Shown here: in pieces, positions 1-64,000 of the stretch
Position numbering within the stretch: the stretch's first letter is position 1
Layout of the letters: each line of letters opens with the position of its first letter
Assembly: GCF_009712605.1 (NCBI RefSeq)
Contig: NZ_WASO01000001.1
Location: 186,001-250,000, forward strand
DNA from: Paludibacter sp.
Lineage (GTDB): Bacteria > Bacteroidota > Bacteroidia > Bacteroidales > Paludibacteraceae
Reading direction: 5' to 3'
Length of the DNA: 64,000 nucleotides
Notes under the pieces: model-generated
What the model saw: the letters and a program-made list of their open reading frames with translations, nothing else
Told to the model about the DNA's origin: nothing
Databases searched by the model: none
Program-made: the position numbers and the translations under genes

Positions 1-618
1 AGCTTTGGCTCCGACCAGCTTCATCGTGTTTATAAGGAATCTCTTTGAATAGATACTTATGCGTATGGTGTTGTTAAGCAATACAATAGATACAAAAAGC
101 AGAATGAGTGCTACTCCCGAAAGAATGAATCCGGTCTTTTGAATATTGTTGTTGACCAGGTGGACAATATCTTTTTGATACATTACCTGTTTTACGCCGA
201 GAAACTGTTTAAGCTGAGTCTCCATCTTCGATGCCGAATCAGGATTGGCATAGTCCGATTTCAATTTAATTTCGTAGGATGCCAACAACGGATTGTAACC
301 AAGGAAATCCTGTGGGTTTTCTCCTAAATCACGAATATGATCCTTCAGGGCCTGATCTTTACTGATATAATCGTATGATTTGGTCGCCGGCATTGCTTTT
401 ACGGCTTTCTCCAAAGCAAACTTGTTAGCCGACGAGATCGAATCTTCCAATACCACCGACATATTGACGTTTTCCTTTACATAATTGGAAACATCTTTCC
501 CTACCATCAACAAAAGCGCAATGAATCCAATCAGAAAAAGGACAAGTGCTATGCTAACGGTGACCGTAAAGTGAAGATTAAAGAATTTCTTCTTTGCTGT
601 TTTTGCTGAATTCGACAT
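1..618 (-). CDS. ftsX: cell division protein FtsX (3' end beyond window)
   Basis: Membrane subunit of the FtsEX ABC-type complex, which couples cytokinesis to activation of peptidoglycan hydrolases in the inner membrane. The reading frame is open from the ATG at 618 to base 1, giving 206 residues. The family is usually near 290, so the last two membrane segments lie outside the window. Visible are a short basic cytoplasmic start, a first membrane segment at about residues 16-40, an extracytoplasmic domain at about 41-160, a second membrane segment at about 168-190, and the conserved MKLVGA motif near the cut edge. It is the downstream-most minus-strand gene after miaB and the YfhO-type gene. 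A TATCTTTG element 54 bases upstream suggests its own transcription. Confidence 0.9.
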   Translation of the reverse strand, partial: MSNSAKTAKKKFFNLHFTVTVSIALVLFLIGFIALLLMVGKDVSNYVKENVNMSVVLEDSISSANKFALEKAVKAMPATKSYDYISKDQALKDHIRDLGENPQDFLGYNPLLASYEIKLKSDYANPDSASKMETQLKQFLGVKQVMYQKDIVHLVNNNIQKTGFILSGVALILLFVSIVLLNNTIRISIYSKRFLINTMKLVGAKA

Positions 619-671
619 CTGATTCCTACAGTTTAAACTGGACGTTCGATTCCATTATCCAAAATTTACTG

Positions 672-679
672 CAAAGATA
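672..679 (-). promoter_or_regulatory. promoter -7 element for ftsX
   Basis: TATCTTTG on the minus strand matches the Bacteroidota -7 consensus TAnnTTTG and lies 54 bases before the ftsX ATG. The -33 half is weak: a TTG at 22 bases spacing. Confidence 0.5.
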
Positions 680-752
680 GCTCTTTCTGTTATTACGAGA
701 GCAACAAAAAAAGATAAACATTGCCAATACTTATTTACTAACCGGTTTCAGA

Positions 753-3245
753 CTATTCTTTGCCGGTTTCTCCTTTGCCTTTTACATTGTTTCTCCATGC
801 AAAAAATCCGCCACCCAAAACAATCAGAACCAATAATATGGAAGATGCATAAGAAACTGTATTCCCGGTTGAGTAGGATGGAGGATCAAACTTGAATTCC
901 ACATCGTACTGGCCAGGTTTAAGGGCAATACCTCTAAGTAAATAATTTGCTTTGAAATACGGCACTTTAGCTCCGTTTACATAAGCTGTCCACCCTTTGT
1001 CATAATAGATTTCGGAGAATATAGCAACCTGATCACTGCTTGATTTATAGCTATAAACCAAATCATTAGGTTCATATTTTTTTAGGGTGATGGTGGCTGT
1101 CGTATCCTTTGCAAATGTAGCCGGCAATGAGGAGGCAACGGTTTTTTCTACCAAAGCTTCATGTTTTGTGTCAATCTGACCTACTTTGCGCAGGGCTTCG
1201 CTGTTGTTTTCTACAGGAATGATTTTTTTGACAAACCATTGTGTGCCGTTGGCGTAAGGGTTGGTTATAGGCATTGTTTCCGGATTGTAAATCAGATACT
1301 TCATATTCAGCATGTTTAACACGCTGAGCTTGGAAAGAGGAGCCTGAACATCGGCTAATGTTTTTGCATGTTGGAACACGGTGCTTATAGCCTGCATCTC
1401 CGGTATAAGCTGAACGTCAATTAAATCCTGATAAGAACGCAGTTTTGCACCATGATATCCACCGATGCTTTTGTGAAAATATGATGTTGATGCATCGTTA
1501 AACGGACTTACCGCGAGGTTAAGTACGCGATAATCTGATTTATCCTGAAGAATGAATTTGTCGGCCTGAGTTGGTTTTGTAGCTTCTGCAGTCTGTTTAG
1601 ATACAAAGTTATCGTCGTTCAGGTAACGTTTTGCTACCGGATACATATCGGCAATAAACAAGACGGCAAAAATGAGATATAAATGAGCTGCTTTGAGCTT
1701 GTTCTTTGTATAAACCCAGATGGCACCGGCTGCCAACACGATAAAGATCAGCGAACGGAGTGCATCTGCTTTCATTATTGCCTGACGGTCGAGCGGTAAG
1801 GTCGTTTTCAGAAAGACATAATCGCCGGAGAATTGCGCATCTTCGGGAGAAACGAAATTCCCTGCCAACGATGGAATTAACCAGAAAAGGAGGCAAAGAC
1901 CGCCTGTAATTCCTGCAGCCCAGTATAAACTCTTCGTCAGTTTGGCTTTGTCTATATTGTTTTTGATCAATGCCTGAAGTGCCAGAATCGCCATTATCGG
2001 CATCGTATATCCGGCAATTATCAAGATCATCGCTACCGTTCTGAACTTGTTGTAATAGGGTACATAGTCAATGAAGAAGTTGGTAAGTATACCGAAGTTT
2101 TTACCCCAGGCAAGCATGATTGAAAGGAGAGTTCCTGCTAGCAACCACCATTTGTATTTTCCATCTACCAAAAACAATCCCAATACAAAGAGGAAACAAA
2201 TAATAGCACCAATGTAAACCGGACCCGACGTGCTCGGCTGGCTTCCCCAATAAAGAGGCCATTTTTGAGTGCTCATGATCTGGGTGGCATCTGCTCCGAG
2301 AGAAGAAAGCTTTTTGCCGGTATTTGAATTTTCATCGAGAGTTCCGATGCTGGAACCTCCGTAAAAATCAGGCATAAGCAAAGTCATGGTTTCGCCGACA
2401 CCGTAACTCCATTGTGTGATGTAATCTTTTTCAAGACCACCGTTCGATTTTTGTGAGCTGTGAGCTGTGTCAGAACTTTGTCCGCGCATTGAATATTTGC
2501 CATATTCATACGTGGTTATAAGTGTTGTGGCATTGATCCCCATGGCAATAATAGCCGCTCCAAGTAAGCATGCAGAAGTGATCAGGAACGATTTGATTTG
2601 CTTTTCGAGGATGGCATAAATAAGTTCAGACACAATGAAAACACCGAGTAACATCATCACGTAGTAAACGATTTGGATATGCCCGGATTTGATCCCTAAT
2701 GCTAAAAATATAGCCGTCAATATTGCTCCCAGCCAACGGTTGCTTCGGTACGACATCACCACACTGCCTATAACCGGAGCCATATACGCCAGCGTAATTG
2801 CCTTACTGCTGTGGCCTGCCACAATTATAATGAAATTGTAGGATGCAAAAGCAAAGCCGATAGCGCCAAGCGCACTAAGCCATGGATTTACCCTGAGCGA
2901 GAGAAGTAAAATGTAAAATCCTATCAAATAAAGGATAAGATAGAAAACAGGGCGTGGAAAATTGGTGAAGAAAGAATAGATAAAGCTAACTGCCGTGGCA
3001 GGACTGTCCATGGCAATCTGATAAGTGGGCATTCCGCCAAACATACTGTTGGTCCATAAAGTCGGCGAATCATGCGATCCGTTGAAATCGGTGGTTTCTT
3101 TCGACATTCCTGCCCAGGTCTGGTTATCGTGTCCGACAACTACTTTTCCGTCAATAACAGGACTGAAATAGACGTAAGAAATGATAATAAAAAACAGGAT
3201 AGCAGCCATGTGCGGCCAAGCTTTGCTCCAAAGTTGTTTGTTCAT
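753..3245 (-). CDS. YfhO family integral membrane protein
   Basis: Large polytopic membrane protein of 830 residues. It begins with a hydrophobic helix at about residues 12-30, followed by a periplasmic stretch and then many helices (about 110-240 and 340-470, plus one near 520-540). An extended soluble C-terminal domain runs from about 570 to 790 and a last membrane helix sits near 800-820. This arrangement, and the pattern of a GHDN-containing loop near residue 40 followed by repeated helices, fits YfhO/GT-C-like proteins linked to glycosyl transfer onto envelope polymers. The substrate is unknown. It starts 37 bases after the miaB stop on the same strand, so the two are probably co-transcribed. 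Confidence 0.75.
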   Translation of the reverse strand: MNKQLWSKAWPHMAAILFFIIISYVYFSPVIDGKVVVGHDNQTWAGMSKETTDFNGSHDSPTLWTNSMFGGMPTYQIAMDSPATAVSFIYSFFTNFPRPVFYLILYLIGFYILLLSLRVNPWLSALGAIGFAFASYNFIIIVAGHSSKAITLAYMAPVIGSVVMSYRSNRWLGAILTAIFLALGIKSGHIQIVYYVMMLLGVFIVSELIYAILEKQIKSFLITSACLLGAAIIAMGINATTLITTYEYGKYSMRGQSSDTAHSSQKSNGGLEKDYITQWSYGVGETMTLLMPDFYGGSSIGTLDENSNTGKKLSSLGADATQIMSTQKWPLYWGSQPSTSGPVYIGAIICFLFVLGLFLVDGKYKWWLLAGTLLSIMLAWGKNFGILTNFFIDYVPYYNKFRTVAMILIIAGYTMPIMAILALQALIKNNIDKAKLTKSLYWAAGITGGLCLLFWLIPSLAGNFVSPEDAQFSGDYVFLKTTLPLDRQAIMKADALRSLIFIVLAAGAIWVYTKNKLKAAHLYLIFAVLFIADMYPVAKRYLNDDNFVSKQTAEATKPTQADKFILQDKSDYRVLNLAVSPFNDASTSYFHKSIGGYHGAKLRSYQDLIDVQLIPEMQAISTVFQHAKTLADVQAPLSKLSVLNMLNMKYLIYNPETMPITNPYANGTQWFVKKIIPVENNSEALRKVGQIDTKHEALVEKTVASSLPATFAKDTTATITLKKYEPNDLVYSYKSSSDQVAIFSEIYYDKGWTAYVNGAKVPYFKANYLLRGIALKPGQYDVEFKFDPPSYSTGNTVSYASSILLVLIVLGGGFFAWRNNVKGKGETGKE

Positions 3246-3282
3246 AATACCTTAACGTTAGGTTATCTGTTTCTGTATATTT

Positions 3283-4650
3283 TTAGATTAACTCTCCTAT
3301 AAGTGTAGCCGATGACGTATCGACGATTTTTACATTTACAAATTCACCGATGTGATGTCCGCCTTTGGGGAAGACAGCCACTTTATTTTGCGAAGTTCTT
3401 CCGAAAAAGTGATCTCGTGATCGTTTGGAATAACCTTCAATCAGTACTTCGTATGTTTTTCCAATGGATTTTTTATTCGCTTCGGCCGAAAGTGTATTTT
3501 GTAAGTCGATAATTTGCTGTAAACGTTCTACTTTTACCTCCTCTGAAATGTCGTCCGGAAGGTTTTTAGCAGCATAGGTTCCGGGACGTTCAGAATATTT
3601 GAACATAAATGCAGAATCAAAACCAACCTCTTTCATCAGCGAAAGTGTTTGTGCATGATCTTCTTCTGTTTCTGACGGGAATCCGCAAAAAACGTCAGTG
3701 CTAATACTGGCTTCCGGCAGAATGCGTTTGATGGCGGCGATTCTGTCGAGATACCATTCGCGTGTATACTTCCGGTTCATGCGTTTCAGTACATCGTTGC
3801 TGCCCGATTGTACAGGCAGGTGAATGTACTTGCACAGGTTATTGTGAGCGGCAATTACTTCAAGAGTTTTATCGCTCATGTCCTTCGGGTGCGAAGTGGT
3901 GAAACGTATCCGCATTTGAGGCGCTTCCTGAGCAACCAATTCGAGCAATGCCGGAAAATCAACCACCGTCCCCTCTTTTTCGAACCGGAATGAATTTACG
4001 TTTTGCCCCAGCAGGGTGACTTCCTTGTAACCCCGGTTTTGCAAGTCACGCAGTTCGTTGAGAATGCTTTCCGGATCACGGCTGCGTTCACGTCCGCGTG
4101 TGTAAGGCACAATGCAATAGGAGCAAAAATTATTGCAGCCACGCATAATGGAGATAAAACCCGAAATAGGATTCCCAATGCGAGCAGGCAATACATCTTT
4201 ATAAGTCTCTGTTGTAGATAATTCTACATTGATGGCTTTCTCTCCTTTTTCAACCGCCCCCATCAGGTTCGGTATGTCGAGATAGGCATCCGGCCCGACA
4301 ACTACGTCAACATTATGATTGTTGATGAGGTCTTCTTTTACACGTTCGGCCATACAACCGATAATGCCAACAATCAGATTCGGTTTTTTCTTGCGTAATG
4401 ATTTGAAATAGTCGAGACGGGAGAGTATCTTCTGTTCGGCATTGTCGCGTACCGAGCAGGTATTTACCATGATGGCATCAGCTTCGGTGATTTTTTCTGT
4501 AAGTGAGTATCCGTCCATTTCCAGAATGGAAACAACGACCTCACTGTCGGCTACGTTCATCTGGCAGCCGTATGTTTCAATAAAGAGCTTTTTGTCGTGA
4601 GAAAGCGGATCTGTATGGTTAGTGTTATCCTTATTATTAGGATGCTGCAT
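3283..4650 (-). CDS. miaB: tRNA-2-methylthio-N6-dimethylallyladenosine synthase MiaB
   Basis: Radical-SAM methylthiotransferase that adds the 2-methylthio group to i6A37 of tRNAs reading UNN codons. The N-terminal UPF0004 domain carries Cys29 (TYGCQMN), Cys65 (NTCSVR) and Cys99 (GCMAER), ligands of the auxiliary cluster. The radical-SAM motif GCNNFCSYC holds Cys172, Cys176 and Cys179. A TRAM-type domain closes the protein. The ATG at 4650 (455 residues) is preferred to the TTG at 4680, because that TTG lies inside a TACCTTTG promoter element. It probably shares a transcript with the YfhO-type gene 37 bases downstream. Confidence 0.95.
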   Translation of the reverse strand: MQHPNNKDNTNHTDPLSHDKKLFIETYGCQMNVADSEVVVSILEMDGYSLTEKITEADAIMVNTCSVRDNAEQKILSRLDYFKSLRKKKPNLIVGIIGCMAERVKEDLINNHNVDVVVGPDAYLDIPNLMGAVEKGEKAINVELSTTETYKDVLPARIGNPISGFISIMRGCNNFCSYCIVPYTRGRERSRDPESILNELRDLQNRGYKEVTLLGQNVNSFRFEKEGTVVDFPALLELVAQEAPQMRIRFTTSHPKDMSDKTLEVIAAHNNLCKYIHLPVQSGSNDVLKRMNRKYTREWYLDRIAAIKRILPEASISTDVFCGFPSETEEDHAQTLSLMKEVGFDSAFMFKYSERPGTYAAKNLPDDISEEVKVERLQQIIDLQNTLSAEANKKSIGKTYEVLIEGYSKRSRDHFFGRTSQNKVAVFPKGGHHIGEFVNVKIVDTSSATLIGELI

Positions 4651-4677
4651 ATTATAATGTCTAAAAAATTCAGACGG

Positions 4678-4685
4678 CAAAGGTA
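4678..4685 (-). promoter_or_regulatory. promoter -7 element for miaB
   Basis: TACCTTTG on the minus strand, 27 bases before the ATG at 4650. It overlaps the alternative TTG start, which excludes that start. No clear -33 element. Confidence 0.5.
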
Positions 4686-4834
4686 ATCATTTTTTTTATT
4701 CCATTTCAGGACATATCTGCCTCATACTATTGAAGAAACCATTAATTGTTCTGGCATCTTTTAAAATTTTCTTAACGCATGCCAAACGCAAAACAGCGGT
4801 GTTTGTTTTTTATCCGAACACTCAATGATCCTCA

Positions 4835-4866
4835 TTTACATTTGGCTGAAAAATTGAGTATCTTTG
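4835..4866 (+). promoter_or_regulatory. trmB: promoter for trmB
   Basis: TTTA (4835-4838), 20 bases, then TATCTTTG (4859-4866) fits the Bacteroidota housekeeping promoter. It sits inside the longer open frame that begins at 4779, so translation must start downstream of it. Confidence 0.6.
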
Positions 4867-4886
4867 TGCCTCTTTGCAATTTTAAT

Positions 4887-5645
4887 ATGGGGAAAAACAA
4901 ATTACAGAAATTTAGAGAGTTAGAACAACTTGAACATGTGTTTCAGGTGCCGTCGGAGCAACTGCGCGCCGGACAACAATGTGAAATGAGGGGTCGCTGG
5001 CGCGAATTTTTCGGCAATGATAATCCGATAGTACTTGAACTCGGGTGTGGCAAAGGCGAATATACAGTAGCACTGGGCAAACGTTTCCCCGACAAAAATT
5101 ATATTGGGGTTGATATAAAGGGAGCTCGTCTCTGGACTGGAGCAAAAGAGTCTTTCAATTGTGGAATGAAAAATGTGGCTTTTGTCCGTACAAATATTGA
5201 AATGCTTCCGTTCTTCTTCGATCAAGATGAGATCAGTGAGATTTGGCTGACATTTCCGGATCCTCAGATGAAAAAGAAGACGAAAAGGCTTACCAGTACA
5301 GGATTTCTAAATCGTTATACCGGCATTATGAAGCCGGGAGGCCTTCTTCATCTCAAGTCGGACAGTAATTTTATGTTTACCTACACCAAAGCAGTTGTTG
5401 CTGAAAATCAGCTGAAGGTAGTAGATTTGTGTGACGATATTTATGCGCAGCGCCCGGATGACGAAATTTTATCGATTAAAACGTATTATGAACAGCAATG
5501 GCTGGCTCGTGGTATTACTATAAAATATATCTGTTTTGAGCTTGAATCCAACCAAGAGTGGAAAGAGCCTGAAGTCGAAATTGAGCTGGATCTTTATCGT
5601 AGCTATGGACGAAACAAACGCAGTGAGTTGAATTTGACAGACTGA
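4887..5645 (+). CDS. trmB: tRNA (guanine-N7-)-methyltransferase TrmB
   Basis: SAM-dependent enzyme that forms m7G46 in the variable loop of tRNA. The SAM-binding motif ELGCGKG is at residues 51-57, followed by the acidic GVDIKG strand. The family signature [12 protein letters not shown] and the C-terminal basic region are present. The frame is open from 4779, but a good promoter at 4835-4866 lies inside that extension, so the ATG at 4887 (252 residues, a normal family length) is chosen. The Mrp-type gene follows after 43 bases on the same strand and is likely co-transcribed. Confidence 0.93.
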
Positions 5646-5688
5646 CGAAAAATATTTCAGATGAGATAATTGTAAATCGTAAATAAAT

Positions 5689-6750
5689 ATGACATTATAT
5701 CCAAAATTAATTCTTGAAGCACTTGCTCATGTTCGTTATCCGGGTACCGGAGTGGACGTGGTGAGCAGCAATATGGTCGAAGACAATATTCGGATCGAAG
5801 GAAACAAAGTATCGTTTTCTCTTGTCTTCGCGAAACAAAATGATCCATTTGCCAAATCGCTGGTTAAGGCATGCGAACAGGCAATCCATACGTATATCGG
5901 AACCGAGGTGGAAATTGCGGGCAATATTACAGTGAAGTTTGCTGAAGCTCCAAAACCGGTTGATGAAAAGCCCCTGAAAGGAGTGAAACATATTGTTGCT
6001 GTCTATTCCGGTAAAGGTGGGGTGGGGAAATCTACCATTGCAGCCAATCTTGCGGTGGCAATGTCTAACCTCGGATTCAGCGTAGGCCTTCTCGATGCAG
6101 ATATTTACGGACCGTCTATTCCTAAAATGTTCGGTGTGGAAGACGATCGTCCCACGGTTGAAGTAGTCGAAGGGAAAGAATTTATCCAGCCGGTGGTGCA
6201 ATATGGTATCAAAGTGTTGTCGATCGGATTCTTTGTTGATCAGTCGAATGCATTGGTATGGCGAGGCCCGATGGCAGGCAATGCTCTGAAGCAATTAATC
6301 AATGATACCACCTGGGGTGAGCTCGATTATTTGTTTATCGACATGCCTCCGGGAACCGGAGATATTCACCTTACGCTGGTACAGACGGTTGCTTTGTCGG
6401 GTGTAATTGTCGTGGGTACACCGCAGGAAGTGGCTTTAGCGGATGTTAGAAAGGGCATCAACATGTTCACAAATGATAAAATTGATGTGCGGGTTTTGGG
6501 TGTTGTTGAAAATATGGCGTGGTTTACGCCTGCAGAACTGCCACAAAACAAATATTATATCTTTGGAAAAGAGGGGTGTAAGCGTCTGGCAGAAGAGATG
6601 AATGTCCCATTGCTTGGTCAAATCCCTCTTGTTCAGAGTATTTGCGAAAGTGGAGATGCCGGTTCTCCGATTTCTCTCAATGATGATTCTCCAATGTCAA
6701 TCGCATTCCGGTCTTTAGCGCAAAAAGTTCATTCAATTCTCGGTAATTGA
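5689..6750 (+). CDS. Mrp/ApbC family Fe-S cluster carrier ATPase
   Basis: P-loop ATPase of the Mrp/NBP35 family, thought to carry or help assemble iron-sulfur clusters in the cytoplasm. It has an N-terminal MIP18/DUF59-like domain at about residues 1-85. The deviant Walker A motif SGKGGVGKS is at 107-115, followed by the DADIYGPS switch region and the MPPGTGD motif. The usual C-terminal CxxC pair is missing: where many homologues read ENMSxFxCPxC, this one reads ENMAWFTPAEL. Length (353 aa) is normal. It lies between trmB and a strong terminator and is probably the last gene of a two-gene transcript. Confidence 0.9.
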   Translation: MTLYPKLILEALAHVRYPGTGVDVVSSNMVEDNIRIEGNKVSFSLVFAKQNDPFAKSLVKACEQAIHTYIGTEVEIAGNITVKFAEAPKPVDEKPLKGVKHIVAVYSGKGGVGKSTIAANLAVAMSNLGFSVGLLDADIYGPSIPKMFGVEDDRPTVEVVEGKEFIQPVVQYGIKVLSIGFFVDQSNALVWRGPMAGNALKQLINDTTWGELDYLFIDMPPGTGDIHLTLVQTVALSGVIVVGTPQEVALADVRKGINMFTNDKIDVRVLGVVENMAWFTPAELPQNKYYIFGKEGCKRLAEEMNVPLLGQIPLVQSICESGDAGSPISLNDDSPMSIAFRSLAQKVHSILGN

Positions 6751-6772
6751 TAAATTATAAGACGCTTTCATG

Positions 6773-6807
6773 AAAGAGGCAATACATCCCGTATTGCCTC
6801 TTTTTTA
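6773..6807 (+). terminator. Rho-independent terminator after the Mrp-type gene
   Basis: Stem GAGGCAATAC (6776-6785) pairs with GTATTGCCTC (6791-6800) over a five-base loop and is followed by a T run. Confidence 0.85.
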
Positions 6808-7259
6808 TTTATATGACCAATGGCAATAAATATAAAAATTAACATATATGAAATATCAGATCATTCTTTTTATCCAATAAACAGGCGGTTTTGTTTTTAA
6901 AAAACTGCACTTAAATATTAATGTTATAATAAAATTGCAGTTCGAGGCAATATTTTTTATATATTATAAGTGTATGTTATTTATAATTAACCTAATGTTA
7001 AAATAGCGTAGTGTTTTTTGATTCTAAACTTATTAAATAGCAATAATATAGGTGTTTAACTGTTTATTGGTTATAATATTCGGCTGCATGCATGTGGATG
7101 TTTGAACATGATATACGTAGACAAAAGAACAAATTGGTATAAAAAACACATTTTTATAGTCAAATAGTTGCAACGAAAGGAAAAAGATTCTATTTTTGTG
7201 GTTGACATTTTTGAAAAACAGACTAATTTAAGGTGAAAATTAACTTAAAAGTGAAAGGT
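6808..7259. other. AT-rich intergenic region before the first SusC unit
   Basis: Non-coding and very AT-rich. The only supported element is the promoter at 7168-7198. A GTG at 7233 extends the susC-like frame by nine codons but is not favoured. No tRNA or other RNA gene is visible. Confidence 0.6.
7168..7198 (+). promoter_or_regulatory. promoter of SusC/SusD unit 1
   Basis: TTG (7168-7170), 20 bases, then TATTTTTG (7191-7198). Same spacing as the promoters of units 2 and 3. Confidence 0.6.
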
Positions 7260-10200
7260 ATGAGAAAATTAATGATGATGTTATGCTTAGTAATAAGCAT
7301 TGGTTGGGCTGCGGCTCAGACCAGAGTAACAGGGACAGTGGTCTCGACTGACGATGGTCAGCCGATTATCGGAGCCTCTGTCGTTGTAAAAGGTACCTCG
7401 TCCGGTACGATTACAGATGCAGATGGTAAGTTTGCTCTGACATTACCTGCAAATGCTAAAGTTTTGGTGTTTTCATACGTGGGTATGAAAACCGTTGAAT
7501 TAGCAGCAAAACCCTCTATGCAGGTACAAATGCAGTCTGATTCCCGTCAGATTAGCGAAATTGTAGTTACTGCAATGGGGATATCTCGCTCTTCAAAAAG
7601 TTTGGGCTATGCAGCATCTACAGTAAAGGCAGATGAACTTAACCGGGCAACTCCGGTATCTGTAACAAATGGTTTGACTGGAAAAGTTGCCGGTTTGAAT
7701 ATTTCAAATTCAGGTGGTACTGGTACTTCAGAAAAAGTAATCATTCGTGGTTTCACATCTTTCAACAACAACCAGCCTTTGTATATTGTAGATGGAGTAC
7801 CCATTCAGAATAGTTTTATGGGTAGTGCAACTACAAATCAGGCAGTCGACTTTGGTAATCAGGCAGGTGACATCAATCCCGACGACGTTGCTTCTGTCAC
7901 GGTCTTAAAAGGAGCTTCTGCTACAGCCCTTTATGGTTCACGTGCAGCAAATGGTGTTATTTTAATAACAACAAAACGTGGTGCTACCGACTCAAAATTA
8001 CAAGTTTCATACACCGGAACTGCTACAGTTTCTAACGTACTGCGTGTTCCTCAGTACCAAACTATGTTCGGGCAAGGTTGGCCTCTCCTCAACCAGGCAG
8101 GTACATATGAACCCGGCCTTCAGGAAAATGGATCATGGGGTCCTGTCTTGGATGGTATGATGCGTACTTGGGGCGCTCCTTTGAATTCTCAGGGGATTTA
8201 TACTCCGGTGACATCAGGTGGTGTGCAGCGTGTTAAACCCTTTGCTTACGTAAAGAACAATCTGCGTGATTTCTACGAAGATGGACTTGAGCTAAACAAT
8301 AATATTAGTATATCTGCTGGTAATCAGAATACCTCTTTTGTGATGACTTACAATAATGTTACTTCAGATGGCATTCTTCCTACAAACGTTGACAAATACA
8401 ATAGAAATACATTCTCTGTTCGCGGAGATGCAAACTTTAAGAAATTTCATGCAAAAACAGACATTAGCTATGTTCGCAAGGATATCAGAAATGTGAGAGG
8501 TGGACAGGGTGGGGCTACCGGTGCTACAACCTTCCAGGATCTTATTCAGACTCCGGTGGATGTGCCTTATTTGTCAATGAAAAATTATAATGATCCGTAT
8601 AACAATACCGACAATTTCTATACTGCTTATGCTCAGAATCCTTACTGGATTATTGCAAATAACCAGAGCGTGTATCAGGACGACCGCGTTTATGGAAATG
8701 TTGAGTTAAGCTATGATGTGGCTTCAGGACTTAAGGCTGTAGGTCGTCTGGGTGGCGATTTTACCAACTCCAGACAAAGAGCATGGGCTGCACAGATGAT
8801 ACCTGCATCTACCTCCTGGGTGCTGTTGAATGGTAAGTCTTCAGTGCCGGGAAACTACGAAGAATACAATGTGAATCTGAATCAGCTGGATGCAACATTT
8901 ATGCTTAACGCAGATTACAGTCTTTGGAAAAATTTCAGGGTGACAGGTACTGCAGGTTGGAACCTGAATCAACGGGGAACTTATTACATTGATGCTTATC
9001 AGGGATCAATCGACGTTCCAAACTGGTACAATCTCTCCAATGGTACAGCTTTGCCTACGACTACTTCTTCAAGATCTAACCGCAGATTGGTAGGCTTGTT
9101 TGCACAGGGAGATATTTCATATAAAGATTGGGCATTCTTAGGTATTTCTGCCAGAAATGACTGGTCATCTACCCTTCCTAAAGGTAAAAACAGTTTCTTC
9201 TATGGTGGTGTAAATGGTTCTGTAATTTTGACAGATGCTATTAAATCATTGCAAAATACTCCGATCAGTTATTTGAAACTTCGTGCCGGTGTCGGGCAAA
9301 CCGGTAACGATGCTGATGTTTATCTGACAAATAGCAAATTTGTGCCAACCCAGATTGCCTTGGGATTTGGTAATCTTTATACCCCGTTGAACGGAGTTTC
9401 GGGTCTTACTCTTTCCAATACGATTTACAATCAGAACCTGAAACCTGAAATTTCAACAGAAGTTGAATTCGGTATGGATCTTCGGATGCTTCAAAACCGT
9501 GTAGGCTTGGATTTGGCCTGGTATAACAAAAACACTAAGAACCAAATTATTCCGGCTTCTATTTCTCCTGAATCAGGATTTACTACAAAAGTTAGAAATG
9601 TTGGTTTGATTAATAACCAAGGGATTGAAGCAAGACTTTATGGAACTCCTTTAAAGAGTAAAGATTTTGAGTGGGAAGTCGGTGTTACTTTTGCAAAAAA
9701 CTGGAGTACAGTTAAAGAGCTTTGGGACAACGTGGACCGATATCTTTGGACTTCTGCATACGATGTTTATTATGTAATGTTGAAAGGCCAGGCATTCGGA
9801 CAGTTCCAGGTGCCTAAAACACTTACCGTTTCTGATAAAACATCTCCTTATTATGGGAAAGTGATTGTAAACGCAAACGGGCTTCCTCAGGTCTCATCAA
9901 CCGAATTTACTACTATTGGTTCTTCAACTCCGGACTTTACAATGGGCTTTACTTCTACATGGAAGTATAAGACGCTGACTTTAAGTGTTGTGTTGGATTA
10001 CCGTCAGGGTGGTTATTTTTATAGCAACACTGCACGTATGTTAGACTGGAACGGTAACGGTACCAACACTATGTTTAATGCTCGTCAACCTTTCTTGGTT
10101 CCTAATTCGGTAAAACAACTTTCTTCCGGTGGATATGCAGAGAACGATATTCCAATTATGACTACAAGTGTTAATAATTATTGGAATTATTCTACCAACA

Positions 10201-10484
10201 ACAAAGGTATGGAAAGCAACTGTGTGCTTCCTAAAACTTATGTGAAAGTGAGAGAAGTAACTCTGACATATGCAATGCCTAAAAAATGGTTTGCAAAAAC
10301 TCCCATTAAAGATGCTCAGATTAGTCTGATTGGAAGAAATCTTTTAATGTGGACTCCGGCTAAAAATAATTTTGTTGATCCCGACCAGTCAAATTATGGA
10401 AACGATGTTTCGTCTAACTTCGGTGAGTTCTCGTCAGCTCCAACAGTCCGTAATCTTGGCGCGTCATTAAAACTTAATTTCTAA
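7260..10484 (+). CDS. SusC/RagA family TonB-dependent outer-membrane receptor (unit 1)
   Basis: Outer-membrane beta-barrel transporter that, with its SusD partner, imports oligomers using TonB energy. The signal peptide ends at about Ala19/Gln20. A CarboxypepD_reg-like domain covers about 22-98, the EIVVTAMG segment typical of SusC proteins is at 100-107, and the plug follows with IVDGVPI (175-181) and ALYGSRAANG near 222. The barrel runs to the terminal aromatic residue (LKLNF). No STN domain is present, so coupling to an anti-sigma factor is unlikely. The ATG at 7260 (1074 aa) is preferred over the GTG at 7233 because the relatives at 13348 and 18836 start at the equivalent ATG. The substrate cannot be told from sequence. 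Confidence 0.93.
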   Translation: MRKLMMMLCLVISIGWAAAQTRVTGTVVSTDDGQPIIGASVVVKGTSSGTITDADGKFALTLPANAKVLVFSYVGMKTVELAAKPSMQVQMQSDSRQISEIVVTAMGISRSSKSLGYAASTVKADELNRATPVSVTNGLTGKVAGLNISNSGGTGTSEKVIIRGFTSFNNNQPLYIVDGVPIQNSFMGSATTNQAVDFGNQAGDINPDDVASVTVLKGASATALYGSRAANGVILITTKRGATDSKLQVSYTGTATVSNVLRVPQYQTMFGQGWPLLNQAGTYEPGLQENGSWGPVLDGMMRTWGAPLNSQGIYTPVTSGGVQRVKPFAYVKNNLRDFYEDGLELNNNISISAGNQNTSFVMTYNNVTSDGILPTNVDKYNRNTFSVRGDANFKKFHAKTDISYVRKDIRNVRGGQGGATGATTFQDLIQTPVDVPYLSMKNYNDPYNNTDNFYTAYAQNPYWIIANNQSVYQDDRVYGNVELSYDVASGLKAVGRLGGDFTNSRQRAWAAQMIPASTSWVLLNGKSSVPGNYEEYNVNLNQLDATFMLNADYSLWKNFRVTGTAGWNLNQRGTYYIDAYQGSIDVPNWYNLSNGTALPTTTSSRSNRRLVGLFAQGDISYKDWAFLGISARNDWSSTLPKGKNSFFYGGVNGSVILTDAIKSLQNTPISYLKLRAGVGQTGNDADVYLTNSKFVPTQIALGFGNLYTPLNGVSGLTLSNTIYNQNLKPEISTEVEFGMDLRMLQNRVGLDLAWYNKNTKNQIIPASISPESGFTTKVRNVGLINNQGIEARLYGTPLKSKDFEWEVGVTFAKNWSTVKELWDNVDRYLWTSAYDVYYVMLKGQAFGQFQVPKTLTVSDKTSPYYGKVIVNANGLPQVSSTEFTTIGSSTPDFTMGFTSTWKYKTLTLSVVLDYRQGGYFYSNTARMLDWNGNGTNTMFNARQPFLVPNSVKQLSSGGYAENDIPIMTTSVNNYWNYSTNNKGMESNCVLPKTYVKVREVTLTYAMPKKWFAKTPIKDAQISLIGRNLLMWTPAKNNFVDPDQSNYGNDVSSNFGEFSSAPTVRNLGASLKLNF

Positions 10485-10542
10485 CAGTATAAGAAGGGAT
10501 TGTTTATAAAGACTCCTTTCTGTAACATAAAAACAGATCAAT

Positions 10543-12102
10543 ATGAAAAAAATTATAAACTATTGCCTGGGGTTATTTTTGCTCGCCTTCGTGCTTTCGG
10601 CTTGCACAAATTATCTGGATATTAATAGTGATCCAAATTACCCGGCTTCAGCAAGCACACCTCTTTTGTTCTCATCCGGCACAACCTGGTCTGCTTCCAT
10701 TTTGGGTTGCGATATTCAATTGGTGGGAGCCTATTGGGCACAACACTATTCTCAAAACAATACTTCTCAACAGTACAATACTATTGATCAGTATAATTTG
10801 TCTAATAGTAGTACATATTTTACACGCTACTGGGCTTCTATCTATACGGGAGCATTACCGGATCTTAAACTTGTGATATCACAATCAGAAGCTGCCGGCA
10901 CATGGAATTATTGGGTGGCTGCGAAAGTAATGACTGCGTTTGATTTTAATATGTTGGTTAGTCTTTTTGAGAAAATTCCTTTTACCGATGCACTGAAGGG
11001 AAGTGACAATTTGACTCCGGCTTATGATGAAAGTAAAGCTGTTGATGCTGGTATTATTGCGCTGTTAGATGCTGCTATCGCAAAGAAAACTGATGCTGCA
11101 GCACAAGTGAGTATGGGCTCAAAAGATATGGTTTTTGCCGGCAATATTACAAAATGGGTTCAGTTTGCAAAAACTTTGAAGCTGAAAATTTTGATGCGTG
11201 ATTTTACTACTAATCAGGCAGCAATTCAGGCTTTGCTTACAGAAGGGGACTTATTAGCATCGGATGCAAAAATGACAAATTTCACTGATCAGGAAAATAA
11301 ATCGAACCCTCTGTTTGAAAATGACCGTCGTAAGTTGAATACTACCACCAATATCCGTGCTAGTGCTACCTTGGTTCAGTTCTTAAAAGCAAATAATGAC
11401 CCGCGTATTGCAGCATTTGCGGAGCCTACCACGCAAATGTTTCAGGTTGGTGCAACTGCAGCAGCGGATAAAATCATAGATGTTCCGGCAGATCAGAAAC
11501 CTTATTACAGAGGTTTGGACCAGGGAACTTATGGGATTACAACATTTAGCTCAAATGTCTTTCCCACATCTGTTCATTCGAGAGCAGTGTTGGCCGCGAC
11601 AGACCCGGTTTATTTTATGTCAGCAGCAGAAAGTTATTTCCTTCAAGCTGAAGCCTGGGCACGAATTGGAGATTCCGGTAAAGCTAAAACGGCTTATGAG
11701 ACTGCTGTAAAAGCAGCTTTCTCTCGCTGGGGTTATGATGCAACAACATTTCTGGCTGCAGGTGGTGCTTATGCATTTGATGCAACATCCTCGGATACAA
11801 TGTTGAAATGTATTATGATGCAAAAGTGGGTTTCATCTGCTCGTACCGACTCTTGGAATGCTTTCTTTGATATTTGCCGTACCGGTATTCCTGCTTTAGG
11901 AACCCAATCTGTAACTGACCAGTCAAGAATAGCTGTGATTAATTCAAGCTATGTGACAGGAACTTTGGCTCCTTCTATTGGTTCTGTGCTGTTATCAGGG
12001 CAATACCCGCATAGATTCCTGTATCCCAAGACATCTTCTGATTATAATCCAAACACTCCGACTGTACTTCCGCTTTATCAAAAGATGTGGTGGCACAAGT
12101 AA
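10543..12102 (+). CDS. SusD/RagB-like surface lipoprotein (unit 1)
   Basis: Substrate-capturing lid of the SusCD transporter, anchored on the cell surface by lipid. The lipobox ends at Cys21 (VLSAC), followed by NYLDINSDPN, a common start in the SusD-like_2 branch. The 519-residue protein is rich in helices, with the usual FLQAEAWARIG segment in the C-terminal half and conserved late aromatics (QKMWW). The gene starts 58 bases after its SusC partner and is followed closely by a small lipoprotein gene, which indicates one transcript. Confidence 0.9.
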   Translation: MKKIINYCLGLFLLAFVLSACTNYLDINSDPNYPASASTPLLFSSGTTWSASILGCDIQLVGAYWAQHYSQNNTSQQYNTIDQYNLSNSSTYFTRYWASIYTGALPDLKLVISQSEAAGTWNYWVAAKVMTAFDFNMLVSLFEKIPFTDALKGSDNLTPAYDESKAVDAGIIALLDAAIAKKTDAAAQVSMGSKDMVFAGNITKWVQFAKTLKLKILMRDFTTNQAAIQALLTEGDLLASDAKMTNFTDQENKSNPLFENDRRKLNTTTNIRASATLVQFLKANNDPRIAAFAEPTTQMFQVGATAAADKIIDVPADQKPYYRGLDQGTYGITTFSSNVFPTSVHSRAVLAATDPVYFMSAAESYFLQAEAWARIGDSGKAKTAYETAVKAAFSRWGYDATTFLAAGGAYAFDATSSDTMLKCIMMQKWVSSARTDSWNAFFDICRTGIPALGTQSVTDQSRIAVINSSYVTGTLAPSIGSVLLSGQYPHRFLYPKTSSDYNPNTPTVLPLYQKMWWHK

Positions 12103-12130
12103 GATATGAAATAATAATTTGTCAAAAAAT

Positions 12131-12697
12131 ATGCGTATGAAATCAATAATAAGATCATTAATTTTACTTTGTGTTTTCGCTGCTACGTTTGTGAGCTGCG
12201 AAACATATTCGGATCCCAAAGTGGATTATTCGCCAATTTATCCTTTGTCGGGAGAATGGAGAGTACGGATTAGAAATACAAATGCAGATACTTTGGTAAG
12301 CAAAACTGCCATGTATACATTGGGTACTTATAATACCTCCGATAATTCGACTACTCAAATGTGGTTGAGGGCTACATCAAGCATACCAACATTTAGTCCT
12401 TCTTCATCAGTTGTAAAGACATTGAAATCAAAAATTTCTTGTGATGTTTCTGGTTTGTCTTTTTCAACAACCGGGATTGTTCAGAACTTGAATGTAACAA
12501 CAAATGCTGTTGTTGATACGATTACCATTACCGAAGGGAAAGTCACTCTTAATTCTGTTACTATGCCTTCTGGTGTTATGAGCGATCGTATATCCTTTAA
12601 GCTTAAAAAGTCAAAATCTCCGGGTGTTACATACCTTATAGATGGTTACAGAAGAACCCGTTGGAATGAAGATGAAACGTTTATTACATTTAAGTAA
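12131..12697 (+). CDS. small lipoprotein, possible lipid-binding (PF12888-like) family
   Basis: Predicted 188-residue lipoprotein with its lipobox at Cys23 (FVSC). The body is almost all beta strand, with PLSGEWRVRI near the start and repeated short polar strands; no enzyme motif is visible. The GEW start and the size resemble the Bacteroides 'lipid-binding putative hydrolase' family often found beside SusCD genes. That assignment is from memory of the family pattern and is moderate only. It is the last gene of unit 1, 28 bases after the SusD stop and just before a terminator. The TTG at 12119 is a less likely start. Confidence 0.6.
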   Translation: MRMKSIIRSLILLCVFAATFVSCETYSDPKVDYSPIYPLSGEWRVRIRNTNADTLVSKTAMYTLGTYNTSDNSTTQMWLRATSSIPTFSPSSSVVKTLKSKISCDVSGLSFSTTGIVQNLNVTTNAVVDTITITEGKVTLNSVTMPSGVMSDRISFKLKKSKSPGVTYLIDGYRRTRWNEDETFITFK

Positions 12698-12721
12698 TAA
12701 GTTAATTTGAATCACCTTGCT

Positions 12722-12750
12722 AAAAGGCCTCCTTGTGAGGCCTTTTTTTT
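12722..12750 (+). terminator. Rho-independent terminator of unit 1
   Basis: AAAAGGCCTC (12722-12731) pairs with GAGGCCTTTT (12737-12746), followed by more T. Confidence 0.9.
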
Positions 12751-13179
12751 GTACCATGTAACAATAAGGTTATGAGACAATTTACTTCGTAATGCAAAAA
12801 TGACTCTTTACTTCTGATAGAATTGTCTCTTGTCTTAAATTTTAAATTCCATTTCGGGTAATATGGAGTAAAACTATGAAATTGTATCTAAAATAGGGTG
12901 TTATTGCATGCTATTTGATACGTATGTAGGCGTATTGTGTCAATTTATAATGAATCACACATTTGTTATATATGATTAAATGTATTTTGAGTTGTGCTGT
13001 TAATTTAATAATCGCTTCTTTTTCTTAATATTGCTATTAATTAAGTATATAAATACAATAATACTATACTATTTTTGTGTATGTAAGGATTTGTACTTCA
13101 AATAAATGCTTTATATTTTAATTGTATATGCTTACATATTGGAATGTGTGAAATAAAATACACATTCATAATGCCATAA

Positions 13180-13209
13180 TTAAGTATAAAGATGCAGTAA
13201 ATATTACAT
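13180..13209 (+). promoter_or_regulatory. element shared by the unit 2 and unit 3 upstream regions
   Basis: Matches 18669-18698 at 26 of 30 positions; the last 18 bases differ at one position. In both places the element ends 71 bases before the first base of the -7 box, while the flanking sequence is not alike. It may be a regulator site; function is inferred. Confidence 0.45.
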
Positions 13210-13255
13210 AGTGATTGTTTTTGTCAATAAAAAATAACAAATTGCAACTGTTTTG

Positions 13256-13287
13256 TTTGTATGAGAAAAAAGATGGGTTTATCTTTG
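13256..13287 (+). promoter_or_regulatory. promoter of SusC/SusD unit 2
   Basis: TTTG (13256-13259), 20 bases, then TATCTTTG (13280-13287). Confidence 0.65.
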
Positions 13288-13347
13288 CACGTTTTTTAAT
13301 AGTTACAAGTATAAACTAATCGCGTTTTTTAACAGAAAGTGAATCCT

Positions 13348-16300
13348 ATGAGAAAAACAATTACGCTGCTATGCCTGTTGATAGGTATTAGTTGGGCTTC
13401 GGCTCAAACAAAAATCTCGGGAACGGTGGTCTCTGCTGATGATGGCCAACCGGTTATTGGGGCTACAGTATTAGTAAAAGGAACCAGCAACGGCACAATT
13501 ACTGATACGGATGGTAAGTTTTCAATTTCCCTTCCTACTCATGGAAAAACATTAATTTTTTCATACGTAGGGATGGTGAGTGTCGAAAAAGAAGCAAAAC
13601 AAGGAATGCAAGTGACAATGAAATCTGATGCAAAACAGATTAATGAAGTAGTTGTAACAGCATTCGGTATTAAAAAAGAACAAAAAGCCCTGGGATATGC
13701 AGCTCAGGATGTTAAAGGTTCCGATTTGGAAAGAGCAGGTAGCACCGGATTATCAAGTGCGCTTGATGGCAAGGTTTCCGGGGTTACTGTAACTCCTTCA
13801 AGTGGGATGCCGGGAGCTTCGTCACAGATAACGATTCGTGGTGCACGTTCATTCTCAGGTGATAATACTCCTCTTTATGTCATTGATGGTATGCCTGTCT
13901 CTTCGTCATCGGATATATCGACAGGAAATAGTGTGACAGGAGCTGACTACTCGAATCGCGGGATGGATATTGATCCAAGCGATATCGAAAGTCTGACTGT
14001 ATTGAAAGGACAGGCCGCTTCCGCACTTTACGGTATACGCGCATCTAATGGTGTGATTGTGATTACAACTAAAAGTGGTAAGAATCTTGCTAAAGGTAAA
14101 CCTGTTATTACTTTCTCTACAAACAATAGTGTGGATGTGATTGCCCGTTATCCACAGCTTCAGACTGTTTATGCTCAGGGCTCTAACGGCTTGTATTCAC
14201 CAACCGCTTCTACTTCATGGGGCCCGAAAATTGCTGATTTGCCTAAGGATCCGAATTATGGCGGAGAAACTGCCAACAAATATACAAGCAATGGTGTTGA
14301 TGCTCACCCCGGAATGTATTATGTTCCTCAACGTGCTAATGCAGGGTTGGATCCATGGGTAAAACCTCAGGTATACAATAATGTGAAAGATTTCTTCCGT
14401 GAAGGTTATACAACAAGCAACTCGGTGAACATAAGTCAGGCATTGGATAAAACTACATATTCATTCTCTCTGTCAGGAACAAAACAATCAGGTATTGTAC
14501 CAAGCACAGGTATGACCCGTTTTGCTTCAAAAGCTACTGCAGAAACCAAACTGGATGAACACTGGAAAACAGGCTTTACGGCCAACTACACCCAAAACCA
14601 TATCGATAAATCCACATCAGCTAATGATGGTATCGTGGCTACTGTGTATCCTGCACCAGCCTCTTATGACTTGAAAGGTATTCCTTATTTTTATGCAGGC
14701 AATCCGTACAAAGAAAATACATACCGTTCAACTGCCGGTTTTGATGCCGCTTACTGGTCTACCGACAGAAGCAATAACAGTTTCACAGAAGGGACAAACC
14801 GCTTCTTTGGGAATGGTTTTATTGATTACAACACCGCGTTCGGTACTAAAAACCAAACATTGGATGTGAAATATCAAATCGGAGCCGATTCATACAGTAC
14901 TCTTTATGAAACAATCTGGGGTTATGGCCACCAGGGCGGAATGGGTTCTGCGGAAGATCAGACATATAAAAAGACGACCATCAACTCATTGTTGACAGCA
15001 AATTATACCTATAAACTTAACGAAGCATGGGACTTTGCTGCATTGCTTGGTAATGAAATCAATGATGTAAAAACAAAATATCTGGACGCTACCGGACAAA
15101 CATTCAATTTTCCGGGCTGGAACAATCTGAACAACACTGTTACCAAGAACAATTTTATGTCTCAGTTGGGAAATCGTACGGTTGGTTTCTTTGCTAATCT
15201 TTCTGCAACATGGAAGAATATGCTTTATTTGAATGCTACCGGTCGTAAAGACTATGTTTCATCAATGCCAAGAGGTAATCGTTCATTCTTTTATCCTTCG
15301 GTTTCTGCCGGCTTTATCCTGTCAGAACTCGATGCATTCAGAAATAATTCGGTGTTGAGTTATGCTAAACTGAGAGCTTCATATGCGGAAGTCGGTCAGG
15401 CGGGCACCTATACTCAAAATTACTATTCAGTACCTGTTTATAGCGGAGGTTATTGGGGTGGAACACCTATTGTATATCCTGTTAATAGTATAAATGCATT
15501 CACTCCCTATACAGTGGTGTATGACCCAAAATTGAAACCGCAGAATACAATCTCGTATGAAGGTGGTGTGGATTTCAAATTCTTCCATAATCTGATTGGT
15601 TTAAGCTATACATATTCAAGACAAAATGTTAAAGACCAAATCTTTAATGTGCCATTGTCCGGATCAACCGGTTCAAGCGAATATGTGACAAACGGTGGTA
15701 AAATTCATACAAATACACATGAGGTGAACCTGTCAGTACATCCGATACAAAAGAAAAATACGGACTGGACTATTGCTTTCAACTGGACTAAAATGGACAA
15801 CTATGTTGATGCTTTGGCTCCCGGCGTAGGTAGTATCTTCCTTGGAGGTTTTGAAACTCCTCAGGTAAGAGCTCAGATTGGTGAAAAATTCCCCGTAATT
15901 TACGGTTCAAGCTATCAGCGTGATGCTAAAGGAAATTTAGTGGTAGGTAGCGATGGTTTGCCAATTGCAGGTCCTATGCAGGTTATTGGTCGTGTGGCTC
16001 CTGATTTTCAACTTGACATGAACACATCTTTAAGATTGTGGAAGTGTACTATCAGTGCAGTTTTAAGCTGGAAACAAGGTGGACAAATGTATGGTGGCAC
16101 AAACGGACTGTTGAACTATTATGGAGTAAGCAAAGAAACGCTTAACCGTGACGCAAAAATAGTTGTTCCGGGTGTTTATGAAGATGGAACTCCTAACACA
16201 ACACAGGTTGCTTTGCAAAAGTATTATTCGGCCATTAATGGTATTGACGAATCATCAATTTACAATACTTCCTTTGTGAAGTTGCGTGAAATCTCTCTGA

Positions 16301-16494
16301 ATTATCCATTACTAAAATCGGGATCAACCAATTTGGATCTGACTCTTTTTGCCCGTAACATTCTCATCTGGACAGAATATCCGAACTTAGATCCTGAATC
16401 ATCTCAGGGGAATACAAATATGGCTGGCGCGTTTGAACGTTTCTCGTTGCCTCAAACGTCAAGCTTCGGATTGGGTCTGAATTTTAAATTCTAA
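13348..16494 (+). CDS. SusC/RagA family TonB-dependent receptor (unit 2)
   Basis: Outer-membrane SusC-type barrel of 1048 residues from the ATG at 13348 (a GTG nine bases earlier is possible). The signal peptide ends at about Ala19/Gln20. The CarboxypepD_reg-like domain begins TKISGTVVSADDGQ and is followed by EVVVTAFGIKKEQKALGYAA, the plug (YVIDGMPV, SALYGIRASNG) and a barrel ending in GLNFKF. No STN domain. Signal peptide and first domain are nearly the same as in unit 3, but plug and barrel diverge, so the two units probably take different substrates. The SusD gene follows after 18 bases. Confidence 0.93.
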   Translation: MRKTITLLCLLIGISWASAQTKISGTVVSADDGQPVIGATVLVKGTSNGTITDTDGKFSISLPTHGKTLIFSYVGMVSVEKEAKQGMQVTMKSDAKQINEVVVTAFGIKKEQKALGYAAQDVKGSDLERAGSTGLSSALDGKVSGVTVTPSSGMPGASSQITIRGARSFSGDNTPLYVIDGMPVSSSSDISTGNSVTGADYSNRGMDIDPSDIESLTVLKGQAASALYGIRASNGVIVITTKSGKNLAKGKPVITFSTNNSVDVIARYPQLQTVYAQGSNGLYSPTASTSWGPKIADLPKDPNYGGETANKYTSNGVDAHPGMYYVPQRANAGLDPWVKPQVYNNVKDFFREGYTTSNSVNISQALDKTTYSFSLSGTKQSGIVPSTGMTRFASKATAETKLDEHWKTGFTANYTQNHIDKSTSANDGIVATVYPAPASYDLKGIPYFYAGNPYKENTYRSTAGFDAAYWSTDRSNNSFTEGTNRFFGNGFIDYNTAFGTKNQTLDVKYQIGADSYSTLYETIWGYGHQGGMGSAEDQTYKKTTINSLLTANYTYKLNEAWDFAALLGNEINDVKTKYLDATGQTFNFPGWNNLNNTVTKNNFMSQLGNRTVGFFANLSATWKNMLYLNATGRKDYVSSMPRGNRSFFYPSVSAGFILSELDAFRNNSVLSYAKLRASYAEVGQAGTYTQNYYSVPVYSGGYWGGTPIVYPVNSINAFTPYTVVYDPKLKPQNTISYEGGVDFKFFHNLIGLSYTYSRQNVKDQIFNVPLSGSTGSSEYVTNGGKIHTNTHEVNLSVHPIQKKNTDWTIAFNWTKMDNYVDALAPGVGSIFLGGFETPQVRAQIGEKFPVIYGSSYQRDAKGNLVVGSDGLPIAGPMQVIGRVAPDFQLDMNTSLRLWKCTISAVLSWKQGGQMYGGTNGLLNYYGVSKETLNRDAKIVVPGVYEDGTPNTTQVALQKYYSAINGIDESSIYNTSFVKLREISLNYPLLKSGSTNLDLTLFARNILIWTEYPNLDPESSQGNTNMAGAFERFSLPQTSSFGLGLNFKF

Positions 16495-16512
16495 TTGTAA
16501 AATTGACACAAT

Positions 16513-18060
16513 ATGAAAACTAAAATAAATATATCAAAATGGGCATTTCTGGCCCTGGGAATATTATTCTTGTCGTCTTGTTCAGAAGATGTGATGGATA
16601 AGGTTAATGAGAATAAGGATAATGCGAAAGATGTAACGTCGAAATTTATTATTACTGATATTGAAACATCTACTGCATTTAATATTGTAGGATCCGATCT
16701 TTCATTTTATGCCTCTGTGTATATGGAACATGAAGTTGGAACCTATAATCAGATGTGGGATGCAGAAACCCGTAATACACAGCCAACCTCAGCATCTACC
16801 TATGATAATTCATGGAAGGCTATTTATCAAAACCTGAAAAATGCTAAGACTGTAATTGCGAAATGTTCTACGGGTGGAGTTGAGGTAGGAAACCAGATTA
16901 CAAAAGGTGTAGCAGAAGTATTGGCCGCTTACAATCTTGCTGTTTTGACAGACTTATTTGGTGATGTGCCATGGAGTCAGGCTTGTGACCTAGCTATTCT
17001 TCAGCCTACTGTTGATAAGCAAAAAGATGTTTATACTGCTGTTTTTGCATATCTTAATGCTGCGATCACAGATTTGGCAGGTAAAGATGCTGCTTTCTCA
17101 GGTTCTTTGGGAGGTCAGGATTTGATTTTTGGTGGAAGCGCTAAAGCATGGACTAAATTTGCGTATGGTCTGAAAGCTCGTTATACGATGCACCTGCTTT
17201 ATAGAAGCACAGACAAAACAACCGATCTGAATAACATCATCACTTGGGCTGATAAGTCATTTACATCAGCTGATGAAGATGCGAAATATGCAGTTTATCA
17301 GGGACAAGGTACAGCTGCCGCAAGCCCGTTCGCACAATTTTACTATGACCGTGATTACTTTTCTGTAAGTCAAAGCTTCTTGGATAAGTTAACTGCGAGA
17401 AATGACCCTCGTGCTAATGTTTTGTTTATGGATGCTAGCTGGAATTTGCGAACAAACCCGGCAAAAATTTATGCTGCTCCAAATGGAACTGCTGATGAAG
17501 CGATGGACTCATACGACCTTTCTGTATATAGTGTTGCATTTAAGATGCCAACTAATTTGTTGAGTTACCATGAATTACAATTCTTAAAGGCAGAAGCTTA
17601 TGCAAGACTTAATGACAATACAAATGCATGGGCAGCATTGCAGGAAGCTATCTCAAGTTGTATTTCTACAAAGATTACAACTTTAGTTGATGATGTAAAT
17701 ACAGAGCAGGATCTTGGTGCAACAGCTATCTCTGATACTCAGATCCAAACATATCTTACTTCTAAAGTAAAACCTTTGTTTGATGCCAATCCTCTTCAGG
17801 AAATTATGGTTCAAAAATATCTTGGATTTTATGGCGGTGAAGGAGAAGCTCTCGAATGTTATAATGACTATCGTAGACTTCAGGCTTTTGGACAACAGTC
17901 ATTTATTCCTCTCAGCAATCCTAAGAATAGCAGCAAATTTCCTTTGCGCTATGGATATGGAACTTCTGATGTAACAGCTAACCCGAATGTTGAAACATTA
18001 TATGGTAATGGACAATATGTCTATTCCGAAAAAGTTTGGTGGGCAGGTGGAAGCCGTTAA
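16513..18060 (+). CDS. SusD/RagB-like surface lipoprotein (unit 2)
   Basis: Lipid-anchored substrate-binding partner of the preceding SusC. The lipobox is LSSC with Cys23. The mature part starts with an acidic, Asn-rich linker (SEDVMDKVNENKDN), then the helical SusD-like_2 body with TDLFGDVPWSQA near residue 150 and ELQFLKAEAYARL in the C-terminal half. Length is 515 aa. It is separated from its SusC by 18 bases and followed by a strong terminator, so unit 2 contains only these two genes. Confidence 0.9.
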   Translation: MKTKINISKWAFLALGILFLSSCSEDVMDKVNENKDNAKDVTSKFIITDIETSTAFNIVGSDLSFYASVYMEHEVGTYNQMWDAETRNTQPTSASTYDNSWKAIYQNLKNAKTVIAKCSTGGVEVGNQITKGVAEVLAAYNLAVLTDLFGDVPWSQACDLAILQPTVDKQKDVYTAVFAYLNAAITDLAGKDAAFSGSLGGQDLIFGGSAKAWTKFAYGLKARYTMHLLYRSTDKTTDLNNIITWADKSFTSADEDAKYAVYQGQGTAAASPFAQFYYDRDYFSVSQSFLDKLTARNDPRANVLFMDASWNLRTNPAKIYAAPNGTADEAMDSYDLSVYSVAFKMPTNLLSYHELQFLKAEAYARLNDNTNAWAALQEAISSCISTKITTLVDDVNTEQDLGATAISDTQIQTYLTSKVKPLFDANPLQEIMVQKYLGFYGGEGEALECYNDYRRLQAFGQQSFIPLSNPKNSSKFPLRYGYGTSDVTANPNVETLYGNGQYVYSEKVWWAGGSR

Positions 18061-18083
18061 TTAGGATAAAATATTAATTTGTT

Positions 18084-18117
18084 AAAGCAGTTAGTAGAGC
18101 TACTAACTGCTTTTTTT
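18084..18117 (+). terminator. Rho-independent terminator of unit 2
   Basis: AAAGCAGTTAGTA (from 18084) pairs with TACTAACTGCTTT around a short GAGC loop and ends in a seven-T run. Confidence 0.9.
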
Positions 18118-18668
18118 ATGTCGTTTTGTAAGGTGCCATACTTGTGGTATCAAAATACCATTTGCATGGGATTTAGCCAAATTTTATTATTGTCAACTTT
18201 GTGCGTAAGAACTACGCTGATATTGAAGGAATTTGCCGGTTTAAATATCTTCCTTTTAGCGTTTGCTTTTAATCACATTCGGGTGATTGAATAATAATAT
18301 GACAGAAATAGGACATATTATAAATAATTAGCATATAGCTACGGTAATTTAAAATTCAATTAATCCCTGTTTTGATAAATAAAGTGCTTTAAGTTTTGAT
18401 TTACAATTATATACGTTTGATATTTTTTGGCGTTTCTATCTATGTTAAAATTGTATTACTGTATGTTGATTGTATAATTATTTATGCTGCTGAATATCAG
18501 GTGTTATCATACTTGTCTGTGGATTAATGTTTTATTGCTATGTAATGAGTTCATTTCTTTATAAACATGATTCAAATATCTGTAAAATAGCACATTATGT
18601 GTGTATTTGACAATTTGGGCTTTCATATTTGTACTTGTGGTAACTAAAATCGTCTTTTTGTGTTCTAA

Positions 18669-18698
18669 TTACGTATAACAATGCAATAAATATTACAT
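18669..18698 (+). promoter_or_regulatory. second copy of the unit 2/unit 3 shared element
   Basis: 26 of 30 positions match 13180-13209, and the distance to the -7 box is also 71 bases. Confidence 0.45.
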
Positions 18699-18744
18699 TT
18701 TGGAAATATATATAGGGTAAGTATGACAATATGAAAATATTAAA

Positions 18745-18776
18745 TTTGGAAATAAAAATGCATTATTATACCTTTG
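18745..18776 (+). promoter_or_regulatory. promoter of SusC/SusD unit 3
   Basis: TTTG (18745-18748), 20 bases, then TACCTTTG (18769-18776). Confidence 0.65.
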
Positions 18777-18835
18777 TTGCGTTTTTCAGAATAAAAAGAA
18801 CGAAAAAGAGTGAATTTTAACAAAAAGTGAAACCT

Positions 18836-21800
18836 ATGAGAAAAGCGATTACTTTGCTTTGCCTTTTAATAGGCATGAGTTGGGCTTCGGCTCAAACAAA
18901 AATCACAGGTACTGTTGTCTCTGCAGACGATGGTCAACCTGTTATTGGTGCTACGGTATTAGTTAAGGGTACAAGTACCGGAACTATTACTGACCCTAAT
19001 GGGCAGTTTTCTATTAATCTGCCAAGTAATGGGAAAAAGTTGGTAGTATCTTATGTAGGTATGTCTTCTACAGAAATAGATGCTAAGAATAATGTTAAAG
19101 TTGTTCTTCAAACTGACACGAAACAAATAAAGGAAGTCGTTGTGACTGCGTTGGGTATTAAACGTGATCAACGATCGCTGGGTTATGCTGCTACTCAAAT
19201 TGGAGGAAACAGTGTAAACGAGGTGAAAGATGCAAACTTCATTAATTCCTTGTCTGGTAAAGTTGCCGGTGTAAGCATACAAGCTTCAAATGCAATTGGA
19301 GGATCTTCTAATGTTATTCTAAGAGGGTTTAAGTCAATTACAGGTAATAACCAAGCTTTATTTGTTGTTGATGGAGTGCCTATCGATAACTCAAATAATA
19401 GTGGCGCTGCAACTTCTGGTAGCGCAGGAAGCACAGCTCAGGCTACAGGGCGTGGTGGATACGACTTTGGTAATGCTGCTAGCGATATAAATCCTGACGA
19501 TATCGAAAGTATCTCTATTTTGAAGGGCGCTGCTGCATCAGCATTATATGGATCTCGTGCTGCTAATGGTGTTGTAATGATTACAACAAAAAAAGGATCG
19601 CAAAAGAATAAAGATTGTACTTCAAAAGGCTCAGTTTTCTATAACGTGAGTTATAATGGAGGCTTGGTAAATCCACAAACATTGCCAAAGTATCAGAAAG
19701 AATATGGTGCCGGTTATGGTATTTGGGATGGTAGTACGCCTCCTTCCGGATACACGCTTCCTGCATCGATAAATGGTAGAGATATGAACTCTGCTGAGGC
19801 TGTAGACAATGGAGCTGGATTCTTTAATTACGGAACAGGTCCTTTGGCAAATGGAAAACTTGGCCCTTATGTACCATACGAAGATGATGCTTCTTTTGGT
19901 GCGCCTTTTAATAGCAATTTGATGGTTTATAACTGGGACGCATGGGTGCCAGGCTCTCCTAATTACGGGAAAATGACTCCTTGGGTATTCCCAAAGCACA
20001 GTGTTGAATCATATTTTCAACTTAGCAATACTATTAATAACAATGTTGGATTTGAGGGAGGCAATCAGTATGGAAGTTTCCGTTTGTCATATACCAATAT
20101 GTATCAAACAGGGTATATGCCTAATAACAATTTAAAAAAGAATACTGTTAATGCTTCGGGGAGTTATGAAATCAAACCGGGACTAACAGCCAGCGCTCTT
20201 TTCAATTATGTTAGCACATCTAGCTATGGAAATACTCTTTCGGGATATAACAATAACGTGATGACTAATTTTAGAGAATGGAACCAAACAAACGTTGATA
20301 TAAGAGAATTGAAAGATATTTATTTTGCTACACGCAAAAACTATGGATGGAACCTTAGTTCATATGATCCATCAGCAACTACCTATAATCAGGTTCCAAT
20401 ATTTTGGGATAATCCCTATTATTTAGCATATGAAAATGCTCCTAAAATGGGAGAAGACAGATTCTTTGGTAATTTTGCTTTGACATATAAGTTTACGGAT
20501 TGGCTTACTGGTATGGCTAGAGTTGGATATGATATTTATTCTCAGCTAATGGAAACTCACCGATCTATAGGCTCTAATACAGGTGGAGGACAACCATATT
20601 TCTCGAGATTTAACAATAATTTCAGTGAAATAAATTATGATGCATATCTTACTGCAACAAAGCGATGGGGTAAGTTTGATATAAATGCAGTATTGGGAAC
20701 AAATGTGCGTGTAAATAATCAAAATTCTATATATGCAGTGACAAACGGTGGGTTATTATATCCTGGATTTTATTCATTAACGAATTCAGCTAATACACTG
20801 TTACCTCCGGTCGAAAAAATGTCTAAACGTATGGTTTATGGATATTATTTAACGGCGTCTTTAGGTTGGGACTCTTTCTTGTATCTCGATTTGGGCGGCA
20901 GAGCTGATAAATCATCAACATTGCCTGTTGATAATAATTTTTATTTCTATCCATCTGTATCCGGAAGCTTTGTTTTTTCAAAATTCTTAACGGATAAGGC
21001 GCCATGGTTGAGCTTTGGAAAATTAAGATTGAATTTTGCTGAAGTGGGTAATGACGCTCCATTCTCAATTCTGCAAAACTATTATACTCCGAATATTTCA
21101 AGTTCAGGTCAACCAACAGATAACAATCCGTTATTCGGAAATGTAGGTATGCAATCAACATTTACGAGTAACATGAATTCACATTTAAAACAAGAAAATA
21201 CACAAAGTGTTGAAGCAGGCTTGGAGATGCAATTGTTTCAAAATCGTATAGGACTTGATGTGGCATATTATTTGTCAAATACTTATAACCAAATATTGCC
21301 ATTGTCAGTTTCTTCTTCTACTGGTTATTTTTATAACTACATTAATAGCGGTCAAATCCGCAACCAAGGGATTGAACTAGGCATAAAAGCAACTCCGGTT
21401 AAAACAAATAACTTTAGTTGGAATACAAGTTTGAACTGGTATAAGAACTGGAATAAAGTTGTTGCTCTTTATACTGACGCTTCAGGAAAACCAGTTACCA
21501 ATTATCAGGTCGCAACGTTTCAGCAAGGTGTATCTTTAAATGCAACAGTAGGTCGTCCTTACGGTGATTTGTATGGGACTGATTATACATATGCCCCTGA
21601 TGGACAAAAGGTTGTAAATTCCAGTGGCTACTATGTTATTAACAAGAGTAGTAATAACATTATTGGCAACATTCAACCAAAATATAAAGGAGGATGGAGC
21701 AATACGTTAACATATAAGAATCTATCCCTTAGTTTCCTGATTGATTGTCAAATCGGAGGAAGCGTATATTCGTTGGATATGGCTTACGGGATAGCCACAG

Positions 21801-22258
21801 GTTTGTATCCTGAAACAGCAGGGAATAATGACTTAGGTAATCCGGTACGAAATTCATTATCAACTGGCGGTGGATTAATACTTCCAGGCGTTGTAAAACA
21901 AGCTGATGGATCTTATGTGGCTAATACCACCAGAATAGATGCTGGAGCTTATTCAGATGGTTTATACGTTGAAGGATATTATAGAAGCCCGAATAAAACC
22001 GCTGTGTATGATGCTTCATATGTAAAACTGAGAGAGCTTTCTATTTCTTATAATGTTCCTAAAAGATTTGTGGAAAAAACCAAAATCATTAAGGACTGTA
22101 GCGTGGCGTTGACAGGTAAGAACCTTTGGATTATCTATAAGAATCTTCCCTACTCTGATCCTGAAACGATTATTTCTTCAGGAAATATTCAAGGCTTCCA
22201 GGTAGGAGCATTACCTTCTTTGATGCAATTCGGAGCGAAACTAAATCTTACTTTTTAA
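18836..22258 (+). CDS. SusC/RagA family TonB-dependent receptor (unit 3)
   Basis: SusC-type outer-membrane barrel of 1140 residues, the longest of the five. The signal peptide ends at about Ala19/Gln20. The CarboxypepD_reg-like domain is almost the same as in unit 2, then EVVVTALGIKRDQRSLGYAA, plug motifs VVDGVPIDNS and SALYGSRAANGVVMITT, and a barrel ending in KLNLTF. No STN domain. The plug has a Ser/Ala/Gly-rich loop around the VPIDNS segment. The extra length lies in barrel loops. The SusD gene follows after 24 bases. Substrate unknown. Confidence 0.93.
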   Translation: MRKAITLLCLLIGMSWASAQTKITGTVVSADDGQPVIGATVLVKGTSTGTITDPNGQFSINLPSNGKKLVVSYVGMSSTEIDAKNNVKVVLQTDTKQIKEVVVTALGIKRDQRSLGYAATQIGGNSVNEVKDANFINSLSGKVAGVSIQASNAIGGSSNVILRGFKSITGNNQALFVVDGVPIDNSNNSGAATSGSAGSTAQATGRGGYDFGNAASDINPDDIESISILKGAAASALYGSRAANGVVMITTKKGSQKNKDCTSKGSVFYNVSYNGGLVNPQTLPKYQKEYGAGYGIWDGSTPPSGYTLPASINGRDMNSAEAVDNGAGFFNYGTGPLANGKLGPYVPYEDDASFGAPFNSNLMVYNWDAWVPGSPNYGKMTPWVFPKHSVESYFQLSNTINNNVGFEGGNQYGSFRLSYTNMYQTGYMPNNNLKKNTVNASGSYEIKPGLTASALFNYVSTSSYGNTLSGYNNNVMTNFREWNQTNVDIRELKDIYFATRKNYGWNLSSYDPSATTYNQVPIFWDNPYYLAYENAPKMGEDRFFGNFALTYKFTDWLTGMARVGYDIYSQLMETHRSIGSNTGGGQPYFSRFNNNFSEINYDAYLTATKRWGKFDINAVLGTNVRVNNQNSIYAVTNGGLLYPGFYSLTNSANTLLPPVEKMSKRMVYGYYLTASLGWDSFLYLDLGGRADKSSTLPVDNNFYFYPSVSGSFVFSKFLTDKAPWLSFGKLRLNFAEVGNDAPFSILQNYYTPNISSSGQPTDNNPLFGNVGMQSTFTSNMNSHLKQENTQSVEAGLEMQLFQNRIGLDVAYYLSNTYNQILPLSVSSSTGYFYNYINSGQIRNQGIELGIKATPVKTNNFSWNTSLNWYKNWNKVVALYTDASGKPVTNYQVATFQQGVSLNATVGRPYGDLYGTDYTYAPDGQKVVNSSGYYVINKSSNNIIGNIQPKYKGGWSNTLTYKNLSLSFLIDCQIGGSVYSLDMAYGIATGLYPETAGNNDLGNPVRNSLSTGGGLILPGVVKQADGSYVANTTRIDAGAYSDGLYVEGYYRSPNKTAVYDASYVKLRELSISYNVPKRFVEKTKIIKDCSVALTGKNLWIIYKNLPYSDPETIISSGNIQGFQVGALPSLMQFGAKLNLTF

Positions 22259-22282
22259 GTAACATAAAAAATTACTGTTATT

Positions 22283-23851
22283 ATGAAACTTATTCAGAAA
22301 TATATACCCATTGCACTGATTATTGCAACGCTTCTGACTGGAGCATTGACAATAAATTCATGTACTGATCTTGCCTCTGTAAATGATAATACAAAGGTAA
22401 ACTATAGCTCTTCACCTGATGCATTATTTGCTAGTGCTACAAAGAATTTGCTGGATTTGCATACGTCGACTAATCAAAATTTTAATCCGTTTCGGTTGTG
22501 GGTTCAGCATTGGACAGAAACAACGTATACAGATGAAGCTAATTACAATGTGGTAAGCAGAACAATCCCTGATAGATGGTTTGATATTTTATATGCTCGA
22601 GTTTTAGAAAACTACGAATCGGCAAAAAGTATCGAGTCTTCTACAAATCCGACAGGAGATCAGGCTACACAGGCTAATCGTTTGGCCATTATTGATATTA
22701 TGGAAGTATACACCTACAGCACATTGGTAGAGTTGTTTGGTGATGTGCCTTATTCGGAAGCTACTAAAATCGGAACAACATTGCTGCCCAAATATGATAA
22801 TCAGGCTACCATATATGCTGATCTTATTGCTCGTCTCTATAAAGACATTCAAACACTTAACACCAATTCAAGTGCATCAAATTTTGGGACAAGCGATTTG
22901 ATTTATTCAGGAAAGACTTCTGCTTGGCAGAAATTTGCAAATAGTTTGTTGCTTCGCATGGGTATGATGCTGTCTGATGTGCCTTCTGGTTCGGTTGGTA
23001 CTTATACAGCAACAAAATTGGTACAGGATGCATTGGCTGGAGGTGTATTTACTTCAAATTCCGACAATGCTTTATTCCAGTATCTAAGTTCCAATCCTAA
23101 TACAAACCCATTGTATGTGGACTTGGTTCAATCCGGCAGACAGGATTATGTTGCATGTAAAACATTCATTAATCCATTAATCTCCAATAATGACTTAAGA
23201 TATACAGTGTTTTTTAATGCCCTTTCGAGTGGAGCTTATGTTGGGGGAACTCCAGGGTCAAGCACGTCTACTGCTAAATCATCTTATCCAGGAGATCTTA
23301 TTCAAAAGCCTACTCTGCCAGGTGTACTATTAACATATGCAGAAACCGAGCTGTTGCAGGCTGAGGCCGCTACAAGAGGCATCGGGGGGGTAACATCATC
23401 CAGCGCCACAACCCATTATAATAATGGGATTCAAGCATCAATCGACTATTGGGCTGGGTTGTCCGGAGTATCTTTGTCATCAACAAGTGGACTGATAAAT
23501 ACTACGTATGCGTTTCCAGCAACATATAATGACCAAATGAAAGCTATTGCTTTTCAGTTGTGGATTGCTTTGTATAATCAGGGCTTTGAAGCTTGGACAC
23601 AATGGAGACGTTTAGATTATCCAACTTTAACTATCCCTTCTAAGATCTATAGTGCAGCAGTGAATAATGGTATTAAAACTGTTCCAAAGAGATTTACTTA
23701 CCCTGCATCGGAAGCGGGAACTAATTCCGTTAACTTGAATAAAGCAGCTTCAGATATAGGTGGCGATAATTTATATACTCCATTATTCTGGGATAAATAT
23801 AATAACCAGTGGGGGACTAATAACCAAAATCCCGCACTTGCAGGAAACTAA
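22283..23851 (+). CDS. SusD/RagB-like surface lipoprotein (unit 3)
   Basis: Lipid-anchored SusD-like_2 protein of 522 residues. The n-region and hydrophobic stretch are longer than in its relatives, and the lipobox is INSC with Cys27. Recognisable segments are VELFGDVPYSEA near residue 155, LLTYAETELLQAEAATRG near 350, and WTQWRRLDYPT late in the protein. It pairs with the SusC 24 bases upstream and ends just before a shared terminator. Confidence 0.9.
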   Translation: MKLIQKYIPIALIIATLLTGALTINSCTDLASVNDNTKVNYSSSPDALFASATKNLLDLHTSTNQNFNPFRLWVQHWTETTYTDEANYNVVSRTIPDRWFDILYARVLENYESAKSIESSTNPTGDQATQANRLAIIDIMEVYTYSTLVELFGDVPYSEATKIGTTLLPKYDNQATIYADLIARLYKDIQTLNTNSSASNFGTSDLIYSGKTSAWQKFANSLLLRMGMMLSDVPSGSVGTYTATKLVQDALAGGVFTSNSDNALFQYLSSNPNTNPLYVDLVQSGRQDYVACKTFINPLISNNDLRYTVFFNALSSGAYVGGTPGSSTSTAKSSYPGDLIQKPTLPGVLLTYAETELLQAEAATRGIGGVTSSSATTHYNNGIQASIDYWAGLSGVSLSSTSGLINTTYAFPATYNDQMKAIAFQLWIALYNQGFEAWTQWRRLDYPTLTIPSKIYSAAVNNGIKTVPKRFTYPASEAGTNSVNLNKAASDIGGDNLYTPLFWDKYNNQWGTNNQNPALAGN

Positions 23852-23870
23852 AGGTGTAAAGTGCTATAAG

Positions 23871-23901
23871 AAAAGAGGCTGTCCATTGGACAGCCTCTTT
23901 T
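23871..23901. terminator. bidirectional terminator between unit 3 and the DUF4954 gene
   Basis: AAAAGAGGCTGTCC (23871-23884) and GGACAGCCTCTTTT (23888-23901) form a perfect 14-bp stem with a three-base spacer. A/T tracts at both ends suit the two convergent genes. Confidence 0.88.
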
Positions 23902-23933
23902 AGTTTTATGTGTGAAGTAACTGAATAGTGTGT

Positions 23934-25928
23934 TTACGAAAGCCCGTTAGCTTCTTTGACCATGTTGATGATGCGTTTGCCGAGGGCATTTTTGGCTTCC
24001 ATATGTTTTTTTATGGTTAGAACGGAATCGTCGGTTTCCATAGAACCTCTTACATTCTCGAAGTCCTTGCGTTGAGCCTCTTCGTCCCCGTCAATTCCGA
24101 AGCCGATCCGTTGGGTTAGTGCAAATTCTTTTTGAGCATCTTCGTAAAGCCAGCGGTCAATGTTAAGTACTGCCGTCAACCATTTCTTTACAACAGCTAT
24201 GACATCTTCAGGGGCAAAGGTGTCCGGTTTTTTTCCATACCATTGCGAAAGCGTGTCATATGCCCATGTCCACTCGTAGTTGTAGTAATTGTGGTGCATT
24301 CGTTTGAATTCAGCGCTGATATTTTCCAGCGAGGATTCTTTCCCGCTTTCTATCTCATTGAGTAGGTCGTTCAGAACAGAAGAAGGACAAATCATTCCCG
24401 AAATATCTACCCATTTACCGGATCCTTCCGGCGATGTGACTTTTAGAATAGACTGAATTTCTTTCTTGTCGAGTGATTTCGTACTTTTCTCTAGCTGTGT
24501 GATAAGAGAATTGCCCAGAAATTTCCAGATTGCATTCTCATACAAACGTATTCCCCGCGACAAAATGCGGGCTTCAATTTCTACTCCCTGGTATTGGTAA
24601 ATGGCACAGGTTTCATCTTTCTCGCGCATGGTGAGCAGAAGATTCCGCCCCTGTATCATGCGTTCTACGGTAAAAGGACTGAGTAGATTGTAGTTGATGC
24701 AATCCAACAGGTTTTCGCTTTTACGTACGTCACGTTTAGGCCATTTCTGAGAGTCACGGATGGTACCTATGCTGCGCAGATTGACCGCAGGAGATAGATA
24801 GGAGACGTCTTTATGTTCAATAAGATAAGAGAATGGGAGCTCTGATGTGTCGCAGTGAGAGTAGTGTCGTCCTGAAATTAGGGTGAAAGCTCCTATTTTT
24901 GCCGGCCAAAGTACGTAGGAGTCGCTGGCCGTTTTGCTGCCTCGTTCCACAAAACCCTGATGAATAGGTCCTAATTTGTACATGTGGTTGCTTTGGTTTG
25001 AACCACTGCCTGCATTCAGGAAAGAGAACATACCCGCGATTAGCAAGGTCGATTTGTGGTGCGTCACGGTAAAAGGACCTGCAAAGATCGAACAGGCTTC
25101 GCCATGTAATCCCTGGCAGTTGGCAAAGAACAACGAGTTGTCGGCAGAGTAATGTTTGTCGAGAATACAACCCTGGCCTATAAAGCAGTTGCTTACCAGC
25201 GTTGCATTATTGACCTTGGAGCCGGAGCAAATGATAAAGTTCTGCATATGGCATCCATCGCCGATATAGACCGGATCCGCGGCTTCGCTGTTGACGGTTC
25301 CGTTCTTTATCAGGCGGGCTCCTTCGATATGCGCTTTTTTGCCGATTTTTACATTAAGGATAGTGTCGCAACGGTAGATTCGGGCACCAGAGCAGATTGT
25401 GCCACGTGAGCTTTTTACATGGTTACTATAAGCAGTAATCATCTTCTCGATGTTGTCGATAAGCTGGGGGCGATGGCGGTAGAGTGCGAGAATATATGCC
25501 AACTGAGCCGAAAGCTTGTCGTAAATCATTACGCTACGATTGCCGGCTTCGCTAATGGTCTCTACGCTAATGCCGTTCCCGAAAGATGATTCTCCATCGA
25601 CAGCAAGCAGTTTGACGTCGAAAATGATAGCGTTATCTTCAATGGTGTAGTTGGCAACATAATCGCGGATGGTATGTATCAATACATTGTTGCCTATGGA
25701 GCAGTTGTGAATCCAGGCATCGTAAATCCCGGTATGGGCAGTAACGCCGCCGGCAAGTGTAACCTCTTCGCCAAATTTTCCAAGCTGATTCTTTCCGGTA
25801 AATTTTACGTTCCGGAAGAATTCCGGGGTAAAGTCTTCTACTACTTCAATATCTGACCAGTTGTCAGCACGACAGAGTTGCAGTTGAAGGCGCGCAATCT
25901 CTGTTTCTGTTAGTTTACGATAATTCAC
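23934..25928 (-). CDS. DUF4954 family protein with left-handed beta-helix repeats
   Basis: Large protein (664 aa), probably cytoplasmic since no signal peptide is seen. From about residues 55 to 330 it has many hexapeptide-type turns, such as VYIGDGCHMQN and LVSNCFIGQGCIL. These are typical of the left-handed beta-helix of sugar-nucleotide acyltransferases and pyrophosphorylases. The C-terminal third is helical. The whole matches what is known as DUF4954, common in Bacteroidales and without assigned function. A sugar or acyl transferase role is a guess from the fold. It lies downstream of the PorE-like gene on the same strand, 90 bases away. Confidence 0.75.
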   Translation of the reverse strand: MNYRKLTETEIARLQLQLCRADNWSDIEVVEDFTPEFFRNVKFTGKNQLGKFGEEVTLAGGVTAHTGIYDAWIHNCSIGNNVLIHTIRDYVANYTIEDNAIIFDVKLLAVDGESSFGNGISVETISEAGNRSVMIYDKLSAQLAYILALYRHRPQLIDNIEKMITAYSNHVKSSRGTICSGARIYRCDTILNVKIGKKAHIEGARLIKNGTVNSEAADPVYIGDGCHMQNFIICSGSKVNNATLVSNCFIGQGCILDKHYSADNSLFFANCQGLHGEACSIFAGPFTVTHHKSTLLIAGMFSFLNAGSGSNQSNHMYKLGPIHQGFVERGSKTASDSYVLWPAKIGAFTLISGRHYSHCDTSELPFSYLIEHKDVSYLSPAVNLRSIGTIRDSQKWPKRDVRKSENLLDCINYNLLSPFTVERMIQGRNLLLTMREKDETCAIYQYQGVEIEARILSRGIRLYENAIWKFLGNSLITQLEKSTKSLDKKEIQSILKVTSPEGSGKWVDISGMICPSSVLNDLLNEIESGKESSLENISAEFKRMHHNYYNYEWTWAYDTLSQWYGKKPDTFAPEDVIAVVKKWLTAVLNIDRWLYEDAQKEFALTQRIGFGIDGDEEAQRKDFENVRGSMETDDSVLTIKKHMEAKNALGKRIINMVKEANGLS

Positions 25929-26018
25929 GGATTGTTTTATTTGCTGTTATTTTGATATTTGAGTCAAATATCTTCTTCTCATCCCACCGTTCATCATCAC
26001 CGAAAGATATTCTTTCCT

Positions 26019-28010
26019 CTATTTAAGTCCAAATGTGGTTTTAACCACGCGGAATTCTGTGCGTCGGTTTATTTTGTTTGCAATTTCCTGTTGATCAGGT
26101 TTTAAAGCTTTTACGAATGCTTCATCAAGAACCGTTCCTTCTTTGAGGAATGGGTAGGCCGCTGCAATGTTTGCATCTACCGTAACAGGCATGCTTTCTC
26201 CATATCCTTTTGCCGAAAGGCGTTCTTTAGAAATTCCAGCCTGGATGAGGAAGTCAACAACAGTCTGTGCTCTCCTCTCCGAGAGGGTCATATTGGCTTC
26301 AGAGGTCCCAATCATGTCCGTGTGTGCTGCCAGCTCTATGGTAATGTTAGGATTGTCTTTGAGTGTTTTTACCAGACTGTTCATGGCAGTTTCAGACTCT
26401 TTGGTGAGAGTCCATTTGCCAAACTCAAAGAAAATATTGTTCAAAGGAATAGGCTTGCCTATAGGGGTTAACTGAAACGCAACTTTATATGTTTTGCTCT
26501 CTTTCAAACCCTGTGTGGAGAGCTGATTCTTCTGATTGAGAAATCCACGGCAGGTAGCCAATAGTACATAATCCACATTTGGTTCTACCTTGTAGAAGAA
26601 CGTACCGTCTTTCTTGGTTCGCATCTTTACATTTGCTCCGTTGGTGCCGATAATGCGTACAATGGCGTCACCTAACATTTGCTTCTTGTTGTCAGTTACA
26701 ACTCCGGTAAGAATAAATTCCTTTTCGGGCAGGTTAAAACTCCATATCTTGTCATATCCTTTGCTTTCTCCACGGTTGGAACTGAAATATCCTTTTTGTT
26801 TTTTTCGCTCAAAAGTGATCCCGAAATCGTCTCCGTTTGAGTTGAACGGAGTCATCATATTCACCACGTTCCAGTTCTTGTCGTCAATTCTGGTGGCATG
26901 AAAGATGTCGAGGCCTCCGAAACCGGGATGCCCATTGGATGAAAAATAGAGAGAGCCGTCAGGATGAGCATAAGGGAACATCTCGTCTCCGGGAGTATTG
27001 ATTGACGGTCCGAGGTTTTGAGGTGTGCTCCACATTCCTTTTTCTTTGACTGTCATCCAGATGTCTTTGCCTCCGTATCCGCCTTTTTTATCGGAAACAA
27101 AATAAAGCGTGTCACCGGATGCGTTAATTGCAGGATGTGCTACCGTAATACTGCTGTCTTTGAATAAAACAACCTGTTTGGGTTCTGTCCATTGCCCGCC
27201 AGAACGACCAGCCATGAAGATTTGTGCTCCAAGACTCTGCGTTTCGTCGTAAGGGCAACGGGTAAAGTAAATTGTTTTGCCATCTTCGGTTACCGAAGCT
27301 GAACCTTCGTCAAAATCGGTGTTGAAACCACCCTCCATGGGAACTGGTTTTTCCCATTTGCCGGCAACATTCTTTTGTGCCAGATAAAGGTCATTTTGAG
27401 GAAAACCCGTTATGTCACTTGGTTTGCGGATTGTACTGTTAACGCGGGCTGATGAGAAAATAAGAGACGAGCCATCGGCATCGGCAAAAACAGGGCAAAA
27501 GTCGGATGCGTTTTTGGAATTAAACTCTCCTGCCCGTTGAATTACATAGTCGGTTTTGAGTTTTTGCCATTCGGAAAGTTTGTTGCACGCGGTTATCCCA
27601 TTTAATGCAAGTTGGTTGTCCGGATGTGCCTTAAGGTAGGTTTGATACATTTTCAGAGCTTCGCCATAATTGCCATTTTCATGCAAAACACGGGCATATT
27701 GAAGGTAAACAATGCTATCTTTATATTTGCTCTTAATCGAGGCTAAATAAGCATTTACTGCTTTGGCTGGTTTGTTTATTATTCGAAAACATTCACCCTG
27801 GCGGAAGGCTGCGTATGCTCGTATTTGTCTTTTGCTTAGGGGAAGGGTACTGTAGGCTTTACGATACAGATTGCCGGCAGTGTAGTATTCGCCAATGTCA
27901 TATTTTTTATCTGCCTTTTTTAACCGGGCCATTGGTCCGCAGGATTGAATCAAAACGCAGATTATCAATACCCAGCAAGCAGTAAAATAGAATTTTGCCA
28001 TCTGTTTCAT
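26019..28010 (-). CDS. PorE-like OmpA-family lipoprotein (TPR, beta-propeller, CRD, OmpA)
   Basis: Envelope lipoprotein of 663 residues with its lipobox at Cys24 (LIQSC). The domain order is TPR-like helices at about 30-150, PD40-type propeller repeats at about 165-420 (SSARVNS, YFTRCPYD, YFSSNGHPGFGGLD), a carboxypeptidase-regulatory-like domain at about 430-510, and an OmpA peptidoglycan-binding domain at about 530-663. The last contains HTDMIG, TLSERRAQTV and GYGES. This order is the one described for PorE (PG1058) of the type IX secretion system of Porphyromonas gingivalis, which ties the machine to peptidoglycan. Related paralogues exist, so a T9SS role is probable, not proven. No other T9SS gene is in the window. 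Confidence 0.72.
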   Translation of the reverse strand: MKQMAKFYFTACWVLIICVLIQSCGPMARLKKADKKYDIGEYYTAGNLYRKAYSTLPLSKRQIRAYAAFRQGECFRIINKPAKAVNAYLASIKSKYKDSIVYLQYARVLHENGNYGEALKMYQTYLKAHPDNQLALNGITACNKLSEWQKLKTDYVIQRAGEFNSKNASDFCPVFADADGSSLIFSSARVNSTIRKPSDITGFPQNDLYLAQKNVAGKWEKPVPMEGGFNTDFDEGSASVTEDGKTIYFTRCPYDETQSLGAQIFMAGRSGGQWTEPKQVVLFKDSSITVAHPAINASGDTLYFVSDKKGGYGGKDIWMTVKEKGMWSTPQNLGPSINTPGDEMFPYAHPDGSLYFSSNGHPGFGGLDIFHATRIDDKNWNVVNMMTPFNSNGDDFGITFERKKQKGYFSSNRGESKGYDKIWSFNLPEKEFILTGVVTDNKKQMLGDAIVRIIGTNGANVKMRTKKDGTFFYKVEPNVDYVLLATCRGFLNQKNQLSTQGLKESKTYKVAFQLTPIGKPIPLNNIFFEFGKWTLTKESETAMNSLVKTLKDNPNITIELAAHTDMIGTSEANMTLSERRAQTVVDFLIQAGISKERLSAKGYGESMPVTVDANIAAAYPFLKEGTVLDEAFVKALKPDQQEIANKINRRTEFRVVKTTFGLK

Positions 28011-28026
28011 TGGTGATTAGTAAAGA

Positions 28027-28056
28027 CAAAGTTAGTTATTTTTCAGGTATTACAAA
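28027..28056 (-). promoter_or_regulatory. promoter for the PorE-like gene
   Basis: Minus strand TTTG (28056-28053), 18 bases, then TAACTTTG (28034-28027), just before the ATG at 28010. Confidence 0.45.
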
Positions 28057-28060
28057 AGGT

Positions 28061-29188
28061 TTATTGTTCCTGCATCAAATCAGTGATTATGCCGTCCGAA
28101 AGAAAAAGACCCTCGGAAGAGAGGCGCAGGTGATTTTCCTCAAGCAACATAATGCCTGATTTTATAAAGCGTACAGACTGTTTGAGCAACTCTTTTTTTG
28201 CGTTTGTTCCGAATTCTTGTTCAACACGCTCCAGCGAAATGCCATCTGTAGTTCGCAGTGAAATCATTATCAGTTCGTTGTACTTGTCGGTTTCAGACAA
28301 GACCTCTTTTTCAAAACGCGGAGTTCCTTGTTCTATTCCTGTAATGTGCTGTAATGTATTAGCAATATTCCATTGGCGCGATTCCCCGTCGAATGAATGT
28401 GCCGATGGGCCTATTCCCAAATAGTTGATACCTTTCCAATACGAAGAGTTGTGCCGGGAATAAAATCCCGGAATAGCAAAGTTGGATATTTCATATTGCT
28501 CAATTCCCTTCTCGTGCAACGCGTTTTGCAATAAATGATACATTGCTATACTCTCTTCTTCTAAAACCGGAGAAACATGACCTTCCCGTCTTTTTCGTTC
28601 AAGGAGAGTGCCTTCTTCATAGGTCAGATGATATGCCGAGACATGCTGAATATTCAACGCAAGAGCTTCCGAAATAGTATTTTGCCATGAAGAGATAGTT
28701 TGCTCCGGTAGCCCGTACATGAGGTCGATGCTGATATTTGAAAAATATTTTTGAGCTCTTTTTACAACATCCACTGCTTGTTGTGCGGTATGTCTGCGAC
28801 GCAATATTTTGAGTTCGTTGTTATTGAACGATTGAATTCCAATGCTTAACCGGTTGATTGGTAACTCTGATAATTTCTCAAGTTTTTCCTCCGACAAGTC
28901 GTCCGGATTGGCCTCAAGTGTAATTTCTTTGCAGTTGCTTATATCCCAATGACTTTGAATGGACTCAAAAATTGCGGATAAATGTTCTGTGCTGAGTAAT
29001 GAAGGAGTCCCACCACCAAAATAGATGGTTTCCAAAGTCTCATTCTTTAGATATGAAACTCTGGATGTAAGCTCGGCGCGCAGTGCATCTACAAATCGAT
29101 CCAACAGCGCTAACTGAACGCCGGAGTGAAAATCGCAGTAAGAACAGCGTGATTTACAAAAGGGTATGTGAATATAAAGTCCTGCCAC
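28061..29188 (-). CDS. hemW: radical SAM heme chaperone HemW
   Basis: Coproporphyrinogen-oxidase-like radical SAM protein that binds heme and passes it to target enzymes; it is not a true HemN. The protein begins MAGLYIHIPFCKSRCSYC, with cluster ligands Cys11, Cys15 and Cys18, followed by FGGGTPSLL and LEANPDDL, and a C-terminal HemN_C-like domain. The frame is open to a TTG at 29218, but this lies inside a TATCTTTG promoter box. The GTG at 29188 (375 aa) gives the usual HemW N-terminus, so it is chosen. Confidence 0.9.
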   Translation of the reverse strand: MAGLYIHIPFCKSRCSYCDFHSGVQLALLDRFVDALRAELTSRVSYLKNETLETIYFGGGTPSLLSTEHLSAIFESIQSHWDISNCKEITLEANPDDLSEEKLEKLSELPINRLSIGIQSFNNNELKILRRRHTAQQAVDVVKRAQKYFSNISIDLMYGLPEQTISSWQNTISEALALNIQHVSAYHLTYEEGTLLERKRREGHVSPVLEEESIAMYHLLQNALHEKGIEQYEISNFAIPGFYSRHNSSYWKGINYLGIGPSAHSFDGESRQWNIANTLQHITGIEQGTPRFEKEVLSETDKYNELIMISLRTTDGISLERVEQEFGTNAKKELLKQSVRFIKSGIMLLEENHLRLSSEGLFLSDGIITDLMQEQ

Positions 29189-29215
29189 AGAAGAATGTTG
29201 AAATAGTTTTGCATA

Positions 29216-29223
29216 CAAAGATA
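29216..29223 (-). promoter_or_regulatory. promoter -7 element for hemW
   Basis: TATCTTTG on the minus strand, covering the alternative TTG start at 29218 and lying 28 bases before the GTG start. Confidence 0.5.
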
Positions 29224-29316
29224 AAAATCATTTGCAGAAGTAAGAAAAATGATTTACCTTTGCAGTCCGAAAAACTAAGGAACTTATTTCTTTTGATTTT
29301 TCAAACAGACATTATT

Positions 29317-29391
29317 CGGGGTGTAGCGCAGTCCGGTTAGCGCACCTGCTTTGGGAGCAGGGGGTCGTGGGTTCGAATCCCGCTACCCCGA
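29317..29391 (+). tRNA. tRNA-Pro (anticodon TGG)
   Basis: Cloverleaf folds by hand. Acceptor CGGGGTG pairs with TACCCCG (one G-T), the D stem is GCGC/GCGC, and the anticodon stem CCTGC/GCAGG encloses loop TTTGGGA with anticodon TGG at 29352-29354. The T arm is GTGGG-TTCGAAT-CCCGC and the discriminator base is A. CCA is not encoded. A terminator follows directly. Confidence 0.97.
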
Positions 29392-29398
29392 CAACAAT

Positions 29399-29431
29399 AA
29401 GGCATTTACAGAAAGTAGGTGCCTTTTTTTG
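29399..29431 (+). terminator. terminator after tRNA-Pro
   Basis: AAGGCATTTAC pairs with GTAGGTGCCTT (two G-T pairs) over an AGAAA loop, followed by a T run. Confidence 0.8.
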
Positions 29432-29451
29432 TTTTTGTGAAGTGCAAATAA

Positions 29452-29487
29452 AAGAGGCTGCCAGACAAAAATTACCGACAGCCTCTT
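29452..29487 (-). terminator. terminator of clpB
   Basis: AAGAGGCTG (29452-29460) and CAGCCTCTT (29479-29487) form a stem. Read on the minus strand it is followed by TTTATTT, 45 bases after the clpB stop. Confidence 0.7.
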
Positions 29488-29531
29488 GAAAATATAGTGA
29501 GAATTATTAGCCTGCGCTAAACGATGCTTTA

Positions 29532-32120
29532 TTAATTGCCGAAAATGAGTGCACCGGCAACAGCGTCTACTACAATTGGTTTGTTGCGGTCTATTGTTTG
29601 CGCAATCAATCGCTTGCTAAGCTCATTGAGGACTTCTCGCTGAATAACCCTCTTGACAGGACGTGCTCCAAACTGAGGATCGAATCCTTCTCTGGCAATC
29701 TGAGTCAGTGCGGCATCGGTCACTTGCAATTCCACCCCGTTCTCTTTCAACTGACGTTTGATGTGTTCTACCTGTAAGCCCACGATTTGTCTGGTTTCGT
29801 TTTCGTTGAGCGGGGCAAACATAATCAGTTCGTCGATACGGTTCAGAAATTCCGGTCGAATGGTCTGTTTTAAGAGTTCGAATACTTCGTTTTTGGTACG
29901 TTCGATCACATCTTCCCGGTTTGTATTGTTGATTCTTGAAAAATTGTCGCGAATCAGGTTCGACCCCAGATTTGAGGTCATGATGATGATCGTGTTCTTG
30001 AAATTAACCGTGCGACCCTTGTTGTCGGTCAGTCGGCCATCATCGAGCACCTGTAGCAAAATATTGAACACATCCGGATGTGCTTTTTCGATTTCATCGA
30101 ACAAGACTACAGAATATGGTTTCCGGCGAATTGCTTCTGTTAACTGTCCACCTTCGTCGTATCCCACGTATCCCGGAGGAGAACCGATGAGTCGGGTAAC
30201 GGAGAATTTTTCCTGATATTCCGACATATCTATACGGGTCATCATGTTTTCGTCGTCGAAAAGAAATTCGGCTAACGCTTTAGCTAGTTCTGTTTTTCCG
30301 ACGCCGGTAGTTCCCATGAAAATGAATGAACCGATCGGGCGTTTCGGGTCGTTCAGACCGGCACGACTACGACGCACTGCATCTGCAATTACGTTGATCG
30401 CTTCATCCTGTCCGATCACTCTTTTATGTAGTTCTTCTTCCAGATGCAGCAGTTTTTCCTTTTCGGCCTGCAGCATTTTATTGACGGGAATTCCGGTCCA
30501 GCGCGAAACCACGTCGGCAATATCCTCTTCGTCCACCTCTTCTTTTATCATCGGAGAGTCGGCCTGCAACTGGTGAAGTTTTGCCTTTTCATCTTCAATC
30601 CGGGTCTCGAGACTCTTTAGTTTTCCGTAACGTATTTCAGCCACTTTCCCGTAGTCGCCTTCGCGTTCGGCTTTGTCGGCTTCGAATTTCAGGTTCTCGA
30701 TCTCGATTTTTGCCTGTTGAATGTGGTTCATTACCTCTTTTTCGGAGAGCCATTTGGCTTTGCCCACGCTCTCCTGTTGTTTCAGATCGGCAATCTCTTT
30801 CTCAAGTTGAGCTAGTTTTTGAGTGTCGTTTTCGCGTTTGATTGCTTCGCGTTCAATCTCCAACTGTTTTATTTTTCGCGAGATTTCATCGAGTTCTTCC
30901 GGTACCGAATCTACCTGCAATCGTAGACGGGCAGCCGCTTCGTCCATCAGGTCGATGGCTTTGTCGGGCAGGAACCGATCGGTGATATAACGACTCGAAA
31001 GTTCCACCGCGGCAATAATTGCGTCGTCTTTGATACGAACCTTGTGATGGTTTTCGTAGCGTTCCTTCAGGCCGCGTAAGATTGAAATAGCATCGGCCTG
31101 ACCGGGTTCGTTCACCATCACAATCTGGAACCGGCGTTCGAGCGCTTTGTCTTTTTCGAAATATTTCTGATACTCGTCGAGCGTTGTGGCACCAATAGCC
31201 CGCAACTCACCACGAGCCAGGGCAGGCTTCAGAATGTTGGCGGCATCCATTGCTCCTTCGCTTTTCCCGGCTCCCACCAGGGTGTGAATTTCATCGATAA
31301 AAAGGATAATTTCTCCTTCTGAACCGATTACCTCGTTGATAACAGACTTCAGGCGTTCTTCAAATTCCCCTTTGTATTTGGCGCCGGCAATCAGTGCACC
31401 CATATCGAGCGAAAAAAGTTGTTTCGATTTCAGATTTTCGGGCACGTCTCCACGCACAATACGATGAGCCAAGCCTTCGGCAATAGCCGTTTTGCCGGTT
31501 CCCGGTTCTCCGATAAGGATTGGATTGTTTTTGGTACGTCGACTCAGGATTTGCAAAACACGACGAATCTCCTCGTCACGACCGATTACCGGATCGAGTT
31601 TGCCGGAACGAGCGCGTTCATTCAAATTAATGGCGTACTTGTTCAAAGCATTGTAAGTGTCTTCAGCTGTCTGCTCCGTGACTTTTTTGCCTTTGCGCAA
31701 CTCGGCTATAGCAGCACGCATCGCAGCTTCATTCAGCCCTGCATCATGCAATAGCGCAGACACCTGACTTTTTTCGGTCAAAAGGGCTAAAAGTATAAAT
31801 TCGAGCGAAGCATACTGATCGCCTTCTTTGTTTGAAAAATCGATTGCTTTTTGAAGTACGGAATTGGTTTCCCGGCTCAGATAAGGTTCTCCTCCGGTTA
31901 CTTTCGGTAACGATTCTACCATCTGATCGGCTGCGGATGCGATAGCTGATCCGTTCACTCCTGTTTTGCCAAAAATAAAATTGGTAACATCCGTTCCGAT
32001 CTTCAGAATAGATTTCAACAGGTGTGGAGTCTCAATGGCTTGCTGGTTTTTGCTTTGAGCCAGTTGAATAGCATCCTGTACAGCTTCCTGGGCTTTGATT
32101 GTAAAATTGTTGAAATTCAT
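29532..32120 (-). CDS. clpB: ATP-dependent disaggregase ClpB
   Basis: Hexameric Hsp100 AAA+ protein that pulls proteins out of aggregates together with DnaK. From the ATG at 32120 it has 862 residues, normal for ClpB. It has the Clp-N domain (about 1-145), first AAA+ domain with Walker [10 protein letters not shown], the long coiled-coil middle domain, then the second AAA+ domain with Walker [10 protein letters not shown] and a ClpB_D2 C-terminus. The middle domain separates it from ClpA and ClpC. An upstream extension to 32222 is open but crosses a good promoter, so it is rejected. Confidence 0.96.
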
Positions 32121-32191
32121 ATATTTATGTAGTTTTATAAGTTTCGTATCGGGAGAGGTTGCTATAATTAGAGTCTCTGTCTTACATTCAG

Positions 32192-32223
32192 CAAAAGTAT
32201 TGCCAGTTTGAAATTCGGCCAAA
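32192..32223 (-). promoter_or_regulatory. clpB: promoter of clpB
   Basis: Minus strand TTTG (32223-32220), exactly 20 bases, then TACTTTTG (32199-32192). Leaves a leader of roughly 65-70 bases before the ATG at 32120. No CIRCE-type inverted repeat is seen. Confidence 0.65.
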
Positions 32224-32290
32224 AAGGCATGGTTTTGTTAATAAATCGGAAAAAATGGCAGCTTGCAGGGTGATGATACAGTTGGATCAA

Positions 32291-32321
32291 TTGAAGCATG
32301 TCGTTATATGTTGTATCTTTG
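32291..32321 (+). promoter_or_regulatory. promoter of the membrane acyltransferase gene
   Basis: TTG (32291-32293), 20 bases, then TATCTTTG (32314-32321). It is divergent from the clpB promoter and lies within the longer open frame, so it sets the downstream start. Confidence 0.6.
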
Positions 32322-32356
32322 CAGCACGAAAAAATCACGTACACACCACCTGTCAG

Positions 32357-33415
32357 ATGCAATCAAAACCACAAAATATTCAATGGCTCGATTCGTTACG
32401 AGTTTTAGCTACAATAGGAGTCATAATAATTCATGAATCCACTCCGGTGGTGAAGATGAGTTATGCCGGCAATATGGGTAACTGGTGGGTCGGAAATATC
32501 TTTGATAGCGCCGTACGGTTTGCAGTTCCCCTGTTTTTGATGCTTAGCGGGGCTACCATGCTGGGCAAAGAATACGACCTGAAGACGTTTTATAAGAAAC
32601 GGTTTGTGCGGGTTTTGCTTCCTTTTCTCTTCTGGATGGTGGCTTACTGGATTTACAGGTGGATGGTACTACCGTCTTCCAAGCAACCCGATACCTTTTC
32701 ATCGGTAGTGTCGTGGGCAGTTAAATTACTGGGCAATGAAGGGATTTCCAAACACTTCTGGTATGTTTACATGATTCTTTTCTTCTATTTGCTGTTTCCG
32801 TTTATCAGTAGGGGAGTTAGAAGCTTGAAAGATAAAGAGGTTTTGTGGTTGATTGTTGGCTGGGCGCTGCTTAGTTTCTCGTCTCGTAAACTGCCTGTTA
32901 ATTTTTATAGCTGGATAGACCATTATCCGGCAAGGCTGCTTGGGTATTTGCAGTATTCGGGCTATTTGGTACTGGGTTATTATCTCACGAAATTCAGCAT
33001 TACTAACAAGAGCCAGCGTGTAGTTGCCGCTGCATTGTTTGTCGTTTCGGTTGTAATAGCTTCCGTTTCTACCTGGTATTTCAGCAGGCAATCGCATCAT
33101 CTCGATCTTGACATGTATGGAAACGTTACGTTCAATACTATGTTGCAGGTTATTACTCTGTTTCTGCTTGTTAAAGACACAACGATCAAAAACTCTGTTT
33201 TACTTTGGATTCAACGCTTAATCAGCGATTACAGTTATGGCGTTTATCTGTCGCACATCATGGTAATCGGAATATTTTTTCAATATGATATTTTCTGGAC
33301 AATGGGGCATCCTGCATGGACACTGCCAGTACTTACGCTTATTACACTGATGGTTTCGTTATTGATTATCTTTGTGCTGCGAAAGTTGCCTTACGGGAAA
33401 TATATTTCGGGATAA
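32357..33415 (+). CDS. acyltransferase family 3 membrane protein
   Basis: Integral membrane protein of 352 residues with about ten hydrophobic segments, of the family that O-acylates sugars in exported polysaccharides or lipids (PF01757 type). The family signature is at the start: WLDSLRVLATIGVIIIHES, with the conserved Arg and His in the first helix. FLMLSG, FWYVYMIL and YLSHIMV follow in order. The donor and acceptor cannot be inferred. The ATG at 32357 is used because the promoter lies upstream of it and inside the extension to 32255. It stands alone between clpB (divergent) and folB. Confidence 0.85.
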   Translation: MQSKPQNIQWLDSLRVLATIGVIIIHESTPVVKMSYAGNMGNWWVGNIFDSAVRFAVPLFLMLSGATMLGKEYDLKTFYKKRFVRVLLPFLFWMVAYWIYRWMVLPSSKQPDTFSSVVSWAVKLLGNEGISKHFWYVYMILFFYLLFPFISRGVRSLKDKEVLWLIVGWALLSFSSRKLPVNFYSWIDHYPARLLGYLQYSGYLVLGYYLTKFSITNKSQRVVAAALFVVSVVIASVSTWYFSRQSHHLDLDMYGNVTFNTMLQVITLFLLVKDTTIKNSVLLWIQRLISDYSYGVYLSHIMVIGIFFQYDIFWTMGHPAWTLPVLTLITLMVSLLIIFVLRKLPYGKYISG

Positions 33416-33461
33416 TAAATAGGCATTGTGCTGTTTAATTTATATTTGAATGTGAGCATTT

Positions 33462-33586
33462 GACCTCACCCCCAACCCCTCTCCCGAAGAGAGGGGCTTT
33501 GCATCTGTATTAATGAGTTTTATCTCATGTTTTCACAGTCGTGTTCCTCCTCGCCTTGGGAGAGGAGGCTAGGAGGAGAGGTTCAG
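33462..33586. repeat. imperfect inverted-repeat element in the intergenic space
   Basis: Left arm 33462-33498 (CCTCACCCCCAACCCCTCTC and on) contains its own small hairpin. Right arm 33545-33586 is a diverged reverse complement of it (TTGGGAGAGGAGGCTAGGAG). The C/T-rich arms stand out from the AT-rich surroundings. Similar 'cctcaccccca...ctctcc' repeats are known in many bacterial genomes; function unknown. Confidence 0.6.
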
Positions 33587-33632
33587 ACAAAATAGGTTTA
33601 ATCAATTTGACATAAACTCTAATCAACGCAAT

Positions 33633-33998
33633 ATGAAAACAAGCTATATTTTGCTGGAAGAGATGCGCTTTTTTGCTCATCATGGCGTTTTTGAGGAAGA
33701 GCGTCAGACCGGTAATTATTTTACGGTCGATCTGAAGATGAAAGTTTCGCTGGCCAGTGCAGCGGAAAGCGATAATTTGATTGATACGCTCAATTATGGA
33801 ATCGCTTATGAAATAGTAAAAAAAGAGATGGCTGTTCCTTCAAAACTATTGGAGCACGTTGCGAAACGCATTATTGATGCTTTGTTTGATGAATTCGGTC
33901 GTCAGCTCTCTTCGGTAGAGATCAAGCTCTCAAAGCTTAATCCGCCATTGGGAGGACAGGTTGCAAAGGCCTCTGTGATTTTAGTGCAGGAACGATAA
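33633..33998 (+). CDS. folB: dihydroneopterin aldolase FolB
   Basis: Folate pathway enzyme that cleaves 7,8-dihydroneopterin to 6-hydroxymethyl-dihydropterin and glycolaldehyde. The 121-residue protein has the family pattern AHHGVFEEER near residue 15, NYFTVDL near 28, DTLNYGIAYEIV near 51, the catalytic-region Glu in LEHVA (Glu74) and Lys101 in SKLNPPLGG. It stands alone, with a repeat element upstream and a terminator three bases after the stop codon. The other folate genes are not in the window. Confidence 0.93.
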   Translation: MKTSYILLEEMRFFAHHGVFEEERQTGNYFTVDLKMKVSLASAAESDNLIDTLNYGIAYEIVKKEMAVPSKLLEHVAKRIIDALFDEFGRQLSSVEIKLSKLNPPLGGQVAKASVILVQER

Positions 33999-34000
33999 AA

Positions 34001-34036
34001 AAACGGGTAAGTTTCAATTGAAACTTACCCGTTTTT
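34001..34036. terminator. bidirectional terminator between folB and the GH18/NodB/GT2 gene
   Basis: Perfect 15-bp stem: AAACGGGTAAGTTTC (34001-34015) with GAAACTTACCCGTTT (34020-34034), AATT centre, A and T tracts on both sides. Serves two convergent genes. Confidence 0.9.
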
Positions 34037-34037
34037 C

Positions 34038-37000
34038 TTATTCTTTCGGTTCGTTGGTATTACCGGTTCTTTTTAAAATTCCCCAGGCGGCCAATTCGCC
34101 TTTTATTGCCCGTAGGTACGATTTCATTAAAACGTACCAGAGTAACTGGCGGTAAAGAATTCTCTGGATGAACAGGTAGAATATATACTTGAACCTGAAC
34201 TTTTCTCCGTCGAACTTAAATGCCATCAGGGAAATGATAAGATCAAGAACGAAATAAGCGAAATAGAATATTATCAGCAAAGATGCCTTGGGCATAAAGA
34301 TGGATACAAGGAAGATAATATCTACCACAGGCGACATTAACGGCAGGAACAGCTGGAAGATCATCTGGTGAGGCAAGAGTATCCAGCTCATGTTCTTGTG
34401 TTCTTTCTTAAACATCATTTTGCGATGTTTCCAGAATGACTGCATAATGCCGAATGACCAGCGTAAACGTTGGCGCAGCAGCATATTCATTGTTTCCGGT
34501 GCTTCGGTAAATGCCAGTGCCTCGTTGCAGCTATGGATCACATAGCCCTTGCGAAGCAGACGCATCGTCAGATCGCAGTCTTCCGCCAAGGTGTCGGTGT
34601 CAAAACCACCCACTTCAATAATCGCATCGCGGCGGAAAGCTCCGATAGCACCCGGAATTACCATAATGGCATTCAGAATGTCGAACGCGCGGCGATCAAA
34701 GTTCTGGCTGGTAATGTACTCGATACTTTGCCAGTTAGTAAGCAGGTTCACACGGTTACCCACTTTTACATTTCCTGCAACGGCAGCAACTTTCGGATCA
34801 GAGAAATAAGGCGCCATCTTGCTGATAGCATCTGATTTAAGCAACGTATCGGCATCTATACAAACCAGAATTTCTCCGGTAGCGATCTGGATACCATAGT
34901 TCAGGGCAGACGCTTTTCCTCCGTTCGGTTTGGTATTGACACTTACTTTCGGATGATTGCCATATGCTGCCATCACATTCTTGTAGGTGTCGTCCTTCGA
35001 ACCATCGTCAACAAATATTATTTCAAGGTTCGGATAGGTGCTCTTTAAAAGATTTTCTACTGTTTTGGTAGCCGTAACCTCTTCGTTATATGCGGGAACA
35101 ATCACGCTCATACGAGGCAATTCTGTCGACTCTGTAGTAGGTTGATTTTTTGTTCTTTTTCTGTGGACACAGGCCAGAATTGCTACGGTTAAAATCTTGC
35201 CTACCGACAACAGTAATGCTACAAAGAAAATAACTGACAAGATGCGGTTTGCGATGTAGCTGGCTGTTACTACGGTAGCATCAGCCGTTTGTAGATATTG
35301 ATTGAAATCGCCGGTTTGATGAGGCATCAGATCATCACGTTTCCGGTCAAGTAAATCAGCAATGCTTACAAACTTATAGCCCTGTGATTTGTAATATTCA
35401 ATGATATGAGGCAGTGCAGCTACGGTAGCGGAACGGTCTCCTCCGGCATCGTGCAACAAAATAATGTTGTGAGGAGTATCTTCCTGAATACTTCTCTCGT
35501 TTTGGCGCATTACACGTGCCAAAATAGAATCCGGGCGCGCTCCTATTTCCCAGTCGAGCGGGTCGATATTGGATCCGATAGTGAGATAGCCTTCGGAACG
35601 GGCCAGAGCTAACGGTTCTATGGCCGATTGATTGGTCGGCGTAATATCCGTATCGTAAGGAGGACGGAACAGCATGGTAGCGTGGCCTGTAATTCCCTCA
35701 ATGATGTATCCGGTAGCTCTCAGTTCTGCACGGAATCGCGACGGTGAAATAATGGCAATGTTCGGGTGCAGGAATGTATGGTTCCCAATCTCGTGGCCTT
35801 CACGATAGATGCGTTGCATGATGGGGAGATTCTGCTCGGCATTGATACCGGTAACAAAGAATGCGGCCGGGACATGATATTTGCTAAGAATATCAAGAAT
35901 CTGAGGTGTGTAATCTTCATCAGGACCGTCATCGAAGGTAAATGCGATCATTTTTTCTTTTTTGCCGGTCTGGTTGATTACATAGCTGGACGGCATCTCC
36001 AGGTAGTTTTCTTCCGAAATGGCCTGTTCAGCTTTGTTAATTTCCAGCTTGATTTTTCCGGGACGCGGAGAGGATACGATGTTCAGAATTTCTCCGGATC
36101 CAATGTAGTCGACACTGAAAGAGGATTTTATATATTCAAGAGAATGGTAGTCGAATGGTTTCTTTTTCAGGCCTTGCAATGATAAGTCTCTGGAGAAAAA
36201 GCCCCAGAGTCTGGCATCTTCGGAGCCAAGTCGCCAGAGGGCATAACCTGCCATTCCGTTATCGTAGGCTGTTCGTATGGCGTTATAATTGGAAACCGCA
36301 TCGGTAAAATATACCCGATGAAGCTTCCCTTCTCCGTCATAATATGAGAAGTCAAGATTGTAAGTCTGGTTGTCGAAGTGAACCGGAGCATTATTGCCCA
36401 ATGCATCAGCCATCGACTCCTGATACGTGCTGTTGCGGGCTTCATGGCCTTCGGCCCAGTTATATCCGTAGCCGGCAATACACAATACCACCTTTTGAGG
36501 ACTCACCTTCTTGAACATGTCGTCCATAGCGGCTTCAATCCAATACTGTGCGGCAATCGGACCGGCAGCTTTTGAAGGCGAATGCTGGTCGTAGGCCATT
36601 AAAAAGAGGAGGTCGTTTGCTTCTCCCAGTTCTTTTACATTGTAATCTTCGTTGAAAGGAGAAATATCCTGCGAAACAAGAAAACCTTCTGCATGAAGTT
36701 TCTTATACAGTTCGCGCTGAAAAGCAATCAGGTTTGCATCTGTCTTTTCGACCAAATCTTCGAAGTCGATATTTATGCCGGCAAACTGATATTTTTTGAG
36801 AATCCTGTAGATGTTATTGATAACGGCCGCCCGGCGAGTCGGAGAAGCCAGAATTTTATGAACGTTGGCTCCGTTCCATTTTTTATTGAAAAAGTTTGAT
36901 AGAATAGGGACAATGGCAACATGGTTTTTGCGCATGAAGTTCATGGCCGTTGAATCCACATCGTCATAAATTTCGTCCGAAGAGTCTGTGATAAACAGCC

Positions 37001-37415
37001 ATTCGGGCAGAATCATGTTCAGTTTGTTGATATTATGCTTGAGAGAAAACTCCGACTGGGGGTCCCAGTTTACATAAAAACCGGCTTTGACAGGATAATA
37101 GTTCTTTATAATGCCGGGTATCGCTTTTTTCTCTAAATAAAACTCGTGTTTGCGTGTTTTACGGGCTTCATTGATAATTCGTTCAAGCCGTTTGTATTCT
37201 TTCTGGTCGTTTTTGGCAATAACATTATCCGTTACTTTGCGGAACATCCCTGTTTGCTCTTTTAGCGGGGGAAGCTGTAATGCCTGTTTACGCAATAATG
37301 ATATAGTAACCGCAACAATACCAATGACTAAGAAAATAAGAACGATTCTTATACCCCAACGAAAACTCTTCCATCGGGACTGAGATTCCGTGTAAAAAAT
37401 TGGCTTTTCACCCAT
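34038..37415 (-). CDS. GH18-like / polysaccharide deacetylase / GT2 fusion membrane protein
   Basis: 1125 residues combining three enzyme modules in one membrane protein. TM at about 20-42. GH18-like domain at about 105-425, with the motif AGINIDFE (212-219) keeping Asp217 and Glu219 but having Ala212 and Asn215 where Asp is usual. NodB deacetylase at about 485-690: TFDDGPD with Asp495/Asp496, zinc ligands His546 and His550, RPPY at 584-587, LLHD with His655. TM at about 722-748. GT2 at about 765-1000, with D803/D804, DAD 854-856, AED 944-946 and QRLRW 982-986. Further TMs follow. This topology puts the first two modules outside and the GT2 inside. Likely synthesises and trims or deacetylates a beta-linked GlcNAc-type polymer. 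A TAACTTTG box lies at 37439-37446. Confidence 0.88.
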   Translation of the reverse strand: MGEKPIFYTESQSRWKSFRWGIRIVLIFLVIGIVAVTISLLRKQALQLPPLKEQTGMFRKVTDNVIAKNDQKEYKRLERIINEARKTRKHEFYLEKKAIPGIIKNYYPVKAGFYVNWDPQSEFSLKHNINKLNMILPEWLFITDSSDEIYDDVDSTAMNFMRKNHVAIVPILSNFFNKKWNGANVHKILASPTRRAAVINNIYRILKKYQFAGINIDFEDLVEKTDANLIAFQRELYKKLHAEGFLVSQDISPFNEDYNVKELGEANDLLFLMAYDQHSPSKAAGPIAAQYWIEAAMDDMFKKVSPQKVVLCIAGYGYNWAEGHEARNSTYQESMADALGNNAPVHFDNQTYNLDFSYYDGEGKLHRVYFTDAVSNYNAIRTAYDNGMAGYALWRLGSEDARLWGFFSRDLSLQGLKKKPFDYHSLEYIKSSFSVDYIGSGEILNIVSSPRPGKIKLEINKAEQAISEENYLEMPSSYVINQTGKKEKMIAFTFDDGPDEDYTPQILDILSKYHVPAAFFVTGINAEQNLPIMQRIYREGHEIGNHTFLHPNIAIISPSRFRAELRATGYIIEGITGHATMLFRPPYDTDITPTNQSAIEPLALARSEGYLTIGSNIDPLDWEIGARPDSILARVMRQNERSIQEDTPHNIILLHDAGGDRSATVAALPHIIEYYKSQGYKFVSIADLLDRKRDDLMPHQTGDFNQYLQTADATVVTASYIANRILSVIFFVALLLSVGKILTVAILACVHRKRTKNQPTTESTELPRMSVIVPAYNEEVTATKTVENLLKSTYPNLEIIFVDDGSKDDTYKNVMAAYGNHPKVSVNTKPNGGKASALNYGIQIATGEILVCIDADTLLKSDAISKMAPYFSDPKVAAVAGNVKVGNRVNLLTNWQSIEYITSQNFDRRAFDILNAIMVIPGAIGAFRRDAIIEVGGFDTDTLAEDCDLTMRLLRKGYVIHSCNEALAFTEAPETMNMLLRQRLRWSFGIMQSFWKHRKMMFKKEHKNMSWILLPHQMIFQLFLPLMSPVVDIIFLVSIFMPKASLLIIFYFAYFVLDLIISLMAFKFDGEKFRFKYIFYLFIQRILYRQLLWYVLMKSYLRAIKGELAAWGILKRTGNTNEPKE

Positions 37416-37438
37416 AAATAGTCGATTAAAAACAGCTG

Positions 37439-37446
37439 CAAAGTTA
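37439..37446 (-). promoter_or_regulatory. promoter -7 element for the GH18/NodB/GT2 gene
   Basis: TAACTTTG on the minus strand, 24 bases before the ATG; no clear -33 element. Confidence 0.4.
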
Positions 37447-37614
37447 GCTTATTTTCATAGAATTTAAACAGGAGATGATCTATATAATAAAAAATCAATA
37501 AGATGCTGATTGATAAATATATGTCTTCTGTTTGATTTGTATTTCAAGATATGATTTGCCGGCATGTGACGGAGTTTCCATCACGTGTGTAGACAAAACC
37601 ATTCTAAATACAGA

Positions 37615-38853
37615 TTAATCTTCCGTTTTGTTAATCGTTTTTGGGCGTAGAAGCAATAATTGGAGAACTAAGGCAGCGGCAACGAAGATTGCAAGAAAGG
37701 CAATGTCGCGACTGAGATGCCCGGAGTCTGCCGATTGCCCCAAAAATGTGGTGATAAGCGCTCCTGCAGAGATTCCGGCCATGTTCATCAGTCCGTAACC
37801 GGTTGCTCGATGACGTGGTGATGCAAATTGGCAGAGAATGGGCATGTTATTCACGTCGAACATTCCGAATCCAAATCCGAAGCAGAGAGCTCCGCCCCAT
37901 ATAGTGATGAACGAATCTCCGAATCCGAGTAGTAACACGGCCGGAATGGTAAGTGCCAGTCCGATGGCTCCCGTGTAAATTCTTCCCCGCAGGTTACGTT
38001 GTACCCAGCGGTCTGACACAACACCTCCAACCAGTACACCAACCAAAGCCGAAAGAGCAATGGTGATAGTTGCCATCGGTCCTGCCATTTCCATGTTCAT
38101 GTGCAGATTGTTGGAAAAAAGGGTGGGGAGCCAGTTCTTTGTTGCCCAACCCGGAAGACTTGGTGCTGAAAAATAAAAGAGGATTACCCAGAAAGAGAGG
38201 CTTCCCAAAAGAGTTCCTGCTCCTTTGAACATGTTGCGGAATTCTTTTCCGAGTGAACGTGATTCAGGGGTAATTGTGTATGCTTTGTGTTCTTTCAAAA
38301 ACAGAATCAGGATGATGCTATAACAAACACCTATTAGTCCGAAAATATGGAAAGTGGTTTGCCATGAAAAATTGCTGGCAATGGTGGCTCCGAATCCGCC
38401 GAAAGCTTGTCCGAGATAAATACCTGTCATGTGGATGCCGACGGCAATCGATCGGGTTTTTCCCTGATGGTAGTCTGCAATGAGCGCCAAGCCTGCGGGA
38501 ATATAAAAAGCTTCGCTTACACCCATTATGGCACGCAAGATGTAGATTTGATTGAATGTATGTGCAAAACCCATCAGCGTTGTTACACCCGACCAGATGA
38601 AGAGGCTTCCCACGATCAGCCATTTGCGATTTAGTCGATCTGCTATAAGGCCGGAAAGCGGACTCATGATGGCATAAATCCAGAGGAAAACTGCCATCAG
38701 ACGACCGAAATTTGCGGCTGTTTCCAATTCGGCAATGTCGATCATCATCGATTGCTTCATGGTGGAAAGCATTTGCCGGTCGATGTAGTTGAGTAGTGCC
38801 ACAAACCACAATAAGCCGACTACAACCCATGGATATATATTCTTCTTTTGCAT
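37615..38853 (-). CDS. MFS transporter
   Basis: 412-residue major facilitator protein with twelve predicted membrane segments. The first helix contains LLNYIDRQMLS, a pattern seen in the organic anion/hexuronate branch of the superfamily. The loop between helices 2 and 3 reads GLIADRLNRKWLI, the MFS A-motif region. The substrate is not clear; an organic acid would fit the FAD/Fe-S dehydrogenase gene lying upstream on the same strand, but 490 bases and a terminator separate them. A TATTTTTG promoter box at 38876-38883 suggests independent transcription. Confidence 0.8.
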   Translation of the reverse strand: MQKKNIYPWVVVGLLWFVALLNYIDRQMLSTMKQSMMIDIAELETAANFGRLMAVFLWIYAIMSPLSGLIADRLNRKWLIVGSLFIWSGVTTLMGFAHTFNQIYILRAIMGVSEAFYIPAGLALIADYHQGKTRSIAVGIHMTGIYLGQAFGGFGATIASNFSWQTTFHIFGLIGVCYSIILILFLKEHKAYTITPESRSLGKEFRNMFKGAGTLLGSLSFWVILFYFSAPSLPGWATKNWLPTLFSNNLHMNMEMAGPMATITIALSALVGVLVGGVVSDRWVQRNLRGRIYTGAIGLALTIPAVLLLGFGDSFITIWGGALCFGFGFGMFDVNNMPILCQFASPRHRATGYGLMNMAGISAGALITTFLGQSADSGHLSRDIAFLAIFVAAALVLQLLLLRPKTINKTED

Positions 38854-38875
38854 TAGATTATAAAGTTTAACGCCA

Positions 38876-38883
38876 CAAAAATA
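38876..38883 (-). promoter_or_regulatory. promoter -7 element for the MFS gene
   Basis: TATTTTTG on the minus strand, 23 bases before the ATG at 38853; no clear -33 element. Confidence 0.4.
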
Positions 38884-39266
38884 GAGAATAGTTGAGAAAC
38901 CATAAGCTCATTGTGTCTCAATTTTTTGAATGTTAAGAATCATTCAGTAAACCGGTTTGACGGATTTGTATATTTTTCGATGAATCGGCTGAACTCTGAT
39001 TATTTGTTTATAAGAATCACCCCTTCGTTATAAATGTGTTTATGTAGTAGTAAATCAAATTGATAGATAAAAACGATAAATCGTTTTTTTTTTGCGGCCT
39101 ATTTTTTCACGCAAAGTCGCAGAGGCGCAAAGTGTTCATCCGTGGTTGATCTGCATGTGTTGTGATTTAAGACGCTACAAAGAAAAACTTTCAGCTTTTC
39201 TTTGTGACTTGGCGGCTTTGCGAGAGGAACATATTTTATAACGAATCATTGAATAATTGCAGGGAG
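38884..39266. other. intergenic region with a dispersed-type repeat
   Basis: No gene seen. Holds a small AT-rich hairpin (AAAACGAT and ATCGTTTT near 39070-39087) followed by T, and the inverted repeat at 39106-39228. Confidence 0.5.
39106..39228. repeat. inverted repeat of the 'cgcaaagtcgcagag' type
   Basis: Left arm 39106-39132 contains CACGCAAAGTCGCAGAGGCG. Right arm 39197-39228 is its imperfect reverse complement (CTTTGTGACTTGGCGGCTTT and on). The arms are about 65 bases apart. Repeats with this GCAAAG/CTTTGC theme are dispersed in many bacterial genomes; role unknown. Confidence 0.6.
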
Positions 39267-39306
39267 TAAAAAAATATCCTCTTTTTGAAATTCAAAAGAG
39301 GATATT
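39267..39306 (-). terminator. terminator of the FAD/Fe-S dehydrogenase gene
   Basis: On the minus strand AATATCCTCTTTTGAA pairs with TTCAAAAAGAGGATATT (one base bulged) and is followed by TTTTT. It lies 38 bases after the stop. Confidence 0.8.
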
Positions 39307-39343
39307 CGCATTGAACAGATTTGGTTAGTGTAGATGGACGAAA

Positions 39344-42178
39344 TTAATGATTTTTTTTAGCTGTTGTACATTGATCTACAAGGTAAACAATTGACATATA
39401 TGGAATTCCACTGTTAGTCGTCAGTCCGATTTCGCAGGTGCGACTGTTGGAATAGCCTTTTTTAATTCCGTTTGCCTCAATTTGAGGATGCAGCTTGCGA
39501 AGTGCATATTTGTTCACCTCCGGAGTGGTAAAGCCTTTGTCGCCAGCGAAGCCGCAACATCCAATCTCCGATGGAAGCAAAACGTTTGACGAACAACGAT
39601 TTGCCAGACGGACTAACGTGTTCTTTAACCCCATTTTTGTCATGGAACAGGTGGTGTGTATTGCAATCGGTTCGTTGATAGGATGAAACTCCAGTTGGTC
39701 GACAAGATAGGTTTCGATAAATTCAACCGGTTCGTAGAGCTTCATTTTGGTAATTTTTTCCTTCATCCGGTAAAGGCACGGACTTTGATCGCATACCACA
39801 GGATATTTGCCCTGCTCGCTTGCTTTCCAGAGAGCAGCTTCCAGTTCTTCCGTCTTTCGATCCGCAATATCATACATACCTTTACTTTCCCAGATGGTTC
39901 CGCAGCACATCTTTTCCATCTCTTCGGGAAAAATCACTTCGTAGCCGGCTTTCTGAAAAAGCCCGGTCATTTTATCCGACAGAGGTGTTTGCTCGGGACT
40001 GTCTTTGTGAACTCCCATCGACTGGTTTATACAGCTTGGAAAGTACACCACTTTCAATTCGGAAGCTTTTATTTGAAGCTTGTTCAAATGAATTTTATGC
40101 GCCTTAGGCATAGCCGTTGTCCAAAGTGGTAGACCCATTTTGTTGGCTTCGTTGCAGAGATAGGTCATGTTTTTGCTACCCATCACTGTATGCGCAAAGT
40201 TGGCAAGTGTCAGTACGGAGCGTAATCCGGTTTTGATGCCTGCAAAATGATTGGCGGCAAAATTGCCTATATTCCATCCAAAACTGCCGGTTGGCAAAGA
40301 AGCGTGGCGAACATCGTGTGTCAGGTGGCCAGTGTTTATGCCCATTGGACACGAGGTGGCGCACAAGCCATCGCCGGCACAAGTTGCATTGCCAAGATAT
40401 TTGTATCCTTTTTCAAGTTCATGCAGAACTTCGGGATTCTCGTTGCTTTGTTTGAGTCGCGTTATTTCACGCTGGATCACAATTCGTTGTCTGGAAGATA
40501 ATGTGAATCCTGACGTGAGGCAGTTCACTTCGCAAAAGCCGCATTCAATACATTTGTCGACATGTGGGTTGGTAAGAGGCAACGGTTTGAAGTCTGAGAT
40601 GAAACAATCCGGATTGTCATTGAAAATTACACCCGGATTGAGAATGTTATTCGGATCGAAAAGTTTCTTGACCTTTTGCATTATGAAAAATGCTTCGCTT
40701 CCCCATTCTTTTTCCACAAAAGGAGCCATGTTGCGGCCTGTTCCGTGCTCTGCTTTTAAGGATCCGTCGTATTTTTCGGTCACAAGCTCTACCACATCTT
40801 TCATCAACGATTCGTAGCGTGCAACTTCTGCGTTCGAGTCAAATCGTTGATTGATAATGAAGTGGAAATTGCCTTCAAGCGCATGTCCATAAATAACACT
40901 ATCTGTATAGTTGTATTTTTCAAGAAGTTGCTGAAGTTCGGATGTCGCTTCTGCAAGGTCTTCCATGTGAAATGCCACATCTTCGATCAGGGTAGTAGTG
41001 CCGGGTTCGCGCATACCTCCCACCGAAGGGAAAATGCCTGAACGAATTGCCCACCACACGTTGTATACGTTTTCATCCTGTGTAAATGAGGCGGGTAGCA
41101 CTGTCTCAAATTCCCCGATGCACAGCTCTATTGCTTCGATCTGATGCAACAATTCATCTTCCGTATTCGCTTTTGTTTCAATCAACAATGCAGTTACTCC
41201 GGGGGCAAGTTGCGGTAAATAATCGGGCATTCCTTCTTTGCCTTCGACCGATTGTAATGCTTTCCTGTCGAGCAGCTCCACTCCGGTGACAGGCGTATGC
41301 TTTAGCTTTTGAACAACCTCGCAGGCATATTTAATGTCTTTCAGGTAGAGCATGGCGCTCGCCTTGAAATGCATTTCAGGCTCGGTACTTACCGTAGCCT
41401 CTGCCAGAAAAGCCAAGGTGCCTTCCGAACCAACCAGTAAATGCGTGATAATATCAAACGGATCGTCGAAGGTTATGAAAGGAAGAATGTTGAGTCCGGT
41501 AACGTTTTTGATGTTGTACTTATAGCGTATTCTGTCGGAAAGAGCTTTGTTTTGACGTATTTCATCTCTTAATTCTAAAAGCGTCTGTATGAATTCCGGA
41601 TGAGTAGCCTGAAATGCAGCTTTGCTTTGCTCGTCGGCAGTGTCCAGCAGTGTGCCATCTGCAAAAATGATACGTGCCGAAAGGAGGATTCTGTCGCTAT
41701 TAGCGTGAATGCCGCAACTTTTACCTGAAGCATTGTTTATAATGATTCCTCCCACCATGGCCGAGTTAAGAGAAGCAGGATCAGGAGAAAATATTCTGTC
41801 GAAAGGTTTTAATATTTCGTTTACGCGGCTTCCGACAATGCCGGGTTGCAGTGAGATTGTTTCTCCATTGTCGTGAATTCTGTATTTTTCCCAGAGTTTC
41901 CCGACCACAATCAGAACCGAGTCGCTTATTGCCTGACCGGAGAGACTGGTCCCGGCAGCCCGAAACGTAACCGGAGTGGCGGTGTCGTTCGCATTTTTTA
42001 AAAGAGTTCTGATTTCTTCTTCGCTGGTCGGATGTATAACGAGCTGAGGAATCTTACGGTAAAATCCGGCGTCGGTACCCCAGGCTAGGCGACGTGTGAT
42101 ATCAGTAAACAAACGCTGTTTTGTTATCGTTGTGGGCATTGCTTGCTGAAAAGCTCTGATGTTATTTGAAGTGTTCAT
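39344..42178 (-). CDS. FAD-binding and 4Fe-4S dehydrogenase with CCG domains (D-2-hydroxyacid type)
   Basis: Large 944-residue flavo-iron-sulfur enzyme that would oxidise a 2-hydroxyacid such as D-lactate or D-2-hydroxyglutarate and feed electrons to the respiratory chain. The N-terminal FAD_binding_4 domain contains AAGTSLSGQAISD and NNASGKSCG. The FAD-oxidase C-terminal domain with YGHALEGNFHF follows. Two ferredoxin-type motifs come next: CIECGFCEVNC and, later, CAGDGLCATSCP. The C-terminal part holds two CCG motifs (EKMCCG and IGCCGFAGD). It combines in one chain what GlcD/GlcF-type enzymes have in separate subunits. The ATG at 42178 is preferred to the TTG at 42184. Confidence 0.88.
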   Translation of the reverse strand: MNTSNNIRAFQQAMPTTITKQRLFTDITRRLAWGTDAGFYRKIPQLVIHPTSEEEIRTLLKNANDTATPVTFRAAGTSLSGQAISDSVLIVVGKLWEKYRIHDNGETISLQPGIVGSRVNEILKPFDRIFSPDPASLNSAMVGGIIINNASGKSCGIHANSDRILLSARIIFADGTLLDTADEQSKAAFQATHPEFIQTLLELRDEIRQNKALSDRIRYKYNIKNVTGLNILPFITFDDPFDIITHLLVGSEGTLAFLAEATVSTEPEMHFKASAMLYLKDIKYACEVVQKLKHTPVTGVELLDRKALQSVEGKEGMPDYLPQLAPGVTALLIETKANTEDELLHQIEAIELCIGEFETVLPASFTQDENVYNVWWAIRSGIFPSVGGMREPGTTTLIEDVAFHMEDLAEATSELQQLLEKYNYTDSVIYGHALEGNFHFIINQRFDSNAEVARYESLMKDVVELVTEKYDGSLKAEHGTGRNMAPFVEKEWGSEAFFIMQKVKKLFDPNNILNPGVIFNDNPDCFISDFKPLPLTNPHVDKCIECGFCEVNCLTSGFTLSSRQRIVIQREITRLKQSNENPEVLHELEKGYKYLGNATCAGDGLCATSCPMGINTGHLTHDVRHASLPTGSFGWNIGNFAANHFAGIKTGLRSVLTLANFAHTVMGSKNMTYLCNEANKMGLPLWTTAMPKAHKIHLNKLQIKASELKVVYFPSCINQSMGVHKDSPEQTPLSDKMTGLFQKAGYEVIFPEEMEKMCCGTIWESKGMYDIADRKTEELEAALWKASEQGKYPVVCDQSPCLYRMKEKITKMKLYEPVEFIETYLVDQLEFHPINEPIAIHTTCSMTKMGLKNTLVRLANRCSSNVLLPSEIGCCGFAGDKGFTTPEVNKYALRKLHPQIEANGIKKGYSNSRTCEIGLTTNSGIPYMSIVYLVDQCTTAKKNH

Positions 42179-42184
42179 AAGCAA

Positions 42185-42617
42185 AGTAAAGAGAAGAAGT
42201 TATGAGGTGTGGTTTGAATTATAACACAATTGTCGGGTGCTATAAAAATGGATGTTTTAATGTTGCAAAGTAAATCATAATGTGTTATATTTGCGCTTTA
42301 ATAGTGTAAAAATAAATTATAATAAATTAAAAGCAGAATAAAAATCCTAATTGTGCGATAATTCTGAGTCGTTGGAATGCGTTAAAATTTGGTTGATTAT
42401 TTTAATTTATTAGAATTTCGTTAGTGTAATGTTGTTTATGGGCTTGTTGATTAACGGGATAATCGTTAATTTTGTGTTCTGATTTTTAGATGGCGGTGTA
42501 ACCGATCGTCATCTGACTTCTTGATTTTCCAAGATATAGACGTCGTTCTGACGTTTCAAGCTACCGGGTATTAGTAATTGTGGAGTTGACGCAAAATATA
42601 TTTTAAAAATATTTCCG
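42185..42617. other. regulatory region upstream of the salvage cluster
   Basis: No gene seen. Two plus-strand promoter candidates are present: TTG (42263-42265), 20 bases, TATATTTG (42286-42293); and TTG (42444-42446), 20 bases, TAATTTTG (42467-42474). The second leaves a leader of about 135 bases before the ATG at 42618. That leader contains interrupted inverted repeats such as GATG...CATC around 42490-42513, too weak to call a riboswitch. Confidence 0.5.
42444..42474 (+). promoter_or_regulatory. promoter of the first MurK-like kinase gene
   Basis: TTG, 20 bases, TAATTTTG. The nearer of two candidates; the other is at 42263-42293. Confidence 0.5.
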
Positions 42618-43466
42618 ATGAAATTAATTGCCGACAGTGGTTCTTCTAAAACCGAATGGTGTCTTGTAGAAGGTATCTATGTTATAGAGAGAGCTTTTAC
42701 AGAGGGACTGAATCCTTTCTTTCAGATGCGAAGAGAGATTAGTCGGTCTATCAGGCTGCAATTGCCTGAGATTTTCTTCAAAAAGAAGGTTGATCAGATA
42801 TATTTTTATGGAGCAGGATGTTCTTCTAAAGAAAAAAAGGATGTCATTAAGGCATCTCTGGTGACTCAATTCAGGGCTCCTGCAGAAGTGGAGAGCGACT
42901 TGCTCGGAGCTGTAAGAGCTTTGTTCGGCAATCAGCCCGGAATTGGTTGTATTCTTGGAACCGGTTCAAACTCTTGTTTTTACGATGGAGAAAAGATAGT
43001 TAAGAACGTAGCTCCTTTGGGTTACATTTTGGGCGATGAGGGCAGTGGTGCCGTCTTGGGGAAAATGTTTCTGAGTGATTGTATGAAGCAAATTGCACCG
43101 AAAGATTTGTGTGATATGTTTTACGATGTATACAAGATTACGCCGGCGGATATTATGGAAAACGTTTATAGTAAGCCTTTTGCCAATCGTTTTCTTGCGA
43201 GCTTTTCATTCTTCTTGGAAAAGCATCTCGATCACGAGTATGTCTATGAACTTGTGAGTCAGAATTTCCGTAACTTTTTTACCCGCAATATCGTGCATTA
43301 CGATTATAAAGCTTATCCTATTCATTTTATGGGGCATGTGGCTTACTTCTATGCAGATATCCTGAAAGAGGTAGCTTCCGAATTTGATGTTGTCGTCGGC
43401 CAGATAGAAAAATCGCCGATGCCGGGGTTGGTTCGCTATCATACTGCCCATTGCCGGTTAGATTAA
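42618..43466 (+). CDS. BadF/BadG-type sugar kinase, MurNAc/GlcNAc kinase (MurK-like), copy 1
   Basis: 282-residue ASKHA-fold kinase predicted to phosphorylate an amino sugar freed from peptidoglycan. The phosphate-1 loop is IADSGSSKTEW at residues 4-14. EGLNPFF is a family segment. ESDLLGA holds the candidate catalytic Asp, ILGTGSNSC is the phosphate-2 loop, and GDEGSGAVLG follows. The murQ gene 1.3 kb downstream and the AmpG-like permease point to MurNAc, as in the MurK/MurQ/MurT set of Tannerella forsythia. It has its own promoter and terminator, so it is not on the transcript of copy 2. Which sugar each copy uses cannot be told from sequence. Confidence 0.8.
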   Translation: MKLIADSGSSKTEWCLVEGIYVIERAFTEGLNPFFQMRREISRSIRLQLPEIFFKKKVDQIYFYGAGCSSKEKKDVIKASLVTQFRAPAEVESDLLGAVRALFGNQPGIGCILGTGSNSCFYDGEKIVKNVAPLGYILGDEGSGAVLGKMFLSDCMKQIAPKDLCDMFYDVYKITPADIMENVYSKPFANRFLASFSFFLEKHLDHEYVYELVSQNFRNFFTRNIVHYDYKAYPIHFMGHVAYFYADILKEVASEFDVVVGQIEKSPMPGLVRYHTAHCRLD

Positions 43467-43488
43467 CTCTATAATCATTATATAGATG

Positions 43489-43523
43489 AAAATCAGTGAA
43501 TCTTACGATTTACTGATTTTTTT
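43489..43523 (+). terminator. terminator after kinase copy 1
   Basis: AAAATCAGTGAATC (43489-43502) pairs imperfectly with GATTTACTGATTTT (43507-43520), then T. Confidence 0.8.
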
Positions 43524-43907
43524 GTGCAATTGAATGTGTGTTTGTTTGATAAATATTTACAAATGAACTGTAGCTGTAGAGTAAACTGTTTTGCTGGTAT
43601 TATCGGATATGCAGATCATATATTTATTTAATCATTTGTTAGTTAGTTGTTTGCTGCGTTATTTCTGTTGCCTCTTTTCTTTGCTTTTGAGCTGATTAAA
43701 ATACAAAAAAGTGTATGAAAACAATAAATAAAATAAAAATAATGATTTATATGTTGTTTTCGGGTTTCAAATCATAAACTTTCAATTACCTTTGTTGCGA
43801 TATAATTGATAAGCCGGCTTGAATACAATTTCACACTGCCATCTTCTTTTGACGGTGTCCGGACTTCAGATCAATTAGTTTTGATAAATCATTTTCATCA
43901 AATAAAT
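43524..43907. other. regulatory region before kinase copy 2
   Basis: AT-rich, no gene. TACCTTTG at 43787-43794 is a -7 candidate without a good -33, leaving a leader of about 110 bases. The open frame to a TTG at 43806 covers this leader and is not believed. Confidence 0.5.
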
Positions 43908-44759
43908 ATGATACTTATTGCGGATAGTGGATCTACAAAGACTTATTGGTCGCTTATTAAGGCTGATGGTAGTTGTAGTCATTATTACACACAGGGGATA
44001 AATCCTTTTTTTCAGACTGAATATGAAATAGAGGGATTTTTGCGGATGACATTGCTGCCACAACTTGGAATCAATGAAATTTCTGAAATTTATTTCTACG
44101 GTGCCGGGTGTGCCACAGAAAAGCAAATCAATTTGGTCAGGTCTGCTTTTTCCAAAGTATTTGTTTATGAAAAAATAGAGGTGGCAAGCGACTTGCTAGG
44201 TGCAGCAAAAGCGCTGTGTGGTGATGAGCCCGGTATAGCATGTATTTTAGGAACAGGATCAAACTCTTGTTATTACGATGGAAATACGATTGCACAACAG
44301 GTTTCTCCGCTGGGATTCATTATCGGAGACGAAGGTAGTGGTGCTTCATTAGGGAAGCGGTTGGTTGCCGATTGTCTGAAGAACCAACTTCCGGAAGGAC
44401 TCAAAGAACGGTTTTTGGAACGCTTCAAGCTGACACAGGCTCAAATTGTAGAAAATATTTACAGCAAGCCTTTCCCGAGCAGATTTCTGGCCTCATTGTC
44501 GTTGTTCCTGATAGAAAATATAGAAGAACCGGCGCTATATCAGATAGTGTATGACGGTTTTACCGATTTCTTCAAAAGAAATGTTTTTCAATACGATTAT
44601 AAAGGCAAAAAAGTAAATGTAGTAGGCTCTATCGGATATCATTATCAGGATGTGCTTCGCAAGGTGGCGGATGATCTTTCCCTGCAACTGGGGAAAATAA
44701 TTCAGGCTCCTTCTGAAGAACTGATAAAATATCACATTCAACGGTCTAATAAACTCTGA
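43908..44759 (+). CDS. murK: BadF/BadG-type sugar kinase, MurNAc/GlcNAc kinase (MurK-like), copy 2
   Basis: 283-residue paralogue of the kinase just upstream. It shares the loops IADSGSTKTYW, QGINPFFQ, IYFYGAGC, ASDLLGAAKAL, ILGTGSNSCYYDG and GDEGSGASLG, and NIYSKPFPSRFLAS. The ATG at 43908 places the first ATP loop at residues 4-14, exactly as in copy 1, and excludes the longer frame. Only eight bases separate it from murQ, so it is the kinase most likely to supply MurNAc-6-phosphate to MurQ. The symbol is given on that context; a GlcNAc kinase role is the main alternative. Confidence 0.8.
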   Translation: MILIADSGSTKTYWSLIKADGSCSHYYTQGINPFFQTEYEIEGFLRMTLLPQLGINEISEIYFYGAGCATEKQINLVRSAFSKVFVYEKIEVASDLLGAAKALCGDEPGIACILGTGSNSCYYDGNTIAQQVSPLGFIIGDEGSGASLGKRLVADCLKNQLPEGLKERFLERFKLTQAQIVENIYSKPFPSRFLASLSLFLIENIEEPALYQIVYDGFTDFFKRNVFQYDYKGKKVNVVGSIGYHYQDVLRKVADDLSLQLGKIIQAPSEELIKYHIQRSNKL

Positions 44760-44767
44760 TTACGCGT

Positions 44768-45604
44768 ATGGCGTTTAAAAAAATCACCGAGATGTCGTCG
44801 TTGCACGATAATCTTGACAAAAGTTCTGTGCTCGAATTGTTGACAGGTATCAACGAAGAAGATAAAAAAGTGCCTCTTGCTGTAGAAAAGGCGATTCCTC
44901 AGTTAGAAAAGCTGGTTGAATCGATAGTGTTGAGGATGAAGCGGGGTGGACGAATTTTCTACATGGGAGCTGGTACCAGTGGTCGGTTGGGAGTCCTCGA
45001 TGCTTCGGAGATTCCCCCGACTTATGGTATGCCCAATACTTTGGTTATCGGTCTGATAGCCGGAGGCGACAGAGCGCTTCGTAATCCGGTGGAAGCCGCC
45101 GAAGACAGCGAAGAAAAAGGCTGGCAGGAACTGGTGAGTTATAATGTGAATGTGAATGATACAGTGATTGGTATCGCGGCATCAGGCACAACACCTTATG
45201 TGATAGGTGCTTTGAAGCATGCTCAGCTAAATGGAATTCTTACGGCTTCTATTTCTTGTAATCCTGACGCTCCGGTAGCTCAATATGCAGATATACCCAT
45301 CGAGGTAATAGTAGGACCGGAATTTGTGACCGGAAGTACCCGTATGAAAGCCGGAACAGCACAGAAGCTGGTGCTGAACATGATCACGACGACCACCATG
45401 ATTAAATTGGGACGTGTAAAAGGGAATCGGATGGTGAATATGCAGCTGACTAACAAAAAGTTGGTTGACCGTGGCACCCGAATGATTATGGAAGAAACCA
45501 ATCTTGAATACGAAGCAGCAAAGAACCTGCTGTTACTGCATGGCTCGGTAAAAAAGGCTACCGACGCATTTTTTAATGTCAATAAAGAAGAAAATATCAA
45601 ATGA
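44768..45604 (+). CDS. murQ: N-acetylmuramic acid 6-phosphate etherase MurQ
   Basis: Cytoplasmic lyase that removes D-lactate from MurNAc-6-phosphate to give GlcNAc-6-phosphate, the committed step of MurNAc recycling. The SIS-type fold is shown by YMGAGTSGRLGVLDASE (residues 65-81, with the candidate catalytic Glu81), ALRNPVEAAEDSEEKG, IAASGTTPYV and GSTRMKAGTAQKLVLNM. At 278 residues it is slightly shorter than enterobacterial MurQ, lacking part of the C-terminal tail. The stop codon overlaps the start of the next gene (ATGA at 45601-45604), which implies translational coupling. Confidence 0.95.
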   Translation: MAFKKITEMSSLHDNLDKSSVLELLTGINEEDKKVPLAVEKAIPQLEKLVESIVLRMKRGGRIFYMGAGTSGRLGVLDASEIPPTYGMPNTLVIGLIAGGDRALRNPVEAAEDSEEKGWQELVSYNVNVNDTVIGIAASGTTPYVIGALKHAQLNGILTASISCNPDAPVAQYADIPIEVIVGPEFVTGSTRMKAGTAQKLVLNMITTTTMIKLGRVKGNRMVNMQLTNKKLVDRGTRMIMEETNLEYEAAKNLLLLHGSVKKATDAFFNVNKEENIK

Positions 45605-47058
45605 TACGAATTGATTGTTTTTTACCGTTTGCTTCTAAAGAGCAGATTACTCCGACTCTGGAACAACTGACTGCGTCATCGCTGGTCGGCAAAATTTATC
45701 TGTTGGCAACCGAAGAGACCCAAGGTTTCGGAGGTTACGAAGTGCTGCACATCGACAGCCTGAAAAGTAGTGCAACCATGCACATGATTGCTTCCAAAGC
45801 TACTTCTGACTATATTTTCGTTTATCAAAAATATTCACCCCTGCAATTGGGCTATTTTGCGCTCGATCGTATGGTGAACCTGGCCGATGACTCGGCTGCC
45901 GGTATGGTTTACGCTGATTTTTATCAGGTGATCGATGGCGTGAAGAAAATTCATCCGGTGATTGCTTACCAGGAAGGAAGCTTGCGCGACGATTTCGATT
46001 TCGGATCGGTGTTGCTTTTTTGCTCCAAAGCATTCAAAGAAGCCGTAGCGGCCATGAAGGCCAATTATGCTTTTGCAGGACTGTACGATCTGCGCCTGAA
46101 GCTTTCGCAAAAACACGATCTCGTTCATATCAACGAATATCTCTACTCAGAAATAGAAACGGATAGCCGTAAGTCGGGCGAAAAAATCTTCGACTACGTT
46201 GATCCGAAAAACCGAAGTGTACAGATTGAAATGGAAGCTGCCTGCACCGAACATCTCAAAGAAGTGGGTGCTTATCTGGCTCCTCAGTTCAAAGATGTGG
46301 CTTTCGAGGAAGGAAGTTTCCCGGTGGAAGCATCGGTTATCATTCCGGTATTCAACCGCGTTCGTACCATCGAAGATGCCATTCAATCGGTGTTGAAACA
46401 ACAATGTAAATTCGATTTCAACCTTATTATTATCGATAATCATTCAACTGACGGAACCACGGAGTTAATCAAAAAATACGAATCGGATCCGCGGGTTATT
46501 CATTTGATTCCGGAACGTTTCGATCTGGGCATCGGAGGTTGCTGGAACGTGGGTGTACAGGATAAACGTTGCGGAAAATTTGCCGTTCAGTTGGATAGCG
46601 ATGATGTTTACAGCGGAGAAACTACTCTGCAAACCATCGTGGATGCTTTCTACGAACAACAATGCGCCATGGTGGTGGGAACCTACCGAATGACCAACTT
46701 CAACATGGAAACCATTCCTCCCGGAGTGATTGATCACAAGGAGTGGACACCGGATAATGGTCGGAATAATGCTTTGCGTATCAATGGACTGGGAGCACCG
46801 CGTGCCTTTTATACCCCGATGTTGCGCAAAATTAAAGTGCCGAATACCAGCTATGGTGAAGACTATGCGCTGGGACTCTATTTCTCTCGCGAACACCGTA
46901 TCGGACGTGTTTATGACGTGCTGTACCTGTGCCGTCGCTGGGAAGATAACTCGGATGCCTCGTTGGATATTGTGAAAATGAATGGTCACAATACCTATAA
47001 GGATCGCATTCGTACCTGGGAGCTGAAAGCTCGTAAAAAACTAAATGGAAAGCGTTAG
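45601..47058 (+). CDS. family 2 glycosyltransferase with a degenerate N-terminal GT-A-like domain
   Basis: 485-residue soluble protein. The C-terminal half is a clear GT2 domain: ASVIIPVFNRVRTIEDAI from residue 244, IIIDNHSTDGTTELI near 276, DSDD at 332-335, and WEDNSDASL near the end. Residues 1-190 look like a second, decayed GT-A fold, with IRIDCFLPF at the start and VYADFY where the metal-binding motif would be. No membrane segment. The gene overlaps murQ by four bases, so its product is made together with the MurNAc enzymes, yet a glycosyltransferase has no evident step in salvage. Its function is unknown. Confidence 0.82.
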   Translation: MIRIDCFLPFASKEQITPTLEQLTASSLVGKIYLLATEETQGFGGYEVLHIDSLKSSATMHMIASKATSDYIFVYQKYSPLQLGYFALDRMVNLADDSAAGMVYADFYQVIDGVKKIHPVIAYQEGSLRDDFDFGSVLLFCSKAFKEAVAAMKANYAFAGLYDLRLKLSQKHDLVHINEYLYSEIETDSRKSGEKIFDYVDPKNRSVQIEMEAACTEHLKEVGAYLAPQFKDVAFEEGSFPVEASVIIPVFNRVRTIEDAIQSVLKQQCKFDFNLIIIDNHSTDGTTELIKKYESDPRVIHLIPERFDLGIGGCWNVGVQDKRCGKFAVQLDSDDVYSGETTLQTIVDAFYEQQCAMVVGTYRMTNFNMETIPPGVIDHKEWTPDNGRNNALRINGLGAPRAFYTPMLRKIKVPNTSYGEDYALGLYFSREHRIGRVYDVLYLCRRWEDNSDASLDIVKMNGHNTYKDRIRTWELKARKKLNGKR

Positions 47059-47173
47059 CTTTAATTGTTAGTTGGGAGGAAAATAGTGGAAGGTATTTGT
47101 TGTTTTAGTTTTCAAATTTCCACATTTTCAAATCTTCAAATTTGTTAGTTGTCGTTTTTTTAATCTAATTACC

Positions 47174-48169
47174 ATGAATCAATATCCTAAAGACGAAGAA
47201 CTAAACTCTTGTTGTCAGGGTGACTCGTTGATGGATCGGGTGTACAATCTTCTTGAACGGCAAATCGCTGTCTGGGAGCTTCCGAAACGCAATTATACCT
47301 CGCTGGATAAGGTCGAAACCAAGACTTTGACAGTGGGTAGCATGGAGATGATGGTACAGTTCAATCCTTCGCGTATTGTCTCTTCTGCCGCAAAAGTGGA
47401 TGCTGCTTCGATTAAGGAACGCAAGTGCTTTTTGTGTAAAGCGCATTTGCCTCAGGAACAAGAGGGAATTCCTTTTGGAGACGGATATTTGATCCTGGTC
47501 AATCCGTTCCCGATTTTTCCGAAGCACTTTACGATTCCGGCTTTGGAGCATACCGATCAGCTCATTCGCTCACGGTTGGGCGATATGCTGGATGTTGCCG
47601 AAGCATTAAATGATTGTGTTATATTTTACAACGGACCGAAGTGCGGAGCGTCCGCTCCTGATCACATGCACTTTCAGGCCGGTAACAGAGGTTTCCTGCC
47701 TCTTGAAAAAAACTGGAATTCTGTCTATCGTGAACAAGCCGCGGTAATTGTCGACTGTCCGGAAATTAAAGTTTCACGTCTTTCTTTTTATCCACATGCT
47801 GCATTGGTGCTCGAGTCGGCGGACAAAGAGGCTGTGCTGCAACTGTTTGAAAAAATCTACACTTTACTGACTGTTCCACAGGATAGTCCCGAACCCATGC
47901 TCAACTTGCTTTGCCGGTTCGACGATGGATTGTGGACGCTCTGGGTTTTCCCGCGGAAGTTGCACCGTCCCCGGCAATATTTTGCCGAAGGCGACGACAA
48001 TCTGCTGATAAGCCCTGCATCCGTCGATTTGGGTGGCGTATTTATCACTCCGCTTCAAAAAGACTTCGAAAAAATCACATCAATCGATATAGAAGATATT
48101 CTCCGGCAAATCTCAATGGATGCGGACGAATTCGATTTGCTTTGCAGTCGGTTGAAAGATATTCGATAG
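47174..48169 (+). CDS. DUF4922 / HIT-superfamily nucleotide-sugar phosphorylase-like protein
   Basis: 331-residue cytoplasmic protein with the histidine-triad-type motif PDHMHFQAG at residues 162-170 (His164, His166, Gln168). This is the arrangement found in Ap4A phosphorylase, GalT and GDP-L-galactose phosphorylase. NPFPIFPKHFTI at 110-121 and a CFLC pair at 85-88 also fit that group. The family is known as DUF4922 in Bacteroidales; its reaction is unassigned. By analogy it would move a nucleotidyl group on a sugar phosphate. It follows the GT2 gene by 115 bases, which suggests the two act on the same compound; that is inference. Confidence 0.7.
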   Translation: MNQYPKDEELNSCCQGDSLMDRVYNLLERQIAVWELPKRNYTSLDKVETKTLTVGSMEMMVQFNPSRIVSSAAKVDAASIKERKCFLCKAHLPQEQEGIPFGDGYLILVNPFPIFPKHFTIPALEHTDQLIRSRLGDMLDVAEALNDCVIFYNGPKCGASAPDHMHFQAGNRGFLPLEKNWNSVYREQAAVIVDCPEIKVSRLSFYPHAALVLESADKEAVLQLFEKIYTLLTVPQDSPEPMLNLLCRFDDGLWTLWVFPRKLHRPRQYFAEGDDNLLISPASVDLGGVFITPLQKDFEKITSIDIEDILRQISMDADEFDLLCSRLKDIR

Positions 48170-48210
48170 AAGTATGGTTTTGTCTTGAATCATAAAATCC
48201 TCCTAACGGT

Positions 48211-48378
48211 GCAAGTGCTGATTGAAGAGCTGTAAATACTAATCGAAAATCAGTAAGTAGCATTCGGAAAGCTGTAAGTAACATTCCAAACGCTGTAAGT
48301 GACGTTTGGAAAGGTGTAAATAACATTCGAAGAACTATAAGTGGCATTCGAGAAGCTGCAAATGTTCGAAATAAAATA
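48211..48378 (+). repeat. eight-unit tandem repeat with exact 21-base period
   Basis: Units begin at 48211, 48232, 48253, 48274, 48295, 48316, 48337 and 48358, each 21 bases long. The working consensus is GTAAGTAACATTCGAAAAGCT; the first and last units have drifted most. The array lies between the DUF4922 stop (48169) and the AmpG-like start (48396). It has no in-frame start codon. A minus-strand open frame across it encodes a seven-residue repeat but has no other support as a gene. Confidence 0.85.
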
Positions 48379-48395
48379 AGTATCGATAAATAGAA

Positions 48396-50255
48396 ATGTC
48401 AAAATTCAAAAAAACTCCCTGGTTCTGGATTCCGACGCTTTATTTTGCGGAAGGAATTCCTTATGTGGTTGTTGCGACAACATTCTCGGTTATTATGTAC
48501 AAACGACTGGGATTGTCAAATGCCGAAATAACTTTTTATACCAGTTGGTTGTATTTGCCCTGGGTTATTAAACCTTTCTGGAGTCCTTTCGTGGACATTT
48601 TCAAAACCAAACGTTGGTGGATTATCTCTATGCAGTTGTTGATCGGAGCCGGGTTGGCGGGAGTGGCATTCTTGTTGCATGCTCCGTTCTTCTTTCAAGC
48701 GACACTGGCTGTGTTTTGGCTTGTGGGATTCAGTTCTGCAACGCATGATATTGCAGCCGATGGTTTTTACATGCTGGCTCTCGACAATGCTCAACAATCG
48801 TTCTTCGTTGGGATCCGAAGTACGTTTTATCGTTTAGCCATGATTACCGGTCAGGGATTATTGGTTATCATTGCGGGTAGTCTCGAAACGTTTACCGGTT
48901 CTCAGCCGGTACAATTCTCAGTTGAGTCCTCAAGTTCGGTTCAATCAAAGGTGTGGCAATTACCGCAAGATTATCGTGTGCCCAAAACTGACGAGATGAC
49001 CTTTGTTGCGTTCCCTTCTCATTTGATAATTAATACAAATAAAATAGCCAAAGATTCGTTGGCGAAAGTGAAGAAACTGGCAACACAGGAAAATGTAAAA
49101 AATGGTTTTGTAGAAGTAGAGCAGAATCTCTCCGAGCAAAATAAAAAAGCGCATGCTTCGTGGTGGACAGAGAAAGTCTCGGCTCCATTAGGAAGATTTT
49201 TGAAAGATCATTTTGGCAAAAAAACGGTTGTGTCGGCCTCGAATGAAAAAGTAGGCAATGCAGGGATTGTGGCTATTCGGCTGACAAAAAAACCTGATCC
49301 AGGCAAAACAGTGGTACTCAATACCGCTTTCACTAAAGGGGATAAGAGTATTTCTATAATCGGGGGAGAGAGAGTTGTCTTTTCCTCTGAAAACTGGGAT
49401 AAACCAGCTTACGTGGTGGTGCAACTCGATAATAAATTGAACAACACTGTAAAAAGTGAATTCAAGGGCGTTTCTGGAAATATTAAGTTGGCATGGAGCA
49501 TTACCTTTTTTATTTTGGCCGGCTTCTTTATCATGCTATTTGTTTACCATCGCTTTGTGCTGCCGAAACCGGACTCTGACCATTCCACAGCAGCCAGTAG
49601 TGTGAGGGATATCTTTAAGGAATTTGGGCGCACTTTTGCCTCCTTTTTTCAAAAACCGGGCGTGCTACTGGCCATCTTCTTTATGCTTACCTATCGGTTA
49701 GGTGAGGCATTGTTAATAAAAATAGTATCTCCGTTCCTGCTTGATGCCAGAGAAGCTGGAGGTCTTGGTCTGACGACAGGGCAGGTAGGACTGGTGTATG
49801 GAACGGTAGGTGTGGTGGCATTAACTCTTGGTGGTATCGTGGGTGGAATTGCAGCTTCACGTAAAGGGTTGAAATTCTGGATATGGCCTATGGCAATGGC
49901 GATCACGTTACCTCAATGTTCCTATATATTTCTATCAATGTTTATGCCGGAAAACTTCTTTTTTGTCAATCTTGCGGTTGCAGTTGAGCAATTCGGCTAT
50001 GGGTTCGGATTTACCGCTTATATGTTGTATATGATCTCTTTTGCTGATGGAGAACATAAAACAGCTCATTATGCGATATGTACTGCTTTTATGGCTTTAA
50101 GCATGATGTTGCCGGGATTGTTTGCCGGTTGGTTACAAGAACAAATAGGCTATCAGCATTATTTTCTGTCGGTAATGCTGGCGATTATACCTTGTTACCT
50201 GGCCGTTTCGATGTTGAAGATTGATCCCGAATTCGGGAAGAAAAAGAAAAACTAA
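48396..50255 (+). CDS. AmpG/MurT-like muropeptide or MurNAc permease with an inserted domain
   Basis: 619-residue major facilitator protein of the AmpG branch: WFWIPTLYFAEGIPYVVV at the start, LYLPWVIKPFWSPFVD near residue 52, and SATHDIAADGFYMLAL near 114. AmpG-type carriers bring anhydro-muropeptides or, in the MurT case, MurNAc into the cytoplasm. Between the early and late helices there is an insert at about 165-360. Its end resembles a Calx-beta-like sandwich (VVFSSENWDKPAYVVVQLDN, 327-346). This insert is absent from ordinary AmpG. Later membrane helices are normal. Neighbours murK/murQ and namZ support MurNAc or MurNAc-peptide import. Confidence 0.8.
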   Translation: MSKFKKTPWFWIPTLYFAEGIPYVVVATTFSVIMYKRLGLSNAEITFYTSWLYLPWVIKPFWSPFVDIFKTKRWWIISMQLLIGAGLAGVAFLLHAPFFFQATLAVFWLVGFSSATHDIAADGFYMLALDNAQQSFFVGIRSTFYRLAMITGQGLLVIIAGSLETFTGSQPVQFSVESSSSVQSKVWQLPQDYRVPKTDEMTFVAFPSHLIINTNKIAKDSLAKVKKLATQENVKNGFVEVEQNLSEQNKKAHASWWTEKVSAPLGRFLKDHFGKKTVVSASNEKVGNAGIVAIRLTKKPDPGKTVVLNTAFTKGDKSISIIGGERVVFSSENWDKPAYVVVQLDNKLNNTVKSEFKGVSGNIKLAWSITFFILAGFFIMLFVYHRFVLPKPDSDHSTAASSVRDIFKEFGRTFASFFQKPGVLLAIFFMLTYRLGEALLIKIVSPFLLDAREAGGLGLTTGQVGLVYGTVGVVALTLGGIVGGIAASRKGLKFWIWPMAMAITLPQCSYIFLSMFMPENFFFVNLAVAVEQFGYGFGFTAYMLYMISFADGEHKTAHYAICTAFMALSMMLPGLFAGWLQEQIGYQHYFLSVMLAIIPCYLAVSMLKIDPEFGKKKKN

Positions 50256-50278
50256 CCGTTTTTACCAATGGCTTTGTG

Positions 50279-51517
50279 ATGATGAAAAGATTAAATGTGA
50301 TATGGATGATGGCCGCTTTGCTGTGCCTGTCTCAGAGCGGGATGGGTGCGCAAAGGGTAAAAACGGGTATTGAAGTACTCCGCGAAAGTGGATTCAAAAT
50401 GCTTCAGGGAAAACGTGTAGGACTTATTACCAATCCTACAGGCGTTGACTCGCAATTGAAGTCGACAGTAGATATACTGAATGAAGCCGCGGGAGTAAAA
50501 CTGGTTGCTTTATATGGTCCCGAACATGGAGTACGGGGTGATGTTTATGCCGGCGATCATGTGGATAGTATTGTCGATAAGACAGGAGTACCTGTTTATT
50601 CGCTTTACGGAAAATCAAAGAAACCGACACCCGATATGCTGAGAGATGTTGATGTGATTGTGTATGATATTCAGGATATTGGGTGTCGTTCCTATACTTT
50701 TATCAGTACCATGGGACTGGCCATGCAGGCAGCTGCCGAAAATGACAAAGAATTTGTGGTACTTGACCGGCCAAATCCGCTTGGAGGAGTGAAAATTGAA
50801 GGCAATCTGGCGGAAGACAAGTTTATCTCGTTTGTCAGCCAGTTCAAGATTCCGTACCTCTATGGGCTTACCTGCGGAGAGCTGGCCAAATTGCTAAACA
50901 ACGAAAATATGTTAGGCAAGAAATGTAAGTTGACGGTGGTCCCAATGAAAGGCTGGAAGCGTAAGATGACTTATGCGCAAACCGGTTTGCCCTGGGTGCT
51001 CACTTCTCCGCATGTGCCTTATGCAGAGTCCGCGGCTTATTACGCTGCATCCGGAATTCTTGGCGAGTTTGATTTTATGTCGATTGGGGTGGGCTACACA
51101 TTGCCATTCCAGCTTTTTGCCAAAGATTCGATTGATGCTAACGTCCTTGCCGAAAAGATGAATGCTCTGAAATTGCCGGGAGTGTTGTTTCGCCCGATCA
51201 ACCTGAAGCCGTTTTATTCGGTAGGCAGGGGTTTGAATTATTCCGGCGTACAATATTTTATAACCGATTATAAAGTGGCTCGATTGACAGAGATTCAGTT
51301 TTGTGTGATGCAGGAGATGGCTAAACTCTATCCCGAAAAGAAGTGCTTCGGTCCTTCTACTAAGTCGCGGTACGATATGTTCGATAAAGTGTGTGGCAGC
51401 GACCAGATACGTTTGCGTTTTGCTCAAAATATGAATGTGGACGACATCCTTCCTTACTGGAGAAAAGATGAAGATGCTTTCAGAAAATTGTCAAAGAAAT
51501 ATTATCTCTATAAATAA
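50279..51517 (+). CDS. namZ: exo-beta-N-acetylmuramidase NamZ (DUF1343, GH171)
   Basis: Secreted glycosidase that removes MurNAc from the non-reducing end of peptidoglycan chains; DUF1343 proteins were characterised as NamZ in Bacillus subtilis and related enzymes exist in Tannerella forsythia. About 412 residues with a signal peptide ending near GMGAQ. Signature segments are LITNPTGVD, ALYGPEHGVRGD, GVPVYSLYG, YDIQDIGCRSYTF, LDRPNPLGG and a late ALKLPGVLFRP. Three start codons occur in a row (GTG 50276, ATG 50279, ATG 50282); the first ATG is taken. It follows the permease by 24 bases and fits as the enzyme that supplies the permease with substrate. Confidence 0.9.
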   Translation: MMKRLNVIWMMAALLCLSQSGMGAQRVKTGIEVLRESGFKMLQGKRVGLITNPTGVDSQLKSTVDILNEAAGVKLVALYGPEHGVRGDVYAGDHVDSIVDKTGVPVYSLYGKSKKPTPDMLRDVDVIVYDIQDIGCRSYTFISTMGLAMQAAAENDKEFVVLDRPNPLGGVKIEGNLAEDKFISFVSQFKIPYLYGLTCGELAKLLNNENMLGKKCKLTVVPMKGWKRKMTYAQTGLPWVLTSPHVPYAESAAYYAASGILGEFDFMSIGVGYTLPFQLFAKDSIDANVLAEKMNALKLPGVLFRPINLKPFYSVGRGLNYSGVQYFITDYKVARLTEIQFCVMQEMAKLYPEKKCFGPSTKSRYDMFDKVCGSDQIRLRFAQNMNVDDILPYWRKDEDAFRKLSKKYYLYK

Positions 51518-51524
51518 AATTCCT

Positions 51525-52703
51525 ATGCCGACGACTAACAGACTTTTGGCGCTTGATGTGATGAGGGGAATCACAATTTCCGGAATGATCCTGGTGAATA
51601 ACCCGGGTTCGTGGGGGCATATTTTTACCCCGTTGGAACATGCATCATGGAATGGACTGACTCCCACTGATCTGGTATTCCCGTTCTTTATGTTTATTAT
51701 GGGAGTTTCTACTTATTTCTCGCTAAAGAAATATGACTTTAAGTTTTCGTCGGAGGCGGCATGGAAGATTGGTAAACGTACACTGGTTATTTTTGGTATT
51801 GGTTTGGCTTTGGGTTGGTTTGGCTTGTTTTGCAGAACCACTCTGGACTTTGGCAATACAGAAATGACATTTTCCGAACGCCTGATGCATGGTCTGCTTC
51901 CATTCGACAGAATACGAGCCCTCGGTGTAATGCAACGACTGGCCTTGAGTTATTTCGGAGCTTCCATTATTATCCTGCTTATTAACCATAAAAAGGTATT
52001 GTATGTTGCAGGGGGGATTTTAGTTGCGTATCTGGCAATTTTGCTGCTTGGTAACGGCTTCGACCTGTCGGAAAACAACGTGATTAATATTGTCGACAGG
52101 GCTCTGTTTGGTGTCAATCACATGTATAAGGATACATTGCCCGATGGTTCTTTGTTTGCTTTTGATCCAGAAGGACTGTTGAGTACACTTCCTTGTTTTG
52201 CTCATGTGTTGCTGGGCTTCTACGTGGGTAAGATCATTAACGAAGTGAAAGATAACAGCCAGCGTATCCAGCAGATCTTTATTTTTGGAACAGTACTGCT
52301 GTTTGCCGGTTTCCTGTTGAGCTACGGATGTCCGATCAACAAGAAGGTATGGAGCACTACTTTCGTGATGGTAACATGCGGTTTAGGTTCTTTGTTGCTT
52401 GCTTTGTTGATATGGATTATCGATATAAAAGGATATGCCCGTTGGTCAAGATTCTTCGAGTCATTCGGTATCAATCCTTTGTTTATGTATGTTTTAGGAG
52501 CCTTCTTGTCAGTATTGTTCGGTACAATACCTTTGGTGATGAGTCCTGAAGTCTTAACTATCAAGGGATTTATATATAACGATTTGCTTTTGTCCTGGCT
52601 GCCCGACCTGTGGGCGTCTCTTGCGTTTGCGGTCTTTTTTGTCATGCTCAACTGGATTTTCGGACATATCCTGTATAAAAAGCAGGTATATATCAAGATA
52701 TAG
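51525..52703 (+). CDS. NagX/HGSNAT-like membrane acyltransferase (DUF5009)
   Basis: 392-residue polytopic membrane protein related to heparan-alpha-glucosaminide N-acetyltransferase. Signature segments are LALDVMRGITISGMILVNN at the start and HASWNGLTPTDLVFPFFMFIMG near residues 38-60, with His at 38. Later helices include GINPLFMYVLG. Homologues called NagX sit in GlcNAc utilisation operons of several bacteria, where they may acetylate glucosamine units across the membrane. An upstream start at 51435 would overlap namZ; the ATG at 51525, eight bases after the namZ stop, gives the conserved N-terminus. Confidence 0.82.
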   Translation: MPTTNRLLALDVMRGITISGMILVNNPGSWGHIFTPLEHASWNGLTPTDLVFPFFMFIMGVSTYFSLKKYDFKFSSEAAWKIGKRTLVIFGIGLALGWFGLFCRTTLDFGNTEMTFSERLMHGLLPFDRIRALGVMQRLALSYFGASIIILLINHKKVLYVAGGILVAYLAILLLGNGFDLSENNVINIVDRALFGVNHMYKDTLPDGSLFAFDPEGLLSTLPCFAHVLLGFYVGKIINEVKDNSQRIQQIFIFGTVLLFAGFLLSYGCPINKKVWSTTFVMVTCGLGSLLLALLIWIIDIKGYARWSRFFESFGINPLFMYVLGAFLSVLFGTIPLVMSPEVLTIKGFIYNDLLLSWLPDLWASLAFAVFFVMLNWIFGHILYKKQVYIKI

Positions 52704-53169
52704 ATTTTGTACATTGTTTCTCGCAGGAGCTTAAAAATATTTATGGCTAAGAAATGAACACAAAAAAATGTATGAAAAGCATAAAATATAGACTTTTGTG
52801 TTGTATCTTTGTAAAAATAGAGTAAATTTGTAGTTGTATATCTTATGGTTTTTATTGTGCTTGTTTTTGTGTCAAATATACACTAAAAAGCATATTTATA
52901 TTTCATTAATTCGCAAAAACTCTATTTTGTATTTCTTTCTGTTATTTTGTTTGTTGGTGGAGAAGTTGAAAAATATTGAATTAAATCTCAATTTTAGGAA
53001 CCAAACCAATAAATAATAGAACATTCAGCGCAAGCCTTATTGTCAGGGCTGTATTTCCTTATAATTTTTTTATTACTCTTTCTAAATAAGAGACAAAAAT
53101 GAAACAGCGTATCACATGTCTTCGAGATAAAATTAAAAATAGTTACTAATCTTCAAAACCCCCAAAATT
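52704..53169. other. intergenic region before unit 4
   Basis: AT-rich. TATCTTTG at 52804-52811 is a -7 candidate without a clear -33, giving a leader of about 350 bases. No convincing terminator for the salvage cluster is visible. The 60-codon frame at 52834-53016 has low-complexity content and is not called. The last 37 bases match the leader of unit 5. Confidence 0.5.
52804..52811 (+). promoter_or_regulatory. candidate -7 element for unit 4
   Basis: TATCTTTG; the -33 half is not recognisable. Confidence 0.4.
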
Positions 53170-53287
53170 ATGACTAAGATGTTTAAGCAAAGATGGTTTT
53201 ATTTGGGTTGTTGTTTGTTGATGGCATTTTTCACCGTTGTAGGTGCCTATGCTCAGACAAAAACAATCAAGGGAAAGGTGGTTGATG
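53133..53287 (+). repeat. segment nearly identical to 58584-58738 (susC leader and signal peptide)
   Basis: Covers 37 leader bases, the signal peptide and the start of the CarboxypepD_reg-like domain. From the ATG there are six differences in about 118 bases; similarity drops sharply beyond. Confidence 0.8.
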
Positions 53288-56200
53288 TTTCTAATCAGCC
53301 GGTAATTGGTGCTTCGGTTCAAATTAAGGGTACTTCTATAGGTACCATAACCGATGTTAATGGAAATTATGCCGTGAATGCTTCTCCGAAAGATGTTCTG
53401 GTATTTACATTTATAGGTTATACGCCAGCTGAACAAGTAGTAGGTAACCGATCTGTTGTCAACATAACACTTGCAGAATCAACAGTCCAGATTCAGGATG
53501 TGGTTGTAGTGGGCTATGGAACGCAAAAGAAAGCGAATCTGACAGGCGCTGTGTCTACAGTTGATGTGGGCAAATCGTTGTCTTCTAAGCCTTTTACTGA
53601 TGTGGGGAAAGGTTTGCAGGGCGCTGTTCCCGGACTTACCGTAACCTATGGCAGTGGAGGAATTACATCAGCCCCCACACTGAATGTTCGGGGATTGGTT
53701 TCTATTAATGGGAATAGTACTCCGCTTATTCTTGTTGATGGAATTGTCGTTTCAGACATTACATTAGTAAGCCCAGAAGATATAGAAAGCGTTAGTGTTT
53801 TGAAAGATGCAGCATCAACATCAATTTTTGGAGCAAGAGCTGCTGCTGGTGTGATTATGATTAAAACAAAGTCAGGGGCTAAAAACTCAAAATTTAAAAT
53901 CAGTTATTCAAATAACTTTGCATGGGGAACTCCTACTAAATTACCTAGTTTCCCAAATGATCCTGTAGCAGAAATAAATACAGAAGTTGCTGCATTTGCT
54001 CGTCAGGGAAGTGGTTTTGATATGTTTGGAATGCAAGCTCCTCAATTAATAGCTGGGATACAAAACTGGCAGGCAAAGTATGCTAATAACAGGACAAGCA
54101 ACCAGATGGTGAAAGGAGAAGATTTTGATATGGTTAATGGTACTGCTTATTTTTACCGTATCTGGGATCCTAAAAAGGAAATGTACCAAACAATGCCTTC
54201 GCAAAATCATAACATTCAGTTTTCAGGAGGTTCAGACAAGCTCTCTTATTTCTTGTCAGGAACTTATAGCTATCAGGAAGGCATACTTAAGATTCATCCC
54301 GATAAGCTGAGCAAATATAATCTCACAGCAGGAGTTAATGCAGATATCAACAAATGGTTAAACTTAGATACTAAATTGACAACCCGTCAGTATAATTACG
54401 ATTATCCGTATGCATATCAGGATTATATGTATTATATGTGGCGTTGGGGAGCTTATTTCCCATATGGAACGTATGCTGATTCAAATAGTGGCCAAAATTA
54501 TTATTTCAGAAATGTGAATGGCTATATAGCAAACGCAAATAACTGTACTTTTCGCCAAAACACTCAGAATGTCAATATTGCCGCATCCATTAGACTTACT
54601 CAGGATCTGAAATTCAGAACTGAATTTAGTTATATGACGATTAATGGAATGCGTCATGAAACTGGAGGACAAATATCTTTGTGGGACTATTGGTCAGGCG
54701 GTTTGGTTCTGAATTCAACGTTGCCAAGTGCTACATATAACGAGACTGACTATACCAGTTCTGTAAACAAACAAATAACCTCTAATAGTTATTTTACCTA
54801 TGAGAAGCGCTTGGGTAAACATGGTATTAAAGGCATGGTCGGTATGAATGCTGAAAAAGGAGAATTTATACAACAGTATAGCAAAGGATTTGGTTTGATG
54901 AATAATTCAATGGGCGAAATCGCATTGGTAACGAATACGTCTTCTCCGGTTATTTATGTTAATCCTACTACAAGTCCTAATTACGGACCAAACCATACAT
55001 GGTGGTCGGTTGCCGGTTATTTTGCAAGAGCAAACTATGATTTTGATAATAAATACCTTGTTGAGTTGGATGGACGATATGATGGTTCCTCAAACTTTCC
55101 TGTTAGTGGAAGGTGGGCGTTCTTCCCATCTGCATCTCTTGGTTGGAGAGTTACCGAAGAACCTTTTATGAAAGAAGTTAAAAAAATAATTACGGACTTG
55201 AAAGTTAGAGCATCTTATGGAACAATTGGAAACCAGGACGTTAACACTACAGTCGGTCAAAACTTGTTCTTGCCCACAATGACAACTTCTCAAAATAGTT
55301 GGGTGGTTGGGAGTGCCAAAGCTACTTATACAGGTATGCCACAGGTAGTTCCTTTTTCTCTGACTTGGGAAAAAATTAATACGCTTGACTTTGGAGCAGA
55401 CATGAAATTTTTGGATAATAACTTAGGTGTTTCATTTGATTGGTTTCAAAGAGACAATGTTGGTATGATTTCATCGTCAACCACGCTACCCGCGACATTT
55501 GGTGCATCAGTTGCCAAAACTAATGTGGGAAATATGAGAACAAATGGATGGGAAGTTGGTGTTGATTATCACTGGCATTTGAATAACGGCATGCAGTTAT
55601 ATGCCAATGCATCTATGCACGACTATGTCACCAAGATCACTAAATGGGGAGGAAACTCTTCAAATTCATTAGCAACCGGCTATTACAATGGAGAAACATT
55701 TGGTGAAATCTGGGGTTTTCAGACAGTTGGTTATTTTAAGGATGCAGCAGATGTTACCAACTCTCCAAGTCAAACCAAATTGCAATCCGGTAGTTTTGTT
55801 TTTGGACCTGGTGATATAAAATATGCTGATTTGAATGCTGATGGAAAAATTGATGGTGGCGCATTGACATTGTCTGATCACGGTGACTTGAAGAAAATAG
55901 GTAACAGCACACCAAGATATCAGTATAGTTTCAGGCTAGGAGGTAACTGGAAAGGTTTTGATGCTGACGTATTCTTTCAGGGGGTAGGTAAACGTGATTA
56001 CTGGGCAACCGGTAGCGTGGCATTGCCGGGTTACAGCGGAAGCAGTATTTTCCTGCAACATCAAATGGATTACTGGACAACGTCTAATACAGACGCTACT
56101 TATCCAAATCCTTATCAGGGAAATAGTTCGTCAAACTTGTCTGGACAGCAGTATTGGGCAGGACAAGCCAAGAACACCAATTATGGCGCATCGGGGAATA

Positions 56201-56472
56201 ACTTCTACCCACAAACAAAATATTTACTTAATTTGGCTTATTTGAGACTGAAAACAATCACGGTAGGTTATACTATTCCAGCATCGATAACGAAAAAATT
56301 AGGAGTAGATAAATTCCGAGTGTATGTTGAAGGAATGAATTTGTTGACTTTTGCGCAGGAAAAAATTCCTGTGGATCCTGAAATTACCGACCAATCAACG
56401 ACCGGTAACTGGTATGGAGTGACAACACCATTTACGAAAACGTATTCATTTGGTGTTCAGTTATCATTTTAA
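53170..56472 (+). CDS. SusC/RagA family TonB-dependent receptor (unit 4)
   Basis: 1100-residue outer-membrane SusC. The signal peptide ends at about Ala28/Gln29. The CarboxypepD_reg-like domain starts KTIKGKVVDVSNQPVIGAS, then DVVVVGYGTQKKANLTGAVS, the classic SusC form, whereas the other four have the EVVVTA-GI-KE-KALGYA form. Plug motifs are LVDGIVVSD and STSIFGARAAAGVIMIKT. The barrel ends FGVQLSF. No STN domain. Together with its classic RagB/SusD partner this marks unit 4 as a different lineage from units 1-3 and 5, although its signal region is almost identical to that of unit 5. Confidence 0.93.
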   Translation: MTKMFKQRWFYLGCCLLMAFFTVVGAYAQTKTIKGKVVDVSNQPVIGASVQIKGTSIGTITDVNGNYAVNASPKDVLVFTFIGYTPAEQVVGNRSVVNITLAESTVQIQDVVVVGYGTQKKANLTGAVSTVDVGKSLSSKPFTDVGKGLQGAVPGLTVTYGSGGITSAPTLNVRGLVSINGNSTPLILVDGIVVSDITLVSPEDIESVSVLKDAASTSIFGARAAAGVIMIKTKSGAKNSKFKISYSNNFAWGTPTKLPSFPNDPVAEINTEVAAFARQGSGFDMFGMQAPQLIAGIQNWQAKYANNRTSNQMVKGEDFDMVNGTAYFYRIWDPKKEMYQTMPSQNHNIQFSGGSDKLSYFLSGTYSYQEGILKIHPDKLSKYNLTAGVNADINKWLNLDTKLTTRQYNYDYPYAYQDYMYYMWRWGAYFPYGTYADSNSGQNYYFRNVNGYIANANNCTFRQNTQNVNIAASIRLTQDLKFRTEFSYMTINGMRHETGGQISLWDYWSGGLVLNSTLPSATYNETDYTSSVNKQITSNSYFTYEKRLGKHGIKGMVGMNAEKGEFIQQYSKGFGLMNNSMGEIALVTNTSSPVIYVNPTTSPNYGPNHTWWSVAGYFARANYDFDNKYLVELDGRYDGSSNFPVSGRWAFFPSASLGWRVTEEPFMKEVKKIITDLKVRASYGTIGNQDVNTTVGQNLFLPTMTTSQNSWVVGSAKATYTGMPQVVPFSLTWEKINTLDFGADMKFLDNNLGVSFDWFQRDNVGMISSSTTLPATFGASVAKTNVGNMRTNGWEVGVDYHWHLNNGMQLYANASMHDYVTKITKWGGNSSNSLATGYYNGETFGEIWGFQTVGYFKDAADVTNSPSQTKLQSGSFVFGPGDIKYADLNADGKIDGGALTLSDHGDLKKIGNSTPRYQYSFRLGGNWKGFDADVFFQGVGKRDYWATGSVALPGYSGSSIFLQHQMDYWTTSNTDATYPNPYQGNSSSNLSGQQYWAGQAKNTNYGASGNNFYPQTKYLLNLAYLRLKTITVGYTIPASITKKLGVDKFRVYVEGMNLLTFAQEKIPVDPEITDQSTTGNWYGVTTPFTKTYSFGVQLSF

Positions 56473-56491
56473 CTCTTAAAGAAATATAGTT

Positions 56492-58225
56492 ATGAAAAAA
56501 ACAATAAAAACATTGTGTATTGCGCTTGCAACCTTGCCGTTAATTGTAGCATGTGACAATTCGTGGCTGGATAAGCAACCACTGACGCAATTTACCGATA
56601 ATAGTTACTGGACAAGTGAGGGAAATGTAAAAGCATTCTGCTTGGGTTTTTATTCTCTTTTTGATGGCTTTGGTACAGGAGCATCGTCAAGTATTAGTGC
56701 AAATGCAGGTAGTGGAGCTGAATCTGATTTTTACTTTACATCTTTCTCTGATGATCAGGCAAATAATGTTATAGATATTTTTGCAACTGCAGCTCCTGCA
56801 ACTGCAACTACATGGAATACTCCATATACTTATATCAGATTGTCTAATCTACTGTTGGCACGAATCGATCAGGTTCCTGTAGGTGCTGCCGTGAAAAATC
56901 ACTATAGAGGGGTAGCTTACTTCTTCCGAGCCATGGAATATTATGACTTAGTAAGACGTTATGGAGATGTGCCTTATGAGAATAAATATCTGGATCAAGA
57001 CAATGATGCTAGTCAGATTTGGGGTGCAAAAACAGCCAGAAATGCGGTGATGGATAGCGTGTTGAGTGATTTGAATCGTGCTGTAACCATGTTGTATACA
57101 AAATCCATGGCGGATACATACACAGGGGTCAATACGGTTAATCAGGATATTGCCAATGCCCTGAAATCAAGAATTTGTTTGTATGAAGGTACATATAGTA
57201 AGTATCAATTGAATGATAATGCTCGTGCAACCAATTATTTGAATCAGTGTAAAACAGCGTCAGAAGCAGTGATGTCCAGCTCAGCTTATGCTCTGAATTC
57301 AGATTACAGATCTGTCTATAGTTCTCTTGATTTGAGTAATAATAAAGAAGCTATGCTGTATCGAATTTATCTCGATGGGGTAGTCACTCATTCCGTTGTT
57401 GGTTATTGTAATAGTAGTACCATTATTTCAGGTTTAACTAAAGATGCAGTGGATGCTTTTTTGTGTACTGATGGTTTACCAATAGGTTTGTCATCCTTGT
57501 ACAGAGGTGATGATTGCAATGCAACTACACTTTCTATCGGTCAATCAACTCTGAAAAACAGAGATAAACGATTAGCTTCTTCAGTAGATAGTATCTTGTG
57601 CTATACAAAAAAACCGAATATCTTAGGATTTACTTCAACTACAGGATACAGAATTTCTCGTTTTGATAACGCAACGCTCACTAAAACTCAAGTTCTGGCA
57701 CCGAATAACCCGACAGATGCACCGATTTTCTGGTTGCCTGAAGTGCTTTTGAATGAAGCAGAGGCATGCGCTGAGCTGGGAGTATTTACTCAAACGGTTG
57801 CAGATAATACAGTAAATAAGTTGAGAGCAAGAGCTGGTGTTGCATCGTTGAATGTGACTAATGTTCCTGATGATCCAAAACGTGATAGTGATGTGTCTCC
57901 TCTGTTGTGGGAAGTCCGTCGTGAACGTCGTGTAGAATTGATGATGGATGGATTTCGCTACTGGGATCTTCGTCGTTGGGCTAAATTATCATACCTTAAC
58001 CCAGCGGTAAAACCAGATATTTTTAAGGGTGCTAAGGCGCCGGCAGGATCAGCAGGGTCTCCAGGCGGACAAGATGCTTTAGGGTATATTCTTCCATATT
58101 CGACAGCTACGGCAGCAAAACGTGTGGTTACAGTGCCCAAACATTATTTAGATCCTATTCCAACTGGGCAGTTGAATTTGTACCAAAATGCAAATGTGAC
58201 ATTCCCTCAAAATACGGGTTGGTAA
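56492..58225 (+). CDS. RagB/SusD family nutrient uptake lipoprotein (unit 4)
   Basis: 577-residue lipoprotein with lipobox IVAC (Cys21). Unlike the other four partners it follows the classic RagB/SusD plan: WLDKQPLTQFTDNSYWTSEGNVKAF at the start, FFRAMEYYDLVRRYGDVPYENKYL in the TPR-like region, LPEVLLNEAEACAELG, then RRERRVELMMDGFRYWDLRRW near residues 480-500. It ends in the conserved DPIPTGQLNLYQN...FPQNTGW region. It starts 19 bases after its SusC and is followed by a terminator. Confidence 0.93.
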   Translation: MKKTIKTLCIALATLPLIVACDNSWLDKQPLTQFTDNSYWTSEGNVKAFCLGFYSLFDGFGTGASSSISANAGSGAESDFYFTSFSDDQANNVIDIFATAAPATATTWNTPYTYIRLSNLLLARIDQVPVGAAVKNHYRGVAYFFRAMEYYDLVRRYGDVPYENKYLDQDNDASQIWGAKTARNAVMDSVLSDLNRAVTMLYTKSMADTYTGVNTVNQDIANALKSRICLYEGTYSKYQLNDNARATNYLNQCKTASEAVMSSSAYALNSDYRSVYSSLDLSNNKEAMLYRIYLDGVVTHSVVGYCNSSTIISGLTKDAVDAFLCTDGLPIGLSSLYRGDDCNATTLSIGQSTLKNRDKRLASSVDSILCYTKKPNILGFTSTTGYRISRFDNATLTKTQVLAPNNPTDAPIFWLPEVLLNEAEACAELGVFTQTVADNTVNKLRARAGVASLNVTNVPDDPKRDSDVSPLLWEVRRERRVELMMDGFRYWDLRRWAKLSYLNPAVKPDIFKGAKAPAGSAGSPGGQDALGYILPYSTATAAKRVVTVPKHYLDPIPTGQLNLYQNANVTFPQNTGW

Positions 58226-58244
58226 TAGTTGTTTATTGTTTTAT

Positions 58245-58275
58245 GAGTAAAAGCCCGGTTAGCCGGACTTTTACT
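58245..58275 (+). terminator. Rho-independent terminator of unit 4
   Basis: GAGTAAAAG-C-CCGG (from 58245) pairs with CCGG-A-CTTTTACTC (to 58276), one mismatch, short TTAG loop. The T tract after it is short. Confidence 0.7.
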
Positions 58276-58276
58276 C

Positions 58277-58620
58277 TTTATTGCAAATAGCTTAGTAATA
58301 TGTTTTGTTTTTATTGTTTTTGTTGTGGAATAATAAAACATATTTCGCTTTTTTTTATGTGGTAATTTAAATTTCTCTTATCTTTGTCTTTTAATAAATT
58401 ATTTCAGAACTGCGCTAAAAGAATGCTTCTCGGCAGTTTTCTATTGCTATTGGTGTTAATATGCTATCCTATTGTTAATTCCCCTTGTTAGTTGGGAATG
58501 GATGATCCAAGTTGACCTCTTTTTTCTATATGTGATTGATCCCCATCGTTTTTGGTGATGTGATTGTGTCGCTTTATCCAAATTTAAAAATAGTTTTTTT
58601 ATCTTCAAAACCCCAAAATT
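58277..58620. other. intergenic region before unit 5
   Basis: No gene. TATCTTTG (58379-58386) is the -7 candidate, leaving a leader of about 235 bases. Within it AACTGC (58409-58414) and GCAGTT (58433-58438) can pair ahead of a TTTTCT run, a weak attenuator-like hairpin. Confidence 0.45.
58379..58386 (+). promoter_or_regulatory. candidate -7 element for unit 5
   Basis: TATCTTTG with no recognisable -33 half, as in unit 4. Confidence 0.4.
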
Positions 58621-58738
58621 ATGACTAAGATGTATAAACAAAGATGGTTTTATTTGGGTTGTTGTTTGTTGATAGCATTTTTTACCGTTGTAGGTGCCCA
58701 TGCTCAGACAAAAACAATCAAGGGAAAGGTGGTTGACG
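58584..58738 (+). repeat. segment nearly identical to 53133-53287
   Basis: Second copy of the shared susC leader and signal-peptide segment; see the entry at 53133. Confidence 0.8.
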
Positions 58739-61700
58739 CTTCTGATCAACCTGTAATTGGAGCTTCCGTTAAAATTAAGGGTACTTCAACTGGTACCATT
58801 ACGGATGCAAATGGCGATTTTGTGATTAAAGCACTGCCTAAAGACGTTTTGGTATTCTCTTTTATAGGATATTCAAGCGCAGAGGAGGCTGTAGGACAAA
58901 AGTCTGCTATCAATGTCGTCTTAAAAGAATCGACGGTTCAAATGAGTGATGTGGTAGTGACAGCGATGGGAATTAAAAAGGAGAAGAAGGCGTTGGGATA
59001 TTCTGTTTCTGATTTGGGTTCGAAGGAGCTCATGAAGAATAAAAACACCAATGTAATTAATTCTCTGGCAGGGAAAGTCCCGGGAGTGAATATTACACAA
59101 AGTAGTGGCGCAGCTGGTTCGGGGGCAAGTATTACAATTCGAGGTGGTAATTCCACGTCAGAAGGACGAGACAATCAACCTTTGTTTGTTGTTGATGGAG
59201 TGATATATGATAATTCCACATCTGTGATAGGCAATTCTTCAACCGATGGTATGACTCGTGGTAATACGTCTTATTCTAATCGTATTATGGATATTAACCC
59301 CGAGGATATTGAATCGATGTCAGTGCTGAAAGGTGCAGCAGCTTCAGCTTTGTATGGTTCTCGTGCTGCCGACGGCGTTATTATTATTACAACCAAAAAA
59401 GGATCAGAGGGTTCAGTGAAAGTTGATTTTAGTAGTAAACTGAGTACCTCATGGGCAAATAAACTTCCAGAGGCGCAGACTGAATTTGGACGTGGTTCTT
59501 ATTCATCCAACGGAGCTTTATCAACCACTACATATAATTCCTGGGGAGATAAGATCGCGGCATCGACTCCTCTATACGACAATATTGGAAAGTTTTTTCA
59601 AAATGGTGTCGTATATGACAACAACGTTAGTATAGCCGGAGGATCTAAAAATAGTTCTTTCTTCTTATCAGGTTCTAATTACAATCAAACCGGTATCGTG
59701 AAAAAAACCGGTTATGATAAGAGCACTTTTCGTTTCAATGGAGAACAGAAATATGGTAAACTGACTGTGGATGCTAATGCAGCCTATTCTATTGCAAATA
59801 CAGATAAAACATTAACCAGTTCTGGGTTGTATAATGGTGGTGGTAACGGTACGATGACTGCTGTTTATGGCTGGCCTCAAACTGAGAACATGGCAAAATA
59901 TTTGAATGATGATGGTTCCAAATATCGGTTGTTTGATGGTGTACTTGATTTAGCAAGTGATACGGAAAACCCTTATTGGATTATTAATAAGGATAAACTT
60001 ACAGATAAGACAAAACGTTTTACTGGTAGCTTAAGCGCTTCGTTTAAAGTAACGGATTGGTGGGATATAACAGCACGTTTGGGTTATGACCAGTATACAA
60101 CAGATTCTTATACGTATATAGCTCCGGGATCTGTAGTAAAAGAAACCTATCAGAAAGGACGTTTAAGTAAAAGTGATTATGACTACGCTTATACAACAAC
60201 GAATGTGATGAGTAATTTTCACAAAGCAGTTGGTGATTTTGATCTGAATTTGTTATTGGGTACTACTACTGAGAATACAGATCGTTCCAATCAAACACAC
60301 TGGGGATATAATTTTCTTACAACCAGCTCCATCTCTTTTGCCAATATCACTTCAACAAATGAGTTCTTTTCTGATGCAACTGTGCAGAAGCGTTTGGTTG
60401 GTGTATATGGAGAATTCCGTGCTGCATACAAGAATTTAGCATACTTGACAGTAACAGGACGTAATGACTGGTCATCTACACTTCCAGTCAAGAACCAGTC
60501 TTATTTCTATCCTTCTGTAAGTGGTTCGTTTGTATTTACAGAGTTAATGCCGAAGAATAATATTCTTTCTTATGGTAAAGTGCGTGCCAGTGTTGCTCAA
60601 GTAGGTAAGGATGCAAACCCCTATGCTACGTTGACCTATTTGGCTACGCCTATTATTGATGGCTCATATGTAGGCGTTGGTAATTATTACAATGCAGGTA
60701 ATCCTGAATTGAAACCAGAAATCCAGACTTCTTGGGAAGTTGGTGGTGAATTTAAGTTCTTGAATGGACGTCTCGGGTTGGATTATACCTATTATCATAG
60801 TCAGACTAAGAATCAGATAGCATCTCCCCGTTTATCCAATGCCAGTGGTTACATTATGAATTCAATCAATTCTGGTTCGGTAATTAATAATGGGATGGAA
60901 TTGTCTATTACCGGCAAAGCAATAGTATCAAAGAATTTTGATTGGACGGTTACTTTAAATACTTCATACAACCGTGGTACATTGGGTTCCTTCCTCCCGG
61001 GAGTAGATTTCTTCTATGCAACTGATGCTCAGTTTGGAACAATTAAAGCAGCATCTGTGCCTAATGGAGGCAATTTCTTGGCATTGACAGGTACTCGGTT
61101 TGCGCGAGAACTCGATACAAACGGACAAGAAATAGCAAAAGGTCGATATCAGGTTGATCCGACAACAGGCTTATATAAACTATCATCTGTTTCAAATGCA
61201 ATTGTCGGAAACAGAGAACCTAAATTAATAGGTGGGTTAAATAACTCTTTCCGCTACAAGAATCTTACATTATCGTTCCTTCTTGACTTTAGAATTGGGG
61301 GGGATGTTTATAATGGAACGGAATGGTATATGGTAACAAATGGTTTAAGCAAAAGAACTATACTTAATGGTCGTGAATCTGTGACAGTTAGTGGCGTGAA
61401 TAGTTCTACTGAAGCAGACTTTAATCAGACATATTTTGCAGATCAGTCTTATAAGATTGGTAACACAACTTACTCAGGGAAATATATGATTCAACAATAT
61501 TGGTCTAATTATTCTCAGAATTCTGATAACTTTATTACTACCGTAAATTGGCTGAAATTACGTTCGTTGACATTAAACTATGATCTTTCTGATTTAATAA
61601 AAAAACAGAAGGTTATTAAGGGTCTGTCTGTAACGGCAACTGGTACAAACTTATTTACGTGGACTAACTACAAAGGTATGGACCCGGAAGTAAGTGCAGC

Positions 61701-61794
61701 TGGAGGAACAGGAGGTTCTGGTTCAACAGGTATTGATTATTGTAGTGTGCCTGCAACATCTAGTTTTACTTTTGGCGTAAACGTTACATTTTAA
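58621..61794 (+). CDS. SusC/RagA family TonB-dependent receptor (unit 5)
   Basis: 1057-residue SusC. The signal peptide ends at about Ala28/Gln29 and is nearly the same as in unit 4. After the CarboxypepD_reg-like domain comes DVVVTAMGIKKEKKALGYSV, as in units 1-3, then plug motifs VVDGVIYDNS and SALYGSRAADGVIIITT, and a barrel ending FGVNVTF. No STN domain. Body and front thus point to different relatives, which suggests recombination near the 5' end. The SusD gene follows after 13 bases. Confidence 0.93.
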   Translation: MTKMYKQRWFYLGCCLLIAFFTVVGAHAQTKTIKGKVVDASDQPVIGASVKIKGTSTGTITDANGDFVIKALPKDVLVFSFIGYSSAEEAVGQKSAINVVLKESTVQMSDVVVTAMGIKKEKKALGYSVSDLGSKELMKNKNTNVINSLAGKVPGVNITQSSGAAGSGASITIRGGNSTSEGRDNQPLFVVDGVIYDNSTSVIGNSSTDGMTRGNTSYSNRIMDINPEDIESMSVLKGAAASALYGSRAADGVIIITTKKGSEGSVKVDFSSKLSTSWANKLPEAQTEFGRGSYSSNGALSTTTYNSWGDKIAASTPLYDNIGKFFQNGVVYDNNVSIAGGSKNSSFFLSGSNYNQTGIVKKTGYDKSTFRFNGEQKYGKLTVDANAAYSIANTDKTLTSSGLYNGGGNGTMTAVYGWPQTENMAKYLNDDGSKYRLFDGVLDLASDTENPYWIINKDKLTDKTKRFTGSLSASFKVTDWWDITARLGYDQYTTDSYTYIAPGSVVKETYQKGRLSKSDYDYAYTTTNVMSNFHKAVGDFDLNLLLGTTTENTDRSNQTHWGYNFLTTSSISFANITSTNEFFSDATVQKRLVGVYGEFRAAYKNLAYLTVTGRNDWSSTLPVKNQSYFYPSVSGSFVFTELMPKNNILSYGKVRASVAQVGKDANPYATLTYLATPIIDGSYVGVGNYYNAGNPELKPEIQTSWEVGGEFKFLNGRLGLDYTYYHSQTKNQIASPRLSNASGYIMNSINSGSVINNGMELSITGKAIVSKNFDWTVTLNTSYNRGTLGSFLPGVDFFYATDAQFGTIKAASVPNGGNFLALTGTRFARELDTNGQEIAKGRYQVDPTTGLYKLSSVSNAIVGNREPKLIGGLNNSFRYKNLTLSFLLDFRIGGDVYNGTEWYMVTNGLSKRTILNGRESVTVSGVNSSTEADFNQTYFADQSYKIGNTTYSGKYMIQQYWSNYSQNSDNFITTVNWLKLRSLTLNYDLSDLIKKQKVIKGLSVTATGTNLFTWTNYKGMDPEVSAAGGTGGSGSTGIDYCSVPATSSFTFGVNVTF

Positions 61795-61807
61795 TTAACA
61801 GAAAGAC

Positions 61808-63829
61808 ATGATTATGAAGACATTAAAATATATAGCATTAAGTTGTGTTCTTATGTTTAGCATAAGTTCATGTACCGATTGGTTGGATGTTAATACAGAT
61901 CCGAGTTCTCCTAACAATAATACAGCTCTGATTGCAAATAGATTGCCTTGGATACAGCATTTCTACATGTATTCTGCAGGGGTGACCAACTATCGTACGG
62001 CTTGTCAGGCAGGAGTATTTTATAGTGCTAGTGCGAACCCAAATACATTTTCGGTGACTTGGAAATGTGCTACAGGAAATACTACGACTCCTTATCAGAC
62101 GTGGTTCGTTGGTGCAGCTACTAATTTAAACGATATGTATGAAGCTGCTCAGAAAGAAGGGGCTTATCATTATATGGCAGTTGCAGAAGTTATACATGCT
62201 ATGGGATTTATGGAAATGTTGGATTTGTATGGTGAAATTCCTTACACGCAGGCATTAACTAAGGGCATAATTAGTCCTGCCTATGATGATGGTAAAACGA
62301 TTTATAACGGATGCATTGCTAAGTTGGATGAAGCTATTTCATTATTTAGTAAAACTCAAGAAGCTGGTGCAACAAGCCTTTCTGCGGGTGATATGTGGAA
62401 TAAGGGCGATGTTAGTAAATGGATTAAGTTGTGCTATGGATTGAAAGCTCGTTATATGCTGAAACTATCTAAAAAAATAGATTTGTTTAAACCGGATGAT
62501 ATTCTGGCTTGTCTTGATAAAGGTCCCCAGTCAAATGCTGATAATACAGTGATTACCTGTTATAATAATTCTACTGATGTGGGTGATTATTTGTGGGGAG
62601 ACCCTATTATGACCAGTGGCAATTGGGATTATGCCGCATATGGAAATACGCAACGTATTTCTCAATATTATTACAACTTATTGACTAATATGCGTGGTTC
62701 TGGAATCGTTGATCCTCGTATGAGTAAGATTGTTCCTGCATGTATGACTAATATTTCATTGGACGCAAGTGGTAAAGTGGCTTCTTATGCTTGGACTCGC
62801 TCTTTGCCGGTGGATTTTTATGGAACATCTTCTCGTCTTGTAAATGGAGGGCCTACTTCTATCACTCTTCCTACATATGCATCAAAAAAAGTAAAATTAG
62901 CATATACATTCAAAAGTACTTCAACCCGGGATGCATTTGCAGCCGCTCAAGTTGGAAAGCATGCTTATAGAATTGCTAGTGGTGGAACTACTGGAGTTGA
63001 TACTGTAGAAGTAACGTATCAGCCAGGATCAATCTATGTGAATAGTACCAATTATTTATATGCTGGAGATACTATGTATGTGACCTTACAGAATAACTCA
63101 TATTTGACTTCTCCTGTTAAATTGAGCACGTTAGATATGAATTGGTATTATTCAACAGCAGCAACAACAGCAGGAGCTGTGGGTTCTACTGGTTCTTTTC
63201 AACTTAGGCCGAACTCTGATTTCGAGGTATTGACGTATCACGAGATGTGTTTTATCCGAGCAGAAGTGTTAATGAGAAAGAATAATGGTGGCACACAAGC
63301 TGCTTTGGATGCTTATCAGGCAGGTATAAAAGCTCATTTGGATTTTATGCAGGCTAAATTGACATCCTGGAAATCCGCAGGATTTACTAATCCGGATATG
63401 TGGCCAATGGATCAAAGTGCTATCGCATCTTATATGACGAGCAATGCTGTTTGCCAAAGCGCAGGTAGTTTGACTATGGCTGATGTTATGTTGCAAAAAT
63501 ATCTGGCAATGGGCTGTAGTATTGAAAATTATAATGATATGCGCCGTTTCAATTTTAGCGCAGGTAATGTTGGCAGCTTTGGTGTTGTCTATCCGGGTTA
63601 CGATCGTGGACCTTTGTTTGCTGGAGGATCTCAGCTGACCGGAGGTTCAAAGACAGATCCAAAATATTGGATGCGCCGTTGGATGTTGCCATCATCTCTG
63701 GAGCTTAACTATAATAGTGCCAATGCGAAGGCCATGAACATCCATTGTGGAGATGCAAATGTTTGGTGCCTACCTATCTGGTGGGATTGTGCTACAGACG
63801 ATGAATATAATAATTACATCAAAAAATAG
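61808..63829 (+). CDS. SusD/RagB-like surface lipoprotein with an extra domain (unit 5)
   Basis: 673 residues, 150 more than the SusD-like_2 proteins of units 1-3. The lipobox is ISSC (Cys22), then TDWLDVNTDPSSPN. The SusD-like_2 body continues with LDLYGEIPYTQA near residue 138 and WIKLCYGLKARYML near 205. At about 340-465 there is an insert rich in Thr, Ser, Tyr and Val that reads as beta strands (LAYTFKSTST, GDTMYVTLQNN). The helical fold then resumes at LTYHEMCFIRAEVLMR. The insert could be an added binding module or an enlarged substrate loop. Confidence 0.88.
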   Translation: MIMKTLKYIALSCVLMFSISSCTDWLDVNTDPSSPNNNTALIANRLPWIQHFYMYSAGVTNYRTACQAGVFYSASANPNTFSVTWKCATGNTTTPYQTWFVGAATNLNDMYEAAQKEGAYHYMAVAEVIHAMGFMEMLDLYGEIPYTQALTKGIISPAYDDGKTIYNGCIAKLDEAISLFSKTQEAGATSLSAGDMWNKGDVSKWIKLCYGLKARYMLKLSKKIDLFKPDDILACLDKGPQSNADNTVITCYNNSTDVGDYLWGDPIMTSGNWDYAAYGNTQRISQYYYNLLTNMRGSGIVDPRMSKIVPACMTNISLDASGKVASYAWTRSLPVDFYGTSSRLVNGGPTSITLPTYASKKVKLAYTFKSTSTRDAFAAAQVGKHAYRIASGGTTGVDTVEVTYQPGSIYVNSTNYLYAGDTMYVTLQNNSYLTSPVKLSTLDMNWYYSTAATTAGAVGSTGSFQLRPNSDFEVLTYHEMCFIRAEVLMRKNNGGTQAALDAYQAGIKAHLDFMQAKLTSWKSAGFTNPDMWPMDQSAIASYMTSNAVCQSAGSLTMADVMLQKYLAMGCSIENYNDMRRFNFSAGNVGSFGVVYPGYDRGPLFAGGSQLTGGSKTDPKYWMRRWMLPSSLELNYNSANAKAMNIHCGDANVWCLPIWWDCATDDEYNNYIKK

Positions 63830-63843
63830 TTAGTAATAAATGC

Positions 63844-63892
63844 TTTGATCCATATTACATATGTATGTAATGTGGGTCAAATTTCATATTTT
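63844..63892 (+). terminator. hairpin after unit 5, probable terminator
   Basis: TTTGATCCATATTACATA (63844-63861) can pair fully with 63864-63881 (18 pairs, three of them G-T). TTTCATATTTTT follows. Confidence 0.65.
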
Positions 63893-63974
63893 TCGGGCGG
63901 AATAAATTATCTCCAAAGGATGGTTTTTCCGCTCGAATATTTTAGAGCCTTTGATTAATAATTCTTTGGTAAAA

Positions 63975-64000
63975 ATGAAAAAAACAATCGTTCCTCTTTT
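63975..64000 (+). CDS. start of a further gene, cut by the window edge
   Basis: ATG at 63975 opens MKKTIVPLF, a charged start followed by hydrophobic residues that would suit a signal peptide. Only eight codons are in the window. Position after unit 5 suggests an exported protein, but nothing more can be said. Confidence 0.4.

Follow-up and report, generated by a model that had tools for sequence, protein, structure and literature searches.

The window, a stretch of 64,000 nucleotides of Paludibacter sp. DNA, carries at positions 42618–52703 eight genes on the plus strand: two BadF-type kinases, MurQ, a GT2 protein, a DUF4922 protein, an AmpG-like permease, NamZ and a NagX-like protein. The same eight had been claimed for a single strand in an earlier sequence-only reading, and open reading frames and profile searches found them all. 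Promoter-like sites are about as frequent as chance predicts (26 versus 24.9), and a promoter between the cluster genes was rejected on this count. Terminator-like sites number 27 versus 9.7 in shuffles, many of them lying inside genes, and the direct repeats around both kinases comprise only two short two-copy families.

The first kinase (K1; 42618..43466, +) is of the BadF type and its closest solved relative is 8oqk/8ow7 (phmmer E 1.8e-114 to 8oqk). The residues Thr69 and Arg-Ala of 8oqk match the published description of Tannerella forsythia K1058, a second kinase of that organism which is reported as a slow MurNAc kinase encoded directly upstream of the Tanf_08345-08385 operon (PMC10465942). 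The second kinase (K2; 43908..44759, +) matches PDB entries 1zxo and then 8oqw/8ow9 (MurK; E 1.4e-90). It shows sequence kinship to T. forsythia MurK and carries at the lactyl pocket the Ser-Pro-Leu residues published as key for MurNAc (PMC10465942), versus Ala-Pro-Leu in K1, and is assigned to MurK. Both kinases score below the cut-off of the BcrAD_BadFG profile. The K2 start is most likely at 43908, judging by the sequence; an alternative TTG at 43806 would put 34 residues ahead of MILIADSG. The next gene (44768..45604, +) specifies MurQ, a MurNAc-6-phosphate etherase scoring above the TIGR00274 cut-off (329 vs 302 bits); the products of the MurQ reaction are GlcNAc-6-phosphate and D-lactate.

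The GT2 protein (45601..47058, +) possesses two GT-A-type domains, with Glycos_transf_2 at residues 245–374. Its C-terminal GT-A-type domain carries DxD and GED motifs, and D332/D334, G419-E420-D421 and R445-R446-W447 are invariant in 37 aligned sequences. The structural model (pLDDT 89.3) has its best fold match in the chondroitin polymerase K4CP, followed by 6p61, TarP and others. The DUF4922 protein (47174..48169, +; DUF4922, 216 bits) has a two-histidine HIT fold. It matches yeast Apa2 (4i5t) by profile (E 9.8e-07) and, as a model of pLDDT 90.5, by Foldseek (E 9.2e-12), at 18% identity. C85, C88, H118, N153, S160, H164, H166 and Q168 are invariant in 42 sequences; this alignment and the others made after A2 leave out the row of locus L066, in which the frame was misread. 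The HxHxQ motif and Apa2-like fold place the protein, as a putative phosphorylase, among the two-histidine HIT proteins of the Apa2/GGP kind, and in sequence and model it resembles nucleotide or NDP-sugar phosphorylases. Fold and motif are shared with yeast Apa2, plant GDP-L-galactose phosphorylase and the Arabidopsis ADP-glucose phosphorylase At5g18200, but DUF4922 differs from these in its genomic setting, which is wall-sugar salvage. Plant GGP has been placed within the DUF4922 superfamily by one paper (PMC11047344).

A degenerate tandem array of a 21-nt repeat (48224..48358; 6.4 copies, score 109) separates the DUF4922 gene from that of the AmpG-like permease (48396..50255, +). The permease scores 166.8 bits in two stretches against TIGR00901, below the cut-off of 350, and an insertion of about 200 residues separates its two halves; AmpG matches reached this cut-off in none of 61 relatives. 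That it would work like AmpG is drawn from the kinship of its setting to that of the T. forsythia gene, not from TIGR00901. NamZ (DUF1343; 50276..51517, +) belongs to an exported exo-beta-N-acetylmuramidase family, both NamZ_N (E 1.3e-83) and NamZ_C (E 1e-34) being over their cut-offs, and matches PDB 4k05 with E 1.1e-176. Judging by the family name, its product should be free MurNAc. An importer for free MurNAc was not seen in the cluster, nor was a murT-type symporter. The last gene (51525..52703, +) specifies a NagX-like membrane acyltransferase scoring 121.6 bits against NF046061, the model for the transmembrane glucosamine N-acetyltransferase NagX, under the cut-off of 480. Its start was chosen by hand and is most likely at 51525, the alternative ATG at 51435 being one that would overlap NamZ.

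Upstream of the cluster are two genes on the minus strand. A gene of the FAD-binding and Fe-S D-2-hydroxyacid dehydrogenase type (39344..42184, −; FAD-oxidase_C, FAD_binding_4, 4Fe-4S and CCG domains), unmentioned in the earlier reading, is divergent to kinase 1; a gene of this type lies within the cluster in 20 of the 80 best-scoring named loci of a scan for GT2 loci. From the chemistry of MurQ, D-lactate is probably its substrate. Beyond it lies an MFS transporter resembling D-galactonate transporters (37615..38853, −; MFS_1 E 5.5e-51; TIGR00893 140.9 bits, below the cut-off of 395). This gene adjoins the cluster in three loci of the same genus (L034, L036, L037), is part of it in none of those 80 loci, and is only weakly tied to it.

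The sequence-only reading had taken the locus for a MurNAc salvage cluster. A role in the salvage of cell-wall sugars is supported, and the neighbourhood is kept far beyond the source genome. Across the 80 loci, which are tilted to near relatives because they are the best-scoring ones of the scan, the recurring order, with losses, is C6-GT2-DUF4922-SpoIID-AmpG-NamZ-(D-2-hydroxyacid dehydrogenase)-NagX-MurK-MurQ. Neighbours were counted in the 49 of these loci that span 17 kb or more: AmpG is present in 45, SpoIID and a MurK-type kinase in 42 each, DUF4922 in 40, NamZ in 35, C6 in 34, NagX in 30, MurQ in 26 and the dehydrogenase of the FAD/Fe-S type in 15. Five window genes of unrelated kinds, taken as controls, are present in 0, 0, 0, 0 and 2. 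Ser-Pro-Leu recurs in 34 of 38 K2-type ORFs in the best-scoring named loci. In the same set, 59 of the 62 loci with DUF4922 have its start no further than 400 nt from the end of GT2; GT2-DUF4922 fusions occur in three loci and DUF4922-SpoIID fusions in eight. In Bacteroides xylanisolvens, too, DUF4922 is part of a fusion. DUF4922 as an obligatory partner is ruled out, GT2 being followed directly by SpoIID in seven of these loci and directly by AmpG in three.

SpoIID proteins are lytic transglycosylases of stripped glycan. In 55 sequences of the SpoIID proteins found here, Glu121 and Cys183/His187/Cys188 reach 97% conservation or more. A crude N-terminal measure (6 of 54 SpoIID and 6 of 73 GT2 proteins exceed its 1.6 mark) showed no signal peptide on SpoIID, the medians being 1.21 for SpoIID, 1.10 for the cytosolic GT2 and 2.72 for NamZ. 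SpoIID and the xanthan-lyase-like gene are absent from the window's ORFs from 37615 to 58225; the source genome's SpoIID gene (G000:C11:113221) is 117 kb away from GT2.

As a set, these genes are not new, a T. forsythia counterpart having been published: Tanf_08345-08385 is described as a single transcript of xanthan lyase, gtf, gtf, lytB, ampG, ybbC, murT, murK and murQ (PMC5388701). The kinds of gene are those of the window cluster, and the order matches in most related loci; the second gtf would correspond to DUF4922, lytB to SpoIID and ybbC to NamZ, by position and annotation rather than by sequence comparison. The window keeps GT2, DUF4922, AmpG, NamZ, MurK and MurQ together on one strand. 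It differs in having MurK and MurQ first, with two kinases side by side, and in its lack of SpoIID (lytB), the xanthan-lyase/golvesin gene and a murT-type symporter. Among open-licence papers no role was found assigned to gtf/gtf/lytB of T. forsythia, which is not proof of absence.

The recycling route of Escherichia coli runs AmpG-NagZ-AnmK-MurQ, and the AmpG import and MurQ step are common to it and the window cluster. In contrast to this route, no match in any of the 61 relatives passed the NagZ model cut-off. AmpG is found in 42 of 43 genomes with GT2 versus 3 of 18 without; NagZ-like genes show the reverse (9/43 versus 15/18), a contrast that is not significant at family level (p 0.12; the genomes are not independent) and that covers, of the glucosaminidases, the NagZ-like genes. 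AnmK likewise occurs in 7 of 43 GT2 genomes, the source genome among them, versus 12 of 18 without GT2, and 29 of the 43 have neither enzyme. The NagZ-like matches in GT2 genomes lie in open frames of 582–1041 aa. All 30 GH3 matches inspected, out of 40 in six genomes, carry a hydrophobic stretch at the N terminus; two of them, both exported fusions, show the KHFPGHG motif of the NagZ type. SpoIID accompanies DUF4922 in 37 of 37 genomes, and a MurQ match is absent from 24 of 43 GT2 genomes, so that the trio of GT2, DUF4922 and SpoIID is tied more to AmpG than to MurQ. In a phylum sample of 296 genomes, SpoIID was found in 40 of 41 with strong DUF4922 and in 40 of 255 others (three weak partial matches, G087, G196 and G220, out of 44 were counted among the latter). 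AnmK was present in 17 of the 41; together with the seven relatives above, these genomes show that the module and AnmK do not strictly exclude each other.

We regard the cluster, at a probability of roughly 0.5, as this genome's form of a Bacteroidales operon for the salvage of peptidoglycan sugars, in which the trio would split imported GlcNAc-(anh)MurNAc in place of NagZ and AnmK. The reactions are suggested by co-occurrence, fusions and fold. The earlier suspicion that the two unassigned middle proteins may add an undescribed step is upheld and sharpened, both standing in the cluster core. Counting against the trio are the AnmK of the source genome and of other genomes with GT2 or DUF4922, the source genome's distant SpoIID, the lack of significance of the NagZ-like contrast at family level, the GT2 genomes without MurQ, the absence of DUF4922 in some relatives and the normally synthetic, bond-building nature of the GT2 family.

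That last point, with the chondroitin polymerase as the top whole-protein fold match and several Ignavibacteria-type loci in which the GT2-DUF4922 pair lacks a nearby AmpG, would suit an alternative in which GT2 and DUF4922 make or modify a glycan or a sugar linked to a lipid, for instance in surface glycosylation, and the shared operon is only co-regulation. The near-constant company of AmpG among the relatives and the DUF4922-SpoIID fusions argue against it, as do the annotated neighbours of GT2 (part of all neighbours), among which no polysaccharide-export genes were recognised; we consider it unlikely, if worth keeping in view. Slightly less probable is that DUF4922 serves as a housekeeping phosphorylase of nucleotides (Ap4A-like, or cleaning up misprimed NDP-sugars) and SpoIID, acting on imported oligosaccharides larger than a disaccharide, the sole salvage enzyme. 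Ap4A phosphorylase is indeed the closest solved structure, SpoIID belongs to a family of lytic transglycosylases and some clusters are without DUF4922, but the tight spacing behind GT2 and the fusions to GT2 or SpoIID oppose a housekeeping role. Ordinary MurNAc catabolism, the single route from NamZ through permease and kinase to MurQ of the sequence-only reading with the remaining genes incidental, is improbable: genes for all four activities are present and MurK and MurQ are characterised in T. forsythia, but growth data reported there have AmpG importing the disaccharides GlcNAc-MurNAc and GlcNAc-anhMurNAc and free MurNAc not requiring AmpG (PMC7670621), which contradicts NamZ and AmpG in one line, and the relatives with GT2 but no MurQ also speak against it.

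Under the salvage reading with the trio, wall fragments would be trimmed outside the cytoplasm, where NamZ should free MurNAc. Because this sugar needs no AmpG in T. forsythia, NamZ (with an importer) and AmpG are more likely parallel branches converging on MurK and MurQ. AmpG would bring both disaccharides into the cytoplasm, as shown in T. forsythia, and GT2, aided where present by DUF4922 and a cytosolic SpoIID, would cleave the disaccharide and open the anhydro ring, the jobs of NagZ and AnmK. MurNAc would then be phosphorylated by MurK and passed to MurQ, which would yield its two products, the D-lactate probably being oxidised by the neighbouring FAD/Fe-S enzyme. A specific chemistry can be proposed, although we hold it doubtful: GT2 in reverse would convert GlcNAc-MurNAc and NDP to NDP-GlcNAc and MurNAc, DUF4922 would turn NDP-GlcNAc into GlcNAc-1-phosphate and NDP, and SpoIID would open the 1,6-anhydro ring in place of AnmK. 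The fused pair would then amount to a nucleotide-mediated disaccharide phosphorolysis with the bond energy kept. Our estimate for this chemistry was lowered slightly because some clusters lack DUF4922.

The T. forsythia study predicts no AnmK ortholog there and states the processing of AmpG-imported fragments as open (PMC7670621). From the present comparison three genes emerge as candidates for this step; across the order their presence follows that of AmpG and is opposed to that of NagZ-like and AnmK genes. Three cluster enzymes may replace two textbook recycling enzymes apparently missing from many of these bacteria and, if this is true, common gut and oral bacteria recycle their wall by a non-textbook route.

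The sequence-only reading had placed eight genes of MurNAc salvage on one strand, and profile searches recovered all of them at 42618–52703 (+): two BadF-type kinases (K1 and K2), MurQ, a two-domain glycosyltransferase-type protein (GT2), a HIT-fold DUF4922 protein, an AmpG-like permease, NamZ and a NagX-like protein. Divergent to these lies a gene whose 946-residue product has domain profiles of the FAD/Fe-S D-2-hydroxyacid dehydrogenase type (39344–42184, minus strand). The AmpG-like protein (48396–50255) carries an insertion of approximately 200 residues separating its two halves. The gap between the DUF4922 and ampG genes, which is far smaller in two loci of relatives (L034 and L036), holds a degenerate 21-nt tandem repeat of 6.4 copies (48224–48358), the core word of which has no further occurrence within the 64-kb window. 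A 1125-residue protein (34038–37415, minus strand) combines GH18, polysaccharide deacetylase and PgaC-like GT2 domains. A second NamZ-family gene, with 31% identity to the window NamZ, lies outside the window approximately 26 kb downstream (contig C11, positions 262123–262722; L002).

The cluster is real and conserved. GT2, AmpG, NamZ, the kinases and MurQ recur around DUF4922 in 34 loci of relatives (L034–L067, approximately 7–20 kb each). The survey with a GT2 alignment confirmed 588 loci, and in the best 80, all with organism names, the genes usually run in the order C6 (a golvesin-domain protein), GT2, DUF4922, SpoIID, AmpG, NamZ, dehydrogenase, NagX, MurK and MurQ; they are neighbours beyond the source genome. 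Five unrelated window genes, serving as controls, occurred in 0, 0, 0, 0 and 2 of the 49 members of this best-80 set that span 17 kb or more. The start of DUF4922 falls no more than 400 nt from the GT2 end in 59 of the 62 loci of the best 80 that bear both. DUF4922 was not found in the other 18 of the best 80, where GT2 is followed directly by SpoIID (7) or AmpG (3), the remainder showing an early locus end or rearrangement. The arrangement of a dehydrogenase gene divergent to K1, K2, MurQ and GT2 recurs in L075, which is named Paludibacter sp. and belongs to the best 80. Within the same best 80, AmpG ORFs are bimodal in size (396–471 aa, 42 ORFs; 613–686 aa, 22 ORFs). Four (L047, L122, L127 and L145) have a 625–667 aa protein near GT2, the match of which presumably opens an amino-sugar-deaminase-like plus LmbE-like pair. 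Outside the Bacteroidales (20 loci) the GT2-DUF4922 pair is kept, with SpoIID and AmpG nearby in several and absent nearby in others.

The nearest PDB entries to K1 are 8oqk and 8ow7 (E 1.8e-114); Thr69 and Arg-Ala in 8oqk agree with K1058 of Tannerella forsythia as described in PMC10465942. K2 has Ser-Pro-Leu, as do 34 of 38 K2-type ORFs in the best 80 of 588 loci. Since the same source gives these as the MurK residues leaving space for the lactyl group, K2 is likely, from its sequence, a MurNAc 6-kinase; K1 is a paralogue.

A profile search with DUF4922 led to the yeast Ap4A phosphorylase Apa2 (E 9.8e-07), and its AlphaFold2 model (pLDDT 90.5) matches the same fold (E 9.2e-12, TM 0.59–0.63, 18% identity), with weaker matches to Arabidopsis At5g18200 and then GalT. 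All 42 sequences compared share Cys85, Cys88, His118, Asn153, Ser160, His164, His166 and Gln168. Plant GDP-L-galactose phosphorylases are assigned to the DUF4922 superfamily (PMC11047344); according to a review (PMC11066809), the two-histidine form reacts preferentially with phosphate and At5g18200 phosphorolyses ADP-glucose. Phosphorylase-type nucleotidyl transfer is the likeliest predicted chemistry. The GT2 model (pLDDT 89.3) contains two GT-A-type domains; its whole-protein match is chondroitin polymerase K4CP (E 9.7e-22), with a TM of only 0.41, so that the domain arrangement differs. Matches to the C-terminal domain include 6p61 and TarP. Identity to the window GT2 is 60–71% in 35 of the 36 other aligned sequences (alignment A4) and 47% in the remaining one.

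GT2 and DUF4922 form a single ORF of 821–878 residues in Bacteroides xylanisolvens (L129), B. congonensis (L130) and B. faecalis (L134). DUF4922 and SpoIID are likewise joined in eight of the best 80 of 588 loci (648–764 residues, one of them truncated where its locus ends), and share one open frame in five relatives (G009, G015, G019, G036 and G044). Fusions of both kinds imply that the three activities share one compartment. By a crude measure, N-terminal hydrophobicity, SpoIID appears cytosolic here, resembling GT2 (medians 1.21 and 1.10; 6/54 and 6/73 reaching 1.6) and not NamZ (median 2.72; 59/59). Across 55 sequences, four SpoIID residues, numbered as in the protein of the window's own genome, show conservation of 97% or more: by likeness to sporulation SpoIID, we take Glu121 to be the putative catalytic residue and Cys183, His187 and Cys188 to be putative zinc ligands.

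Co-occurrence was scored in 61 genomes, the window's own and 60 relatives, with GT2 in 43, DUF4922 in 37, SpoIID in 48, AmpG in 45, MurQ in 20 and AnmK in 19. AmpG is present in 42/43 GT2 genomes versus 3/18 without GT2, and SpoIID in 37/37 DUF4922 genomes; MurQ was not found in 24/43 GT2 genomes. AnmK shows the opposite trend (7/43 versus 12/18; by genus 2/36 versus 12/18, by family 1/9 versus 12/16). NagZ-like matches (E ≤ 1e-30) occur in 9/43 versus 15/18; by family the contrast is 6/9 versus 15/16 (p 0.12, p values being too strong because all genomes are related and some incomplete). The NagZ model cut-off was reached by 0/61 genomes. NagZ-like matches in GT2 genomes are mostly frames of 986–1041 residues (620 in G002, one of 582 in G043); two long ones inspected have an N-terminal hydrophobic stretch and GH3 plus beta-lactamase-type domains. 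In this survey for NagZ-like proteins and AnmK, neither was found in 29/43 GT2 genomes, and both are present in 12/18 without GT2. Among 296 genomes of the phylum, those with a strong DUF4922 match carry SpoIID in 40/41 cases versus 40/255 others, and AnmK in 17/41 versus 190/255. The window's own genome (3.7 Mb, 15 contigs) has AnmK (C11:63234) and no NagZ-like match at E ≤ 1e-30; its SpoIID lies approximately 117 kb from GT2, outside the cluster. In this genome GT2, DUF4922 and SpoIID would chiefly have NagZ to replace.

Most of this cluster is already known from T. forsythia. The conserved operon genes xanthan lyase, gtf, gtf and lytB of that species have no assigned role in PMC5388701, and the last three match GT2, DUF4922 and SpoIID by position. 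PMC7670621 predicts no AnmK ortholog in T. forsythia and names the processing of imported fragments as an open question. We propose that GT2, DUF4922 and SpoIID would cleave the disaccharide after its import and also open the anhydro ring, in the boldest form by reverse glycosyl transfer plus NDP-sugar phosphorolysis, after which MurK and then MurQ would act. The FAD/Fe-S enzyme may take up D-lactate after MurQ; its gene shares the cluster in 20 of the best 80 of 588 loci, a position beside MurQ which fits disposal of the D-lactate released. What is new is that the unassigned enzymes of the cluster receive a ranked, testable assignment.
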